DNA of 64,000 nt from Actinokineospora xionganensis. GTDB taxonomy: Bacteria; Actinomycetota; Actinomycetes; Mycobacteriales; Pseudonocardiaceae. Location: the NCBI RefSeq assembly GCF_014323725.1, contig NZ_JABVED010000004.1:62001-126000 (forward strand), given 5' to 3'. The stretch's first letter is position 1. Each line of letters begins with the position of its first letter. The notes under the pieces were generated by a model that saw only the letters and a program-made list of their open reading frames with translations, had not been told where the DNA came from and made no database searches. Positions 1 through 64,000 of the stretch are shown here, piece after piece. A program made the position numbers and the translations under genes.

Positions 1-53
1 CCCAACAAGACGAGGTACTCCTCCAGGCGGGTCTTTGCCCACTCGATATCCAT
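1..53 (-). CDS. 5' end of an unrecognised gene, cut by the window edge
   Basis: Reading leftward from an ATG at 51-53, the frame stays open to the edge and encodes MDIEWAKTRLEEYLVLL, a plausible amphipathic N-terminal helix. A GGGAGG sequence lies about 18 bases upstream, which is rather far for a ribosome binding site. Only 17 residues are visible, so no family can be assigned. It could be a chance open frame. Confidence 0.35.
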   Translation of the reverse strand, partial: MDIEWAKTRLEEYLVLL

Positions 54-260
54 CGAGCCAGCCTAGAACCTCCCAGATGCGCGAGCCGTGCTGCGCAGTT
101 CGAGCAAGTTGGTCGACTTGCACCACACCTGCTGCAATTGCCCTGGTTCGCCCAAATAGCCCCAGACCTGCAGGGACCTCGTCGCATGGTCCGTTTCCGA
201 CGAGCATCCCCCAGAGAACGGATGGGTTGCCATCTCCCTCGCACCCGTGGTGACCCGCCC
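54..260. other. Intergenic stretch, nothing recognised
   Basis: These 207 bases separate the gene start at the left edge from the 3' end of the HAD-like gene. I see no RNA gene, convincing hairpin or credible coding frame. Confidence 0.4.
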
Positions 261-839
261 TCAAGCGGACGGGTCGGTGAGATCCGCGGCCCAGGCGCGC
301 ACCTCGGCGAGATGTGCGGGCCGCAGCCCCCGCCTCGGGTCGACGTGGCACAGCAACGTCGGCATCGATGCCCTGATCTGGACGAACGCGGTTCGGGCCG
401 GGACGAACGCCCGGTGGTCGCGCAGTTCGTCGTCCAGCCAGGCCAGGGGCCTGCCCGCGGCATACTCCGCGACCGCGGGCCACTTCCAGCCGCCGTCGGC
501 CCGCCAGCCGTGGCCTGCCCGCAGGTCGCGGTCCGGGAACTCGATGACGGGCAGCTCCGGCAGGCCGATCGCCCGGCCGATGTAGGTGTTGGCCTCGCGC
601 ATCCACGTCGTGGCCCACACCAGCTCCAGGCCCGTGTCCTCGGCGACCCGCAGCAGCAGTTCGCCGTCGTCGCGCCGCAGCCAGACCCGCATGCCCCGGC
701 GGCGCGCCGCCGGGCCCGTGTGCCAGCCGCCGTTGGGCGTCAGGCGGAACGTCTCGTATCCCGGTGGCCGCCGGGTCGGTTTTGCCGCGAAGGGGTTCAG
801 CGGGCCGTCCACGTCGATCAGCAGCAGTCCACGCGACAT
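261..839 (-). CDS. HAD-like hydrolase domain protein, 192 aa
   Basis: The protein begins with MSRGLLLIDVDGPLNPF, which matches the DxDG form of HAD motif I. A second acidic patch (AWLDDELRDHR) near residues 130-140 fits the HAD metal-binding motif IV. Actinobacteria carry many short proteins of this kind annotated as HAD or secreted proteins, and substrates are generally unknown. I chose the ATG at 837-839 because a GGGAGGG ribosome binding site precedes it at normal spacing. The frame opens 22 codons further upstream, but that extension has no binding site. It appears monocistronic. The catalytic role is inferred from the motifs only. Confidence 0.75.
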   Translation of the reverse strand: MSRGLLLIDVDGPLNPFAAKPTRRPPGYETFRLTPNGGWHTGPAARRRGMRVWLRRDDGELLLRVAEDTGLELVWATTWMREANTYIGRAIGLPELPVIEFPDRDLRAGHGWRADGGWKWPAVAEYAAGRPLAWLDDELRDHRAFVPARTAFVQIRASMPTLLCHVDPRRGLRPAHLAEVRAWAADLTDPSA

Positions 840-963
840 CGGTTCACCCTCCCCTCTCCCGGGTGATGAATACTTCTGCCCTGCTGTGGAATTGTCAAAG
901 TGCACAAAAGTCGATGAATTCGAGCGCGAAACAAAGAAAGCCGCCTACCGGTGTCCCGATGGC

Positions 964-1003
964 GGCTCCCTGAGCATGACGAGTCACGTCATGGCGGGGA
1001 GCC
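964..1003. repeat. Compound inverted repeat in intergenic DNA
   Basis: An inner perfect repeat CATGACG-agtca-CGTCATG (975-993) sits inside an outer GGCTCC/GGAGCC pair (964-969, 998-1003). The 840-1183 gap holds nothing else recognisable. It could be an operator or a weak terminator. No T-run follows it. Confidence 0.5.
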
Positions 1004-1183
1004 TGAGCTGCCAAGCCGCTGCTCAAGCAGCGGCAGGCCAAGGACGGGAAGCACGAGCGGGCACGCGCCATGGCGCCGTTCCCGAATACGCATGCCCGCC
1101 ATCACAATCTCCCTTGTCGTTTGTTCATGGCAATCATGGCGAGCGTCGAGCGGCGCGTCAATCATTTAATTTCGCGCCGATAA

Positions 1184-2287
1184 TCAGCCGCGGGTGCGAC
1201 GCACCGCGCCCGCGCCACCGGCGAGGACAAGGACGAGCACAGCCAGCCCCCAGCGGCGCTTCTCCTCGGTCCGGCCGAGCCTGGTGTCCGCCCGCGGGAC
1301 CGCGGTCGCCGTCTTGTACGGCCGACGGCTGGGCGGTGAGCCCGCGGGTTGCCCCACGGCGGGGGCGCCGCTCGGCGGCGCCACCGGGCTCGGGGTGATC
1401 GTGGGGTTCACGGCGGGTCGCGCGGGCGGCGGTTGCTGCGCGGGCAGTGGCGGCACCGCTACCGGCGGCGGTGTCGGCCCGGGCCGGGCCCGTAGGCAGC
1501 CCGCCGCGTCGGTGTGGTCCGGGGACGCGGGGTTCACGACCGACTCGACCGCCGCGGGCGACCGCAGCGAGATCCGGAACCACACGCTCTGCCCACGCAC
1601 CTGCTCACCCAGGACGTAGAGCATCCCGTCGGGTCCCGTGACCGCCGCGCCGTAGCTGCGCCCGCCGCCCAGGCTCGGGGTGCCGACCTCGCGGACGTCG
1701 CCGTCCACCGGGTTGATCGTGACCAGCCTGCCCTGCGCGGCCACCCCGTGCAGCAGCCCGTCGGGGCCGAGGTCGAAGTCGTCGACGGTCTGGGAAAGTC
1801 CCGGCGAGCGCAGCGAAACCGTCGACACGACGGTGAGATATGTGCGGCTGGCGGGATCCACGTCCACCACGGACAGCGCCGAGCCGGACCGCAGATACCA
1901 GCGCGTACCCGACACCGCGCCCGCGGTGGCGCCGTGCGCCTGCCCCGGCGAGCGCAGCGGGCCGCGGTCGGTGACCTGCCCGTCCCGGCTGATCGTCACC
2001 ACATGACCGCCCGCGGACAGACCCCCGGATCGACCGTGTGAAGCCAATCCGTAGGCGACGTCCTGCGCGGCCGCGTAGCCGATCGCGTTCACCCGGAACC
2101 CGAGATCGGCGACCGGCGTGGCCCGACCGCCCGGCAGCTCCACCCTGACCAGCGCCGAAAGCCCGGCTTTGCCGCTCTGGACCTGAAGTGCCACACACAC
2201 GGCGGGCGCCGCCGCCGCGGGCCCGGAGGACACCGCGACCGCCGCGAACCCGATCACCGCGACCAAGGCCCACCGCGCCCGGCTCAT
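1184..2287 (-). CDS. Secreted beta-propeller-like surface protein with C-terminal membrane anchor, 367 aa
   Basis: An N-terminal signal peptide (MSRARWALVAVIGFAAVAV, then AAAAP) shows export. The middle, about residues 40-260, has repeated short beta-strand blocks of the type seen in DUF6923-like or PQQ-like propellers (phrases such as GLASHGRSGG, LDLGPDGLLHGVA, VTGPDGMLYVLG). A Pro/Ala/Thr-rich stalk at about 265-325 leads to a C-terminal hydrophobic segment (WGLAVLVLVLAGGAGAV) and an Arg-rich tail, which suggests anchoring to the outer membrane face with the propeller displayed outside. The ATG overlaps the stop of the upstream DUF4239 gene (ATGA), so the two are translationally coupled. 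The substrate is unknown. Topology is firm; the fold is an inference. Confidence 0.75.
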   Translation of the reverse strand: MSRARWALVAVIGFAAVAVSSGPAAAAPAVCVALQVQSGKAGLSALVRVELPGGRATPVADLGFRVNAIGYAAAQDVAYGLASHGRSGGLSAGGHVVTISRDGQVTDRGPLRSPGQAHGATAGAVSGTRWYLRSGSALSVVDVDPASRTYLTVVSTVSLRSPGLSQTVDDFDLGPDGLLHGVAAQGRLVTINPVDGDVREVGTPSLGGGRSYGAAVTGPDGMLYVLGEQVRGQSVWFRISLRSPAAVESVVNPASPDHTDAAGCLRARPGPTPPPVAVPPLPAQQPPPARPAVNPTITPSPVAPPSGAPAVGQPAGSPPSRRPYKTATAVPRADTRLGRTEEKRRWGLAVLVLVLAGGAGAVRRTRG

Positions 2288-3060
2288 CGCAGCCGGACCT
2301 GGGCCGCCTCGAACGCGTCCGGCCCGACCTGGGCGCTGCCGCTGTAGGGGTACTGCAGCTGCTGGGTGGCGAAGAGCAGCAGGGCGAGCGTGCCCGCCAG
2401 GATCGACACGATGATGATGTGGGTGACCGGCCGCGGACCGCCGAAAAGCATCGGCAGCGCCACCGACAGCACGCTGCCGACGATCAGCGCGAACCAGATG
2501 ACGTCGCTGATTCCGTCACTGCCCGCCGTGTCGATCCGCGCCTGCCGGGCCTGGTAGACCTCCCACAGCTGGTTGGCGGCCTCCGCCTTGCGGCCGTGCT
2601 GCCACTCGTCGGTCACCGCGGCGTCGGCGACCGAGCGGCGCAACTGGTCGAGCGCGGCCCATCCCGCTCCGGTGACCTCCTCGCCCGCGCGCATGTTCGG
2701 CCACTCTTCCTCGGCCACCGTGACGGCGTACGACCGGGCCAGGTCGTGCACCTGGGTTCGGGTGGGTTCCGGCAGCGAGTCCGCGGCCCAGGACGCGGCC
2801 ACCAGGCTCTCGGCCTCCCGGGACGCGCCCTCGTCGGCGGCGCCCACCCCGTCGAACAGCGAGATCAGCACGAACGCGAGCAGCACGGCGTGCAGGCCGC
2901 CGACGATGGTGAAGACCTGGCCCGCGGCCTCGTTGTTCTCCACGATCCCGTCGGTCTCGCCGATGCGCCGGATCAGGTAGGCCACCAGCGCCACGACCGT
3001 CGCGGCGCCGACGACCCACAGCACCCCGGCCAGGTAGATGTTCACCGCTGGTTCCCCCAT
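2284..3060 (-). CDS. DUF4239 family membrane protein, 258 aa
   Basis: Starting at MGEPAVNIYLAGVLWVVG, the protein has an N-terminal membrane segment, a second one around residues 45-65 (FTIVGGLHAVLLAFVLISLF), a soluble middle of about 110 residues, and two C-terminal segments (VIWFALIVGSVLSVALPMLF and HIIIVSILAGTLALLLFA). This is the standard 2+2 layout of DUF4239 (bestrophin-like) proteins, whose function is undefined. The frame is open upstream to about 3420, but that stretch reads as Arg/Pro-rich noise, so I place the start at 3058-3060. It is first in a two-gene unit with the propeller gene. Confidence 0.8.
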   Translation of the reverse strand: MGEPAVNIYLAGVLWVVGAATVVALVAYLIRRIGETDGIVENNEAAGQVFTIVGGLHAVLLAFVLISLFDGVGAADEGASREAESLVAASWAADSLPEPTRTQVHDLARSYAVTVAEEEWPNMRAGEEVTGAGWAALDQLRRSVADAAVTDEWQHGRKAEAANQLWEVYQARQARIDTAGSDGISDVIWFALIVGSVLSVALPMLFGGPRPVTHIIIVSILAGTLALLLFATQQLQYPYSGSAQVGPDAFEAAQVRLR

Positions 3061-3208
3061 GACGTCACTGCCGAACCGAGTCGGTGGCCCGCTCGCGGCT
3101 GCGGCGATCTTGTCACCGTCGGCCCGCCACGACCGAGCAGGGTCGGTTCCGGTGGCGCGCGGGCGCTGAGCGGGCGCACCCTGGAGGTGTCGCATTCTGG
3201 AGGCAGCG

Positions 3209-4177
3209 GTGGGTGATGGGCGCGGGCGCGGTGGGCGGTCCGGGCGGACCGTCCTGTTCGGCGCGCTCATCGTGCTCGCCCTGGCCGTCGCGGCGGTGTT
3301 CGCGGTGCGGGACATGTTCGGCGGTGTCCCGGCGGATGATTCCGCGCCGCGGACGCCCTCGCCGGGCGCGGCCGTACTCGCGGTGAAGATCGACAACGTC
3401 GCGGAGGCCCGGCCGCACACCGGGTTGAGCGCGGCGGAGGTGGTGTATGTCGAGCCGGTCGAGGGCGGGCTGACCCGGCTCCTCGCGCTCTACCAGGGCA
3501 CGCCGCCCGAGGTCGTCGGGCCGGTGCGCAGCGCCCGGCGCAGCGACGTGGATCTGCTTGCCCAGCACGGCGAACCGGTGTTCGCCTACTCCGGCGCCGC
3601 ACCGGAGCTGCTGCCCGTGCTGCGCGGGGCGCGGCTGGTCGAAGCCCCACCGGAAGCGGCGGCGCCCGCCTACTTCCGCGACAGCGGCAGGCGGGCACCA
3701 CACGACCTCTTCGTGCGTCCGTCTTCGCTGCCGGACACCGCGCGTGCGCCCGCGGCCCAACCGCTCGAGTTCGGTCCCACCTCCGTCACGGGCACCCCGA
3801 CGGACGTTCATCGCGTCGAGTACGTCGCGGCGGCCTACTCGTTCACCTGGTCGGCGGAAACCGGGCGCTGGGCGGTCTCACTGGACGGCACGCCGCTGAC
3901 GTCGACCGAGTCCGGCCAGGTCACCGCGGCCACCGTGATCGAGCAGCGGGTGACCGTGACACAGGACGAGGCCATCGAGGACGCCACCGGAGCCCGCTCG
4001 CCCGTGGTGACGAGCGTGGGCGCGGGCTCGGCGACCGTCCTGCGCGACGGACAGCGGCACGCGGCGACGTGGTCGCGGCCGGATCCGGCCGCGCCGACCC
4101 GGTTCCACACGACGGAGGGTGCGCCGCTGCCGCTCTCGGATTACCCGGTCTGGGTGTTGCTGGTGCCCGGAAGCTGA
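3209..4177 (+). CDS. DUF3048 (YerB-like) membrane-anchored extracytoplasmic protein, 322 aa
   Basis: A basic N-terminus is followed by one membrane segment (VLFGALIVLALAVAAVFAV) and an exported DUF3048 domain. The family signature is clear: VKIDNVAEARPHTGLSAAEVVYVEPVEGGLTRLLALYQ, then VGPVRSARRSDVDLLAQ. YerB-type DUF3048 proteins occur across Gram-positive bacteria and are tied to the cell envelope without a known reaction. The start is GTG at 3209, chosen because GGAGG lies five bases upstream at 3199-3203. The 3' end overlaps the convergent AI-2E family gene by 37 bases. Confidence 0.85.
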   Translation: MGDGRGRGGRSGRTVLFGALIVLALAVAAVFAVRDMFGGVPADDSAPRTPSPGAAVLAVKIDNVAEARPHTGLSAAEVVYVEPVEGGLTRLLALYQGTPPEVVGPVRSARRSDVDLLAQHGEPVFAYSGAAPELLPVLRGARLVEAPPEAAAPAYFRDSGRRAPHDLFVRPSSLPDTARAPAAQPLEFGPTSVTGTPTDVHRVEYVAAAYSFTWSAETGRWAVSLDGTPLTSTESGQVTAATVIEQRVTVTQDEAIEDATGARSPVVTSVGAGSATVLRDGQRHAATWSRPDPAAPTRFHTTEGAPLPLSDYPVWVLLVPGS

Positions 4178-5196
4178 CGCAGCACCGCGCGCGCCACCAG
4201 CACGACCGGGACCGCGAACAGAGCGCCGACGATCCCCGCGAGCACGACGCCGACCGCGATCGAGACCACCACCAGCAGCGGGTGCAGCCGCACCATCCGG
4301 CCGAGCAGGAACGGTTGCAGCACTTCGCCTTCCAGGGTCTGGACGAGCACGCTCAGGCCGAGGACGAGCAGCGCCGTGACCGGTCCGCCGGACACCAGGC
4401 CGACGAGCACGGCCACGAATCCGGCGACGAACGCGCCCACGTACGGCACGAACGCGGCGAGAAACACCAATGACGCCAGGGGAATAACCATCGGCACCCC
4501 GATGATCGCCAACCCGACGCCGATCACGACGGCGTCCACGACGGCCACCGCGACGGTCGCCCTGGAATACGCCCCCAGCGAGCTGAACGCCTCGCGCCCG
4601 GCCTGGTCGAACCGGGTGCGGACCGAGGCGGAAAGCGGGGCGAGCAGCCAGGTCCAGATCCGTTCTCCTTCGTAGAGCAGGAAGAACAGGACGAACACGG
4701 CGAGCACGAGACCGGCGAGGAACCCGCCCACGGCGGCCGCGGTGGCCGTCGCCCCGCCGACGATCCGCTCCCCCTGGTCTCCCACGAACGCCACCAGGTT
4801 GTCGACCGCGCCCCCGACCTGCGGTTCACTCAGGCCCAGCGGCCCCCGCACCAGCCAGTCCCGCACGGTCCCCACCCCGTCGCGCAAGGCCTCGGCGAGT
4901 TCGCCCCCACCGCGCACCAGCGCGTCCACCGTGATCACCAGCAGCACCCCGAGAACGGTGAGCGGCCCGACGACCATCAGCGCCGCCGCGAGCACCCGCG
5001 GCCACCGGCGCCGGACCAGCCCGCGCACCGCGGGCCGAAGCGCGGCGGCGATCAGCACGGCCACCGCGACCGGCACCAGCACGGGGGCGAGCACGCCCAT
5101 CGCCCGCCACACCAGGTACGCCACAGCCGCCCAGACGAGGACGGCCGCACCCGCCCACACCAGCTTCCTGACCGTCACCTCGTCCGAAGGGGCCAT
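4141..5196 (-). CDS. AI-2E family (UPF0118) transporter permease, 351 aa
   Basis: A polytopic membrane protein with the usual AI-2E layout: two N-terminal segments (residues about 10-60), one at about 65-95, a long soluble stretch, then a cluster of C-terminal segments. It includes the family-typical PFLLGRMVRLHPLLVVVSI near the end. Family members have been linked to autoinducer-2 export, to Na+/H+ antiport, or to no known substrate, so the substrate here cannot be inferred. The ATG at 5194-5196 has GGAG immediately next to it, which is too close, so a GTG six codons inside could be the true start. A strong hairpin upstream separates it from the lipoprotein gene. Confidence 0.85.
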   Translation of the reverse strand: MAPSDEVTVRKLVWAGAAVLVWAAVAYLVWRAMGVLAPVLVPVAVAVLIAAALRPAVRGLVRRRWPRVLAAALMVVGPLTVLGVLLVITVDALVRGGGELAEALRDGVGTVRDWLVRGPLGLSEPQVGGAVDNLVAFVGDQGERIVGGATATAAAVGGFLAGLVLAVFVLFFLLYEGERIWTWLLAPLSASVRTRFDQAGREAFSSLGAYSRATVAVAVVDAVVIGVGLAIIGVPMVIPLASLVFLAAFVPYVGAFVAGFVAVLVGLVSGGPVTALLVLGLSVLVQTLEGEVLQPFLLGRMVRLHPLLVVVSIAVGVVLAGIVGALFAVPVVLVARAVLRQLPGTSNTQTG

Positions 5197-5238
5197 CTCC
5201 GAACGGTATCGAGCCGGACCGCCCGCAGCAGCTCGAAC

Positions 5239-5276
5239 GACCTCGGCCGGAACCCGAGGGGGTTCCGGCCGAGGTC
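5239..5276. terminator. Rho-independent-type hairpin after the lipoprotein gene
   Basis: A perfect 16-base stem (5239-5254 with 5261-5276) and a six-base loop lie just past the stop of the lipoprotein gene and 42 bases before the AI-2E gene start. No strong T-run follows, as is common in high-GC actinobacteria. It should end the cupredoxin/lipoprotein transcript. Confidence 0.8.
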
Positions 5277-5290
5277 ACTGGCTAACGGAG

Positions 5291-6544
5291 TCAGGAGAGC
5301 TTCTTGTTCTCCGCGATGCCACCGGCGAGGGTCGCCGCGGTCATCGGCATGTGGTTCGCTGCCTCCGCGAGCTTGGCGAAGACCTGACCGTCACCGGCGA
5401 CCAGCGAGTCGATGGTGGCGAACACGCTTTCGGTGTGCGGCTTGAGCTCCTGGGCGACGGCGTCGGCCGGGAGTTCGGGAACCACGGAGTTGATCAGCTG
5501 ACCGAACGAGGTGCGGTAGCCCTCCAGGTCGGCCTTCGCCTTGTCCGCCTTGGCCTGGTCCTTCGTGGCCTTGCCCAGGGTGTAGTCGACGAAGAAGCCG
5601 ATGTGCTGACGCCACGACTCCAGGAACGGCGCCTCGGCGGCCGGATAGGCGCCACCGATCGCCTTGGACAGCGCGACGGAGTTGGCGTCGACCGCGGCGA
5701 CGGCGGCCTTGACGCTGGGCTCGTTCAGGTCGCCACCCTTGGCGACGGCCTGGGCCAGCGCGATGCCCGCCAGGTCGACGTGCGAGGTCAGCAGGTAGGT
5801 CAGACCCGAGCGGAGTTCGGCGCCCTTGGAGTTGACGTCGCCTTCGAGGCCCTTGTTCTTGGCGATGCCGCCCGCCAGCGTGGCCGCGGTCATCGGCATG
5901 TGGCCCGCCGCCTCGGTGAGCTTGGCGAAGACCTGACCGTCACCGGCGACCAGCGAGTCGATGGTGGCGAAGATGCTCGCGGTGTGCGGCTTGAGCTCCT
6001 CGGCGACGGCGTCGGCCGGGAGTTCGGGAACCACGGAGTTGATCAGCTGACCGAACGAGGTGCGGTAACCGTCCAGGTCGGTCTTCGCCTTGTCCACCTT
6101 GGCCTGGTCCTTCGTGGCCTTGCCCAGGGTGTAGTCGACGAAGAAGCCGATGTGCTGACGCCACGACTCCAGGAACGGCGCCTCGGCGGCCGGATAGGCG
6201 CCACCGATCGCCTTGGACAGCGCGACGGAGTTGGCGTCCAGGTTGGCCACCGCGGCCTTCACACCGGCGTCGTCCATCTTGCCGCCCGCGTCGACGGCGG
6301 TCTTCAGCGCGATGGCCGCGGTGTAGACGTGCTCGGTCAGCAACTGGGTCAGGTCGGCGCGCAGCTTGGCGGCGGGGGTCTCGACGGACGCCTTGCCGCT
6401 GACGGCGGCCACTGGCGCCGACGTCGCGGGGGCGCTGACGGTGGACGAGGACGGCGGGGCCGCCTGCTCGTTGGCCGAACACGCGGTCACGGTCAACGCG
6501 GCTGCGGCGACCATGCTGACTACGGAAATGGCACGGACAGACAT
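5291..6544 (-). CDS. Lipoprotein with two tandem copies of a His-containing helical domain, 417 aa
   Basis: The signal peptide ends in a lipobox (TVTAC, cysteine near residue 22), followed by a Ser/Thr/Pro/Ala linker. Two copies of a helical domain of about 180 residues follow. Each has conserved histidines in LT[ES]HV, SWRQHIGFF, LKPHT and GHMPMTAATLAGGI (the last reads NHMPM in copy two). Regularly placed His and Met suggest metal binding, possibly copper given the cupredoxin gene next door, but that is inference. Similar domains occur singly or repeated in proteins sometimes labelled copper amine oxidase-like. The two copies have a DNA period of 549 bases. The ATG is preceded by AAAGGAAA. 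Likely cotranscribed with the cupredoxin gene, with a terminator downstream. Confidence 0.8.
   Translation of the reverse strand: MSVRAISVVSMVAAAALTVTACSANEQAAPPSSSTVSAPATSAPVAAVSGKASVETPAAKLRADLTQLLTEHVYTAAIALKTAVDAGGKMDDAGVKAAVANLDANSVALSKAIGGAYPAAEAPFLESWRQHIGFFVDYTLGKATKDQAKVDKAKTDLDGYRTSFGQLINSVVPELPADAVAEELKPHTASIFATIDSLVAGDGQVFAKLTEAAGHMPMTAATLAGGIAKNKGLEGDVNSKGAELRSGLTYLLTSHVDLAGIALAQAVAKGGDLNEPSVKAAVAAVDANSVALSKAIGGAYPAAEAPFLESWRQHIGFFVDYTLGKATKDQAKADKAKADLEGYRTSFGQLINSVVPELPADAVAQELKPHTESVFATIDSLVAGDGQVFAKLAEAANHMPMTAATLAGGIAENKKLS
5294..6375 (-). repeat. In-frame tandem duplication, period 549 bp
   Basis: Copy A (about 5294-5826) and copy B (about 5843-6375) encode the two domains of the lipoprotein. 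A run of 142 bases (5548-5689 and 6097-6238) is identical, third codon positions included, while the flanks have diverged. This points to recent duplication or gene conversion. Confidence 0.9.
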
Positions 6545-6606
6545 GACTTTCCTTTCAGGTACGGGAAATTCGAGGCGCTGCTATAGGGCGCGAAAGCTTC
6601 GAGAAC

Positions 6607-7041
6607 TCAGCCGGTCACTTCGACCGAGCCGTTCATTCCCTTGTGGATCGAGCAGTAGTACGAGTACGTGCCTGGTTCGGTGAAGGTGAAGGACACCTCA
6701 CCGCCTTTGGCGAGCGGCATGTCGACTTTTCCGTCGGGCTGCTCGGAATTGCGCAGACCGTCGCCGCCGAGGGTGAAGGTGCCGGTGGTCACGGTGTGGC
6801 TGATGCCGCCGTCGACTTTCCACACGACGGTGGTGCCGGATTTGACGGTGATCTTCTCCGGGGCGAAGTCGAGCAGTTTCGTGGTCACTGTGGTCGTGTC
6901 CGACGCCGCCGCGGAACCGTGTCCGCCGTGGCCGGAACTGGGGATGGTGATCGGGTTTCCCTGATCCTGTCCGGATGTCCCGCACGCGGTCAGCGCACCG
7001 CCGAACAGGGCGATCAGCAGGAACCGCCGGAACCGGTGCAT
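6607..7041 (-). CDS. Cupredoxin (plastocyanin-like blue copper lipoprotein), 144 aa
   Basis: A lipoprotein signal peptide (LTACG lipobox) is followed by a His/Gly linker and a cupredoxin domain of about 95 residues. The type 1 copper ligands are visible: His in ISHTV, then the Cys-His-Met loop YYCSIHKGMNG at the C-terminus. The family moves electrons in the periplasm-equivalent space or carries copper. I chose the ATG at 7039-7041 because GGAGG lies seven bases upstream; an ATG four codons earlier has no binding site. It lies between DUF6529 and the duplicated lipoprotein gene on one strand, suggesting a copper or redox unit. Confidence 0.9.
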   Translation of the reverse strand: MHRFRRFLLIALFGGALTACGTSGQDQGNPITIPSSGHGGHGSAAASDTTTVTTKLLDFAPEKITVKSGTTVVWKVDGGISHTVTTGTFTLGGDGLRNSEQPDGKVDMPLAKGGEVSFTFTEPGTYSYYCSIHKGMNGSVEVTG

Positions 7042-7141
7042 GGGATCCTCCATTCAGCGAGATCGTCCGCCGGTGCGCTTCGGTATCTCTTGTCTGGCAT
7101 TCGGGGCACGGGTCCGGGCGGATTGGCGGGGATTTCCCCGA

Positions 7142-7696
7142 TCACCGATCGAAGCCCGCCGCGTCGAACCACCACAGCGCGCTCAGCGCCCACAACACGA
7201 CGAACAGGGTGAAAACCGTGCCGCCCAGGACCGCGATCCCCCAGGCAGGGAGCCTGCGGGATCGAATGCCGATCATCTTGGCCGTGAACGCCCCATAGAA
7301 CAGACAGCCCGCCGCCGAGTGCGCCAGGGTGCGCGGCGTCGACGTGTCGAATCCGAATCCGTGGAGGCAGTAGAAAGCGAGCGGCAGACTCAGCAGGAAC
7401 GCCACCGTCCCGGTGATCCGGTGGACCGGTGGGACCCAGGACGGGGCCGTCTGGACGCCGGGGATTCGGCCGAACATCCACAGCGCGGTCGCGAGTTGGG
7501 CGAACACCAGGGCCAGGACGACCGTTGCCGACCAGGCCTTGAGCGACTGCACGCTGGAGAACCAGAACACCGGCAACTCGCGGGGAGCACCGCCGATGGA
7601 TCCGACGACCCCCAGCGTGATCGCGACGGCCGCTCCGGCCAGCACCATCACGGTGAGCGGGACGCGTGAGCTCGGCTTCGGATCGGTATGGGTCAT
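7142..7696 (-). CDS. DUF6529-like membrane protein, 184 aa
   Basis: Five predicted membrane segments, starting with VPLTVMVLAGAAVAITLGVVG and ending with GTVFTLFVVLWALSALWWF. Histidines sit in or near the helices (VHRITG, CLHGFG, TLAHSAAG), an arrangement resembling cytochrome b561-type heme ligation. This fits a membrane redox partner for the adjacent cupredoxin. The domain assignment is from recall of actinobacterial proteins in this context, and heme binding is inference. The start has AGGGG about eight bases upstream. Confidence 0.7.
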   Translation of the reverse strand: MTHTDPKPSSRVPLTVMVLAGAAVAITLGVVGSIGGAPRELPVFWFSSVQSLKAWSATVVLALVFAQLATALWMFGRIPGVQTAPSWVPPVHRITGTVAFLLSLPLAFYCLHGFGFDTSTPRTLAHSAAGCLFYGAFTAKMIGIRSRRLPAWGIAVLGGTVFTLFVVLWALSALWWFDAAGFDR

Positions 7697-7765
7697 GGCG
7701 GGCCCCTACTACGGCCGAGGGCTGCCCGCCGCGCAGCGACGGGCCGCCCCTCGGGGTGACGTCGA

Positions 7766-8167
7766 TCAGCGGCGGGTGAGGCCCACGCCCAGCAGCACGG
7801 CGGCGCTGGCGAAGTGCAGGATGTTGTCCGCGTGGTTGAGCGCGAGCAGGTTCCCCGCGTTGCCGACCAGGAACAGGCCGACCACCGCGACCAGGAGGTA
7901 GACGGCGCCGACCGTGGTGTTGGCGGCCTTGGCTGTGCCCGCGCCCCGCCACGCCGCGCCCGCGAGCAGCGCGCCGATAGCGACGTGCACAAGATTGTGC
8001 AGCGGGTTGATCTCGAAGAACAGCAGGTGTGGTCCGGCGGTGGCGGCGAACCCTGTGCCCGCGGTGAGCGTGAAGCCCACCAGCCCGACCAACAGGTAGA
8101 CCGCGCCGAACGCGTAGCCCAGCACGCGGTTGGGCGATCCGGTCCGGATGTCGGCTCGAGTGCTCAT
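7766..8167 (-). CDS. DUF4383 membrane protein, 133 aa
   Basis: Four membrane segments of the DUF4383 type, with the family-typical NPLHNLVHVAIGALL and NHADNILHFASAAVLLGVGL blocks whose histidines recur in both halves. Function is unknown; actinobacterial members often lie near redox or stress genes. The ATG has a good GGAGGG site four bases upstream. It is first in the minus-strand run DUF4383, DUF6529, cupredoxin, lipoprotein, and divergent from an anti-sigma factor gene. Confidence 0.85.
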   Translation of the reverse strand: MSTRADIRTGSPNRVLGYAFGAVYLLVGLVGFTLTAGTGFAATAGPHLLFFEINPLHNLVHVAIGALLAGAAWRGAGTAKAANTTVGAVYLLVAVVGLFLVGNAGNLLALNHADNILHFASAAVLLGVGLTRR

Positions 8168-8228
8168 GGTGCCCTCCGCAAGAGAATCGACGGACGCTTG
8201 GGAGGGATTCGGTTCACCGGCCCGATCC

Positions 8229-8243
8229 GGATTGGACTAATCC
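8229..8243. promoter_or_regulatory. Inverted repeat in a divergent promoter region
   Basis: GGATTGGACTAATCC contains overlapping palindromes (GGATT/AATCC, and TTGGA/TCCAA one step to the right). It lies in the 131-base gap between the divergently read DUF4383 and anti-sigma genes. Its place and symmetry suggest an operator, but no regulator is identified. Confidence 0.4.
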
Positions 8244-8298
8244 AAGACGGTCCCCGCTCCGAATGTCGAAGTGTGGGCCGCAGCGAAAGGAATCCTCC

Positions 8299-9039
8299 AT
8301 GCCGCGACGACGGGTGAATCCGGAGATCCACTCGCTGACCGGCGCCTACGCCTTGGACGCGCTGACCACGCGGGAGCGAGCCGAGTTCGACGAGCATCTG
8401 CGGCGGTGCGACGCCTGCGCCGTGGAGATCGCCGAGCTGAGCGAGACCGCCGGACGGTTGGCGACCGCTGCCTCGGCGCTCCCGCCCGCGGACTTGAAGC
8501 ACCGGGTCGTGCCGATGATCCGGCATGAGCGCCAGCTCCCGCCGCTGGTCCCGCCGCTGGTCCCGTCGACCGAACCCGTGCGCCGCGACCAGTGGCGCTG
8601 GGCCGCCACGCTCGCCGTCGCCGCGAGCGTGGTGGCGGCGACGGCGATGGGCGCGCAGGCGATGGCCACGCACCACGAACTGGAACGGACGAGGCAGGCC
8701 TCGCAGGCGCGAGTCCACGCCATCAGCCGGGTGCTGACCGCCCCGGATGTCCGGCTGAGCATGGGGCACGGCGCCACCGCCGCTCTCTCGCGCGAACTCG
8801 ACAGCGTCGTCGTGCTGGCCAGGGGCATGCCCGAGCCGCCTTCGGACCGCGTGTACCAGGCGTGGCTGATCGGCCCGGATGGTCCTCGGTCGGCGGGGCT
8901 GGTCCAGACCGGGCCGGACGCCGCTCCGGTGCTGGCCGCCGCCTCGGGAGCGACCCAGGTCGGCATCACCGTCGAGCCTCCCGGCGGCTCCCCGCGGCCC
9001 ACGACCAGCGCGGTCGCACTGCTGACCCTGCCCGCCTGA
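8299..9039 (+). CDS. RskA-like anti-sigma factor, 246 aa
   Basis: The N-terminal domain binds and holds an ECF sigma factor: it has [20 protein letters not shown] with the zinc-type HxxxCxxC motif (HLRRCDAC). One membrane segment follows ([19 protein letters not shown]), then a C-terminal RskA domain outside the membrane with the typical [19 protein letters not shown]. RskA-type factors hold the sigma factor until regulated proteolysis frees it. I chose ATG 8299 because GAAAGGA lies upstream at normal spacing. No sigma factor gene adjoins it, although sigK-rskA pairs are normally adjacent. It is divergent from the cupredoxin operon, which is a candidate target. Confidence 0.85.
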
Positions 9040-9045
9040 GCACCG

Positions 9046-9066
9046 AACAACAACGATTATCATGTT
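9046..9066 (+). promoter_or_regulatory. AT-rich candidate Zur/Fur-type operator at the COG0523 gene start
   Basis: A short AT-rich stretch centred on ACGATTATCATG stands out in GC-rich DNA directly before the metallochaperone start. Zur represses YciC/ZigA-type COG0523 genes through AT-rich palindromes with a related core. Symmetry here is only partial (GATtATC), so the assignment is tentative. Confidence 0.35.
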
Positions 9067-9070
9067 CATC

Positions 9071-10219
9071 ATGCCCACCCGTGTTCCTGTCACCGTCCTG
9101 TCCGGCTTCCTCGGCGCTGGGAAGACCACGCTGCTCAACCATGTGCTGGCCAACCGCGCAGGCCGCCGGGTCGCGGTCGTGGTCAACGACATGAGCGAGG
9201 TCAACATCGACGCCGCCCTGGTCGCCGGGCGCGGCGGCGAGCGGCTGGTGGAGCTGACCAACGGGTGCATCTGCTGCACCCTGCGGGAGGACCTGCTCGA
9301 CACGGTCGGCACGCTGGCCGCCGAGGGCCGGTTCGACACCATCCTGATCGAGTCGACCGGCATCTCCGAGCCGATGCCGGTCGCCGCGACCTTCGAGTGG
9401 ACCTTCGACGACGGCACCAGCCTGTCCGACCACGCGCGGCTGGACACGATGGTCACCGTGGTCGACGCGGCCGGGTTCCTGCCCGAACTGCAGCGCGGCG
9501 ACCGGCTGGCCGAACGCGCCCTCGCCGCGGGCGAGGAGGACGAGCGGGGCATCTCGGACCTGTTGATCGACCAGGTCGAGTTCGCGGATGTGCTGGTGCT
9601 CAACAAGACCGACCTCGTCACCGGCGAGCGCTTGGCCGTGGTAGAGGCGCTGCTCGGCAAGCTGAACCCCACCGCGCGGCTGGTGCGCGCGCAGCGGGGC
9701 GTGGTCGACCTGGCCGAGGTGCTCGACACCGACCGGTACGACCCGGTCACCGCCGCGACCTCAGCGGGCTGGGCGGCCGAACTCGCCGGGTCGCACGTGC
9801 CGGAGACCGAGGAGTACGGCATCCGCTCGGTCACCTACCGCGCCGCCCGGCCATTCCATCCGGCCCGCCTTGCCGCGGCCCTCGAAGACTGGCAAGGCGT
9901 GTTGCGCAGCAAGGGTTTCTGCCACCTCGCCAGCCGCCCCGACACGCTGGCGGTCTGGTCGCAGGCGGGGCCGAACCTCACGATCGAACCGGGCGAGTTG
10001 CTCGGCGACGGCTCCCCCGGCCAGGAACTGGTCTTCATCGGCGTCGACCTTGACCCGGACGAACCGCGCCGCAGGCTCGACCCGGCGCTGCTCACCGACG
10101 CCGAGTTCGCGGCGGGCCCGACGGGGTGGCGGGACCTGCCCGATCCGCTGCCCGCCTGGGAGGACACCGAACCGCACGACCACCGGCACGCGATGGGTGG
10201 TTCGGTCGGCGCCGCGTAG
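9071..10219 (+). CDS. COG0523 GTP-dependent metallochaperone (CobW C-terminal type), 382 aa
   Basis: A G3E GTPase: Walker [10 protein letters not shown] near the N-terminus, the metal-binding CxCC motif within [12 protein letters not shown], Walker B-like [11 protein letters not shown], and NKTD for guanine recognition. A CobW_C domain follows residue 250, and a His-rich tail ([11 protein letters not shown]) could bind metal. The ZigA/YciC/ZNG1 subfamily delivers zinc to client proteins under zinc limitation. An ATG three codons earlier (9062) is possible; neither has a clear ribosome binding site, so leaderless initiation is plausible. The upstream AT-rich site fits Zur control. Zinc is inferred, since other COG0523 branches serve cobalt or nitrile hydratase. 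Confidence 0.88.
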
Positions 10220-10294
10220 GGATTGCGCAGGCACCGGACGGGGTATGCGAACAGGGCGGTGGAGAAACCGGCCCACGACAGGAGGTGCGCGACG

Positions 10295-10564
10295 ATGGCC
10301 ACGACCAAGCAGGTGCGGGCGGCGAAGCGCAACGTGCAGAAGGCCCAGGCGGGCGCCCAGGAGAAGCGTTCGATCGCCAAGATGCCCGCGGAGACGCGCG
10401 GCGCCCTCGGCAGGCAGGGCGCCGCGGTCGCCAAACGCAAGCGCACGGGCGGGTCGAGCCCGAAGACGCGGCAGGAACTCTACGACGAGGCCAAGCGCCG
10501 GGACCTCCCCGGCCGCTCCAAGATGGGACGCGACGAACTCGCCCGGGCCCTGAGGCACGGCTAG
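10295..10564 (+). CDS. Small basic protein with a Rho-N/SAP-like C-terminus, 89 aa
   Basis: A Lys/Arg/Ala-rich protein. Residues about 60-89 (TRQELYDEAKRRDLPGRSKM then DELARAL) match the helix-extended-helix pattern of the Rho N-terminal or Ku-associated SAP-like motif, which contacts nucleic acid. The N-terminal half is a low-complexity basic helix. Similar small proteins are common in actinobacteria, some annotated as plasmid stabilisation proteins. A role in DNA or RNA binding is inferred. The ATG is preceded by AGGAGG at nine bases. Confidence 0.75.
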   Translation: MATTKQVRAAKRNVQKAQAGAQEKRSIAKMPAETRGALGRQGAAVAKRKRTGGSSPKTRQELYDEAKRRDLPGRSKMGRDELARALRHG

Positions 10565-10740
10565 GCCCGACAATCGGATCTCCGCGCCCACATGCTCCAG
10601 TGCGGGCGGGAATTCGCGACCGGTCACCTGCTGGGGCTCATGCCCGCGGACATCAAGCGAGGTCACGATCCGGGTCGCGTGTGGACAGACCCGGCCCGAA
10701 GCGCGACCATTCGAAAGTCGGGCCTGCCACAGGAGGACGC

Positions 10741-11166
10741 ATGAGCTTCTCGATCCTGACCGACCTCGACTGGCTCGCCGTGCTCGTCGCCACGGTCGCG
10801 TTCTTCGCCCTCGGCGGGCTCTGGTACTCCACCCTGCTGTTCGGCAAGATCTGGAGCCGGGCGGTGGGCTTGGATATGGCGGGCGACGAGAAGCCGCCGG
10901 TGACCATCTACCTGATGCCCCTGCTGACGTGCTTCGTCTCCAGCCTCGCGCTGGCCATGCTGGCCAACGCGACCGGAACCGACACGGTCGGCGAGGCGCT
11001 CGCGCTCGGCGTCGTCGCCGGTCTGGGCCTGGCCGCGATGGCGCTGCTGGTGACCGGGTTCTTCGACCCGAAGAAGCCGCAGCCGATGACGTGGGTCGCC
11101 GTCACCGCCGGGTACCACCTGCTCGGCCTCATCGTGGTGTCGCTCATCGTCGCCCTCTGGCCGTGA
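10741..11166 (+). CDS. DUF1761 family membrane protein, 141 aa
   Basis: Four membrane segments. The N-terminus has the DUF1761 signature: LAVLVATVAFFALGGLWYST then LFGKIWSRAVG. The rest matches the family in length and topology. Function is unknown. The frame is open well upstream, but only the ATG at 10741, four bases after AGGAGG, gives a sensible protein. The 176 bases before it (10565-10740) hold no gene. Confidence 0.82.
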   Translation: MSFSILTDLDWLAVLVATVAFFALGGLWYSTLLFGKIWSRAVGLDMAGDEKPPVTIYLMPLLTCFVSSLALAMLANATGTDTVGEALALGVVAGLGLAAMALLVTGFFDPKKPQPMTWVAVTAGYHLLGLIVVSLIVALWP

Positions 11167-11480
11167 CAGCGGGGCGTCCCTAAGCCGCTTCTCCCCCGGC
11201 CTGCCCGAAATCGGTGAACGCGATGGCAGCTTCCGGCCGGCCGGAATTGGCCATCCGCCGATAATTCGCAAATCCCTCTCAGGTCGCTCACGTTTCCGCG
11301 GGGTTTCGCCTAGTCAAAGGCGCGGAAACGCGCGCAGGGCGCGATCTTGGCGCTTCGATAGGCCAATCGGGTGGCCTGGTAACGGCCTGTCGGCGGTCTG
11401 CGACGTCATGCCACACTGCTCACGCGCATCCAGGCTCGACACCGAAGGTCTCCTCACCGAGGAGAAGTGAAGGGACAGAT
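11167..11480. other. Intergenic region upstream of the MMPL gene
   Basis: These 314 bases contain no credible gene. They carry a perfect 10-base inverted repeat and, close to the MMPL start, a small CTCCTC...GAGGAG hairpin (about 11450-11464) whose right arm abuts the ribosome binding region. Both suggest the leader and promoter of the transporter gene. Confidence 0.5.
11291..11330. promoter_or_regulatory. Perfect inverted repeat CGTTTCCGCG / CGCGGAAACG
   Basis: The arms at 11291-11300 and 11321-11330 are exact complements, separated by 20 bases, so equivalent points lie 30 bases (about three helical turns) apart. It lies about 150 bases before the MMPL gene. MMPL pumps are often governed by TetR-type repressors with palindromic operators, but no such regulator is adjacent. 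Confidence 0.4.
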
Positions 11481-13691
11481 ATGTTCGCGTGGTGGGGAAT
11501 GGCAGTGAGCAGGCTTCGGTGGTTGATCCTGGCTTTGGGTATCGCTTTCATGGCGTTTTCCGGGATTTGGGGCACCGGGGTTTTCGACCGACTCTCCGGC
11601 GACGCGAGCCTCGACGACCCGACCAGCGAGTCCCAGCGCATCAGCCAACCGGTCACCGACGCGCTCGGCAGGCAGACCGTCGACTTCATCGCGCTCTACT
11701 CAAGCCCTGACCGCACCGTGGACGACCCTGCGTTCCGCCGCGCCGTGGAAGACGTCGTCACGAAAGTGCGCACGTATCCCGAAGTGACGATGGTGACCTC
11801 GTTCTACGAGAGCCAATCTCGCGAACTGGTCTCGACCGACGAGCATTCGACCTATGTCCCGGTCCGGTTCGCGGCGGGCACCAAAAGCAAGGTCGTCAAA
11901 GCGGTCCGCGCGGATCTGGCCGCGGCCGGAGTGGCCACGCGGGTCGGCGGGCAGAAAGCGATCGACCTCGACATCGACAGCCGCATCGGGCCGGACATCG
12001 CCCGGGCCGAGATGATCGCGATGCCGATCCTGTTCCTGTTGCTCATCATCGTCTTCGGCAACCTAGTCGCGGGGCTCATGCCGATTCTCGTCGGCGGGAT
12101 CGCGATCCTCGGCGCCTTCATGCTGGTCCGGGTTATCACCCTGTTCACCGACGTGTCCGTCTTCTCCATCAACATCATCACGATCCTCGGCCTCGGCCTG
12201 GCCGTGGACTACGGGCTGTTCATCGTGAGCCGCTTCCGCGAGGAACTCGACCGCGGGCATCCGGTCGACACCGCCGTCTCCCGCACCATGTCCAGCGCGG
12301 GCCGGACCGTCGCCGTCTCCGGGCTCATCGTCGGGCTCTCGCTGTGCGGCCTGCTGATCTTCCCCCAGATCCTGCTGCGCTCGATGGGCCTCGGCGGCGC
12401 GGCGGCGGTCCTGGTCGCGATGCTGACCAGCCTCACCGTGTTGCCCGCCATGCTCGCGATTCTCGGCCACCGGATCGACGCGGGCAGGCTGCCGCTGCCG
12501 TGGACCCGCAAGCGCCGCGTCCCCACCCTGACCGGCGCGGTCGCCACGACCGTGGCCAAGGCGGCCGACAGCGGCTGGTGGGCGCGGCTGGCCCGCACCG
12601 TGATGCGCAGGCCCGTGATCTTCACCGTCGGGGTCTCCGCGATCCTGCTGGTGCTCGCCGCCCCGTTCGCCCGGGTCGAGTTCGGCGGCGTCGACGAGCG
12701 GGTGCTGCCGCCCGGCACGGAGAGCAGGGTGGTGTCCGAACGCCTGCAGAGCGACTTCGCCGGCACCGGCATCCGGCCCATCCGGGTGCTTGTGGCCGAT
12801 GTCCCGCAGTCGACCGCGGCCGCGTTCGGCCGACAGCTCGAGCAGGTCCCCGGGGTCAACGACGTCGAGATCAGCGCCGGCAACGGCACCACCAGCCTGC
12901 TCAACGTGACCTACGACGGCGAGGCGAACGCGCCGCACGCCAGGGGCATCGTGGAGAAGATCCGCGCCCTCGACCGGCCTGAGGGCGCCCTGGTGATGGT
13001 CGGCGGGACGAGCGCGAGCGTGGTCGACCAACTGGACTCGCTGAGTTCGCGGCTGCCGTGGATGGCGCTGCTGATCGCCGGGATCACCTTCCTCCTGCTG
13101 GCCCTGGCCTTCGGCTCGGTGGTGGTGCCGCTCAAGGCGATCGTGATGAACCTCGTCTCGATCGGCGCCGCGTTCGGCGTGGTCGTGTGGATCTTCCAGG
13201 ACGGCCATTTCTCCGGCCTGCTCAACTTCACCCCCACCGGGTACGTGGAGGCCAGTCAACCGGTCCTGATGGTGGCGATCCTGTTCGGGCTGTCGATGGA
13301 CTACGAGGTGTTCCTGATCTCCCGGATCCGGGAGCGCTACGACAGCCTCGGCGACAACACCGCCGCGGTGGCCGCGGGCGTGCAGCGCACGGGCGGGATC
13401 ATCACGACCGCGGCCGTGCTGCTCTGCGTGGTGGTCGGCAGTTTCTCCACCTCGGGCATCACGTTCATCAAGATGGTCGGCGTCGGCATGTTCGTCGCCC
13501 TGGTCGTCGACGCGACCCTGGTCCGGATGCTGTTGGTGCCCGCGACGATGCGCCTGCTCGGCAGGCACAACTGGTGGGCGCCCGCGCCGCTGCGCAAGGC
13601 CTACGCGCGGTACGGCTTCCGGGAGACCGACGACCTCGACGAGCCCGCCGCCACGGCGCAGCGCGCCCCCGAGACGGCCGCCACCCGCTAG
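11481..13691 (+). CDS. MMPL family RND-type transporter, 736 aa
   Basis: A 12-helix RND-fold protein with two halves. Each has an N-terminal helix, an extracytoplasmic domain and a membrane bundle. Typical MMPL blocks are visible: IITILGLGLAVDYGLFIVSRFREEL in half one, and VLMVAILFGLSMDYEVFLISRIRERY in half two; the aspartates in VDYG and MDYE fit proton relay. Family members export lipids or hydrophobic compounds. Length matches short actinobacterial MMPLs rather than the 900-1000 aa mycobacterial MmpL proteins. GAAGGGA lies before the ATG. A strong hairpin terminator follows. It lies 0.9 kb from the polyketide cluster, so a role in product export is possible but unproven. Confidence 0.9.
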   Translation: MFAWWGMAVSRLRWLILALGIAFMAFSGIWGTGVFDRLSGDASLDDPTSESQRISQPVTDALGRQTVDFIALYSSPDRTVDDPAFRRAVEDVVTKVRTYPEVTMVTSFYESQSRELVSTDEHSTYVPVRFAAGTKSKVVKAVRADLAAAGVATRVGGQKAIDLDIDSRIGPDIARAEMIAMPILFLLLIIVFGNLVAGLMPILVGGIAILGAFMLVRVITLFTDVSVFSINIITILGLGLAVDYGLFIVSRFREELDRGHPVDTAVSRTMSSAGRTVAVSGLIVGLSLCGLLIFPQILLRSMGLGGAAAVLVAMLTSLTVLPAMLAILGHRIDAGRLPLPWTRKRRVPTLTGAVATTVAKAADSGWWARLARTVMRRPVIFTVGVSAILLVLAAPFARVEFGGVDERVLPPGTESRVVSERLQSDFAGTGIRPIRVLVADVPQSTAAAFGRQLEQVPGVNDVEISAGNGTTSLLNVTYDGEANAPHARGIVEKIRALDRPEGALVMVGGTSASVVDQLDSLSSRLPWMALLIAGITFLLLALAFGSVVVPLKAIVMNLVSIGAAFGVVVWIFQDGHFSGLLNFTPTGYVEASQPVLMVAILFGLSMDYEVFLISRIRERYDSLGDNTAAVAAGVQRTGGIITTAAVLLCVVVGSFSTSGITFIKMVGVGMFVALVVDATLVRMLLVPATMRLLGRHNWWAPAPLRKAYARYGFRETDDLDEPAATAQRAPETAATR

Positions 13692-13697
13692 CCCGCA

Positions 13698-13750
13698 AAC
13701 GCCGAACAGGCCCCGCGAGCGATCTCCGCTCGCGGGGCCTGTTCGGCGTT
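13698..13750. terminator. Bidirectional terminator between convergent MMPL and DUF1707 genes
   Basis: A perfect 24-base stem (13698-13721 with 13727-13750) and a five-base loop lie six bases after the MMPL stop and five bases before the 3' end of the convergent DUF1707 gene. It can serve both strands. Confidence 0.9.
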
Positions 13751-13755
13751 TCCGG

Positions 13756-14271
13756 CTACCTGCGCTTGATCCGCTTCACCGTGCGCCGCGCCGGCTCCAG
13801 CGCCCGCCGCTGGGCCCGATCCTTCCGGATGGCCTGCACGCCGACGGTCGCCGCCAGCAGGGCCGCCCCAGGCACCAGGAACCACACGGGCCAGAAGTTG
13901 TCGAGTTCGCCGTTGCCGACGCCGGTCAGGAACCACACGGTCAGGTTGATGGCCATGACCGCCCCCCACACCGTCCAGAGGATCTTCAGGGCGATCGGCA
14001 GGCCCAGGGAGACCTTGGCGGCCTCCGGGTGCGCCACCGGTCTGGCCGCGGCGGCGCTCGGCTCATGCCTGGCCACGGCGCCGCTGCCGCCGGCGGGCAG
14101 GTCGACGAACAGGTCGGCCAGCTCGCCGTAGGTAGTCGACTGGTAGGCTTGGGCCAGCCGGTTGTCGTACTCGAAGAGGTTCAGTCTGCCTTCGTCCATC
14201 GCGGCCTGAAGTCGGTCGACGGCAGCCTGCCGATCCTTGTCCGAGACCCGTATCTCTCGCCGCTCATCCAT
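13756..14271 (-). CDS. DUF1707 (SHOCT-like) and 2TM membrane protein, 171 aa
   Basis: Residues 5-55 form a DUF1707 domain: IRVSDKDRQAAVDRLQAAMDEGRL, then FEYDNRLAQAYQSTTYGELADLFVDLP. A flexible linker and two membrane helices follow (LPIALKILWTVWGAVMAINLT and FWPVWFLVPGAALLAATVGV), then an Arg-rich tail. DUF1707 proteins are common in actinobacteria and probably act in membrane-linked regulation, with no defined activity. The ATG at 14269-14271 has GGAGG eight bases upstream; a longer open frame upstream lacks a site. Confidence 0.85.
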   Translation of the reverse strand: MDERREIRVSDKDRQAAVDRLQAAMDEGRLNLFEYDNRLAQAYQSTTYGELADLFVDLPAGGSGAVARHEPSAAAARPVAHPEAAKVSLGLPIALKILWTVWGAVMAINLTVWFLTGVGNGELDNFWPVWFLVPGAALLAATVGVQAIRKDRAQRRALEPARRTVKRIKRR

Positions 14272-14421
14272 CACACACGCCTCCGGCTCGACATATTCCG
14301 GTCCGATCGTATTTGGTCGAGCGCCGCACGCATACAGCGGCGTCCCGTCGAATTCCGCCCATCCGGGCCGCACCGGGCGGCTCGGCGATGACCTCTTGTT
14401 TTCGGCCACTTCTTGCCAATA

Positions 14422-14456
14422 GCGGCGGTCCGCCGCACGCGGCTATCGTCGCGATA
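14422..14456. promoter_or_regulatory. Two adjacent inverted repeats upstream of the ABC exporter operon
   Basis: GCGGCG-gtc-CGCCGC (14422-14436) is followed by TATCG-tcg-CGATA (14444-14456), both perfect. They lie about 100 bases before the first gene of the left polyketide arm, in a 279-base gap with no gene. They are candidate operators for the cluster; no regulator gene is visible here. Confidence 0.4.
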
Positions 14457-14550
14457 ACTCGGACCATCCGTTTTCCCTGAATTCGCCGACGCACCCGCCG
14501 CCGACGCCGACCGTAGTGCGCAGCTCTATTATTCCCAAGGATGTGACACA

Positions 14551-15387
14551 ATGCTGGAAGCAATAGACCTGGTCAAGCGCTACGGTCCGGTGCACGCACT
14601 CGACGGATTCAGCTTGCGGGTTTCCGCAGGCGAAATCGTGGGCCTGGTCGGTCACAACGGCGCGGGAAAGACGACATTCGTCGAAATCGTGTCGAACCTG
14701 ATTCGCCCCGACAGCGGCACCATCACCATCGGCGGCAAGTCCCCGGCCGCGGCGCGCGGCGAAGTCGGTGTCACCCCCCAGCACCTCGGGCTGTACCCCT
14801 CGATCACGGTGCGGGAGCACCTCGAACTGTTCGGCAGGCTCGCTGGCCTGCGCCGGACCGCGCTGAGCACGGCGATCGAGGACCTGACCGTCGCGCTGCG
14901 CCTCGGCGAGATCATCGACCGGCGCACCGGCGTGCTCTCCGGCGGCCAGCAGCGCCGCACCCAGGCCGCCACCGCGCTCATCCACCGGCCCGGCCTGCTG
15001 CTGCTCGACGAGCCGACGGCGGGCGCCGACCTGGAGACCCGCGAGGCGATGCTCGACGTGGTCAAGCAGCGCGCGGGCGAGGGCGCCGCGATCGTCTACA
15101 CCACCCACTACCTGCCCGAGCTCACCGAGTTGCGGGCGACCATCGCGGTGGCGCACAGCGGGCGGATCATCGCCCGCGGCACCTACGACGAACTGGTGGA
15201 CGGGCTGCCCGGCGAGGTCCGGCTGACCTTGGACGACGAGGAGGAGATCCGCGTCTCCACCACCGAGCCGACCGCGACGCTGATCGAGCTGCTCAGCCGC
15301 ACCGAGCGGCCGGTGTCCTCGGTGGACGTGCGCAACCCCTCCCTGGACGACCTCTACCGATCCCTGGCGGTCAGCCATGCTTCTTGA
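14551..15387 (+). CDS. ABC transporter ATP-binding protein, 278 aa
   Basis: A complete nucleotide-binding domain: Walker A GHNGAGKTT (residues about 33-41), the Q-loop in TPQHLGLYP, signature LSGGQQRR, Walker B LLLLDEPT, and the H-loop in TTHYL. The C-terminal 60 residues form the regulatory tail common in DrrA/CcmA-like exporters, ending NPSLDDLYRSLAVSHAS. Its partner is the permease that overlaps its stop by 11 bases. Such DrrAB-type pairs often export or give resistance to the cluster product. AAGGA lies nine bases before the ATG. Confidence 0.9.
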   Translation: MLEAIDLVKRYGPVHALDGFSLRVSAGEIVGLVGHNGAGKTTFVEIVSNLIRPDSGTITIGGKSPAAARGEVGVTPQHLGLYPSITVREHLELFGRLAGLRRTALSTAIEDLTVALRLGEIIDRRTGVLSGGQQRRTQAATALIHRPGLLLLDEPTAGADLETREAMLDVVKQRAGEGAAIVYTTHYLPELTELRATIAVAHSGRIIARGTYDELVDGLPGEVRLTLDDEEEIRVSTTEPTATLIELLSRTERPVSSVDVRNPSLDDLYRSLAVSHAS

Positions 15388-16189
15388 CACCCCCCAGGTC
15401 CAGGCCCAGGTCCACGCCCGGCCGCGGCCCACCGGTCCACGCGAGTCCGCCTACCGGATCGGCGCGATGGTCCGGCACAACATCCGCATCCGGCTGCGCG
15501 ACCCGGGCCAGATGATCAGCTACATCGCCATGCCGATGGTGCTGATGATCGTGCTCAAGCCGCTCTACGTCCGCGCGGTCGAGGGCGGCGCCACCCAGGT
15601 CGTCACCGGTCTGCTGGTGATGTTCTCCGTGTTCGCCATCGCCATCGCCGGCAGCTCGATCATGGTCGAGCGGCAGTGGCAGACCTGGGACCGGCTGCGG
15701 GCGAGCAACGCCTCGGCGACGGAGATGCTGCTGGGCAAGGTCATCCCGATCTTCGTGGTGATGGTGGCGCAGCAGTCGATCCTGTTGACCTACGGCTGCC
15801 TGGTCATCGGGCTGCCGATGCCGCCGTCCCTGGGTTACCTGGCGCTCGCGATCCTGGTCTGGGCGTTCGCGCTGCTCGCCATCGGCGCGGCGCTGGCCAC
15901 GATCGCCCGCAGTCTCGGCGAGCTCGGCGTGATCTCCGACGTCGGCGCGCTGGTGCTCAGTTCGATGGGCGGGGCACTGGTCCCGCTGAGCATCATGCCC
16001 GGGTGGGCGCAGGCCGCCGCGCACGCCTCCCCCGGCTACTGGGCCCTTTCGCTGATGCAGGCAGCGGTCCGCGGCGACGGCGCGGCGATGGTGCTGCCGA
16101 CCGTGATCCTGCTGGCGCTGGGCGTTCTCGCGGGCACGTTCGCGGTCCGCAGGCTCACCCGAGGGTGGGGCCGCACCCGGCTGCTGTGA
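15377..16189 (+). CDS. ABC-2 type transporter permease, 270 aa
   Basis: Six membrane segments in the ABC-2/DrrB arrangement after a cytoplasmic N-terminus (residues 1-40). The sequence GSSIMVERQWQTWDRLRASNASATEMLLGKV matches the conserved cytoplasmic coupling region. It forms an exporter with the ATPase encoded just before it and is translated through an 11-base overlap. Placement as the first two genes of the left arm suggests export of, or self-protection against, the polyketide. Confidence 0.88.
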   Translation: MLLDTPQVQAQVHARPRPTGPRESAYRIGAMVRHNIRIRLRDPGQMISYIAMPMVLMIVLKPLYVRAVEGGATQVVTGLLVMFSVFAIAIAGSSIMVERQWQTWDRLRASNASATEMLLGKVIPIFVVMVAQQSILLTYGCLVIGLPMPPSLGYLALAILVWAFALLAIGAALATIARSLGELGVISDVGALVLSSMGGALVPLSIMPGWAQAAAHASPGYWALSLMQAAVRGDGAAMVLPTVILLALGVLAGTFAVRRLTRGWGRTRLL

Positions 16190-16237
16190 GCACTCTCCAC
16201 GCCGCGTTCGAATCCCGGACCAACTAGGGGCACGTTG

Positions 16238-19200
16238 ATGGATCAGCAAGGTTTACCCAACGACACGAGACACTCGACCACCGAGCCGGAGATCGCGATC
16301 ATCGGCATGTCCGGGCGGTTCCCGGGGGCCGACGACGTCGACACGTTCTGGCGCAACATCAGCACCGGGACCGAGTCGTTCACCCGGTTCACCGACGAGG
16401 AGCTGATCCTCGGCGGCGAGGACCCGGCGGTGTTCCGGCATCCGGACTATGTCCGCGCCCGCCCGGTGCTCAACGACATCCGCGGGTTCGACGCGGGCTT
16501 CTTCGGGAGCAGTCCGCGCGAGGCCACGCTGGCCGATCCGCAGCAGTTGCTGTTCGTGGAGTGCGTGTGGGAGACCCTGGAGTCGGCGGGCTACGCCACC
16601 TCGGAGGACCGCGGCGCGGTGGGCGTGTTCGCCGGGATGAACATCAGCACGTACCTGCTGACCCGGCCCAACGCGTTCAAGATGGGCGTGGAGATCGACG
16701 GGCTGATGGTCGGCAACGACAAGGACGCCCTGGCCACCAACGTGTCCTACCGGCTCGACCTGCGCGGCCCCAGCGTCACCGTGCAGACCTTCTGCTCGAC
16801 CTCGCTCGTCGCCGTGCACCTCGCGTGCGACAGCCTGCGCCGCGGCGAGTGCGACATGGCGCTGGCGGGCGGGGTGTCGATCCGGGTGCCCGACCGGACC
16901 GGATACATGTACCACGAGGGAAACCAGGCCTCACCCGACGGCCACGTGCGCACCTTCGACGCGGGCGCGCGCGGCAGCATGTTCGGCGACGGCGTGGCGG
17001 TCGTCGCGCTCAAGCGGCTCGACCAGGCGCTCGCCGACCGCGACACGGTGCTCGCGGTGATCCGCGGCTCGGCGATCAACAACGACGGCGCGCTGAAGTT
17101 CAGCTTCCAGGCTCCGAGCATCGACGGGCAGCGCCGGTGTGTCACCTCCGCCATCGCGCGGGCCGGGGTGGACCCGGCCGACATCTCCTATGTGGAGGCG
17201 CACGGCACCGCCACGGAGGTCGGCGACCCGATGGAGGTCGCCGCCCTGACCGGCGCGTTCGGGCCGACCGAGGACAAGCAGTACTGCCTGCTCGGCTCGG
17301 TCAAGCCCAACGTGGGCCACCTGGACCGGGCGTCCGGGGCGACCGGGCTGATCAAGGTCGTGCAGTCGCTGCGGCACGAGCTGATCCCCGGGACGCTGAA
17401 CTTCACCACGCCCAACCCGGAGATCGACTTCGCGAACAGCCCGTTCCGGGTGAGCGCGGAGCCGACCCCGTGGCCGCGGCGCGCCGACCGGCCGAGGATC
17501 GCGGGCCTGAGTTCGCTGGGCACCGGCGGCACCAACGCGCACGCCATCATCACCGAGGCACCCGCGCCGCCCGCCCGACCCGAGCGAACCCGGCGCTGGC
17601 AGGTGATCCCGGTGTCGGCCCGCTCGGCGGCGGCCGCCGACCAGTCCTGCGAGCGGGTGGCGGCGCGGCTCGACGGGGCGACGGACCTTGACGTCGGCGA
17701 TGTGGCCTTCACCCTGCAGGTCGGCCGGAAAGTGTTCAACCACCGCCGGTTCGTCGTCGCCGAGAGCACCGCGGACGCGGCGGCGAAGCTGGCCGACCCA
17801 GCCCGCAGGCTCGGCCGGGCCGACGCGACGGTCGGCAGGCGGGTCGGGTTCCTGATCGCCGGGGTCGGAGAGCAGTACCCGGGGATGGTGGCCGCGCTCT
17901 ACGCGAACGAGAGCGCGTTCCGCGACGACGTCGACGAGTGCCTCGCGGTGCTCGGCCTGAACGCCGCCGTCGACCTGTCGGACATCTTCGTTCCCGCCGC
18001 AGGGGCGAGCACGGGCGACCTGGCCCGGCTGCTCGGCCGCGCGGCGGAGCCCATGCCGACGCCCGCCCTCGACGCGCACCTGATCCAGCCCGCCGTGTTC
18101 GTCGCCGAGTACGCCTTGGCCCGGCACTTCCTGCGCTGGGGCGTGCGGCCCGACATCATGGTCGGCTACAGCCTCGGTGAGTACGTCGCGGCCTGCCTGT
18201 CCGGCGTGCTGTCGCTGCCGGACGCGCTGCGGCTCGTCGCGCACCGCGCCACGCTGATCGCGTCGCTGCCCCCGGGCGCGATGCTGGCGGTGGCCGCGAC
18301 CGAGTCCCGCCTCCGTGCGGTCCTCGGCGACGAAGCGCTCCTCGACCTGGACATCGCGGTGCGCACGGGGTCGCAGATCGTCCTGGCCGGACCGGTCGAC
18401 CTGGTCGAGGCGGCCGGGGCGGCGCTGGTGGCCGAGGAGATCGGCTGCCGGATGCTGGACACCACGCACGCGTTCCATTCCCGGATGCTGGCGCCGGTCG
18501 CGGCCGAGCTGACAGAGTGGATCAGCGACAACATCACCCTGAACCCGCCCGGAATCCCGTACCTGAGCAACGTCACCGGGGAACTCGCCACCGAGAAGGC
18601 CGTCACCGACCCCGGGTACTGGGCGCGGCACATGTGCGAGACGGTCGAGTTCGGCGCCGGACTGGCGCACGTGCTCGGCATCGACGACCTCGCGCTGCTG
18701 GAGATCGGCCCCGGCCAGTCCCTCGGCGCGCTGGCCCGCATCCACCCGGCGTGCGCGCAGGCGCAGTGGCCGCTGATCATGACCTCGCTGCCCGGCGCCG
18801 CCGATCCGCGCGACGCCGAGCAGGCGGTGGCGGAGTCCCTGGGCAGGCTGTGGCTGGCGGGCGCGCCGGTCGACTGGCATGCCGCGCACGACCTCGACGA
18901 CTGGCGGCCGGGTCGGGTCCCGCTGCCGACGTATCCGTTCGAGCGCCAGGAATACTGGCTGGAGGCCGAGCAGGGAGCCGCGGGCCCGGTCGGCCCGGTG
19001 CTGGACGTGAACGACCCGACCAGCATCCTGACCGCCCTGCCGAAGCGGCCCGACACGGAGTGGATCACGCTGCCCGTGTGGCGGCAGACCGCGCCGCGCC
19101 CAGCCCGCACGGACGCGTCGACCTGGCTCGTCTACACCGACACCGGCACCGCCGACGATCTGGCGACCGCGCTGCGCTCGAAGCTGGAGGCGGCGGGCGG

Positions 19201-20935
19201 GCGGGTGGTGTTCGCCCGGCCGGGAGCGGCGTTCGACAGCGGCCCGGACGGCGTCACGCTGCGCCCGGGGTCCACTGAGGACACCACGGCCGCGCTGCGC
19301 GACCTGTCCGACCGCGGACTGGCCCCCGACCGGGTGGTGCACCTGTGGACGGTGGGCGGTGCGGCTGACCTGCCGCGCGGTTTCCACACCCTGGTGGCCT
19401 TCGCCAAGGCCGCGGGCGACCTCGGCCTGGCCGGATGGTCGCTCGACATCGTCACCACCGGCGGCCACCGGGTCCTGCCCGGCGACAAGGTCCGGGCGCA
19501 GACCGGCACCCTGATCGGCCCGACCAGGCTCATCCCGGTCGAGTACCCGAGCGCCACCACCCGACTGATCGACCTGGACAGAACCACGTCGGGCGCCGCC
19601 CTGCTGGCCGAACTGCGCGCGGAACCGGCCGACCAGGTCGTCGCCCTGCGCGGCGGCAGGCGGTGGATCCCCGGCTACGAGGTGCTCGACGCCTCCTGTG
19701 TCGACGAGACCGAGCCCGTCGTGGGCATCCGCCGCGGCGGCACGTACCTGGTCACCGGCGGGCTGGGCGGCATCGGTCTCGCGATGGCCGAGCGGCTCGC
19801 CGAGCAGTACCAGGCCAAGCTCGTCCTGCTGAGCCGCACGCCGGCACCTCCCCGGGACCAGTGGGCGGCCATCGCCGCCGCGGCGAACACCGCGCCCGAG
19901 GTGCGCAGGCGCATCGACGGGTTGCGCGGCCTCGAAGCCCACGGCGCCCAGGTGGTCACCGTGGCGGGCGACGTGGCGCGCACCGCCGACGTCCGCCGCG
20001 CGGTCGACACCGCGCTCGACCGGTTCGGCGGGCTCGACGGCGTGCTGCACTGCGCCGGGGTGCCCGCGCTGGGCCTGATGCAGTTCAAGACCGCGACCGA
20101 CGTCGACAAGGTGCTCGCGCCCAAGGTGGCGGGAACGCTGGCCATCGCCGAGGTGCTGCGCGAGGTGCCGGTCGACTTCCTGGCGCTGTTCTCCTCGACG
20201 ACGTCGGCCACCGGCGGCGGCGCGGGCCAGGTCGACTACTGCGCGGCGAACGCGTTCCTGGACGCCTTCGCGCAGAGCGATCCCCTGCCGGGCTGCCTGG
20301 TGACCTCGATCGACTGGGGCGAGTGGACGTGGAACGGCTGGACCGTCGGCCTCGACAGCTACGACGAGGGGTCTCGGCAGTTCTTCGAGACCTACCGGGA
20401 GACCTTCGGCATCTCCTTCGACGAGGGATGGCGGGTCCTGCGGCGGATCCTGGCCGCGGGCGAGCCGCACGTCGTGGTGTCCACACAGGACTTCGCGCCA
20501 CTGGTCGCGATGAGCAGGCTGTCCTCCATCGAAAGCCACCAGGCGACGGTGAAGAAGGCGCGCGACGCGCTGGGCAGGCATCCCCGGCCGGACCTGTCGA
20601 CCTCGTTCGTGCAGCCGCAGACACCCGCCGAGCAGGCGATCGCGGACGTGTGGACCGAGGCCCTCGGGCTCGACGAGGTCGGCGTGCACGACAACTTCTT
20701 CGAACTGGGCGGCAACTCCCTGATCGGCATGGAGATCATCGCCCGGGTCCGTACGGCGCTCGACCTGTCCTACCTGCCGCCGCACATCCTCTACCAGGCG
20801 CCGACCGTGGCCGCGCTGGCCACCGCCGCCGCGGGCGGCACCGAGCAAGACGAAGGCACAGCGGAGACCGGTGACCAGAACCGGTCCCGGATCGAACAAC
20901 GGCGCAACACGCTCCGAAACAGGAGGTCGTCATGA
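16238..20935 (+). CDS. Type I PKS, one module: KS-AT-KR-ACP, 1565 aa
   Basis: Adds one malonyl-derived two-carbon unit and reduces it to a hydroxyl. KS about 17-445: active Cys186 in QTFCSTS, His in EAHGTAT, His in NVGHLD. AT about 530-850: Ser645 in GYSLGEY; HAFH predicts malonyl-CoA. KR about 1160-1395: TGGLGGIG nucleotide motif, Tyr1334 in DYCAAN. ACP: Ser1494 in LGGNSL. There is no DH, ER or TE. The KR lacks the LDD motif of B-type ketoreductases. The KS differs from the usual DTACSSS motif, and there is no N-terminal coiled-coil docking helix. I chose ATG 16238 after AGGGG; a TTG one codon earlier is possible. ATGA overlap with the next PKS couples the two. Confidence 0.93.
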   Translation: MDQQGLPNDTRHSTTEPEIAIIGMSGRFPGADDVDTFWRNISTGTESFTRFTDEELILGGEDPAVFRHPDYVRARPVLNDIRGFDAGFFGSSPREATLADPQQLLFVECVWETLESAGYATSEDRGAVGVFAGMNISTYLLTRPNAFKMGVEIDGLMVGNDKDALATNVSYRLDLRGPSVTVQTFCSTSLVAVHLACDSLRRGECDMALAGGVSIRVPDRTGYMYHEGNQASPDGHVRTFDAGARGSMFGDGVAVVALKRLDQALADRDTVLAVIRGSAINNDGALKFSFQAPSIDGQRRCVTSAIARAGVDPADISYVEAHGTATEVGDPMEVAALTGAFGPTEDKQYCLLGSVKPNVGHLDRASGATGLIKVVQSLRHELIPGTLNFTTPNPEIDFANSPFRVSAEPTPWPRRADRPRIAGLSSLGTGGTNAHAIITEAPAPPARPERTRRWQVIPVSARSAAAADQSCERVAARLDGATDLDVGDVAFTLQVGRKVFNHRRFVVAESTADAAAKLADPARRLGRADATVGRRVGFLIAGVGEQYPGMVAALYANESAFRDDVDECLAVLGLNAAVDLSDIFVPAAGASTGDLARLLGRAAEPMPTPALDAHLIQPAVFVAEYALARHFLRWGVRPDIMVGYSLGEYVAACLSGVLSLPDALRLVAHRATLIASLPPGAMLAVAATESRLRAVLGDEALLDLDIAVRTGSQIVLAGPVDLVEAAGAALVAEEIGCRMLDTTHAFHSRMLAPVAAELTEWISDNITLNPPGIPYLSNVTGELATEKAVTDPGYWARHMCETVEFGAGLAHVLGIDDLALLEIGPGQSLGALARIHPACAQAQWPLIMTSLPGAADPRDAEQAVAESLGRLWLAGAPVDWHAAHDLDDWRPGRVPLPTYPFERQEYWLEAEQGAAGPVGPVLDVNDPTSILTALPKRPDTEWITLPVWRQTAPRPARTDASTWLVYTDTGTADDLATALRSKLEAAGGRVVFARPGAAFDSGPDGVTLRPGSTEDTTAALRDLSDRGLAPDRVVHLWTVGGAADLPRGFHTLVAFAKAAGDLGLAGWSLDIVTTGGHRVLPGDKVRAQTGTLIGPTRLIPVEYPSATTRLIDLDRTTSGAALLAELRAEPADQVVALRGGRRWIPGYEVLDASCVDETEPVVGIRRGGTYLVTGGLGGIGLAMAERLAEQYQAKLVLLSRTPAPPRDQWAAIAAAANTAPEVRRRIDGLRGLEAHGAQVVTVAGDVARTADVRRAVDTALDRFGGLDGVLHCAGVPALGLMQFKTATDVDKVLAPKVAGTLAIAEVLREVPVDFLALFSSTTSATGGGAGQVDYCAANAFLDAFAQSDPLPGCLVTSIDWGEWTWNGWTVGLDSYDEGSRQFFETYRETFGISFDEGWRVLRRILAAGEPHVVVSTQDFAPLVAMSRLSSIESHQATVKKARDALGRHPRPDLSTSFVQPQTPAEQAIADVWTEALGLDEVGVHDNFFELGGNSLIGMEIIARVRTALDLSYLPPHILYQAPTVAALATAAAGGTEQDEGTAETGDQNRSRIEQRRNTLRNRRSS

Positions 20936-23900
20936 CGGAAACCGACTACGGTTCGGCGGTCGCCCTGGTCGGGATGTCCGGGCGCTTCCCGGGCGCGGGC
21001 AGCGTCGACGAGTTGTGGCGCAACCTGCTGGCCGGGGTGAAAGGCTTACAAGAACTCACCGACGAGCAGTTACGCGACGCGGGGGTCGAGCCGGGACAGC
21101 TCGCCGACCCCCGCTACGTCCGCGTCGGCGGGCCGCTGCGCGACCTCGACCGGTTCGACGCGGGGGTCTTCGGGATCAGCCCGCGCGAAGCCGAGACCAT
21201 GGACCCGCAGCACAAGCTGTTCCTGGAATGCTCGTGGGAGGCGCTGGAGTCGGCCGGGTACTGCCCGACGGACACGCCCGGCCAGGTCGCGGTGTTCGGC
21301 GGCTCCGGCTTCCCGGACTACATCGTGCAGAACATCCAGCACCTCGCGGGTGAGCCCGGCGGCGCGCTGCTGATGGCGGTCGGCAACGAGCGCGACTCGC
21401 TGGCCTCGCTGGTGTCCTACAAACTGGGCCTGCGCGGACCGGCGATCTCGGTGCAGACCTTCTGCTCCACCTCACTGGTCTCGGTGCACCTGGCGTGCCA
21501 GAGCCTGCTGACCTACGAGTGCGACATGGCGGTGGCGGGCGGCGCGTACACCCCGCTGCCCCAGCCGACCGGCTACGTCTACGAACCCGGCGGCATCACC
21601 TCCCCGGACGGCCGGGTGCGCAGCTTCGACGCCGAGGCCAACGGCACGGTGATGGGCAGCGGCGTCGGCGTGGTCGCGCTCAAGCGGATGTCCGAGGCGA
21701 TCAGCGACGGCGACGTGATCCACGCGGTGATCCTCGGGTCGGCGGCCAACAACGACGGCCGGGTGCGGGCCGGGTACACCGCGCCCGGTGTCGACGGCCA
21801 GGCCGAGGTGATCGACGCCGCGCTCGGCGTGGCCGGGGTGAAGCCGGAGACCATCGGGTACGTCGAGTGCCACGCGACCGGCACCATGCTCGGCGACTCG
21901 ATCGAGCTGGCCGCGATGAACCGGGTGTTCACCCAGGCCCGTGAGGTGCCGTGCGTGCTGGGCACCCTCAAGCCCAGCCTGGGCCACCTCGACCGCGCGT
22001 CCGGCGTGACCGGGCTGATGCGCGCCGCGATGAACCTCAAACACGAACTGCTGCCCGCCACGCCCGACTACCGCGACCCGAACCCGGCCCTGGCCACGTC
22101 GCTGGACCGGTTCACCGTCCTGTCCGAACACCAGGCGTGGGCGGCGGGCCCGCATCCGCGCCGGGCCGGGGTCAGCTCGTTCGGCCTGGGCGGGACCAAC
22201 GCGCACGTCGTGCTGGAGCAGGCCCCGCCGCGGCCGGTCCGGCCGCACCGCGCGGGCCCGCACCTGCTGGCGTTCTCCGCCGCCGACGCCGACGCGTTGG
22301 CCGCGGTCACCGAGCGCCTGGCCGGGCATCTCGCCGAGCACACCGGCGACGACCTGGCCGACGTGGCGTTCACCCTGCAGATGTCGCGGTGCGGTTTCGC
22401 GCTGCGGCGCGCGGTGGTGGTCGCCGACCACGCCGACGCGGTGGCGGCGCTGGGCGACCCGGAGCGCTGGATCGACGGCAAGACGCAGCGGCGCAACCCG
22501 AAGGTCCGGCTCCTCGGGCCCGAGGAGTCCACCCGGCGGCTCGCCGCCCTCGGCGCGCGGGTCGTCGACGAGGAGGCCGAGGACGTGCTCGACATCGTCG
22601 TCGAGCCGGGTGAGGACGGCTTCCTGGCGGCGCTGGCGGCCCTGTGGCAGGCGGGCAGCGTCCTGGACTGGCCCGCCCTGCACGGCGGGGCCGGACGGCG
22701 GGTCGAGCTGCCGACGTATCCGTTCCAGCGCAAGCGGTATTGGATCGACGCCAAGCCTCGGGCGTTCGACGTCCCGGACGTCTGGTGGTCGGCGCCGACC
22801 ACCACGACCCGCACCTACGACCGGGCACAGTGGACCTACCTGCCGACCTGGCAGCGCAAGCCGCGCCCACTCGCCGACCTCGACGAGCGGCTCCGGGCCG
22901 CCGGGCCGTGGCTGGTGTTCAGCGGCGACGAGCGCGGCGAGGCGTTGGTCGAGCACCTGACCCACTCGGGCGTCGAGGTCACCACCGTGCGCCCCGGCGA
23001 CCGGTTCGACCAGGACGAGACGGGCGACTTCACCGTCCGCGTCGACGAGCCGGGCGACATGGCGGAGCTGATCGGGTCGCTGCTGGTCGGGCCCCGCACC
23101 ATCGTGCACGGGTTCAGCCTGGGCAGCGCCGAGGCCGGACCCGACGCCATGGCGCACTTCGACGCCGAACAGCACCGCGGCTTCTACTCGGTGATGGCGC
23201 TGGCGCGGGAGCTGGTGGACAACACCGGCGCCGCCGCGCGCATCGAACTGGTCGTGCTGACCTCGGGCGCGGTCGACGTGGCCGGTTCGGACCTGCGCCA
23301 CCCCGAGCACGCGACGCTGGCCGCGCTGGCCCCGACGCTGGCCCAGGAGAATCCGCGGCTGCGCACCCGGCACATCGACGTCGACGCGGGCGACCTCGCC
23401 CGGCTGACCACCCCCGTGCTGGCCGCGTCGGTCGACGGGCACGACGGGCCGGTGGCGGTGCGGGCGGGCGAGCTGTGGCTGCGCCGCTACCAGCCGTTCC
23501 CCATCGAGGAGCTGACCGACCAGACCCGGCCGGTCAAGGACGGCGACGCGGTCCTGATCACCGGTGGGCTCGGCGACATCGGCATGGTCCTCGCCCGGCA
23601 CCTGGCGAGCAGGTACGGCTGCAAGCTCGTGCTCACCGCGCGTTCCCCGCTGCCGCCGCGCGAACAGTGGCAGGACTTCCTCGCCGCCGTGCCCGAGGGC
23701 GGCGAGCGGACCGCGCGGCACATCGGCAACGTCCTCGATCTGGAGAGCCGCGGCGCGACGGTGCTCGCGCTGTCGGCGAACGTGGCCGACGTGGAGGACA
23801 TGCGCGGCGTCGTGCGGACCGCGGTGGACGCGTTCGGCGGGATCGACGTGGTCGTGCACGCCGCGGGTGTGCAGGACGGGCAGTACTTCACCTTCGCGCA

Positions 23901-24648
23901 CCTGATCGAGCGGGACGCCTGCGAAGCGCACTTCCTGGCCAAGGTCAAGGGTTTCCACGTGCTGCAGACCGTGCTGGCCGACCAGGCACCGCACCGCCGG
24001 ATCACCCTGTCGTCGCTGGCCGCGGTGCTCGGCGGGATGGCCCTGGCGCCGTACGCCGCCGCGAACGCGGCACTCGACGCCTACACCCGGTCGGCGCGGC
24101 TGGCGGGCGAGGGCCGGTGGGTCACGGTGGACTGGGACACCTGGAACGTCGACCCGCAGCGGCTCGAAGGGCACGGGCCCAGCGTCACCGACTTCGCCAT
24201 GGTGCCCGCGGAGGCCGTCGACGTGTTCGAGCGGACCCTGTCGGCAGGCGACCAGGTGGGCCACCTGGTGATCTCCACCGGTTCGCTGGAGGCGCGGCTC
24301 GCCCAGTGGATCACCGGCGACATCCACGAGGCCGACGACGAGGACGAGGTCGACGACCGCGAGCGGCACCCGCGGCCCGACCTGAGCAGCCCGTATGTGG
24401 CGCCCAAGGAGGGCACCGAGGAGAAGCTCGCGGAGATCTGGTCGCGGGTGCTGCGGATCGAGCCGATCGGCGCCACGGACAACTTCTTCGAGCTCGGCGG
24501 GCACTCGCTCATCGCGATCGACCTCACCGCGCGCATCCGCAAGGGGTTCGGGGCGTCGATCCCGATCACCGGGCTGCTGGAGTGCCCCACGGTCCGCCAA
24601 CTGGCCGACCTGATCGACGGGACGGAGGCGCCCGATGCGACAGCCTGA
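20932..24648 (+). CDS. Type I PKS module lacking its AT: KS-KR-ACP, 1238 aa
   Basis: KS about 8-435: Cys178 in QTFCSTS; the usual HGTGT motif reads HATGT (His314); SLGHLD keeps the second His. The KS-AT linker (about 445-520) and post-AT linker ending [12 protein letters not shown] (about 590-612) are both present, but the roughly 300-residue acyltransferase between them is absent, and no GxSxG or HAFH/YASH motif remains. KR about 870-1095: TGGLGDIG, Tyr1041 in PYAAAN. ACP: Ser1192 in LGGHSL. The protein is 327 residues shorter than its neighbour, matching loss of one AT. Extender loading must occur in trans, or the module does not extend. No thioesterase follows. The stop lies inside the next gene (14-base overlap). 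Confidence 0.93.
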
Positions 24649-25789
24649 GTACCTGCGCACGGTGCAGGGGTTCGTCCGCCGCGAGCTGATCGGCCGGGAG
24701 GCGGAACTGGACTCCCTCGCCCCCGCGCCGCTGCCGCTCTACGAGCGGTGGGCCGACACCGGGTTGGCGAACTGGTGGCTGCCCAAGGAGCACGGCGGCC
24801 TCGGCATGTCCCTCGAGGAGAGCGTGCGGATCGTCAACGAACTCGCCTACGGCGACGCGGGGGCGGCCTTCACGCTGTTCATCCCGGTGCTGACGACCAG
24901 CATGGTCGCCTGGTACGGCGGCGAGGAACTCCGGCGGCGCCACCTCGACGACCTGGGCAGCGGGTTCTGCGCCACCCTGGGCAGCGAGCACGCCGCGGGC
25001 AGTGAGCTGGGGCGGATCACCACCACGGTGCGGCGGGAGGGCGACACGCTCGTCCTCAACGGGGAGAAGGCGTTCTCCACCGACGCCGACTTCGCCCGGT
25101 TCCTCGTCGTGGTGGCGCGGGCGGAGGACAACCCAGCGCAGTTCCAGGCCGTGCTGGTGCCCCGGGACACCCCCGGCGTCACCATGGACAAGCGCTGGGA
25201 TGTCATCGGCCTGCGCTCCTCGGCGACGTACCAGGTGTCGCTGTCGAACTGCCGGGTACCGGCGGAAAACGCCTTGCAGGGCAACGGGTTGCGGCTGCTG
25301 GAGGTCGGGCTCAACGCCAGCCGGATCCTGATCGCCACCACCGCCCTCGGCATCGCCCGCCGGGTGCGGGACGTGTGCATGGACTATGCGAAAACCAAGT
25401 CGGTCAAGGGATCGCCACTGCTGGGCAACGCCGTGTTCGCCTCGCGGCTGGGCCAGTTCGAGATGCAGATCGACGTGATGGCCAACCAGTGCCTCACCGC
25501 GGCCCGTGAATACGACGCGATCGCGGCCCGGCCGGACGCGGGTGAGGAGTTCTTGCGGGTGGGCGCTCTGAAGTCGGCGTTGACGACGAAGATGTTCTGC
25601 GGCCAGACGGGCTGGCAGATCGCGGCGACGGCGTCGGAGATGTTCGGCGGGCTGGGGTATACGCACGAGGCGGTGATCGGGAAGCTGCTGCGGGACGTGC
25701 GGTATGTGTCCATTGTGGAGGCTGGGGACGACGTTCTGCGGGACCTGGTCTTCACGCGGTTCGTGGTCCCGGTCTCCAAACGCACTTGA
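24635..25789 (+). CDS. Acyl-CoA (or acyl-ACP) dehydrogenase, 384 aa
   Basis: A full acyl-CoA dehydrogenase fold. N-terminal helices include [17 protein letters not shown]; the middle beta domain has [17 protein letters not shown] and [10 protein letters not shown] (FAD and substrate region); the C-terminal helices have [32 protein letters not shown]. The glutamate in IVEAGDDVL aligns with the usual catalytic base. It overlaps the AT-less PKS gene by 14 bases and ends the left arm, so it probably desaturates or oxidises the chain, a precursor, or an ACP-bound intermediate. It is distinct from the FkbI-like dehydrogenase on the right arm. The substrate cannot be read from sequence. Confidence 0.85.
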
Positions 25790-25836
25790 GCCGTGGTCCG
25801 CAACGACACGCCGAAAGACAGCGTCGGTAGCAAGAT

Positions 25837-25877
25837 CGAAAGCGGCTCCATCCTCATCCAGGATGGAGCCGCTTTCG
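25837..25877. terminator. Terminator at the end of the left polyketide arm
   Basis: A perfect 17-base stem (25837-25853 with 25861-25877) and a seven-base loop, followed by TTGTTTG, lie 47 bases after the dehydrogenase stop and about 100 bases before the 3' end of the convergent island operon. Confidence 0.9.
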
Positions 25878-25976
25878 TTGTTTGCGCTGGCAAGCAGTGT
25901 CGCCAAGGAGGCATCCGGTGCGTGGATGCGGTGTCGGTCGGCCTTCACGTTTCGGCAGCCCCGCCCCTGTCCGCTC

Positions 25977-26453
25977 TTACACGGCGAGTTCAGCCCAGAT
26001 CACCCGGCCCCGCGGTTCCATGGATGATCCCCAGCGGTTGGCCAGCGCGTCGACCAAGTGGAGGCCACTGTCCTGTTGTAGGTTTTCGGGGCGTCGCAGT
26101 GCTTCCGGATGTACGTCGGTGACCTCGAAAACGATGTGCCGTTGGTAGCCGAACATCCGCAGCGTGATCGGGTTGAGTTCGGTGAGGTCGTTCCAGCTCG
26201 TGCCGTCGTCCGGTTTCGTGGCCTCGACAGCCAGCGTCACCAGCTCGGCGGCCACTGCCTCCATGTGGTCTTCGACGCAGAGAGCGTGCCACCGGTTGAG
26301 GGTGTCCGAGATGAACATGCGGGCGACGTTGACAGCAGTCGGCAGGGCCACCAAGTCCAGCGATGCCGAGAAGCGAGGCTCCTCACGCAGCCGAGTCTCC
26401 GGCCGGTCGATCGAACTTCGGACGTAGCCGTAGACCAGCGATGCCGCGCTCAT
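25977..26453 (-). CDS. Degenerate GHKL/HATPase-like ATP-binding protein, 158 aa
   Basis: Resembles the RsbW/SpoIIAB-type ATP-binding proteins common in actinomycetes: a helix pair with EAVAAELVTLAVEAT (N-box position), strand FEVTDVHPE (D-box Asp), and GLHLVDALANRWG (G-box), ending GRVIWAEL. In working members the N-box reads ELVTNAV; here the Mg-binding Asn is replaced by Leu, so ATP hydrolysis or binding may be impaired. Family members act as anti-sigma kinases or partners of XRE regulators. It is last in a five-gene operon; its ATG overlaps the preceding stop by four bases. Confidence 0.7.
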   Translation of the reverse strand: MSAASLVYGYVRSSIDRPETRLREEPRFSASLDLVALPTAVNVARMFISDTLNRWHALCVEDHMEAVAAELVTLAVEATKPDDGTSWNDLTELNPITLRMFGYQRHIVFEVTDVHPEALRRPENLQQDSGLHLVDALANRWGSSMEPRGRVIWAELAV

Positions 26454-26809
26454 GCCGGCGTCCACAGCAGGCTTGACCGCTTGACCAGTGAGGGTGCGCC
26501 GGATTCGCCAGGCTCGGGCAGCCCGAGCAGATCCCGCACGACCTCTTGAAGGTCCGTTCCCTCCTTGGCCCACACGCAGCCGCCGCCGTAGGAGTCGTCG
26601 AGGACTCGGGCCGCGCTGACGTTGTGGCGGTCGAAGATGAAGAGGGCATCGGTGTATTGCCGGCGGCTGTAGCTTCCGACAATGCCGACCAGTTCGCCGC
26701 TCTCGTCGTAAAGGCCCCGGAACACCCAACCCGACGACCTGATCGTCACCAACTCGTGGAGTTCGGGGAACCGGCGCAGGGCGTCGCCTTCGGTGATCTT
26801 CTCGTTCAT
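26450..26809 (-). CDS. Unrecognised small protein, 119 aa
   Basis: A soluble protein opening MNEKITEGDALRRFPELHELV. The middle is beta-rich (SSGWVFRGLYDESGELVGIVGSY), then DALFIFDRHNVSAARVLDDS, and a helix TDLQEVVRDLLGLPEP. I do not recognise a family; similar short proteins recur in actinomycetes near XRE or ATPase genes. No catalytic motif or membrane segment. Four-base overlaps with both neighbours place it firmly in the operon. Confidence 0.7.
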   Translation of the reverse strand: MNEKITEGDALRRFPELHELVTIRSSGWVFRGLYDESGELVGIVGSYSRRQYTDALFIFDRHNVSAARVLDDSYGGGCVWAKEGTDLQEVVRDLLGLPEPGESGAPSLVKRSSLLWTPA

Positions 26810-27453
26810 CGGGTTGCTCCCGATGACAGGAGAAGCGTTCGAAGTTCACTGGCGATGATCACCGCGGACTGCTCCGCCGGTCGGGTCGTGCAGTCCACGG
26901 CCAGCACGGTGAAGCCCGCCTCGATGAGCCGTTCCTTCGCGTCTTTGTAATACGCGGCTTCACTGTGACTGCTACCCGGCGTCAGCTGGAAGCGGTTGTG
27001 TGGTCCGCGAGCTTCCAACCGCTCAGCGATGACGTCGGCGTCGGCTTCGAGAATCACGGCGAGGTCGGGGATCTCGACTTCCTCGTTGAGCTGCCACAGG
27101 AACGTCGGGTCGAGGCCATCGAACCGTTGGATCACCAGGCCGGAGGCGACGTAGCGATCGGACACGACAATGTGCCCGGACTGGAGAAGCCGTCGAATCT
27201 CGGTGTCGTAGTGGTGGTAGCGATCAGCCGCGTACAAACAGGCCAGCGCGTGGCCGGTGACCGTTTCGGTCAGCTCGGAGGCCAGCTTGCCGATCGGACC
27301 GGACGAGGGCTCGGCCGTGACGGTGACCTGTTCACCCTGGGCCACAAGCGTTTGCGCGAGGTGGCGGACGATCGTGGTCTTGCCCGCGCCGCTCGGCCCG
27401 TCGACGCTGACGAACAGGCCGAACCTGCGGTCAGAAGAGGGTTTCCCCGTCAT
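26806..27453 (-). CDS. dTMP kinase-like P-loop nucleotide kinase, 215 aa
   Basis: P-loop GPSGAGKTT after the VDGPS strand, then a thymidylate kinase-like DRYVASGLVIQR (the DRY/H motif of the family), and a C-terminal strand-helix region with HNRFQLTPGSSHSEAAYY in the lid position. The family phosphorylates dTMP or a related nucleotide. It is probably not the housekeeping enzyme, because it sits in an accessory operon and the lid differs from the usual Arg-rich form. I chose the ATG at 27451-27453 with AGGGGG eight bases upstream; a GTG three codons earlier is possible. It overlaps the exonuclease gene by 23 bases. Confidence 0.78.
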   Translation of the reverse strand: MTGKPSSDRRFGLFVSVDGPSGAGKTTIVRHLAQTLVAQGEQVTVTAEPSSGPIGKLASELTETVTGHALACLYAADRYHHYDTEIRRLLQSGHIVVSDRYVASGLVIQRFDGLDPTFLWQLNEEVEIPDLAVILEADADVIAERLEARGPHNRFQLTPGSSHSEAAYYKDAKERLIEAGFTVLAVDCTTRPAEQSAVIIASELRTLLLSSGATR

Positions 27454-28009
27454 CGCGACCACCCCCTGACGGTTCGTCGCGTAGCTCTTCCAGCGCCCGT
27501 CGGCCTGCGATCTCCACGAACAGCCGGGCCGTCACCAGCACGTCATAGGTCGCCCGATGCGGCGTGAGGTCGGCGGCGAAATCCGCTGCCAGCTTGAACT
27601 CATCGACCAGCGCGCCGAGCTTGTAGCTGCTACGACCGGGCAGCAGTCGGCGGGCCACCTTGAGCGTGTCGAACACCTCTGGGCACTCCCAGTCGCCGAG
27701 CTTGCGCTGAAGCACGCCAACATCGACATGTGCGTTGTGAGCGATCAGGGCGGAGGCGTCCAGCGCCTTGCGCACGTCGGCCTCGACGTAGCCGAACACC
27801 GGCGCGTCCCGCACGTCGTCATTGGTGATGCCGTGGATCTTGCGGGCGAAGTGCGTGATCGGCTGTTCGGGTTTGACCAGCCACGTCACCGGCTCGCCGA
27901 TGATCCCGCCGACGATCGGCACGGCGGCCAGCTCCACCAGATCGGGCGGCTGCTGGCCGTTGCCCTCGACATCGACCACCACGTAGCTCAGGCTCGTCCA
28001 GTCAGTCAT
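27431..28009 (-). CDS. DEDDh-type 3'-5' exonuclease (DnaQ-like), 192 aa
   Basis: The exonuclease motifs are in order: YVVVDVEGNG (motif I, D and E), then IHGITNDDVRDAP, LIAHNAHVDVGVL (motif II Asp), and LTPHRATYDVLVTARLF (motif III, His and Asp). This is a proofreading-exonuclease fold without a polymerase, like the epsilon subunit or RNase T-type enzymes. The C-terminal 20 residues are acidic and Gly-rich. It degrades single-stranded DNA or RNA from the 3' end in known relatives. It overlaps the radical SAM stop by four bases. Confidence 0.85.
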   Translation of the reverse strand: MTDWTSLSYVVVDVEGNGQQPPDLVELAAVPIVGGIIGEPVTWLVKPEQPITHFARKIHGITNDDVRDAPVFGYVEADVRKALDASALIAHNAHVDVGVLQRKLGDWECPEVFDTLKVARRLLPGRSSYKLGALVDEFKLAADFAADLTPHRATYDVLVTARLFVEIAGRRALEELRDEPSGGGRDDGETLF

Positions 28010-29157
28010 GCCGGTGTTCCCTTCCAGCCGATGTCCGCGCGCCCATGTCGGTTCGCGTGGTGCGGGTGGCGTTCGTCATGCACCTGGAAGCCAAGCGCGT
28101 GCTGGAGGAAGTAGCGCGGTTGCTCTTCCCACAAGCCCGACACGACGGCGGCCCGCCCGGTGATGTCTACGACCTCCAGCTCACGTGCCTCGGGCAACAC
28201 GCGGGCCACGTCGCGTACTTGTTCCGCGGAGGGGACTCGGTGGGCGTTCAGGCAGCGTTCGAGCTGGCTCAGCGGGCAGATGTCGCAAAGTTCCCGGATG
28301 CCGACGTGGCCGTTGTAGTCCGGCAGGCCGTGTGCGTAGGACACCGCGCAGGAGGTCTTGCGGAACAGCGCCGTCGTGCTGGAGAAGGCGTCGAGCACAC
28401 GGCGCTCCAACGTCTCGGGAACGATCTTCCTGCGGGCAGTGCCTTCGTAGGGCTCGGGGATGCCGTTCGCCTTGTAGTACTCCGCGATCTCGCCCCGGTA
28501 GAACAAACCGGTGAACACCGTGGCGTCGGCGTGCTTGCTCAACTCGAACGCGGTCGCCAAGTGCTCGTCGGTGTCGTTCAGGCCGGGGACGAGCGGTCGC
28601 CAGTACAGAACCGTCCGGTACTTCCGCACCTCCGGCGCGCTCATGAGCTTCAGGGACTCGGCCGCGATGTGCGACGGGTACGGCTCGATCTTCGGGTTGT
28701 CGATACCCGAGTACGTGAACAGCAGCGTCACCTTGAGGTGCCGGAGCTGGTTGAGCTGATCGGCGTCATCATCCGTGAGCTTGTGCCTGGTGATGACGAG
28801 CACGTGGTTGGTCAACTCGCGGGCATCGAGGTTTTCGAGCACCGCGAACGTGTGCGGCCGGACCTTCGGTAGGAACGGCTCCGTCGCCCGGTTGAACAAC
28901 TGGATCGGCGTGACGTGCGGCTGGAAGTAGCGGTGAGCCACCAGCTCCTCAACCGCCTCGGCATCGGACATGAGAGCTCGCGGTTGATTCTCATCCCATA
29001 GGCCGTAGGTGTGCCGTATGCAGTACGAGCAGCCAAGCGAACAGCCCTGAATGTGGTTCAGGCTCAAGCCGCTCTTGCGGTACTCCACAACCTCACGGGC
29101 ACGCTCGGGCAGGCGGTTGATCTTGTCTTGACTGAGCAACGGCACAGGTGTGATCAC
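28006..29157 (-). CDS. Radical SAM protein (spore photoproduct lyase-like branch), 383 aa
   Basis: The 4Fe-4S motif CX3CX2C (CSLGCSYC, residues about 39-46) is intact. The N-terminal half fits a radical SAM barrel (QLFNRATEPFLP, VLVITRHKL, LLFTYSGIDN, YRTVLYWRPLVPG). A second Cys group near the C-terminus (SCAVS, then ELCDICPLSQLERC) could hold another cluster or zinc. It resembles the COG1533/SPL group, some of which repair thymine photoproducts; the actual substrate is unknown. I prefer GTG 29157 with GGAG nine bases upstream; a TTG five codons earlier lacks a site. First gene of the five-gene operon. Confidence 0.8.
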   Translation of the reverse strand: MITPVPLLSQDKINRLPERAREVVEYRKSGLSLNHIQGCSLGCSYCIRHTYGLWDENQPRALMSDAEAVEELVAHRYFQPHVTPIQLFNRATEPFLPKVRPHTFAVLENLDARELTNHVLVITRHKLTDDDADQLNQLRHLKVTLLFTYSGIDNPKIEPYPSHIAAESLKLMSAPEVRKYRTVLYWRPLVPGLNDTDEHLATAFELSKHADATVFTGLFYRGEIAEYYKANGIPEPYEGTARRKIVPETLERRVLDAFSSTTALFRKTSCAVSYAHGLPDYNGHVGIRELCDICPLSQLERCLNAHRVPSAEQVRDVARVLPEARELEVVDITGRAAVVSGLWEEQPRYFLQHALGFQVHDERHPHHANRHGRADIGWKGTPA

Positions 29158-29220
29158 GCGGCTCTTCTCCAAGGTCAGCGGGGTGAACGCTTTGGAGAGT
29201 AAGTGCGCGACTACATAGCC

Positions 29221-29260
29221 GCCAGAAATTTTCTCGGTTTTTCTCGAAAAACTTTCCTCT
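29221..29260 (-). promoter_or_regulatory. AT-rich leader with repeated TTCTCG elements before the radical SAM operon
   Basis: Two TTCTCG copies (29231-29236 and 29241-29246) are spaced ten bases apart and embedded in A/T tracts. The second forms GTTTTT-ctcg-AAAAAC. The same element recurs at 30921-30926 upstream of the neighbouring operon, so it may be the operator of the local XRE regulator. Confidence 0.45.
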
Positions 29261-29276
29261 GGTTCGTTGGTCGAAA

Positions 29277-30146
29277 TTACACGCCAGAATCCTCGTCCTC
29301 GGCGGCCAGCTCCCGCATGACGCGGCCGATGATCTCCCTGGCAGCCGCGCCGTAGCTGGCGACTCCCGCCAAGTGCTCAAAGATGCCCGTGTACAGCTCG
29401 ATCTCTTGCGGCTGACGTAGGTTGATCTCGGCCGAGTAGGACTCAAACCGCACGAGGTGGTCGTCCAGCACCCAGAAGTTGTGGCGCGGATCGGTGACAT
29501 ACTGAGTTTTGAAGTCAATGATCCCGAGTTTGACATTGCGCATGGAAGTCATCGCCATGAGCCGGTCGAGCTGGCCGAGCATGATGTCCACCGAGACAAG
29601 CCGGTAGCGAAGCGCCGCCTCGGTCAGGACGAAGTGGAAGCGCTTGTCCGGCCGGTACAGCATCTCCTGACGCTGCATCCGGGCCTTCACTGCCTCGTTG
29701 ATGTCATTGGACACTCGGTGGACCATGACAACTTGAGCGAAACGGGCGCGGGCGTATTCGGGTGTCTGAAGCAGCCCCGGAATTACCGTGTTGTCGAAGC
29801 CCCGATAGAAAGTCGTCTTCTCATCTACCTGAGAAAGACTGGTTTGATGGGACTTCATGCCTGCCTTGAGGACCCGTTGCCACTCGGCATGTTGCAGCTC
29901 AAGATTGTGTAGCGCCGCGAGTAAACTCGCCGCCTGGCCTTCGGCGTTGGTGGCCTTCGCCCAGTCCCGGATGTCTTCATCCGTGGGAGTCTGGCGGCCG
30001 TTCTCGATCTTGGAGATTTTGGACCCAACCCACGACAAAGACTCCGCGAGCTGTTTGCCGGATAGCTTGGCGGCTACCCGCAGCTCGCGGAGTCGTTTGC
30101 CCAGCGCGTTGCGCGCTTCGTCAACGCCTGATGTCCCGCTGCTCAT
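29277..30146 (-). CDS. XRE family transcriptional regulator with DUF5753, 289 aa
   Basis: Residues about 10-65 form a Xre helix-turn-helix: LGKRLRELRVAAKLSGKQLAESLSW, then SKISKIENGRQTP. The rest is a DUF5753 sensor domain (YRGFDNTVIPGLLQTPEYARA, RQEMLYRPDKRFHFVLTEAAL, FWVLDDHLVRFESYSAEINL). Such regulators are abundant in actinomycetes and pair with small proteins of unknown function. The ATG at 30144-30146 lies inside the upstream DUF6879 gene; another ATG at 30164 is possible. It sits between two regions carrying TTCTCG motifs. Confidence 0.88.
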   Translation of the reverse strand: MSSGTSGVDEARNALGKRLRELRVAAKLSGKQLAESLSWVGSKISKIENGRQTPTDEDIRDWAKATNAEGQAASLLAALHNLELQHAEWQRVLKAGMKSHQTSLSQVDEKTTFYRGFDNTVIPGLLQTPEYARARFAQVVMVHRVSNDINEAVKARMQRQEMLYRPDKRFHFVLTEAALRYRLVSVDIMLGQLDRLMAMTSMRNVKLGIIDFKTQYVTDPRHNFWVLDDHLVRFESYSAEINLRQPQEIELYTGIFEHLAGVASYGAAAREIIGRVMRELAAEDEDSGV

Positions 30147-30654
30147 ACCTGGCGACAAACTCATCTCGGGTCACGGCGTGATGCTTCGCTGCATCACGCC
30201 AGTAGTTGTGCTTCACGATCACAGCCGGATCTTCGATGACTTCCCCGTAAGCGAAACGATCGTCGTCGCCGAAGTGCATCTTGACCAGCTTGCGGGAGTC
30301 GAACAGCCAGTAGTCATAGTGCGGCAGTTCGGCCTGCTCGCGGGTGAGGTAACGGATGTCGTCACCAGCTTCGCGGGTAAACCCAGAGATCCACATACTG
30401 AAGCGGATGTAGTCGGTAAGCGGCAGCCCCACCACTCGCACGCGGGAGAAGAATCGTCCTTCGGCCGTGGCCTGACGCACCATGTTCAGCCAGTTCTCGT
30501 GGTACGACGCATCGCGGTCCCCAGCGACAAACTTTCGGTACGCCTCTGCCTCCCGCGGCGAGTTGTACTGGTCGCGGGTCTCCAGTCGGAAGGCTGTGTG
30601 CTCGAAGGTCGTGAAGAGCTGGGCGAAGTCGGGTCCGGGCTCGATGAGGGTCAG
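30121..30654 (-). CDS. DUF6879 family protein, apparent CTG start, 177 aa
   Basis: The conserved DUF6879 sequence starts well before the first ATG (30483): the frame upstream reads LIEPGPDFAQLFTTFEHTAF and continues without a break through NSPREAEAYRKFVAGDRDAS into MVRQATAEGRFFSRVRVVG. The only plausible initiator is CTG at 30654, which overlaps the preceding stop as CTGA, mimicking the ATGA coupling used by its neighbours, with AGGGGG just upstream. Full length (about 177) matches the family; an ATG start would cut off a third. Function unknown; the family accompanies XRE/DUF5753 regulators. Confidence 0.8.
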   Translation of the reverse strand: MTLIEPGPDFAQLFTTFEHTAFRLETRDQYNSPREAEAYRKFVAGDRDASYHENWLNMVRQATAEGRFFSRVRVVGLPLTDYIRFSMWISGFTREAGDDIRYLTREQAELPHYDYWLFDSRKLVKMHFGDDDRFAYGEVIEDPAVIVKHNYWRDAAKHHAVTRDEFVARYEQRDIRR

Positions 30655-30890
30655 CTGTCCGCCCCCTTCTCCTGCTGGTAGCGGCGGGCGTAGTACTTGA
30701 GCACGTCTTCAGGGATCTCTATCAGGGTCTCGTGGTCCGGGACCGGGCCCACGTCGGCTAGCGCCTGCGGGTCGGTCACCTTCCAGCCCTGGGCGATGCA
30801 GGTGACGCGATCGGTCCTGTCTGTGGCGTACAGCGTAGGCGAGTCACCCTCGGTGGACTCGGGATCCTTGCCTAGAAATTTGGCTCGCAC
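30651..30890 (-). CDS. Small actinobacterial protein of unknown function, 79 aa
   Basis: Begins GTG-encoded MRAKFLGKDPEST; AAGGAG precedes the GTG at five bases. The core (SPTLYATDRTDRVTCIAQGWKV, then ETLIEIPEDVLKYYARRYQ) matches a short family seen in actinomycetes directly upstream of DUF6879 and XRE genes. No enzymatic motif. The frame extends further upstream, but that part is non-protein-like. The TGA overlaps the CTG start of the next gene. First in the XRE operon, divergent from the ApeA gene. Confidence 0.8.
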   Translation of the reverse strand: MRAKFLGKDPESTEGDSPTLYATDRTDRVTCIAQGWKVTDPQALADVGPVPDHETLIEIPEDVLKYYARRYQQEKGADS

Positions 30891-30912
30891 AGGCTCTCCT
30901 TGCTCGAAGATG

Positions 30913-30926
30913 GAGAAAACTTCTCG
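30913..30926. promoter_or_regulatory. Palindrome GAGAA-aac-TTCTC(G) in the divergent promoter region
   Basis: A perfect five-base inverted repeat lies about 25 bases before the small-protein start and about 150 bases before ApeA. It carries the same TTCTCG element found twice before the radical SAM operon. Candidate XRE operator. Confidence 0.45.
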
Positions 30927-31075
30927 TACATCGTGGCGCAGAGAGGGGTGTTCGTCAATGGGGGCGTGACCCAGTGCGCCGCCTGCCCCTGGCGTTTGGG
31001 TGATCGGACGTGGTTCGGTTGGAGCCGGAGCGAGTCGTCCTTCGAACCAAGGCCGATGAGTGGTACAAATCGGCA

Positions 31076-32518
31076 ATGCCATCGCTAGATGTGAACCAAC
31101 CGTTCGACTTGTTCGGGCAGTTCTGGACACCGAACGAAGCAGAAAAACAAGTACCAGGCAGGTTGTTCCGCACATCGGAAGGTATACGTATTCAGCTATT
31201 CGAAGACTTGCGGCCGGGACCAAGCTACGTGCCGCGCCATCAAGACGAGCAAGACCCAGTCTTCGAAGTAGTTGATTCCCCTGATGTAGATACTCCCCTC
31301 ACCATCCACGGCAGGATTGGCGAGCTGGTCGGAAAAGTCACAGCTTATGAATGCGTCACCGTGCAGTCCCGTTCCGACATGTTCAATGGTGGATTAGGTG
31401 AATATATTCTTGCTCCGATGGGTGTCATTTTTGGTGCCCATACAGCAGGCACAACTCAAGTGTTCTCTGGGGTTCGGATGCGAACCGCAAATATTGACGA
31501 GTGGGCCAGCCTTCAAGGGTTCTCTTCAACGAAAGGCGAGGATGGCACGAGGGGCTTGAACTACCGAGAGCCTTCGATTGAACCCATCCAGCTTGCGAAC
31601 GGCGCCGTTCTCTCCCTCAATCAGCGTGCGCACCTGGAAGGCCCCCACGTTCGAGGGGGCGCGATGACACGCGACGTATGGTTTCAGATTCAGAGTTTGC
31701 CGCCGAGTACTTGGTCAGCGATTGACGGCCGGATTGTGACACCGTTGTCGAGTCTCATAACTTTGTGCCTCGGTCGAGAAAATGGTTTGGTCGCCGCCCA
31801 ACTGACCTTTGATGGCGAGCGCTGGGTTGATCTCGTTTCGGATCACATTCGGTCTTCTCAGCCCGCCAACAGCCGAATCGAAGGTCTTGCTGGTCTTGCG
31901 GATTTAGGCCTGTCCGGCGTAGCAACATGGTTGAACAAAGTTGACAATCTAGGTCCACTACCTCCGGTGGTCGCGCATTTCTCGTCAAAGCGAGCCTCGA
32001 TAAAGTTCGAAACCGAGCTTCTCGAAATGACCACCGTAGCCGAGGGGCTGCATGCAAGACTATTTCCCGATGAGAAACGATTCAGCGATGCTGACTGCAA
32101 GCTGATCAGCGATCGAGTACTTCAGGCTGTCGGCGATATGGATGTCCGCGTTGTGGACGTCCTCCGCGGGATGCTTACTCACATTGGCGAGCCGGGGTAT
32201 CCGAGCCGCCTGAAGGGGTTGGCTCGAATCGTGGAAGCGGAAATCCCGACGATCTGCGGGAAGGTCAACAAATGGGCTCAGGTAGTGTCTAATGCTCGGA
32301 ATAAGTACGCGCATCGAACGGCAGGCTTTCTTGACGAAGCTGACATCGATACGCTTTTCACTGTCCTTGAATCGCTTAGATGGCTCCTCCGCTGCATACT
32401 ACTTTTGGAAGCCGGACTGGATAGTAAATTGCTCGCGGCTCGACTGCGAGACCTCAGCAGTTACCGACTTTTTCTCGAACGGGCGTCAGAGAACATACCC
32501 GCGGTTTATCGTGAATAG
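31076..32518 (+). CDS. apeA: ApeA-type anti-phage HEPN protein, 480 aa
   Basis: Residues 1-260 resemble the ApeA N-terminal domain: FDLFGQFWTPNEAEKQVPGRL, then GEYILAPMGVIFGAHTAG and GVRMRTANIDEW. Residues about 330-480 form a HEPN domain with RX4H in NARNKYAHRTAG (Arg408, His413). ApeA was named as an anti-phage defence protein; HEPN domains with RX4-6H are typically RNases that act on host tRNA or other RNA to abort infection. I chose ATG 31076, where conserved sequence begins; no clear ribosome binding site precedes it, and a GTG at 31010 would add 22 residues. Base composition is lower in GC than the flanks, suggesting transfer. The next gene follows after 70 bases. Confidence 0.82.
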   Translation: MPSLDVNQPFDLFGQFWTPNEAEKQVPGRLFRTSEGIRIQLFEDLRPGPSYVPRHQDEQDPVFEVVDSPDVDTPLTIHGRIGELVGKVTAYECVTVQSRSDMFNGGLGEYILAPMGVIFGAHTAGTTQVFSGVRMRTANIDEWASLQGFSSTKGEDGTRGLNYREPSIEPIQLANGAVLSLNQRAHLEGPHVRGGAMTRDVWFQIQSLPPSTWSAIDGRIVTPLSSLITLCLGRENGLVAAQLTFDGERWVDLVSDHIRSSQPANSRIEGLAGLADLGLSGVATWLNKVDNLGPLPPVVAHFSSKRASIKFETELLEMTTVAEGLHARLFPDEKRFSDADCKLISDRVLQAVGDMDVRVVDVLRGMLTHIGEPGYPSRLKGLARIVEAEIPTICGKVNKWAQVVSNARNKYAHRTAGFLDEADIDTLFTVLESLRWLLRCILLLEAGLDSKLLAARLRDLSSYRLFLERASENIPAVYRE

Positions 32519-32588
32519 CGATGCCGATGTGGCAATTCAGGATGTGAGATAATCACGTACATGGGATCGCGGCGAACTGGAAGACTTT

Positions 32589-34265
32589 ATGAAAGCTCAA
32601 GATGATGAGATCGCGCGGATGACGTTCGTTGATCTGCGCGACTACGTCGCACAACGCCTCGGCACCGAGGAGTGGCTGACTTTATACCGCTTCGATCCAT
32701 GGGGAGCGCCCGGTACCGAAGCAATGTTCTTCTGTGCGCTCGCGCAGCCAGACCATCTCGACGAAGCACTATCTGATGACGAATGGGATCTCCTTGTTGG
32801 AAACGGAGGCCCAGGGTTTGAAAGCTATAGCGGCGGTACGTATCGTTATGTTCGTATCGGCGACCGGCCTGTCGAGCCATTCATTCATTCACGTAGCTTT
32901 CCGGGCCCGAGTGAATCCTACAACGAGTTGTCCGAGGAGTTTCGACTTTTTCACAACCTGTGCGTAGATCAAAAGACGGGTCGTCACTTCCTGTTTGACG
33001 ACGGGGGCGATGAGGTCGATGTTGCGCGTGTGACTCCCGATCAGGTGCAGGTCCGGCTTCGCTACTTGAAAGAATATCTGGCTGCACGGGACATGTGTTT
33101 GCTGATATTCTTTGAGTACAATCGCTATTCCACCTTGACGCCCCTTGAGCTTGGCGTCGGTGATGAAGGTCGGTGGGAGGAGCAATACGCCGGGTTTCGA
33201 TTCAGTCAGTTTCTACTCGAGCCGTGGTTCAGCATCGATGCCCACAAGTCGGCAAACTCGATTGCACGCCTACGTGGCAAGAAGGTCGTTCGCCCTGGCC
33301 TAATTGCGGCCGACCACAAGCCATGGGACCGTAAGAAGACCTACGAAAATTTCATCATCGGTACGGATGAGAACGGCGAAGAGTTGCTTTTCACGAGCAA
33401 TGATGAGCAACTTGGAAACTACTTCGGAAAGAATCCTGAAGCTCCTCACTATTTGACGCCAGTCTTCTTTCGAAAACAAGTTTTGGCGAAGTACTACGCT
33501 GACGCGAGACGTTACAGGGTGTCTGACAGCAATCTGTCCTGTGTGAATTCTTGGAGCTTGCGGATCGACAACAATCACTCCTCCTACGTGACTGTGTTCC
33601 TTGGGGATCTCGGCCATCTTCCACAAAAGGAGCAATTGTATTGGAAAAGTTTTAACGTAGTTCCCGACGGCAGTATTAGCGCCACCTACTTTGGTCGGAG
33701 CATCTTGGGGCAATGGTTGGAACCGGAAGCGCCCGACCTATTGTTCAAGTCGCGTTATGAGCGATTCGGTCAAAAATGGTTTGCCAAGTTCGATTGGTAC
33801 TTCTTTAAGCCTTTAAAGGCGGCCGACGCGCACTACTTCGATACCCTTCACCTTCCAGACGATGGAAATCAGGCGGAGTTTGACTCTCAGGTCATGGCTC
33901 TGGCGAAGGTCCTGATCGAACGCATCAACGAGAAGGAGATCAGGAAGCACATTAAGGTCGAAGATCGTGAAGCGGGTATCAGCAAGTTGGAGAAGTATCT
34001 AACGGTTCAAGGATATCTTGACGCAGGCGATCGACTCCTCTTGCTGCGGAACCTTCAGGATCTCAGGAGTGGCCCCGCTCACGTTAAAGGCGAAAGATAT
34101 GAGCGGGCACTAACATATTTCCAAGTGGAGGATCTTGGGTACACCCAAGCATTCGGCGCGATCCTCACGTCGGCCATTGAACTGTTGGAGGCCCTATCAA
34201 CTCACTTCGGTATTGACGATGACGGCACCGATGACTTGAACGACCTCAAAGAGTCACTGACTTGA
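32589..34265 (+). CDS. Unrecognised protein with a C-terminal HEPN-like RX4H motif, 558 aa
   Basis: No family recognised. The N-terminal 200 residues are acidic and aromatic-rich (RLGTEEWLTLYRFDPWGAPG, LKEYLAARDMCLLIFFEYNRYST). The middle (about 230-420) includes GLIAADHKPWDRKKTYENFI and reads as a globular beta-rich domain. The C-terminal 130 residues are helical and include LLRNLQDLRSGPAHVKGERY, which has the HEPN-type RX4H pattern (Arg493, His498). No membrane segment. GGAAGA lies six bases before the ATG. It shares orientation and lowered GC with the ApeA gene 70 bases upstream, so the two probably form one unit. Function is inferred from motif and neighbour only. Confidence 0.75.
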   Translation: MKAQDDEIARMTFVDLRDYVAQRLGTEEWLTLYRFDPWGAPGTEAMFFCALAQPDHLDEALSDDEWDLLVGNGGPGFESYSGGTYRYVRIGDRPVEPFIHSRSFPGPSESYNELSEEFRLFHNLCVDQKTGRHFLFDDGGDEVDVARVTPDQVQVRLRYLKEYLAARDMCLLIFFEYNRYSTLTPLELGVGDEGRWEEQYAGFRFSQFLLEPWFSIDAHKSANSIARLRGKKVVRPGLIAADHKPWDRKKTYENFIIGTDENGEELLFTSNDEQLGNYFGKNPEAPHYLTPVFFRKQVLAKYYADARRYRVSDSNLSCVNSWSLRIDNNHSSYVTVFLGDLGHLPQKEQLYWKSFNVVPDGSISATYFGRSILGQWLEPEAPDLLFKSRYERFGQKWFAKFDWYFFKPLKAADAHYFDTLHLPDDGNQAEFDSQVMALAKVLIERINEKEIRKHIKVEDREAGISKLEKYLTVQGYLDAGDRLLLLRNLQDLRSGPAHVKGERYERALTYFQVEDLGYTQAFGAILTSAIELLEALSTHFGIDDDGTDDLNDLKESLT

Positions 34266-34567
34266 TGGCGAGCCATCGTGGCCCGCCTCACCCCGTGCTT
34301 CCTCAGCTTCTTCTTGATCGTGCTGGCATGAACGCCGTTTCGCTCGGTCAACGCCTTGGCCATAGCGCTCGACCGGTAGGCCTCGATCACCTCGGTGACG
34401 TCCTGCTCCGTGAGGATCTCCCGCACATGGTCAAGAGAGGCTGTCGTGCCTTCGATCGTGGTGGCCGTCTCGTGTCCGTCCTGGTCCGTGTCGTTGATCC
34501 GGCGCAGGACGTCCACCAGCGGTCCCACGAGGTTGGGACGGTTCGAATACCGGCGGAGACGCTCCAC
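34202..34567 (-). CDS. Small helix-turn-helix protein, mobile-element type, 121 aa
   Basis: The middle reads LTEQDVTEVIEAYRSSAMAK, then NGVHASTIKKKLRKHGVRR, a helix-turn-helix resembling the Hin/resolvase C-terminal DNA-binding domain, and similar to short actinobacterial genes near serine recombinases. There is no catalytic recombinase domain, so it may be a stand-alone adaptor or the remnant of a mobile element. GTG start. Its 3' end overlaps the convergent unknown gene by 64 bases; the last 25 residues, in the overlap, look non-conserved. Confidence 0.55.
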   Translation of the reverse strand: MERLRRYSNRPNLVGPLVDVLRRINDTDQDGHETATTIEGTTASLDHVREILTEQDVTEVIEAYRSSAMAKALTERNGVHASTIKKKLRKHGVRRATMARHQVSDSLRSFKSSVPSSSIPK

Positions 34568-34671
34568 CCGCGTCGCCTTACTCGAACCCCTCTAAAGCAC
34601 AGCGTTCAGCAGGCTGCTCGGGGAGAAGGTCAGCGGCGTATCTATGAATTGCCTCCCGAGGAGGACCCGAG

Positions 34672-35157
34672 GTGACGTGGACGTACTGCGAACACTGGAA
34701 CCGTGTGCTGAACAAGCCGCTGAGCCCGTTTGGCGAGAGCGAGGCACGCCGTCGACACGAGTCGGGCGATCTCTACACCGCCGTCGACGCGCGGCCGGAC
34801 GGGACGCGCATTCTCATTGAAGTCAGACTGGAGACCGGTTACTCGGCCACACGGTTCGTAGACGGACGCGGTCGCGACGAACTGGCGTATGTGTTCATGA
34901 GAAAAGGCGACAAACTGTTCCTCCAGGATATAATTTCCTACACCTATGGAGATGAGCAGGGCGCCAGGGGGCTGGCTCCACTGGTCGTGGAAAGTTGCGC
35001 CTACACATCCGAGGGGATTGTTCGCCACGAAATAGACGACTTGCGTGTGGAAACAATTGCTGTAACGGACTACGATTCAGTCGATGTGACTTCCCACTGG
35101 GAGCCGATTCCCGAGTTCGGGTCCTACGAGTCGATTTCCCGGTACGAGCGGGACTGA
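34672..35157 (+). CDS. Unrecognised protein, 161 aa
   Basis: A soluble mixed alpha/beta protein starting with GTG at 34672 (GAGGAG eight bases upstream). Sequence features: RILIEVRLETGYSATRFVDG, then LAYVFMRKGDKLFLQDIISY, and an acidic C-terminus with SVDVTSHWEPIPEFGSYESI. I recognise no domain. It may be a small immunity or island gene given its position. It is separated from the polyketide arm by a strong terminator. Confidence 0.65.
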   Translation: MTWTYCEHWNRVLNKPLSPFGESEARRRHESGDLYTAVDARPDGTRILIEVRLETGYSATRFVDGRGRDELAYVFMRKGDKLFLQDIISYTYGDEQGARGLAPLVVESCAYTSEGIVRHEIDDLRVETIAVTDYDSVDVTSHWEPIPEFGSYESISRYERD

Positions 35158-35200
35158 CCTGCCCCGATACCGTGTCCCCGGTGTAGGACAAACGCGAACG

Positions 35201-35246
35201 ACAGGCTCCTGGTGGATGCGATTTCCCGCACCCGCCAGGAGCCTGT
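35201..35246. terminator. Bidirectional terminator at the island/right-arm border
   Basis: A 20-base near-perfect stem (35201-35220 with 35227-35246; twelve perfect base pairs at the base, then one wobble and one mismatch) and a six-base loop lie between the convergent 161-aa gene and the thioesterase gene. Confidence 0.88.
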
Positions 35247-35272
35247 TCTCGCTTCGCCCGGTCGGGCGGCGT

Positions 35273-36040
35273 TCACCGCGGGCCGGCCACCCACGGCCGC
35301 AGTGCCGCCGAGACGATCCGGTGCGTGGACACCGCCTGCTCGAACACCGCGAAGTGCCCGCCGACGAGCGTGTGCAGGTCGGTCGACGCGGAGGTCAGCT
35401 CTTGCCAACGTTGCTGGCGGGCCAGGCTTGCCCGGGGGTCGTCGGTCGAGGCGAGGATCGTGATCGGGACGTCCGTCACCGGTTCCGGCACGTACTCGTA
35501 CGCCTCGCGGACGGTGAAGTCGCCGACGATGGCGGGCAGGATCATGTCCACCGCGCCGGCGTCGGCCAGCAGCCACTCCGGTGTCCCGCCGAGCCTGCGC
35601 AGCATCGCGATCAGTTCGGGGCGGGTCATCCCGGTCACCGGCGGGCCGTCGTCGACACCGCACTGCGGAGCGGCGCTGCCGGAGACGATGAGCCGCACGG
35701 GCGCCGGTCCCCCACGCCTGCGGATCTCCCGCAGCAGTTCGAAGCCGACGAGCGCGCCGTGGCTGTGCCCGTACACCGCGTACGGGCCGTCGACGGTCTC
35801 CAGCACCACCGACGCCAACTCCTCCACCAGCGGGCCCATCCGCTCGAACGCGGGCTCCCGCAGCCTGGACTCCCGCCCCGGCGGCTGGACCGGGTGCACG
35901 GCCACCCCGGGCATCCGGTCCAGCCAGGTGCGGTACGCCGAGCCGCCCGCGCCCGCGTGGGGCAGGCAGAACAGCGGCAGCCCCGGCCGGGTCAGGGCCC
36001 GCAGCGGCAGCCACCGGGCCGTGACGTCGACCGCGGTCAT
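35273..36040 (-). CDS. Type II thioesterase, 255 aa
   Basis: An alpha/beta hydrolase of the discrete editing-thioesterase group. It has LFCLPHAGAGGSAYRTW, the oxyanion region VQPPGRESRL, nucleophile Ser93 in YGHSHGAL, and the catalytic His in VGGHFAVF. Type II thioesterases remove stalled or wrong acyl groups from carrier proteins, keeping the PKS active. The start overlaps the FkbH-like stop (ATGA), and the gene is last in the right-arm operon. As no integrated thioesterase is visible in this window, it might also aid release, but editing is the usual role. Confidence 0.92.
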   Translation of the reverse strand: MTAVDVTARWLPLRALTRPGLPLFCLPHAGAGGSAYRTWLDRMPGVAVHPVQPPGRESRLREPAFERMGPLVEELASVVLETVDGPYAVYGHSHGALVGFELLREIRRRGGPAPVRLIVSGSAAPQCGVDDGPPVTGMTRPELIAMLRRLGGTPEWLLADAGAVDMILPAIVGDFTVREAYEYVPEPVTDVPITILASTDDPRASLARQQRWQELTSASTDLHTLVGGHFAVFEQAVSTHRIVSAALRPWVAGPR

Positions 36041-37110
36041 CCCAGCACCTCGACAGTGACGTAGGCGGGCGGCGGCTGCAGGGTGGACAGGTCGTTTTCC
36101 AAGACCACCTCGTCGCCGTGCCTGCCGACCTCGCGGAACCCGGCGAAGGCGTAGGTGATCTGCATCATCCGGTTGCGCCCGGTCTCCACGAAGTCCGCGC
36201 GGACCGTGACCTCGGCCGCCTTGGCCAACCCCATGATGTGGTTGAGCAGCACCATTCCGACGCCGCGCGACATCACCCGGCACGACATGAGCAGCATGCG
36301 CAGGTGCCAGACCCGCTCGCCCTTCTCCACCAGCGCCAGCCCGATCTTGCCGTAGCCGCCGAACTTGTCGGTGAGCGACGCGACCAGCAGCAGGTGGTCC
36401 GGCGAGGTCCGCAGTTCGTCGAGGTCCTCGTAGGAGTAGGTGCGGCCGGTCGAGTTGAGCTGGTTGGTGCGCACCGTCAGCTCCTCGGCCCGCTGCAGAT
36501 CCTCCTGGCGCGCGGGCTCGATGACGAACGAGAGCCCCAGGCTCGACAGGAACTCGTCGTTGGTGCCGACGAACTCGCGTTCCAGGTCGTCGCGGGCGAT
36601 CTGGCCTGCGTACATCTCGCGCCGCTTGGCCGACTCGTCGGTGACGAACCGGGGGATGAACTCGGGGCGGGCCAACGCCTCGTCGAGGTCGGCCACGTCC
36701 ACACAGGTCACCTCCGGCACGCCGTGGCCGACCTCGGCCCGCTCGAACTCCTGGTCGTCGATGAAGGCGAACGCGTCGAGGCCGAGGTTGAGCGCGCCGG
36801 CGATCCGCCGGATCGACTCGGACTTGGCGTTCCAGTTCGCCTGCGGGAACAGGAAGTACTCGGCGATGCCCAGCTCCCGCAGCTTCGCCATGGCCGCGTC
36901 GTGGTCGTTCTTGCTGGCGACGGAGTGCAACACCCCCATGCCGTCGAGCCTGCGGATGTGGTCGAGGACGGCGGGCCGCACGGCGACCTCGCCGTCCTCA
37001 AGTAACACCCCGTCCCACAGCGTGTTGTCGAGATCCCACACCACGCACTTGATCCGGCCGCGCACCGGCTTCTCCGGCGCGGGCGCCTGACGTTCTTCGA
37101 CGGTGGTCAC
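36037..37110 (-). CDS. fkbH: FkbH-like glyceryl-ACP synthase, 357 aa
   Basis: A HAD-type N-terminal domain with DLDNTLWDGVL (DxDxT nucleophile) and a C-terminal GNAT-like half (NQLNSTGRTYSYEDLDEL, LMSCRVMSRGVGMVLLNHI). FkbH proteins take 1,3-bisphosphoglycerate, dephosphorylate it and load a glyceryl group on a dedicated ACP, the first step to hydroxy- or methoxymalonyl-ACP. The start is GTG at 37110, coupled by GTGA to the dehydrogenase stop. Length matches FkbH of FK520-type clusters. Gene order K, J, I, H is preserved. Confidence 0.92.
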   Translation of the reverse strand: MTTVEERQAPAPEKPVRGRIKCVVWDLDNTLWDGVLLEDGEVAVRPAVLDHIRRLDGMGVLHSVASKNDHDAAMAKLRELGIAEYFLFPQANWNAKSESIRRIAGALNLGLDAFAFIDDQEFERAEVGHGVPEVTCVDVADLDEALARPEFIPRFVTDESAKRREMYAGQIARDDLEREFVGTNDEFLSSLGLSFVIEPARQEDLQRAEELTVRTNQLNSTGRTYSYEDLDELRTSPDHLLLVASLTDKFGGYGKIGLALVEKGERVWHLRMLLMSCRVMSRGVGMVLLNHIMGLAKAAEVTVRADFVETGRNRMMQITYAFAGFREVGRHGDEVVLENDLSTLQPPPAYVTVEVLG

Positions 37111-38264
37111 CGCGTCATCTCCCGGTATGCCTCGCCAGCGATGGTCATCCGCTGGACCTCGTTGCTGCCCTCGATGATCTCCATCACCTTGGCGTCGCGG
37201 TAAAGCCGCGCGACCGGGTAGTCGTCGCCGCACCCGTTCGCGCCGTGGATCTGGACCGCCTCGGACGCGTGCCGGGCGGCGGCGGTGGAGGCGAAGTACT
37301 TCGCCACCCAGGTCGCCATCAGGGTCGACGCCTCACCGGCGTCCTTGAGCCTGCCCGCCTCCGCGCACAGCATGCGGGCCGCCCGCACGTCGGTGACCAT
37401 GTCGGACACCTTCGCCTGGATCAGCGGCATGGTCCGCAGCAGCTCGCCGCCCACCCGCCTGCGCGAGGTGTAGTCCGCGCAGGCGTCCAGGCACGCCTGG
37501 ATGATGCCCACCGACCCGCAGGCCACGCTGTAGCGACCGAGGTCCAGCGTGCCGGTCAGCACCATCCCCGCGGTGAACCCGCTCGGGCCCACCAGCGCGT
37601 CGCCGTCGAGCCGAACGCCCCGGAAGGACACCTCGGCGAGCATGGACGCCCTGGTGCCGAGGATCTCCGGGATCGGGCGCACCTCGACCCCGGGGGTGTC
37701 GCGCGGCACGAGGAACGCGCCGATGCTCGCGTCGGTCTTGGCGAAGACCAGGAACACGTCGGCCCGCTGCCCGCCGGTGATCCACTTCTTGACGCCGTCG
37801 AGCACCCAGCCGCCGCCGGCGGGCACGGCGCGGGTGCTGATGCCCGCCGCGTCGCTGCCCGCCTCGGGCTCCGAGAGGCAGAACGCGCCGAGCGCCTCGC
37901 CCCGGGCGAGGACCCCGGCCCACCGCTCGCGCTGCGCCGCGGTGCCCCAGCGGCGCACGGTCCAGGAGACCATGGTGTGCACGGTGAGCAGGCTGCGCAC
38001 CGACGAGCAGCCCCGCCCCACCTCCTCGTGCAGCTCGCCGAGAGTGACCATGTCGATCCCCGCGCCGCCGTCCTCGACGGGCAGGAACGGCGCCCACAGA
38101 CCGGCCGCGCCGATGCGGTCGAGCAGGTCCTCCGGCACGGCGCCCGCGCGTTCGAAACCGTTGGCGTGCGGGGTGATGTGCGTGTCCACGAAGGCCCGCG
38201 CCGCGGCGCGGTCGCGCACTTGGTCACCCGGCGGTGCGAGCAGCACCGGGGCGGCCACCGTCAC
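37107..38264 (-). CDS. fkbI: FkbI-like acyl-ACP dehydrogenase, 385 aa
   Basis: Acyl-CoA dehydrogenase fold: LWAPFLPVEDGGAGIDMVTL, FCLSEPEAGSDAAGI and WVLDGVKKWITGGQRADVFLV (flavin region), then AVQIHGANGCGDDYPVARLYRDAKVMEIIEGSNEVQ with the catalytic Glu in the EGSNE position. In extender pathways FkbI and FkbK oxidise glyceryl-ACP to hydroxymalonyl-ACP. GTG start overlaps the ACP stop (GTGA). It is clearly different from the dehydrogenase at 24.6 kb, so the two likely have separate substrates. Confidence 0.9.
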   Translation of the reverse strand: MTVAAPVLLAPPGDQVRDRAAARAFVDTHITPHANGFERAGAVPEDLLDRIGAAGLWAPFLPVEDGGAGIDMVTLGELHEEVGRGCSSVRSLLTVHTMVSWTVRRWGTAAQRERWAGVLARGEALGAFCLSEPEAGSDAAGISTRAVPAGGGWVLDGVKKWITGGQRADVFLVFAKTDASIGAFLVPRDTPGVEVRPIPEILGTRASMLAEVSFRGVRLDGDALVGPSGFTAGMVLTGTLDLGRYSVACGSVGIIQACLDACADYTSRRRVGGELLRTMPLIQAKVSDMVTDVRAARMLCAEAGRLKDAGEASTLMATWVAKYFASTAAARHASEAVQIHGANGCGDDYPVARLYRDAKVMEIIEGSNEVQRMTIAGEAYREMTR

Positions 38265-38515
38265 ACCCCCGCCGGGGCCGGCGAGAGCCTGCCGACCAGC
38301 GCGGCCATCGAGTCCGCGGTGCGGAAGTGGTCGAGCTGCAGCTCGTCGTTGGGGATGGTGACGCCGAAGGTCTTCTCCACGAACATGACCAGCTCCATGG
38401 CGAACAACGAGTTCACGAAGCCGAGCTGGAAGATGTCCTGCGCGGCGTCGATCTCCACCTGCGGGTAGCGGCCGCGGATGAAGGTGAGGATCTGCGCCTG
38501 GGCGGTGTCGGACAT
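38261..38515 (-). CDS. fkbJ: Discrete acyl carrier protein (FkbJ-like), 84 aa
   Basis: A small acidic carrier protein with the phosphopantetheine site in QLGFVNSLFAMELVMFVE; the serine follows Asn instead of the common Asp, as in FkbJ-type carriers. It holds the glyceryl to hydroxymalonyl unit during processing by FkbH, FkbK and FkbI. The ATG at 38513-38515 has AAAGGAGA seven bases upstream. Located 29 bases after the FkbK-like stop. Confidence 0.92.
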   Translation of the reverse strand: MSDTAQAQILTFIRGRYPQVEIDAAQDIFQLGFVNSLFAMELVMFVEKTFGVTIPNDELQLDHFRTADSMAALVGRLSPAPAGV

Positions 38516-38544
38516 GCTGTTCTCTCCTTTGTAGACGGTGTAAT

Positions 38545-39408
38545 TCAGTGGGTGACGCGGTTGGAGCCGCGGTAGTCGTAGAAGCCCCGGCCGGTCTTTC
38601 GGCCGTGCAGCCCGGCGGCGGTCATCTCGCGCAGCAGCGGGCACGGGCGGTACTTGCTGTCGGCGTAGTGCTCGTAGAGCACCTCCACGCTGTAGAGGAT
38701 GGTGTCGACCCCGATCAGGTCGGCGGTCTCCAAAGGGCCCATGGGATGGCCGAAGCAGCCGCGGAACACCTCGTCGACCGACTCGGCGGTGGCGACGCCC
38801 TCGTGGACCAGGAAGGCGGCCTCGTTGACGGTGAGCATGAGCACCCGGTTGGAGATGAACCCGCAGGCGTCCTTGACGTCGACGGCCTTCTTGCCCATCG
38901 CGGTCAGCAGCGCCTTGGTGCGCTCGACGGTCTCCGGCGTGGTGTGGAAACCGGGGATCAGCTCGACGGTGGCCTTGGCGGGCACCGGGTTCATGAAGTG
39001 CACGCCGACCACCTGGCCGGGCCTGCCGGTCACCGCGGCCACCTTGGTGATGGGGATGGCCGAGGTGTTGACGATGAACACCGTCTCCGCGCCGCAGGCG
39101 GCGTCGAGCGCCTCGTAGACCTCCCGCTTGACGTCCCAGTTCTCGGTGACGTTCTCGATGACCACGTCCGCCTTGGCCACCGAGTCCGCGCCGATGCCGG
39201 TGCTGATCCGCGACAGCACCTCGTCGGCGTCGAGCACCGGGCCGCCCATGAGCCCGCTGAGCCTGCAGTTGTGCCTGATGGTCGCCAGCGCCTCGGTGAG
39301 GATGGCCTCGCTGGTGTCGACCAGGATCACCTCGTGCCCGGTCTGCGCGAGGTTCTGGGCCACTCCGACGCCCATCACCCCCGCGCCGACAACTCCGATC
39401 ACGGTCAT
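38545..39408 (-). CDS. fkbK: FkbK-like 3-hydroxyacyl dehydrogenase, 287 aa
   Basis: A 3-hydroxyacyl-CoA dehydrogenase: Rossmann motif GVVGAGVMGVGVAQNLAQTG at the N-terminus, VVIENVTENWDVKREVYEAL, the catalytic region NTSAIPITKVAAVTGRPGQVVGVHFMNPV, and the C-terminal domain with GFISNRVLMLTVNEAAFLVHEGVA and HPMGPLETADLIGVDT. In the FkbG-K pathway it oxidises the hydroxyl of glyceryl-ACP. The ATG follows GGAGAGG. It lies 25 bases after the bimodular PKS stop. Confidence 0.9.
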   Translation of the reverse strand: MTVIGVVGAGVMGVGVAQNLAQTGHEVILVDTSEAILTEALATIRHNCRLSGLMGGPVLDADEVLSRISTGIGADSVAKADVVIENVTENWDVKREVYEALDAACGAETVFIVNTSAIPITKVAAVTGRPGQVVGVHFMNPVPAKATVELIPGFHTTPETVERTKALLTAMGKKAVDVKDACGFISNRVLMLTVNEAAFLVHEGVATAESVDEVFRGCFGHPMGPLETADLIGVDTILYSVEVLYEHYADSKYRPCPLLREMTAAGLHGRKTGRGFYDYRGSNRVTH

Positions 39409-39433
39409 GACCTCTCCATTTCTCTGGTTGTTG

Positions 39434-42400
39434 CTAACGGGCACGCCGCCGGGCGGCGGATGCTTCGAGGCCGGATCGGCGCAGCTGCGCGCGGACATGG
39501 CTGTCGCCGTCGTCCGGGTTCGCCGCCGACGTCGCGCCCGCGGCGGCGGCGTCGATCACCTTGGCCAGCGCGGCCACGGTGGGCGCCTCGTAGAGGATGT
39601 GCGGCGGCAGTTCGGCGAGCCCGAACTCCGTGCGCAGAGCGGTCACGATGGTGACGCCGAGCAGTGAGTTCCCGCCCAGTTCGAAGAAGTTGTCGCCGAC
39701 CCCGACCCGCCGCAGCCGCAGCGACTCGCACCAGGTCTCGGCGATGGTCTCCTCGGTGTGTCCGGACGGCTCCTGGTAGAAGGTCACCAGTTCCGGGCGC
39801 GGGTGTCGTTCCCCGCCGCCGCCCGCGGGGGCGGTGACCGCTTCCAGGGTGAACCGGGCGCTGCCCGTGACCACGGTCTCGAAGTCCTGTGTGGACACCA
39901 CGACCCTGGTCTCGCCGCTGTTCACGGCGCGCAGCAGCGAGCGCCAGCCGTCGTCGAAACCGATGCCGAAGCGCGCCCGGTTCTCCCGGAAGAACTTCTG
40001 CAGCTTCTCGTCGTACCCGGCGAGGCCGTCCTCCCAGGCGTTCCACGTCCACTCGCCCCAGCCGACCGAGAGCACCCGCCGACCGGTCGCGGCGGCCTGG
40101 TGGGCCCACGCGTCGAGGAAGGCGTTGGCGGCGCAGTAGTCCACCTGCCCCGGGCCGCCGCCGGTGGCGGAGGTGATGGAGGAGAACAGGACGAGGAAGT
40201 CCAGATCGATCTCGTCGGGCTCGCCGATCCGCAGCGCTTCGGCCACCGCGAGGGTGCCGGCGATCTTGGGCGCCAGCACCTGGTCGAGCTCCTCGTGGCG
40301 CTTGAACTGCATCAGCCCCATGGACGGCACGCCCGCGGCGTGGATCACCCCGTGCAGGCCGCCGAACCGCTCGACGGCGACGTCGACCGCGCGCCGGACG
40401 TCGGCGGTCACGGCCACGTCGCCGACGACGATCTCGACCTCCGCGCCGTCGGCGATCAGCCGCGACACCTTGGCGACCCGGGCGGCGGTGGCTTCGTCGA
40501 CGGCGACTGTTCCGGCGAGGACACCGGGCCAGTCGGCGCGCGGCGGGAGGCCGCTTCGGCCCAGCAGCACCAGTCTCGCCCGGCACTCGCGGGCCAGGTG
40601 GTCGGCCAGGCCCAGCGCGATGCCGCCGAGCCCGCCGGTGATCAGGTAGACGCCGCGGGCCCGGAGCACCGCGGTGTCCGCGTTCTGTTCCGCGGTCGGG
40701 GAAAGCGTGGGCGTGGGCAGGGTGGTGGACATGGCCTCGTAGCCCGGAACCCACCGCCTCCCATGCCGCAGCGCCACGATTCGGTCGGTCAGGGGCGTGC
40801 GCAGTTCGTTCGCGACCGACGCGGGGGACGCGCCGTCGTCGAGGTCGATCAGGCGGGCGGTGACCTTCGGGTACTCCAGCGGGATCACCAGGCACGGCCC
40901 GGTGAGGGTGGCGCCGTACGGGTTGGTGACGTCCTCCCCCAACACCTGTTGCGTGCCCGCGACCGCGATGTCCAGCGACCACGCGTCCGCCCCCAGTTCG
41001 CCCGCCGCCCGGGCCAGCGCGACCAGGGTGTGCAGCCCGTGGGAGACGGTCTGCTCGGCGGCGGCGGGGTCGAGGGTCCACAGGTGGGTCACCCGCCGCA
41101 GGGGGCGACCGGCCGCGCGCAGGTGGCGGAGCATGGCGCGGGTGTCGTCGACGTCGCCCGGCCGGACCGTGTACCCGTCGTCGGTGACCGCGTACGCCTC
41201 GCCCGGTCGGACCAGGCTCACCGGGCCGAGCCGGGACGCGATCTCGTCGGCCCGCCCGTCGCGGGTGTAGACCAGCCACGACTCCGGCCGCTCGGCGGGC
41301 GCGGGCGCGGCGGTCTGACGCCACACCGGCAGGTGCTGCCACTGCTCCTCGGGAAGCTTCGGCAGGGTGGCGATGGCGTCGAACAGGTTCGCCGCGTCCG
41401 GCAGGGCGAGTGCCTGGCGCTGTCCGGGAATCCTTGGCGCGGCGTCGATCCAGTAGCGCTGCCGCTGGAACGGGTAGGTCGGCAGCGGCACCCGGCCGGG
41501 CAGCGCGGCGTCGTCGGCCCGTTCGGACCCGCGACCGTGGTAAGCCGCCCAGTCGACGTCCACGCCGAGCAGCCACAGCCGGGCCAGGCAGTCGGTGAGG
41601 ACCGCGTCGTCCGGGCGGCTGTCGCCGGCGGCGGGCAGCGCGCTGAGGATCTGGGGCCAGCGCGGCGGCGGGCAGCCCGCGGACCGCAGGAGCGCGCCGA
41701 GCGACTGACCGGGGCCGATCTCGACCACGGCCAGTTCCGGGTCGGCCAGCAGCGCCTCGGCCGCGGCGGCGAACTCCACCGTGGCGCACATGTGCCGGGC
41801 CCAGTACGCCGGATCGCACACCAGCGCGGCGTCGGCCCGCTCACCGGTGGCATTGGAGATATACGGCAGGTTCGGCGGGTTCAGCGTGATGTTGGCCCGC
41901 ACCCACTCGGTGAGCTCGGCGCCGATCGGCGCGAGCATCCTGCTGTGGAAGGCGTGCGTGGTCCGCAGCGCCCGGCACGCGACCTCGTCGCGGCGCAGGT
42001 CGGCGAGCAACGCGTCCGTCGACTCGACGGGACCGGCCAGCACGACGACCTGGGGTCCGTTGACCGCGGCCACGTCGAGGCCCCGCTCGTCGATGCCGTA
42101 CCGCTCGCGCAGTTCGGCCACCGTGAGCGACACCGCGACCATCGCGCCGGGGTCGGCCGTGCCGATCAGCTTGGCCCGGTGGGCGACCAGGGCCAGCGCG
42201 TCCGGCAGGGAGAGCACGCCCGCGAGACAGGCCGCGACGTACTCGCCGAGGCTGTAGCCGAACATGATCTCCGGGCGCAGCCCCCAGGCCATCATGGTGC
42301 GGGCCAGGGCGTACTCGACGGCGAACAGCGCGGGCTGGACGACCTCGGTGCGCTCCAGCGCGTCCGCGCGCGGGTCGTCTGGAGCGGCGGAGCGGCCGAG

Positions 42401-45400
42401 CAGGGCGCCCAGATCGGCCCCGGCCGCCCGCTCCCCCGCCACCAGATCCACCAAGTCCACGTCGAGCGAGTCGCGCAGCAGCGCGGCGCACTCGTCCAAC
42501 TCGGCGCGGAACACGGGTTCGCGGCGGTACAACTCACGCACCAGGCCCGGGTACTGCTCGCCGACGCCGGCGAACAGGAACGCGACCCGCCTGCCGCGCA
42601 CCGCGTCCACCCGGCCGAGCAGCGCGCCGCCGGACAGCGCGGCGACCGCCTCGTCGGTGCTGCCCGCGACCAGCGCGCGCCGGTGCTCGAAGGTCTTGCG
42701 GCCGACTTGGAGGGTGTAGGCGACGTCGAGCAGCCGGGTCTGCGGCGCCGCCGCCAGGTGCGCGGCGAGCCGCTCGCAGGACTGGTCGATGGCCGCGGTG
42801 TTGCGCGCGGACACCGTCACCACCTGATAGCGCCGGGCCGTGTCGGACTCGGCCCGCGAGACCTCGCGGACCGGGGCCTGCTCGACCACCACGTGCACGT
42901 TGGTGCCGCCCATGCCGAGCGAGTTGATGCCCGCGATCGGCTTGCGCCCGCCGCGCGGCCGCCACGGGGTGAGCGCGGTGTTGACGTAGAACGGGCTGTT
43001 CTCGAAGTCGATGTCGGGGTTGGGGCTGGTGTAGTGCAGGCTCGGCGGGATCACGCCGTCACGCAGGGCCAGCGACGTCTTGATCAGCCCGGTGACCCCG
43101 GCGGCGCGGTCCAGGTGCCCGATGTTGGTCTTGACCGAGCCGATCGGGCAGTACTGGGTGGTCTCGGTGGGCCCGAACGCGCGGGTGAGCGCGGCGACCT
43201 CGATGGGGTCGCCGAGTTCGGTGGCGGTGCCGTGCGCCTCGATGTAGCTGACGTCCTCGCCCGTCACCCCGGCGTTGGCCATGGCGTCGGCGATGACCCT
43301 GGCCTGACCGACCACGCTGGGCGCGGTGTAGCCGACCTTGAGCGCCCCGTCGTTGTTCATCGCCGAGCCGCGGATCACCGACCAGATGTGGTCGCCGTCG
43401 CGCAGGGCGTGCGAGAGCCGCTTGAGCACGACGACGGCGGCTCCGTCGCCGAACATGCTGCCGCGGGCCTGGGCGTCGAAGGTCCGCACGTGCCCGTCCG
43501 GGGACTCCATGCCGCCCGGCGCGAACTCGTGGCCGACCTTGTCCGGCACCCGGATGGACACCCCGCCCGCGATGGCGAGTTCGCAGTCGCCCCCGCGCAG
43601 GCTCTGCATCGCCATGTGGGTGGCGACCAGGGACGTGGAGCAGAAGGTCTGCACGGCCACGCTCGGGCCGTGCAGGTCGAACAGGTAGGACACGGTGGTG
43701 GTCAGGGCGTCCTTCTCGTTGCCCATGATGATCTCGTAGGTGCTGACCTCGCCCTCGGCGAACATCTGCTCGGGCATCCGCAGCAGGTAGGTGCTCAGGT
43801 TGGTGCCGCCGAACACGCCGACCCGGTCGCGGTTCTCCGGCGCGGCGTAGCCCGCCTGCTCCAGCGCCTCCCAGCAGACCTCCAGGAACAGCCGCTGCTG
43901 CGGGTCGGTCAGGGCCGCCATCCGCGGGCTGATGCCGAAGAAGGACGCGTCGAACCCGGCCACGTCGTCGAGCACCGGTCGGGCCGGGACGTAGGCGGGG
44001 TCGCCGATCAGCTTCGGGTCGACCCCGGAGTCGAGCAGCTCCTCCGGGGTGAAGAAGCTGATGGACTCCACGCCGTCGCACAGGTTGCGCCAGAACGTGG
44101 CCACGTCGGCCGCGCCGGGGAACCGGCCCGCCATGCCGACCACCGCGATCGGGTCGTCCACATCGGGCTCGGCGGTGGTCGCGCGCGGGGCTCGGGCCAC
44201 GACCGCGGGCGCGGCGACCGTCCCACCCTGCTGGTCCAGCATGACGGCGAGGGCCTGCACCGTCGGCGCCTCGAACAGGGCCACCGACGGCACGGTGAGC
44301 CCGGAGCGCTTCTTGACCAGGGCCAGCATCTGCAGGGCCAGCAGCGAGTTGCCGCTCAGGTCGAAGAAGTTGTCCCGGGTCCCGACCGGCTCGACGCCGA
44401 GCACCTCCGACCACAGCTCGGCCAGCATCCGCTCGGTCGCCGACAGCGGCGGGCTGTAGGGCTGGGGCAGGTCGGGGCGCGGGAACCGCTCCCCCGCCGC
44501 GACCGGTTCGCCGAGGACGGTGGTGACCCGCGGGAGCCGGTCGTCCAGTCCGCCCGCGGCGACCACGATCTCGGGTCGCCCGGCGGCGAGCAGCCCGTCG
44601 AAGGCGGCGAGCCCCTCGGCGGTCGTCATGGAGTGGGCGTGCATGACCGCGCCGAAGCCGCCTTCGATCTTGGCCAGGGTGCAGGCCCAGGTGTCCCACT
44701 CGGCCGCGATCCACGTGGTCGGCGAGTCCGGCCGGTGGGCCACGGCGGTGAGCGCCGCGTTGGCCGCGGCGTAGCTGCCGAACGCCAGCCCGCCCAGGAT
44801 CGCCGAGGTGGAGGCGAACACGAGGCAGAATTCCGGCGCCTCGGGCAGGTCGGCCAGCGCCTCGGCGAGCACCCGGGCGCCGACCACCTTGGCGCCGAAG
44901 TGCCGGTCGACGGCGTCCTGGTCGAGGTCGCGCAGCGGCCGGAACGTCTCCGGGCCGGTCTGCGCGGCGGCGTGGACCACCCCGTGCGGCGTGCCGATCT
45001 CGTCGAACAGCGCGCGCATGGCAGCCGCGTCGGTCACGTCCACCTTGGGCGTGCGGACCTCCGCTCCGAGCGCGCGCAAACGCTCGACAGCGGCCCGGCG
45101 GCCGTTGCCGACGCCGGCGCGGCTGGTCAGCACCAGCCGCCCGGCGCCCGCCAGGACCAGGTGCTCGGCCACCAGCAGCCCGACGTCGCCGAGACCGCCG
45201 GTGATCAGGTAGGTGCCGCCGGGGCGGATCGAGAGCGCGGCGCCCGACTTGCCCGGCTCGACGGGGACGAAGGAGCGGACGTGCCTGCGGCCGGCGCGGT
45301 ACGCGGCGAGGACGTCCTGCGAGCGGTGCCGCAGTTCGCCTGCCAGCGCGCGGACCGCCGCCTCGAGGTCACCGTCCGGGTCCAGGTCGACGGCCCGGCA

Positions 45401-48400
45401 CTGCAGGTTCAGGTACTCCATGTTGGCCACGGCGGGCAGCGCCGCGACCGCGGCCTGGGCGGGTTCGGGGCGCTCGCCCGCGACCGCCTGCCCGCCTCGG
45501 GTGACGAGGACGACCTCCGTGGTGTCGTTGCCGTCGCTGCCCCAGGCGTCGAGCAGGGACGCGATCGGCAGCACCGCGGCCGACTCGTCGCCGTGGACAC
45601 CGATGGCCCGCAAGTCGACCAGGACGCTCGGTTCGGCGTTCGTCTCGTGCTCGCCGACGACCACGTCGGCGCCCTCGGCCCGCAGGACCTCGGCGAGCGC
45701 CTCGGCGATGCCCGCGCGGTCGGCGAGCAGCACGTACCGGCCGGTCAGGGCCGCGCCGGTCACGGGCTCGGCTGTCCACTGAGGACTCAGCAGGGTGACG
45801 TGGTCGACCGGCGGCGCGGCCTGCCGGGCAACCCCCGAAGCGGTGGATCCGACCGCCGGGGCGTCGACCCAGAAGCGCTCGCGCTGGAACTGGTAGCCGG
45901 GCAGCCCGACCTTGCCGACCGGCCGGCCCGCCTGGTAGCCGGCCCAGTCGATGGGCACGCCCGCCAGCCACAGCCTGCCGACCGCCTCGGCCAGCACCGT
46001 GCCGGACTCGGCCGGGTCGCCGGCGGCGGGCAGCGTGGGCACCACCAGGGACCAGCGCGCGGGCGGGCAGTCGCGCCTACCGCGCGCCATCGCGCCCAGC
46101 GACTGCCCCGGTCCCAGTTCCAGCAGTGCCGATTCCCCTTGGGCCAGCACGGTTTCCAGCATGGTGTCGAACCGGACGGCGGAGCACATGTGCTCGGCCC
46201 AGTACCCGGGGTCGCGCACCTGTTCGGCGGTGACCAGGCCGCCTGTGACGTTGGAGAGGTAGGGGACCAGCGGCTCGCCGGCGGTGATGTGCTCGGCCAC
46301 CCACGCGGTGAGCTCCGCCTTGATCGGTTCCATCATCCGGGAGTGGAAGGCGTGGCTGGTGGCGAGCGGGCGGCAGGGCACGGCCTCGGCTTCGAGCGCC
46401 GCGCGGAATCGGCGGACCGCTTCGGGCTCGCCCGCCACCACGGTCAGCTCGGGGCCGTTGACCGCGGCCACGTCGACGCGGGCGTCCCAGCGCTCGATCC
46501 GCAGCCGCACCTGATCCTCCGACAGCGGCACGGCGGCCATGGCTCCCGCGGGCAGGGAGCTGATCAGCTTCGCCCGGTGCGCGACCAACGCCAACGCCGA
46601 GTCCAGCGTCAGGACCCCGGACAGGCAGGCCGCGACGTACTCGCCGAGGCTGTAGCCCGCCATGACGCTCGGCCGCACACCCCAGGACCGCAGCAGCCGG
46701 GCCAGCGCGTACTCGACCGCGAACGTGGCCGGCTGCACCACTTCGGTGGCCGCGCCCGCCTCGGCGCGGGGCTCGGACTCGCGGCCGAGCAGCCAGCTCA
46801 GCCCGGATCCCGGCGCGGCGACCTCCCGCTCGCGGAGCATGTCGTCGAGCGGGTCGAACCCGAGGCTGACGGTGAGCGCGGCGCGGCACTCGTCGAGCAC
46901 CTCGCGGAACACCGGCTCGGTCCGGTAGAGGTCCGCGGCCATACCGGTGTACTGCTCGCCGGTGCCCGCGATGAGCAACGCCACGGCGCGGTCGGCGCCG
47001 CTGTCGGTCCGCGCCTGCGGCCCGGGGTCGCCCAGGGCGTCCACCGCGTCGTCCGCGGTGGCGGCGACGACCATGCGCCGGTGTTCGAAGACCTGGCGTC
47101 CGGTCTGCAGCGTGTGGGCGATGTCGGCGAGCCGGTCGCCGCTCCCGGCGAGGTGCTCGGCGAGCCGGGCGCCGAAGGCGTCGGCCGCCGCGGCGCTCCG
47201 CGCCGACCACACCAGCAGCTCCGCCCGGGCGGCGGGCTCGGGCCGGGCCACCGCGGGCGCCTCTTCGAGGACGACGTGGGCGTTGGTGCCGCCGATGCCG
47301 AAGGCGCTGACCCCCGCCCGCCGGGTCCGGCCGTCCCGCTTGGGCCACGGGGTGAGCTCGGTGACGACCTCCAGCGCGGCGGCTCCGGTGCGGAGCTGGT
47401 GGTTGGGGTCGGTGAGGTTGCGCGTCGGCGGGATCTCCCCGTTGCGCAGCGCGAGCGCGGTCTTGATCAGGCCGGTGGCGCCCGCCGCCCGGTCGAGGTG
47501 CCCGACATTGGTCTTGATCGACCCGATGAGGCACGACTCGTCGTGGAAGACCTGTTGCAGCGCGGCGAGTTCGGCCGCGTCGCCCAGGGCGGTGCCGGTG
47601 CCGTGCGCCTCGATGTAGTCGATGTCGGCCGGGGTCAGGTCCGCGCTGGAGAGCGCCTCGGCGATCACCGCGGCCTGCCCGTGCACGCCGGGCGCGGTGA
47701 AGCCGACCTTGCGGCCGCCGTCGTTGTTGACCGCCCAGCCCCTGATCACCGCGTAGACGCGGTCGCCCGCGGCGAGTGCGTCCTCGAGCCTGCGCAGCGC
47801 GACCACGGCGACGCCGCTGCCGAGCGGGCTGCCCAACCCGGCGGCGTCGAAGGCCCGGCACTCCGCGTCCGGCGGCGCGATCCCGCCCTGCTGGTAGAGG
47901 TAGCCCACGCGGTGCGGCACGGAGACCGCGACGCCGCCGGCGAGGGCGAGGTCGCACTCGAACCCGGCCAGGCTGCTCGCCGCGGCGCACACCGCGACCA
48001 GCGAGGTCGAGCAGTAGCTCTGCACGCCGTAGTTGGGCCCGGTCAGGCCGAGGGTGTGCGCGACCCGGGTGGTGAGCGAGTCCTTGTCGTTGGCCAGGCC
48101 CACGGCGAGGTCGCCCATCACCGCGCCGACACCGCTGGGCGAGAGGTTGTTCTGCAGGTACGAACTCCACGCGCTGCCACCGAAGACGCCGATGGAGCCG
48201 TCGAACCTGGTCGGGTCGCAGCCCGCGTCCTCCAGCGCCTGCCAGCTGTGCTCCAGGAACAGCCGGTGCTGCGGGTCGAGGATCTGCGCTTCCTTGGGGC
48301 CGAAGCCGAAGAAGCCGGCGTCGAACAGCTCGATGCCGTCGATCACCGCGCCCGCCTTGACGTAGCCCGGGTCGGCGATCAGCTCCTCGGGGACACCGCC

Positions 48401-48586
48401 CGCCCGAAGTTCGTCGTCGGTGAACCGGGTGATGCCCGAGCGGCCCGCGCGGATGCCCGCCCACAGTTCGCCGACGTCGGCGGCTCCCGGGAACCGGCCG
48501 GACATGCCGACGATCGCGATGTCGGTGCCGTGGTCCGCACCGGCACTCTCGGCACTGTCGTGGTGCTCACTCACGTCGGTCCTCAT
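39434..48586 (-). CDS. Type I PKS, two modules: KS-AT-KR-ACP-KS-AT-KR-ACP, 3050 aa
   Basis: Module 1: KS Cys192 in QSYCSTS; AT Ser646 in GYSLGEY with HAFH (malonyl); KR with TGGLGDVG and Tyr1272 in SYAAAN; ACP Ser1414 in LSGNSL. Module 2 (from about residue 1475): KS Cys1649 in QTFCSTS; AT Ser2112 in GYSLGEY with HAFH; KR with TGGLGGIA and Tyr2817 in DYCAAN; ACP Ser2974 in LGGNSL. Two extensions, each reduced to a hydroxyl. No DH, ER or TE. KRs lack LDD. The N-terminus (MRTDVSEHHDSAE) has no coiled-coil docking helix, although the upstream protein must hand over its chain here; the genes are coupled by ATGA. Module 2 closely resembles the 16.2 kb protein. GTG at 48574 is an alternative start. 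Confidence 0.93.
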   Translation of the reverse strand: MRTDVSEHHDSAESAGADHGTDIAIVGMSGRFPGAADVGELWAGIRAGRSGITRFTDDELRAGGVPEELIADPGYVKAGAVIDGIELFDAGFFGFGPKEAQILDPQHRLFLEHSWQALEDAGCDPTRFDGSIGVFGGSAWSSYLQNNLSPSGVGAVMGDLAVGLANDKDSLTTRVAHTLGLTGPNYGVQSYCSTSLVAVCAAASSLAGFECDLALAGGVAVSVPHRVGYLYQQGGIAPPDAECRAFDAAGLGSPLGSGVAVVALRRLEDALAAGDRVYAVIRGWAVNNDGGRKVGFTAPGVHGQAAVIAEALSSADLTPADIDYIEAHGTGTALGDAAELAALQQVFHDESCLIGSIKTNVGHLDRAAGATGLIKTALALRNGEIPPTRNLTDPNHQLRTGAAALEVVTELTPWPKRDGRTRRAGVSAFGIGGTNAHVVLEEAPAVARPEPAARAELLVWSARSAAAADAFGARLAEHLAGSGDRLADIAHTLQTGRQVFEHRRMVVAATADDAVDALGDPGPQARTDSGADRAVALLIAGTGEQYTGMAADLYRTEPVFREVLDECRAALTVSLGFDPLDDMLREREVAAPGSGLSWLLGRESEPRAEAGAATEVVQPATFAVEYALARLLRSWGVRPSVMAGYSLGEYVAACLSGVLTLDSALALVAHRAKLISSLPAGAMAAVPLSEDQVRLRIERWDARVDVAAVNGPELTVVAGEPEAVRRFRAALEAEAVPCRPLATSHAFHSRMMEPIKAELTAWVAEHITAGEPLVPYLSNVTGGLVTAEQVRDPGYWAEHMCSAVRFDTMLETVLAQGESALLELGPGQSLGAMARGRRDCPPARWSLVVPTLPAAGDPAESGTVLAEAVGRLWLAGVPIDWAGYQAGRPVGKVGLPGYQFQRERFWVDAPAVGSTASGVARQAAPPVDHVTLLSPQWTAEPVTGAALTGRYVLLADRAGIAEALAEVLRAEGADVVVGEHETNAEPSVLVDLRAIGVHGDESAAVLPIASLLDAWGSDGNDTTEVVLVTRGGQAVAGERPEPAQAAVAALPAVANMEYLNLQCRAVDLDPDGDLEAAVRALAGELRHRSQDVLAAYRAGRRHVRSFVPVEPGKSGAALSIRPGGTYLITGGLGDVGLLVAEHLVLAGAGRLVLTSRAGVGNGRRAAVERLRALGAEVRTPKVDVTDAAAMRALFDEIGTPHGVVHAAAQTGPETFRPLRDLDQDAVDRHFGAKVVGARVLAEALADLPEAPEFCLVFASTSAILGGLAFGSYAAANAALTAVAHRPDSPTTWIAAEWDTWACTLAKIEGGFGAVMHAHSMTTAEGLAAFDGLLAAGRPEIVVAAGGLDDRLPRVTTVLGEPVAAGERFPRPDLPQPYSPPLSATERMLAELWSEVLGVEPVGTRDNFFDLSGNSLLALQMLALVKKRSGLTVPSVALFEAPTVQALAVMLDQQGGTVAAPAVVARAPRATTAEPDVDDPIAVVGMAGRFPGAADVATFWRNLCDGVESISFFTPEELLDSGVDPKLIGDPAYVPARPVLDDVAGFDASFFGISPRMAALTDPQQRLFLEVCWEALEQAGYAAPENRDRVGVFGGTNLSTYLLRMPEQMFAEGEVSTYEIIMGNEKDALTTTVSYLFDLHGPSVAVQTFCSTSLVATHMAMQSLRGGDCELAIAGGVSIRVPDKVGHEFAPGGMESPDGHVRTFDAQARGSMFGDGAAVVVLKRLSHALRDGDHIWSVIRGSAMNNDGALKVGYTAPSVVGQARVIADAMANAGVTGEDVSYIEAHGTATELGDPIEVAALTRAFGPTETTQYCPIGSVKTNIGHLDRAAGVTGLIKTSLALRDGVIPPSLHYTSPNPDIDFENSPFYVNTALTPWRPRGGRKPIAGINSLGMGGTNVHVVVEQAPVREVSRAESDTARRYQVVTVSARNTAAIDQSCERLAAHLAAAPQTRLLDVAYTLQVGRKTFEHRRALVAGSTDEAVAALSGGALLGRVDAVRGRRVAFLFAGVGEQYPGLVRELYRREPVFRAELDECAALLRDSLDVDLVDLVAGERAAGADLGALLGRSAAPDDPRADALERTEVVQPALFAVEYALARTMMAWGLRPEIMFGYSLGEYVAACLAGVLSLPDALALVAHRAKLIGTADPGAMVAVSLTVAELRERYGIDERGLDVAAVNGPQVVVLAGPVESTDALLADLRRDEVACRALRTTHAFHSRMLAPIGAELTEWVRANITLNPPNLPYISNATGERADAALVCDPAYWARHMCATVEFAAAAEALLADPELAVVEIGPGQSLGALLRSAGCPPPRWPQILSALPAAGDSRPDDAVLTDCLARLWLLGVDVDWAAYHGRGSERADDAALPGRVPLPTYPFQRQRYWIDAAPRIPGQRQALALPDAANLFDAIATLPKLPEEQWQHLPVWRQTAAPAPAERPESWLVYTRDGRADEIASRLGPVSLVRPGEAYAVTDDGYTVRPGDVDDTRAMLRHLRAAGRPLRRVTHLWTLDPAAAEQTVSHGLHTLVALARAAGELGADAWSLDIAVAGTQQVLGEDVTNPYGATLTGPCLVIPLEYPKVTARLIDLDDGASPASVANELRTPLTDRIVALRHGRRWVPGYEAMSTTLPTPTLSPTAEQNADTAVLRARGVYLITGGLGGIALGLADHLARECRARLVLLGRSGLPPRADWPGVLAGTVAVDEATAARVAKVSRLIADGAEVEIVVGDVAVTADVRRAVDVAVERFGGLHGVIHAAGVPSMGLMQFKRHEELDQVLAPKIAGTLAVAEALRIGEPDEIDLDFLVLFSSITSATGGGPGQVDYCAANAFLDAWAHQAAATGRRVLSVGWGEWTWNAWEDGLAGYDEKLQKFFRENRARFGIGFDDGWRSLLRAVNSGETRVVVSTQDFETVVTGSARFTLEAVTAPAGGGGERHPRPELVTFYQEPSGHTEETIAETWCESLRLRRVGVGDNFFELGGNSLLGVTIVTALRTEFGLAELPPHILYEAPTVAALAKVIDAAAAGATSAANPDDGDSHVRAQLRRSGLEASAARRRAR

Positions 48587-51500
48587 TTCCGGGTACCCGG
48601 CCGGGCGCGGCGCCGCCGCTGTCCTCGGGCCGAACTGGTGGTCAGCAAGTCGGTCGCGGCCCGCGCGGCGCCGTCCGGCGCGAGCGCGGCGGCGAACTGC
48701 GCGATGGTGGGGTGTTCGAACAGCACCGCGGGCGCGATGGGGGTGTCGATCAGCTTCTCGACGGCGTGCACCATCGCCATGCCCACCAGCGAGTTGCCGC
48801 CCAGGTCGAAGAACGGGTCGTGCACGCCCACCCGGTCGATCCCGAGGAAACCGCCCCACACGTCGGCGATCCGGGTTTCCAGCTCGGTGCGGGGGGCGAC
48901 GAACTCGGTCCGCAGCCGCGGCCGGGGGAACCGCTCGTTCGCGGGCTTGGCGGCGCCCGCGCCCGCCAGGGCGTCGATGTCGAGCATCGCCGACCAGTCG
49001 CGCAGGGCCTCGCGCATCGGCTGGCGGACCGCGACCACCTGGCCGTGGCCGGTGCGGATGATGTCGTCGAGGAAGGCGCAACCGGCCTCGTCGGCGAAGC
49101 CCCACTTGCGGCGGTACTCGCGGGCCTTGTCGGCCAGCCCGTTCCCGACGCCCTCGGTCTGCCAGTCGTCGTGCTGCCAGGGTCCCCAGGCCACCGTGAC
49201 GACCTTCGTCGACTCGGCCGTGGCCGACAGCGCCGCGCCGTAGGCGTCGAGCACCGTGTTGGCCGCGCAGTAGTCGCCCTCGCCGATGCCGCCGAACGCG
49301 GTCACCGCCGAGGAGTACAGGACCAGCAGCTCCGGCCGTTCGTCGACGGGGGTGTCGGGGCCGACGAGTTCGGCGAGCGGTCCCATCGCCGAGACCTTGG
49401 GCGCGAGGACTTTGCGGGCGTCCTCGACCGTGCGGCGGGCGACCATTCCGCCCGCGGGGGCACCGGCGGCGTGCACGACCCCGGTCAGCGTGCCGAAGTG
49501 GTCGCGGCAGGCGCGCAGGGCGGCCCGCAGCTGGTCGGGCACGCCGGCGTCGGCGGCCAGGAGCAGCACCCGCGCGCCCGCGGCCTGAAGGTCGGTGACG
49601 TCGGCGCGTCCGGAACGGTTCAGCAGGGCCAGGTTTCGGACACCGGCCTTGACCAGGTGCCTGGCCAGGGCCATGCCGAGGCCCCGGGTCCCGCCCGTGA
49701 TCAGGTAGACCCCGTCCGGCCGCCACACCGGCTCTTTGCTGTCCACTGTGGACAATTGGGTCCAGTCGGACAGCCAGCGCCTGCCGCGGCGCCAACCCAC
49801 CACGTCGGCCCGGTCGGCCATCAGCTCGTGGGCGAGTTGCCCGGCGGTGGCGTCCGCGTCGACGTCGACATCGATATCGACACCGTGCCAGGTGAGGCCC
49901 GCGTACTCGTGGCGCACGACGCGACCGAGGCCGTGCACGATGGCCCGCCACGGCGCGTGGGCGTCCGCGCCGAGGATCTCCGCGGCGCCCTGGCTGACGG
50001 TGAGGAGCCGGACACCGGGGCGCCCGGGCAGATCGCCGAACGCCTGGGCGGCGAGGAGCAGGCTGTCGAAGCCGTACCGGATGGCGTCGGACCCAGTGTC
50101 GGACCCAGTGTCGGACCCGCTGTCGGACCCGCTGTCGGCCAGCAGGCTCCACAGGTGCGCGACGCCGACCGGCCCGTCGTCCAGGCAGGCGAAGACCTCG
50201 CGGTAGTGCTCAGGGTTCGTCGGGTCGATGACCAGTCTCCGGCCGTCGCGGCGCAGTTCGGTTCCCGCGACCACTTCGACCACCTGCCGGTCGCCTGCGG
50301 CGGCCAGGTCGGCGAGCGCCGAGCCGAGCACGCCGTCGGTGAAGACCACCAGCGGACCCGGCAGGTCCAGTGTGGACAGGGCGCGGTCCGGGTCGTGCCG
50401 CCAGGTGGGCGCGTAGCACAGGTCCGCAGGCCTGCTCGGCAACGCCTGGGCGACCACGTCGACCTGCTGCTCCGGCCAGAAGGCGGTGCGCTGGAAGGGA
50501 TAGCTCGGCAGGCTGACGATCTTGGCCGCGCCCTGGTGGGTGGCCGCCCAGTCCACGCCGACGCCGCTCTCCCACAGCCGCCCGCAAGCGGCCAGCAGCT
50601 CGGCGCGGTCGTCCGCGCGGTCCGCGGCGACCCAGTGGGCGGGCAGGGTGCCGACACTGTCGACGCCCGCGGTGGGGTGCTGTCGGACCAGACCGCCCAG
50701 GGTCTGCCCGGCGCCCAGCTCGACGAACACGTCCACGCCCTCGGCCAGGCAGTGCGCCACGCTGTCGGCGAAGCGGACCGGGCTGATCAGGTGGTCGGCC
50801 CAGTAGTCGCGGCTGGTCGCCTCGGCCGCGGTGAGCACGGCGCCGGTGCGGTTGGACACCACGGGCGTGGTCGGCGCGTGCCGGGCGACGGAGTCGACCA
50901 GCGCGGCCAGCTTGTCCCGGGCGGGTTCGAGCAGCGACGAGTGGAAGGCGTGCGCGGTGCGCAGGGGACGGGCCACGAGACCCGCGGCGGCCAGCTTCGC
51001 CGTGACCGCCTCGATCTCGGCGGCGCCGCCGCTGAGCACGGTCATCGACGGGCCGTTCAGCGCGGCCACGTCGACGTCGGCCGCGGCGATCACCGCCCGG
51101 ACCTCGGTCTCGCCCGCGGCGACCGCCACCATGGCCCCCGCGGGCGCCTCGGCGATCAGCCGGGCCCGCTCGACCACCACGCGCAGGGCGTCGTCCAGGC
51201 TGAACACCCCGGCGAGGCACGCCGCGACGTACTCGCCGAGGCTGTAGCCGACCAGGACGTCGGGCCGCACGCCCCACTGTCCGAGCAGGGTGGCCAGCGC
51301 GTATTCGACGGTGAACAGGAACGGGTGCGCGAGTTCGGCGCGGTGCGACGGGTCGTCCTCGGCGCCGACGCGCCCGACCATGGCCGCGAAGCCCGCCGCC
51401 GCCCGGTCGTCGGCCGGGAACAACAGCGGGCGCAGATCGATCCCGGACTGGCGCTCGACGATCTCGACGCACCGGTCGACGGCGGCGGCGTAGCCCGGTT

Positions 51501-53223
51501 CGGTCCGGTACAGCTCGCGTCCCAGACCCGGGTACTGGTCGCCCACGCCCGGCAGCAGGAAGGCCACCTTCGGCCGTCCCTTGGCCCGTCGCGCGTCGAC
51601 CGCGGTCGATTCGGCGGTCAGCCCGCGCGCCGCGGCCGCGGTGTCGGAGCAGACCAGGGCACGGCGGTAGTCGTGCTCGGCGCGGCCCACGGTCAGCGTG
51701 TGCGCCACGTCGGCGAGGTCCAGGCCCGGCTCCGCGCGCAGCCGCTCGGCGAGGCGCTCGGCCTGGGCGCGCAGCGCGGCCGGGGTCGCCGCCGACACCG
51801 TGAGCGCGTACGCCGCGGCCCGTCCGCCCTCGGCCGCCCGCTCGGCGGGCGCGGTCTGCAGGACCAGGTGGGCGTTCGTGCCCGACCAGCCGAAGGAGCT
51901 GACCCCGGCGATGACGTCGCCGTCGAGCGGCACCGGCGCGGTCGCGGGCCGCACGGTCCCGTCGGCGGGGATCGCGCCCGCCGGGTCCGCGGTGTGCAGG
52001 TTCGCGGGCAGCTCGCCGTGCTCGACGGCCAGCACCGCCTTGATCAGCCCGGCCACGCCCGCCGCGGACTGGGTGTGGCCGATGTTGGTCTTCACCGCGC
52101 CGACGTGCAACGGGCGCTCCGCCCGCCTGCCGCCGAACACGTCGTGCAGGGCGGCGAGCTCGATGGCGTCGCCCAGCTGGGTGCCGGAGCCGTGGGCCTC
52201 CACGAAGGCCACCTCGTCCGGCGACACCCGCGCGGCGGCGAGCGCCCGGCCGATCACGTCGGCCTGGGCGCCGCGGCTGGGCGCGGTGAGGCCGTTGCTG
52301 CGGCCGTCCTGGTTGACCGCCGAACCCCGCAGCACCGCGCGGATCCGGCGTCCGTTGCGCAGCGCGGAGGAGAGTCGCTCCAACACCACGACCCCGCCGC
52401 CCTCGCCCATGACGTAGCCGTCCGCGGCGCTGTCGAAGGTCTTGCACCGACCGTCCGGGGCGAGCATGGAGGTCGCGCACGCCTGGACGAACGTGTCGGG
52501 CTGCATGATCAGGAACGCGCCCGCGGCGACGGCCAGGTCGCATTCGCCGCGGCGCAGGGCCTGCGCGGCCAGGTGCACGCCGACCAGCGACGACGAGCAG
52601 GCCGTGTCCAGCGTGACCGCGGGCCCGCGCAGGTCGTAGTGGTAGGCGAGCCTGCCCGCGACCACGCTGGCCGACACGCCCTGGCCGAAGTACGGGTCGG
52701 CGGCGACGCCGGGCCCGTGCCGCTCGGTCTGCAGCCGTCCATATTGGACGGTGTCCATGAAGCCGACCATCACCGCGGTTCGGCTGCCCGCCACCCGGGG
52801 CGGCGCGATGCCCGCGTTCTCGAAGCCCTCCCACACCAGTTCCATCAGCAGCCGCTGCTGCGGGTCCATCCGCAGCGCCTCCCGCGGGGACAGGCCGAAG
52901 AACTCCGCGTCCCACCCGGCCACGTCGGGCAGGAAGGAGCCGTGCCGGGTGTAGACGCCGCCGGTGACGCTCCGGTCCTCGTCGTAGTAGTCGTCGATGT
53001 CCCAGCGCGCGGGCGGCACTTCGACGACTCCGGTGCGCCCGTCGCGCAGCAGGTCCCAGAACCCGTCCACGGTGTCGCCGCCACCGGGGTAGCGGCACGC
53101 CATGCCGGTGATCGCGATCGGCTCCTGGCCGCCTTCCTCCAGCTCGGCGATGCGCCTGCGGGCGTCGGTGAGCTCGACGGTCGCGCGCTTGAGGTAGTCG
53201 CGCAGCTTGTCCTCGGTCGCCAT
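48583..53223 (-). CDS. Type I PKS, one module: KS-AT-KR-ACP, 1546 aa
   Basis: N-terminal docking helix ([20 protein letters not shown]). KS: canonical DTACSSS with Cys209. AT: Ser661 in GYSLGEY, HAFH (malonyl). KR: TGGTRGLG motif, Tyr1318 in DYCAAN, no LDD. ACP: Ser1478 in LGGNSL. A SGSD/TGSD repeat (residues about 1031-1046) is inserted before the KR catalytic half. The C-terminus ends in an Arg-rich tail (RGQRRRRARPGTRK) and has no docking domain. It is a hybrid: its front matches the 53-64 kb proteins while AT, KR and ACP look like those of the 39.4 kb protein, so it bridges the two module types. Confidence 0.93.
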   Translation of the reverse strand: MATEDKLRDYLKRATVELTDARRRIAELEEGGQEPIAITGMACRYPGGGDTVDGFWDLLRDGRTGVVEVPPARWDIDDYYDEDRSVTGGVYTRHGSFLPDVAGWDAEFFGLSPREALRMDPQQRLLMELVWEGFENAGIAPPRVAGSRTAVMVGFMDTVQYGRLQTERHGPGVAADPYFGQGVSASVVAGRLAYHYDLRGPAVTLDTACSSSLVGVHLAAQALRRGECDLAVAAGAFLIMQPDTFVQACATSMLAPDGRCKTFDSAADGYVMGEGGGVVVLERLSSALRNGRRIRAVLRGSAVNQDGRSNGLTAPSRGAQADVIGRALAAARVSPDEVAFVEAHGSGTQLGDAIELAALHDVFGGRRAERPLHVGAVKTNIGHTQSAAGVAGLIKAVLAVEHGELPANLHTADPAGAIPADGTVRPATAPVPLDGDVIAGVSSFGWSGTNAHLVLQTAPAERAAEGGRAAAYALTVSAATPAALRAQAERLAERLRAEPGLDLADVAHTLTVGRAEHDYRRALVCSDTAAAARGLTAESTAVDARRAKGRPKVAFLLPGVGDQYPGLGRELYRTEPGYAAAVDRCVEIVERQSGIDLRPLLFPADDRAAAGFAAMVGRVGAEDDPSHRAELAHPFLFTVEYALATLLGQWGVRPDVLVGYSLGEYVAACLAGVFSLDDALRVVVERARLIAEAPAGAMVAVAAGETEVRAVIAAADVDVAALNGPSMTVLSGGAAEIEAVTAKLAAAGLVARPLRTAHAFHSSLLEPARDKLAALVDSVARHAPTTPVVSNRTGAVLTAAEATSRDYWADHLISPVRFADSVAHCLAEGVDVFVELGAGQTLGGLVRQHPTAGVDSVGTLPAHWVAADRADDRAELLAACGRLWESGVGVDWAATHQGAAKIVSLPSYPFQRTAFWPEQQVDVVAQALPSRPADLCYAPTWRHDPDRALSTLDLPGPLVVFTDGVLGSALADLAAAGDRQVVEVVAGTELRRDGRRLVIDPTNPEHYREVFACLDDGPVGVAHLWSLLADSGSDSGSDTGSDTGSDAIRYGFDSLLLAAQAFGDLPGRPGVRLLTVSQGAAEILGADAHAPWRAIVHGLGRVVRHEYAGLTWHGVDIDVDVDADATAGQLAHELMADRADVVGWRRGRRWLSDWTQLSTVDSKEPVWRPDGVYLITGGTRGLGMALARHLVKAGVRNLALLNRSGRADVTDLQAAGARVLLLAADAGVPDQLRAALRACRDHFGTLTGVVHAAGAPAGGMVARRTVEDARKVLAPKVSAMGPLAELVGPDTPVDERPELLVLYSSAVTAFGGIGEGDYCAANTVLDAYGAALSATAESTKVVTVAWGPWQHDDWQTEGVGNGLADKAREYRRKWGFADEAGCAFLDDIIRTGHGQVVAVRQPMREALRDWSAMLDIDALAGAGAAKPANERFPRPRLRTEFVAPRTELETRIADVWGGFLGIDRVGVHDPFFDLGGNSLVGMAMVHAVEKLIDTPIAPAVLFEHPTIAQFAAALAPDGAARAATDLLTTSSARGQRRRRARPGTRK
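50086..50138 (-). repeat. 12-bp tandem repeat (four units plus partial) inside a PKS gene
   Basis: Units GTCGGACCCAGT (two) then GTCGGACCCGCT (two), plus GTCGG. The frame is kept, encoding SGSD/TGSD repeats in a likely surface loop between AT and KR. Unit number may vary between strains through slippage. Confidence 0.9.
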
Positions 53224-53232
53224 GGGTGCCTC

Positions 53233-56200
53233 TCAGAGTTCCGTGTCGATGAAGGCGAAGATCTCGTCGTCCGTGGCGGACCGGATCTTGTCCCGCACCC
53301 CGTCGCCGCTCTCGGGCCCCGCGCCGAGCCGGGCGAGGGTGCCGTGCAGCAGCGCGATGACTTTCGGCCGAGCCGACTCGTCGGCGTCGAGCATCCGTTG
53401 CACCTGTTCGAGCGTGTTTCGCAGCGTGTCCTCCGCCGACGGCGGAGCGGGGGCGATCACCCGGTGCAGGTGTTCGGCCAGCGCGGTGACCGTGGGATGG
53501 TCGAAGGCGAGAGTGGCGGGCAGGCGCAGCCCGGTGTCGGCGGTCAGCCGGTTGCGCAGTTCCACCGCACTCAGCGAGTCGAAGCCGAGTTCGTTGAACG
53601 TGCGGTCCACGTCGACCGCGCCGGGGTCGGCGTGGCCCAGCGCGGCGGCCACGTGCCCCCGGACCAGGTCGGTGAGGACGTCGCGGGCGTCGTTCTCGGT
53701 CATGCCCGCCAGCCGGGTGACCGGGTTGGCGGCGCGGCGCGCCGGGCGGACCAGGCCGCGCAGCACCGGCGGCGGATCGCCGCGCAGGCCCGACAGCGCC
53801 CACTTGGCGGCCACCACCAGCGGTTCGCCTCCGGCGAGGGCGGCGTCGAACAGGTCGAGGCCCTGGGCGGTGCTCAGCGGCGCCACGCCCGAGCGGGCCA
53901 GCCTGCCCACTTCGGCGGCGGCGAGGTCGCCGGTCATACCGGTGCCCGCTTCCCAGAGACCCCAGGCGATCGCCACCCCGGGCCGCCCGGCGTCGCGGCG
54001 CAGGCTGGCCAGCGCGTCCAGGACCGTGTTCGCCGCGGCGTAGTTGCCCTGCCCGGGATTGCCCAGCACACCCGCCAGCGACGAGAACACCACGAACAGG
54101 GACACCTCGCCCGCCAGTTCGTGCAGGTGCCAGGCGGCGTCGACCTTCGGCCCGAACACTCTGTCCACATGCGACGGTGTGAGGGCGTCGACCATGGCGT
54201 CGTCGAGCACGCCCGCGGCGTGCACCACGCCGGTCACCGGCCGGGCGGCCAGCAACTCGGCCACGGCGGCCCGGTCCGCCACGTCGCAGGCGAGCACCGC
54301 GACCGACGCGCCGAGCCCGGTCAGCCGGTCCACCAGTTCGGTCGCGCCGGGGGCGTCCGGACCGCGCCGGGACACCAGGACCAGGTCCCGCACACCATGG
54401 CGGACGACCAGGTGTTCGGCGATCTTCGCGCCCAGTCCGCCGGTGCCGCCGGTGATCAGCACGGTCGCGTCGGGGTCGACGACGGCCGGGTCGGGCGCGC
54501 CGCGGCGGGCCAGCCTGGGCACCAGGACGACGCCGTCGCGCACCGCGACCTGGGGCTCCCCGGCCGAGACGAGCAGGTCCCAGTCGGCGAATCCCTCGGG
54601 GACGTCGGCGAGCACGAAACTGCCGGGATGCTCCGACTGCGCCGACCGGACCAGCCCCCACACCGCCGCGCCCGCCACGTCGGTCACCGTCGGGCCTGCC
54701 GCGCCGGTGGTGAGGAACACCAGGCGGGACCCGGCGAACCGGTCGTCGGCGATCCAGGTCCGGATCAGCTCCAGCACCCGGTCCGCCAGCCGCCGGGCAG
54801 CGGCCGGGACGTCCACCGAGTCGTCCACACAGGACACAAGAACGTGGTCGGGCACCGTGTCGCCGAGGTCGTCGAGGAAGGCCCAGGTCGGCGGTTCGGT
54901 GGAGCTGACCGACAGGGGCGCCCAGTCGAGTCCGTACGGCGGCGGGCCCGGCACCGGGCCGGTCGCCATCGGCCGCACGCGCAGCGCCTCGATGCCCAGC
55001 ACCGGCTGCCCGGCGTCGTCGGCGGCGTCGACCGAGATGTCGTCGCCCGTGACGACCAGACGCACCCGCAAGGTGGACGCGCCGGCGGAGCCGAGCCGGA
55101 CGCCGCGGAAGACGAACGGCAGTCGCACCTGGTCGCCCGGGTCGGCCAGGACCACCGTGTGCAGGACGGCGTCGAGCACCGCAGGGTGGACGCCGTAGCC
55201 CGCGACGTCGACGGACGCGGCGATCTCGGCGAACAACTCGGGACCGCGCCGCCACATCCCCCGCACGCCTTGGAAAGCGGGCCCGTACTCGTAGCCGAGG
55301 TCGGCCAGCCGCTCGTAGGCGGGCTCGACCGGGGTCGCGTCGGCGGGCGGCCACCGGGTCGCCCACTCGCGGACGCCGCCGCTCGTGCCCGCGCCCGCGG
55401 TCCCGGACGCGCAGCGCACCCAGGCGCCGTCGATCCGGGCGGACAGGGTCAGCCCGCGGCGCAGGTCGGCACCGGGTGCGGCCACGGTGATCTGCAGGTC
55501 GACCGCGCCGGTCAGGACCAGCGGGTGTTGCAGGGTCAGTTCCTCCAGGTGGTCGCAACCGGCCACCCCGGCCGCCTCCAGGGCCAGTTCGACCATGCCC
55601 GCGCCGGGGAAGAGCACCGTGCCGTGCACGGCATGCTCGACCAGCCACGGTGCGGTGGCCTGGGACAGCAGGCCGGTGAGCAGGAACCCGCCGTCGGCCT
55701 GCGGCACGACCGCGGTGAGCAGCGGGTGCGCCGACCCGCCGACGCCCGCGATGAACCCCGTGCGGCCGGAGTCGTCGAGCCAGTACCGACGCCGGTCGAA
55801 CGCGTAGGTCGGCAGGTCGCTCCACGGTTCGCGGGCGGCTCCGAGCGCGGTGGTCCAGTCGACCGGGGCGCCGAGCACGTAGGCGGTGGCGGCGGCGGTG
55901 AGGAACTGCCGCCGTCCGCCCGCTCCCCGGCGCAGCGAGCCGCACACGCCCGCGGCGGGGGCGAGGTCGCCGAGGTCGCCTGCCAGCACCGGGTGCGGGC
56001 TGACCTCGACGAACAGGACGGGTTCGGTGAAGGCCCCGACGGCCTGGCCGAACCGGACGGGATGGCGCAGGTTGTCGTACCAGTACCGAGTCGACAGGTC
56101 GGCGGTGTCGATGAAGTCGCCGACCAGCGACGAGCAGAACCGGATGTCCGTGGCCGCGGGCGCGATCCCGGCCAGCACGGTGTCCAGTTCGTCGCGCAGG

Positions 56201-58479
56201 GCCTCGATGTGCGGGGTGTGGGAGGCGTAGTCCACGCCGACCCGGCGCAGGTGGGCGCGCTCCCCGTGGGCGGCGACGAACTCGTCGAGCGCGGCGGTGT
56301 CGCCCGCGAGCACCACACTGCCCGGTCCACTGTGGACGGCGAGCCACAGCCCCTCGGTCAGCAGGTCGCGGACCTGGTCCTCGGGCAGCGCGACGGCCAG
56401 CATCCCGCCGGTCCCGGCCAGTCTGGTCAGCGCCTTGCCGCGCAGGGCGACGATCCTGGCCGCGTCGGCGAGCGAGAGCGCGCCGCTGACGTAGGCGGCG
56501 GCGATCTCGCCTTGGGAGTGGCCGAGCACGGCCGTGGGCTCGACGCCCACGGAGCGCCACAGCGCGGCCAGCGAGACCATCACGGCGAACAGCACCGGCT
56601 GGATCACGTCGGAGCCCGTGGGCACGATCTCGGTGTCGCGCAGGACATCGATCACCGACCAGCCGGTGTGTACCGCGATCGCGTCGGCACACCTGGTCAG
56701 CTCGGCGCGGAACACCTCGTCGCCGTCGAGCAGCTCGACCGCCATCCCGGCCCACTGCGATCCCTGTCCGGGGAAGACGAACACCGGTCGCGCGTCGGCG
56801 GCGGCCACACCCTCCACAAGGGACGGATGCGACTCGCCCTCGGCCAGCGCGGTGAGCCCGGCGACCAGCTCGTCGCGGTCCCCCGCGACCACCACGGCCC
56901 GGTGTTCCATGGCGGCTCGCCGGGCCAGCGCCCGGCCCGCGTCGGCGAGGTCGCCCGCGCCCGCGGCGAAGTCGCGCAACCGGCCCGCCTGCGTCCGCAG
57001 CGAGTTCTCGGTGCGCGCGGACAACACCCACACCAGCGGCCCGTCGGCGACCGGCCCGCGCTCGTCGGGCGCCGGGGCTTGTTCCAGGATCACGTGGCCG
57101 TTGGTGCCGCTGATGCCGAACCCGGAGACCCCCGCCCGCGCGGGCCTGCCCGCCGCGGGCCACGGCCGCGCCTCGGTCAGCAGCCGGACCGTGTCCGCCG
57201 ACCAGTCCACGTGCGGGGTCGGCGTGGCCGCGTGCAGTGTCGGGGGCAGCACGCCGTGCCGCAGGGCCATCACGGTTTTGATCACCGCGGCCACCCCGGC
57301 CGCCGCCTGGGTGTGCCCGATGTTCGATTTCACCGAGCCCAGCCACAGGGGCCGCTCGGGGTCGCGGCCCCGGCCGTAGGCGGCCAGCAGCGCCTGGGCC
57401 TCGATCGGGTCGCCCAGGGTCGTGCCGGTGCCGTGCGCCTCGACGGCGTCGACGTCGCGGGCGTCGAGCCGGGCGTCGGCGAGCGCCTGCCGGATCACCC
57501 GCTCCTGCGCGGGCCCGTTGGGCGCGGTCATGCCGTTGCTGCGGCCGTCCTGGTTGATCGCGCTGCCCCGGACCACCGCCCAGATGTGCCGCTTGTTGCG
57601 CACGGCGTCGGACAGCCGCTCCAGCAGCAGCACCCCGACCCCCTCGGCCCAGGCCACCCCGTCGGCGGCGGCGGAGAAGGGCTTGCACCGCCCGTCGGGG
57701 GCGAGGCCGCGCTGGCGGGAGAACTCGACGAAGGTGTCGGGGGTGGCCATCACCGTGGCGCCGCCCGCGAGGGCGAGCGAGCACTCGCCCTTGCGCAGCG
57801 ACTGCACGGCCAGGTGCAGGGTGACCAGCGAGGACGAGCAGGCGGTGTCCACGCTGACCGCGGGACCCTCCAGCCCGAAGGTGTAGGCGACGCGTCCGGA
57901 AAGGACACTGGGCAGGTTCGAGGTGAGCAGCGTGCCCTCGACCGAGTCGGGCACGCCGCCGAGGAACCGGGCGCCGTAGTAGTCGAACATGACGCCCGCG
58001 AACACCGCGGTGCGGCTGCCCGCCACCGCGGCCGGGTCGATGCCCGCACGCTCGAAGACCTCCCAGGTGGTCTCCAGGAACAGCCGGTGCTGCGGGTCGG
58101 CGGCCAGCGCGGCGCGCGGGCTCATCCCGAAGAACCCGGCGTCGAAGTCCGCCGCGTCGTGCAGGAACCCGCCGCGGCGGGCGTAGGTGGTGCCCGAGGT
58201 GTCCGGGTCCGGGTCGTGGAGTCCGTCGGTGTCCCACCCGCGGTCGGCGGGGAACTCGCCCGTGGCGTCGCCGCCGGAGACGACGAGGTCCCACAGGTCG
58301 TCGGGACCGTGCACGCCACCGGGGAACCGGCAGGCCATGCCGATGACGGCGACGGGCTCGTGCTGCCCGTCGGCCACCTCGGTCAGCCGGGTCTCGGTGT
58401 CGGCGAGGCGGCGGCGGGTGTCGGCGAGCTCGACGGTCGCCCGTCGGAGATAGGTGCGGAGCTCGTCCTCGGTCGCCAT
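53233..58479 (-). CDS. Type I PKS, one module: KS-AT(methylmalonyl)-DH-KR-ACP, 1748 aa
   Basis: N-terminal docking helix ([20 protein letters not shown]). KS: DTACSSS, Cys214. AT: Ser655 in GHSQGE; Tyr751 begins YASH, which predicts methylmalonyl-CoA. DH: His949 in [10 protein letters not shown] (HX3GX4P) and Asp1103 in LDAVLH, so active. [14 protein letters not shown] (B-type), Tyr1480 in NYAAAN. ACP: Ser1635 in GFDSL. The C-terminus carries a class 1 docking domain ending [14 protein letters not shown], matching the next protein's N-terminal helix. Expected result: alpha-methyl, alpha-beta double bond. The start lies 41 bases after the upstream stop. Confidence 0.94.
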
Positions 58480-58520
58480 GGTCGGAACCTTTCAACGCGG
58501 TGGGGCGGAAAGCCTGGGGC

Positions 58521-63989
<5,469 letters not shown>

Positions 63990-64000
63990 GGGAACGGGCC

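Follow-up and report, generated by a model that had tools for sequence, protein, structure and literature searches.

The second of two adjacent genes in a 64,000-nucleotide stretch of the Actinokineospora xionganensis genome (the window), referred to here as ORF2, appears to encode a stand-alone sensor-HEPN RNase from a widespread family as yet without a name, and is packed in this genome with ApeA, a reading to which we give a probability of roughly 0.6. ApeA is a single-gene anti-phage HEPN protein. Together with a small HTH-like gene, the two form a cassette that was found in three Pseudonocardiaceae genomes, that of the window and two others designated L031 and L182, with differing flanks. 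The features of the cassette are:

31059..34568, no strand: the whole cassette, alike in the window and L182 with differing flanks (blastn)
31061..31070, + strand: possible extended -10 box immediately 5' of the ApeA start, TGGTACAAAT in the window and TGGTATAAA in L182 (sequence comparison)
31076..32518, + strand: ApeA (480 aa), with an N-terminal ApeA domain and a C-terminal HEPN RNase domain (PF18862, PF18739, PADLOC)
32021..32428, + strand: HEPN domain of ApeA, residues 316-451, with R408NKYAH413 (PF18739 match, motif)
32543..32553, + strand: conserved TGTGAGATAAT between ApeA and ORF2, perhaps the extended -10 box of a promoter for ORF2; L182 has TGTGCGATAAT (comparison)
32589..34265, + strand: ORF2 (558 aa), unnamed family, with a strand-rich N-terminal part and a HEPN-like C-terminal domain (relatives; model)
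34202..34567, - strand: small HTH-like gene closing the cassette, convergent to ORF2 (stretch common to L182: 34268-34567)

The first gene is ApeA, judged by the matches of its product to the Pfam families PF18862 (E 2.4e-18; 67 bits, with a cut-off of 25.5) and PF18739 (E 1.6e-14) and to PDC-S58 (5e-14) and Cas13-ApeA (2.7e-8) of PADLOC, and it would be expected to have the phage defence role known for ApeA. A sequence-only reading of this DNA had described an ApeA-like protein with Arg408...His413, and both the Pfam matches and the string R408NKYAH413 bear this out. The start at 31076 was preferred over that of the longer ORF, at 31010, because the L182 relative begins at the equivalent residue. 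No ApeA relatives were detected in phage records at an E value of 0.001. Comparison of the cassettes suggests that 31061..31070 is possibly an extended -10 box and that 32543..32553, whose 11 bases are identical in the window and L031 and show one change in L182, may be that of an ORF2 promoter; neither was listed by a consensus promoter scan.

ORF2 follows ApeA on the same strand after a gap of 70 bases, and the GC content is 0.51-0.55 over positions 31001-34000 versus 0.70-0.77 over the neighbouring 39001-49000, in agreement with the two ORFs of shared orientation, 70-base spacing and lower GC that had been claimed. By blastn, positions 31059-34568 matched L182 at 71% and positions 32156-34568 matched L031 at 70%, and outside the cassette just short chance-like matches were obtained between the window and either genome. 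The ApeA-ORF2 pair is a recurring unit in different surroundings. In L031, ApeA is incomplete, its frame beginning only at residue 181, and the ORF2 frame is intact. Between the window and L182, pN and pS were 0.24 and 0.77 for ApeA and 0.09 and 0.73 for ORF2, with synonymous sites near saturation in both genes. The product of the small HTH-like gene is 67% identical to its L182 relative and 82% identical over 96 residues to that of L031, and it gave a weak PHROG HTH match (E 0.003).

ORF2 had been called unrecognised, and it is: no family was found in Pfam, PADLOC, NCBIfam or PHROGs at E values up to 1. For 49 aligned relatives, PADLOC gave no family at E values up to 0.01, and Pfam (E up to 0.1) listed ten families, with no HEPN among them and nothing convincing; no curated HEPN sequence profile was matched, either by ORF2 in the four libraries or by the 49 relatives in Pfam. 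A sequence search of solved structures also returned nothing convincing. Its parts are:

32589..33716, + strand: residues 1-376, which may act as a sensor or bind a ligand (model: 35% strand, 20% helix)
33861..34226, + strand: residues 425-546, HEPN-like domain (model; PF18735 profile match)
34065..34082, + strand: catalytic-type motif R493SGPAH498 (R and H invariant among aligned relatives)

The Arg493...His498 motif (RSGPAH) is present where it had been reported. Taken alone, an RX4H motif was rejected as evidence, since 62% of shuffled copies of ORF2 and 53% of those of ApeA hold at least one. ORF2 contains three RX4-6H strings, and RSGPAH is the only one that is kept, with both R and H in 49/49 relatives and, in another alignment, in 52/52; the R and H of the other two strings were found in 23 and 33 and in 3 and 3 of the 49 relatives, respectively. 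Five residues separate R from H in 43 of these relatives, four in 4 and six in 2. The residue after the motif R is polar in all of them (S in 48, N in 1), and a polar residue following R is given as a HEPN criterion in PMC3710099. Position 444 is acidic (D or E) in 49/49 relatives, but it lies at the end of 428-444, counted as helix 1 of four, whereas the HEPN criterion refers to helix 2, near the motif; N447 is kept in 44/49. This alignment (A4) and the tree were built without L052, L063, L064 and fragmentary relatives.

An AlphaFold model of ORF2 (pLDDT 90.5) predicts that the strand-rich residues 1-376, possibly a sensor or ligand-binding region, are followed by a helical end, with 67% helix and 1% strand in the last 182 residues. 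In the HEPN-like domain, helices are predicted at 428-444, 463-473, 484-494 and 518-539, the R493/H498 motif lies where helix 484-494 gives way to a loop, and both the helix order and the place of the motif agree with a HEPN bundle, where the motif ends helix 3. With PF18735, the profile of the ORF2 C-terminal domain reached a score of 24.6, R and H falling in register; the highest of 100 column shuffles scored 15.2. With the uncut alignment the score was 22.9, at a hhalign probability of only 4.9% and an E value of 0.008 (one target), and none of 54 clusters of neighbour proteins reached this value (maximum 21.2). For scale, the ApeA set scored 23.7 with PF18735 and 23.5 with DUF4145, and DUF4145 and PF18735, two HEPN families, also match each other poorly (15.6). 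The C-terminus of ORF2 is probably a HEPN-type RNase domain, given the invariant R and H, the acidic residue, the PF18735 profile match and a helical model in which the motif sits where a helix ends. The HEPN-like nature that had been proposed for the second protein draws support from the conservation of the motif, one profile and the model, but not from any library match or from two other HEPN profiles; as to its fold, the helix order agrees, but no HEPN entry was recognised among the best 50 of 383 PDB matches to the full-length model, and a Foldseek search with this model gave none of the 383 at an E value of 0.001 or better. The idea that ORF2 might be a diverged ApeA found no support, as the N-terminal profiles scored 14.4, and 11/30 shuffles scored as high.

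The ORF2 family tree (56 members) spans 19 phylum names. Relatives were found in 16 plasmid records and at 59 loci of the genome collection, and ORF2 occurs in 6 of the 394 genomes of the class sample, the window's own included. There were none in phage records at an E value of 0.01, and four pattern hits in viral contigs were discarded, none being a relative. A literature search with the accession numbers of six ORF2 relatives found no mention of them, and for GmtY nothing related was found. One subclade of ORF2 carries a short additional tail, and its gene overlaps that of a PIN RNase, an arrangement that recalls toxin-antitoxin loci. The tail may be a stray antitoxin; it gave no Pfam family below an E value of 0.2 and, used as a query (E up to 0.01) on six genomes, one match in each, which was the ORF2 relative itself.

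That the C-terminus of ORF2 is instead an unrelated helical domain, keeping R and H by happenstance, is unlikely. The PDB matches just described would fit this explanation, as would the silence of two of the three HEPN profiles (13/100 shuffles scored as high as ORF2 with the ApeA HEPN profile and 78/100 with DUF4145), the 4.9% hhalign probability of the third and the level that chance can reach, the ApeA HEPN set having given 27.1 with a long, unrelated neighbour cluster (L068). However, R, H, the polar residue after R and the acidic residue are jointly invariant, the in-register match to PF18735 exceeds 100/100 shuffles and 54/54 clusters, and the model places the motif at a helix end, before a loop. 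We also consider it rather unlikely that ORF2 is a non-defence HEPN RNase, with a stress or regulatory function, or an inactive RNA binder, lying in the cassette by chance. The neighbourhoods of its relatives are indeed mixed, with several metabolic neighbours across phyla and the commonest PADLOC family matched by 5 of 140 neighbours (140 of the 176 neighbour proteins of 130-600 aa were scanned). Against this, the spread over distant phyla and plasmids is patchy, the catalytic-type residues are invariant, ORF2 is linked to ApeA, and some relatives lie near R-M or cyclase genes, where an oligonucleotide-cyclase, type I methyltransferase, AlwI or DUF488 gene was seen.

The sequence-only reading had put forward a two-component RNase system. 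ApeA and ORF2 would then act only jointly, for instance in a mixed HEPN dimer or by sharing out the sensing and the cutting between them. Their adjacency on the same strand in three genomes with differing flanks, and the low pN against pS in both genes, would suit such a system, and an ApeA-like gene was also found in three of the six ORF2 genomes of the class sample (the window's own, G383 and G098), although in G383 (matched by the window ApeA) and G098 (matched by PF18739) it lies on a different contig from ORF2. However, ApeA was found by BLAST beside 3 of 79 ORF2-family places, all three in the Pseudonocardiaceae cassettes and the remaining 76 without it, and the ORF2 profile found nothing in 25 other ApeA neighbourhoods; a conserved neighbourhood of the two families, as the joint system would have it, was thus not seen in the survey. 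The neighbourhoods surveyed exclude those of G222 (weak ApeA match, E 9.7e-4) and G560 (fragment with a stop). ORF2 relatives of the same family at 56% and 50% identity have no ApeA beside them, and PF18739 occurs anywhere in 9/50 and 1/19 of the genomes or records that hold ORF2. The promoter-like conserved box between the genes, the intact ORF2 frame of L031 in spite of its shortened ApeA, and the lack of detectable likeness between the two proteins, whether in the HEPN domain or in the N-terminal part, also argue against joint action, which we regard as improbable. There is an equally small chance that ApeA and ORF2 are a layered pair of HEPN RNases, one guarding the other, such that the second would be triggered when a phage inhibits or activates the other RNase, or by what that RNase produces; the three-gene cassette would therefore be a defence with built-in back-up. 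A toxin-antitoxin arrangement, with ORF2 as a toxin that either ApeA or the small convergent HTH protein restrains, is highly improbable: the three genes occur together in all three cassettes, and the tailed subclade overlaps its PIN RNase gene, but most ORF2-family places are without ApeA, and HTH relatives, mostly weak, were found in 29/110 genomes of the family versus 8/390 for ORF2.

We therefore favour ORF2 as a stand-alone sensor-HEPN RNase. The HEPN RNase domain, with R493, H498 and the acidic residue 444, would take up the C-terminal ~130 residues and would be expected to work as a homodimer, and the strand-rich 376-residue N-terminal part would silence the protein until an infection- or stress-linked trigger arrives, whereupon ORF2 would cut RNA and the cell would be stopped. 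Other stand-alone HEPN defence proteins follow this logic, and ORF2 would arrive at it with a different N-terminal part. As ORF2 is packed beside ApeA in three Pseudonocardiaceae, that of the window included, in what would be a mobile cassette, a cell with this cassette would carry two HEPN RNases, probably with different triggers and probably under separate promoters.

Among known systems, ApeA (PF18862 and PF18739; PDC-S58) has a layout similar to that of ORF2, the N-terminal part being rich in strands and the helical C-terminal domain carrying an R-x-H motif, but ORF2 has no profile similarity above shuffles to either ApeA domain, and the ORF2 motif reads RS(x)nAH, the spacer being five residues long in most cases, whereas the ApeA sets mostly have RNxxxH. 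PF18735, which the C-terminal domain of ORF2 matched best by profile, with the motif in register, is HEPN_RiboL-PSP, given for PD-T4-2, PD-T4-5, PD-T7-3 and ApeA in a table of the review PMC10952713; ORF2 differs in giving no Pfam match to it and in having its own 376-residue N-terminal part. A mechanistic model may be Tha of S. aureus prophages, which PMC11087260 describes as a stand-alone protein of 301 aa with a C-terminal HEPN containing R-x4-H, a phage-protein trigger and no discernible N-terminal domain, unlike ORF2. The eukaryotic Swt1, described in PMC3710099, joins a HEPN dyad, its motif partly conserved, and PIN in one fusion, a combination that the PIN-coupled ORF2 subclade has as two genes.

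If this reading is true, the ORF2 family, with its 19 phylum names, would be an overlooked group of sensor-HEPN RNases, with a new type of sensor for the trigger in the strand-rich N-terminal part. Two natural combinations, the cassette with ApeA and the subclade coupled to PIN, would allow direct tests, in laboratory strains, of how bacteria stack RNase defences.

Both open reading frames of the tandem pair were present in the window, with the order and motif positions given by the sequence-only reading:

31076-32518, forward strand, ApeA, the first gene (480 aa)
32589-34265, forward strand, ORF2, the second gene (558 aa), with the RX4H-type motif R493SGPAH498 near its C-terminus
34202-34567, reverse strand, small HTH-like gene, which ends all three ApeA-ORF2 cassettes

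Two Pfam domains and the PADLOC models identify the first protein, earlier called ApeA-like, as ApeA. The original ApeA report is that of Gao 2020. PDC-S58, a PADLOC name for ApeA, is mentioned once in PMC11514479. The second protein had been called unrecognised, and searches of Pfam, PADLOC, NCBIfam and PHROGs (E up to 1) assigned it to no family. The lower GC content was also borne out, the ApeA-ORF2 stretch being GC-poorer than the DNA to its right; low GC is frequent in acquired DNA. The cassette adjoins what we take, by eye, to be an extender-unit-like set on the reverse strand (35273-39498; thioesterase, FkbH-like, acyl-CoA dehydrogenase, ACP and 3-hydroxyacyl-CoA dehydrogenase), presumably leading into a large polyketide synthase. 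To the left of the cassette, 26806-29172 on the reverse strand holds a row of genes of thymidylate-kinase-like, RNase T-type exonuclease and, below cut-off, radical SAM type.

Since 62% of shuffled ORF2 sequences contain an RX4H string, the motif carries little weight by itself. Among 49 aligned ORF2 members, eight columns are invariant, R493 and H498 being two of them, and both remain invariant in a wider set (n = 52) that includes distant plasmid members, while the other two RX4-6H strings of ORF2 are not conserved among relatives. The spacer from R to H has five residues in 43 of the 49, while 4 members have a spacer of four and 2 a spacer of six; R is followed by S in 48 and by N in one, and position 444 is D or E in all 49. 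The spacing and the polar residue following R are features listed for the HEPN superfamily in the review PMC3710099, which also puts the HEPN motif where the third helix ends; an acidic residue is listed there too, in helix 2 near the motif, and position 444 of ORF2 closes helix 428-444, the first of four in the model. In the AlphaFold model of ORF2 (mean pLDDT 90.5, pTM 0.81), strand makes up 35% and helix 20% of residues 1-376, and residues 377-558 are mostly helical (67%, with 1% strand), with helices at 428-444, 463-473, 484-494 and 518-539, the third of which ends in the motif. Helix order and motif place agree with a HEPN fold, but no HEPN entry was recognised among the best 50 of 383 PDB matches (E up to 10) of a Foldseek search with the full-length model, and none of the 383 reached 0.001 or better. 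The best match in this search, 8dgc (Avs3 in complex with phage terminase; E 0.011, probability 1.00), may serve as a lead.

The ORF2 C-terminal profile was set against three known HEPN families, PF18735 (HEPN_RiboL-PSP), the ApeA HEPN and DUF4145. Against PF18735, the core columns scored 24.6, where the best of 100 column shuffles reached 15.2; the R and H of ORF2 align onto those of PF18735. The uncut alignment scored 22.9, which was reached by none of 54 control clusters of neighbour proteins (maximum 21.2), including two known or possible HEPN clusters (ApeA, 20.7; a plasmid protein with RNAIAH, L014, 20.6). The probability given by hhalign itself was just 4.9%, and scores of such size can arise by chance, since a long unrelated cluster reached 27.1 against the ApeA HEPN set. 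No signal was obtained with the ApeA HEPN profile (12.0, equalled in 13 of 100 shuffles) or DUF4145 (8.8, equalled in 78 of 100). The named families score hardly better against one another (ApeA-PF18735, 23.7; ApeA-DUF4145, 23.5; PF18735-DUF4145, 15.6). The claim of a second HEPN-type protein is favoured by a PF18735 match above all 100 shuffles, but not by the two other profiles or by curated HEPN profiles, none of which ORF2 matched, and because of this last failure we term it HEPN-like. ORF2 probably represents a new HEPN family rather than belonging to a named one. The RNAIAH protein (L014 3313-4227, Rhizobium plasmid pRL8) carries this string in its C-terminal part. Its gene is the second one away from that of a distant relative of ORF2, and, as it has no Pfam match, it is possibly another unrecognised HEPN.

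ORF2 relatives were found in 6 of 394 class genomes (the window's own included), in 16 plasmid records and at 59 loci of a one-genome-per-species collection; the phage records searched held none. In a tree of 56 members, the window pairs alone with L031 (Actinokineospora enzanensis), and the 19 phylum names on it imply that the gene has probably moved widely. The neighbourhoods are mixed, with an oligonucleotide-cyclase, type I methyltransferases, AlwI and a DUF488 set present and several metabolic neighbours. In ten loci (L042, L045, L047, L049, L052, L053, L062, L063, L064 and L072), the stop of the ORF2 relative shares four bases with the start of a downstream gene of 136 aa; the two of these downstream genes tested were both PIN domains, and PIN matches made up 10 of 140 neighbours as a raw count. 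At L050 the corresponding PIN frame is interrupted. The PIN-coupled subclade, from Caldilineaceae, Poribacteria, Latescibacterota and Nitrospinota, has an extra C-terminal tail of about 40 residues in the 8 rows seen, which by eye recalls an antitoxin tail. In two Pseudomonas loci (L007 and L056), ORF2 relatives directly follow gmtX in gamma-mobile-trio loci, as assigned from annotation and, for L056, through similarity of neighbours.

With the window's ApeA as BLAST query, which detects near relatives only, ApeA adjoined ORF2 in 3 of 79 places (59 contig loci, 3 further class loci, 11 plasmid regions, 5 Pseudonocardiaceae loci and the window), several of them at contig ends: the window, L031 (by length, the same contig as L183) and L182, from another genus of Pseudonocardiaceae. 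At L031, ORF2 is intact and the ApeA frame begins at residue 181, preceded by what looks by eye like a transposase. At L182, neither gene is truncated, and identity is 63% for ApeA and 82% for ORF2. Similarity between window and L182 spans 31059 to 34568 and ends there; as the flanks differ, the recurring unit is a cassette of ApeA, ORF2 and the small HTH-like gene, which is convergent to ORF2. In this comparison, where synonymous sites approach saturation, pN and pS were 0.24 and 0.77 for ApeA and 0.09 and 0.73 for ORF2, and both proteins appear to be kept by selection. Relatives of the HTH-like gene, mostly weak, occur in 29 of 110 Pseudonocardiaceae genomes. The 11-base TGTGAGATAAT lies between ApeA and ORF2 in the window and L031, with one change in L182, and TGGTACAAAT or TGGTATAAA directly precedes the ApeA start in the window-L182 comparison. 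These strings look like extended -10 boxes, which would suggest a separate promoter for each gene; we infer this only, since a consensus scan listed neither box and stayed at shuffle level (2 promoter-like sites versus 1.9).

The pairing was not general. Within Pseudonocardiaceae, ORF2 relatives with identities of 56% and 50% had no adjoining ApeA by BLAST, and the ORF2 profile matched nothing in 25 ApeA neighbourhoods. The Pfam model HEPN_Apea (PF18739) matched anywhere in 9 of 50 ORF2-holding genomes and in 1 of another 19 genomes or records; among these ten, it adjoins ORF2 by contig and position in A. enzanensis only. In the class sample, HEPN_Apea occurs in 15 of 296 genomes, and three of the six genomes with ORF2 hold an ApeA-like gene, which speaks in favour of some link, with no rate drawn from so few: that of the window, G383 (detected by the window's ApeA; its species gave no HEPN_Apea match) and G098 (from the HEPN_Apea search), the latter two with the genes on separate contigs. 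A DUF4238 (PF14022) gene is the immediate neighbour of an ORF2 relative in a Rhodococcus and a Streptomyces plasmid and is found beside an ApeA in another Rhodococcus plasmid (L009 7311-8324, L012 6891-7901, L208 2510-3610), as if both shared one type of slot. The two-component RNase system that had been proposed is thus not borne out, and ApeA and ORF2 are probably not an obligate one. The pair itself is real, and the proposal is about half right: ApeA with a second protein, probably HEPN, in a three-genome cassette.

Among the papers listed by our literature search, nothing addressed the ORF2 family or paired ApeA. Deoxydinucleotides are reported to activate ApeA, according to a title in the reference list of PMC13405049. 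ORF2 is predicted to be a stand-alone sensor and HEPN RNase, which would be silent until a trigger meets its N-terminal part and would then cut RNA, following the trigger-then-cut logic shown for Tha (PMC11087260). The ORF2 family itself outweighs the pairing in importance.
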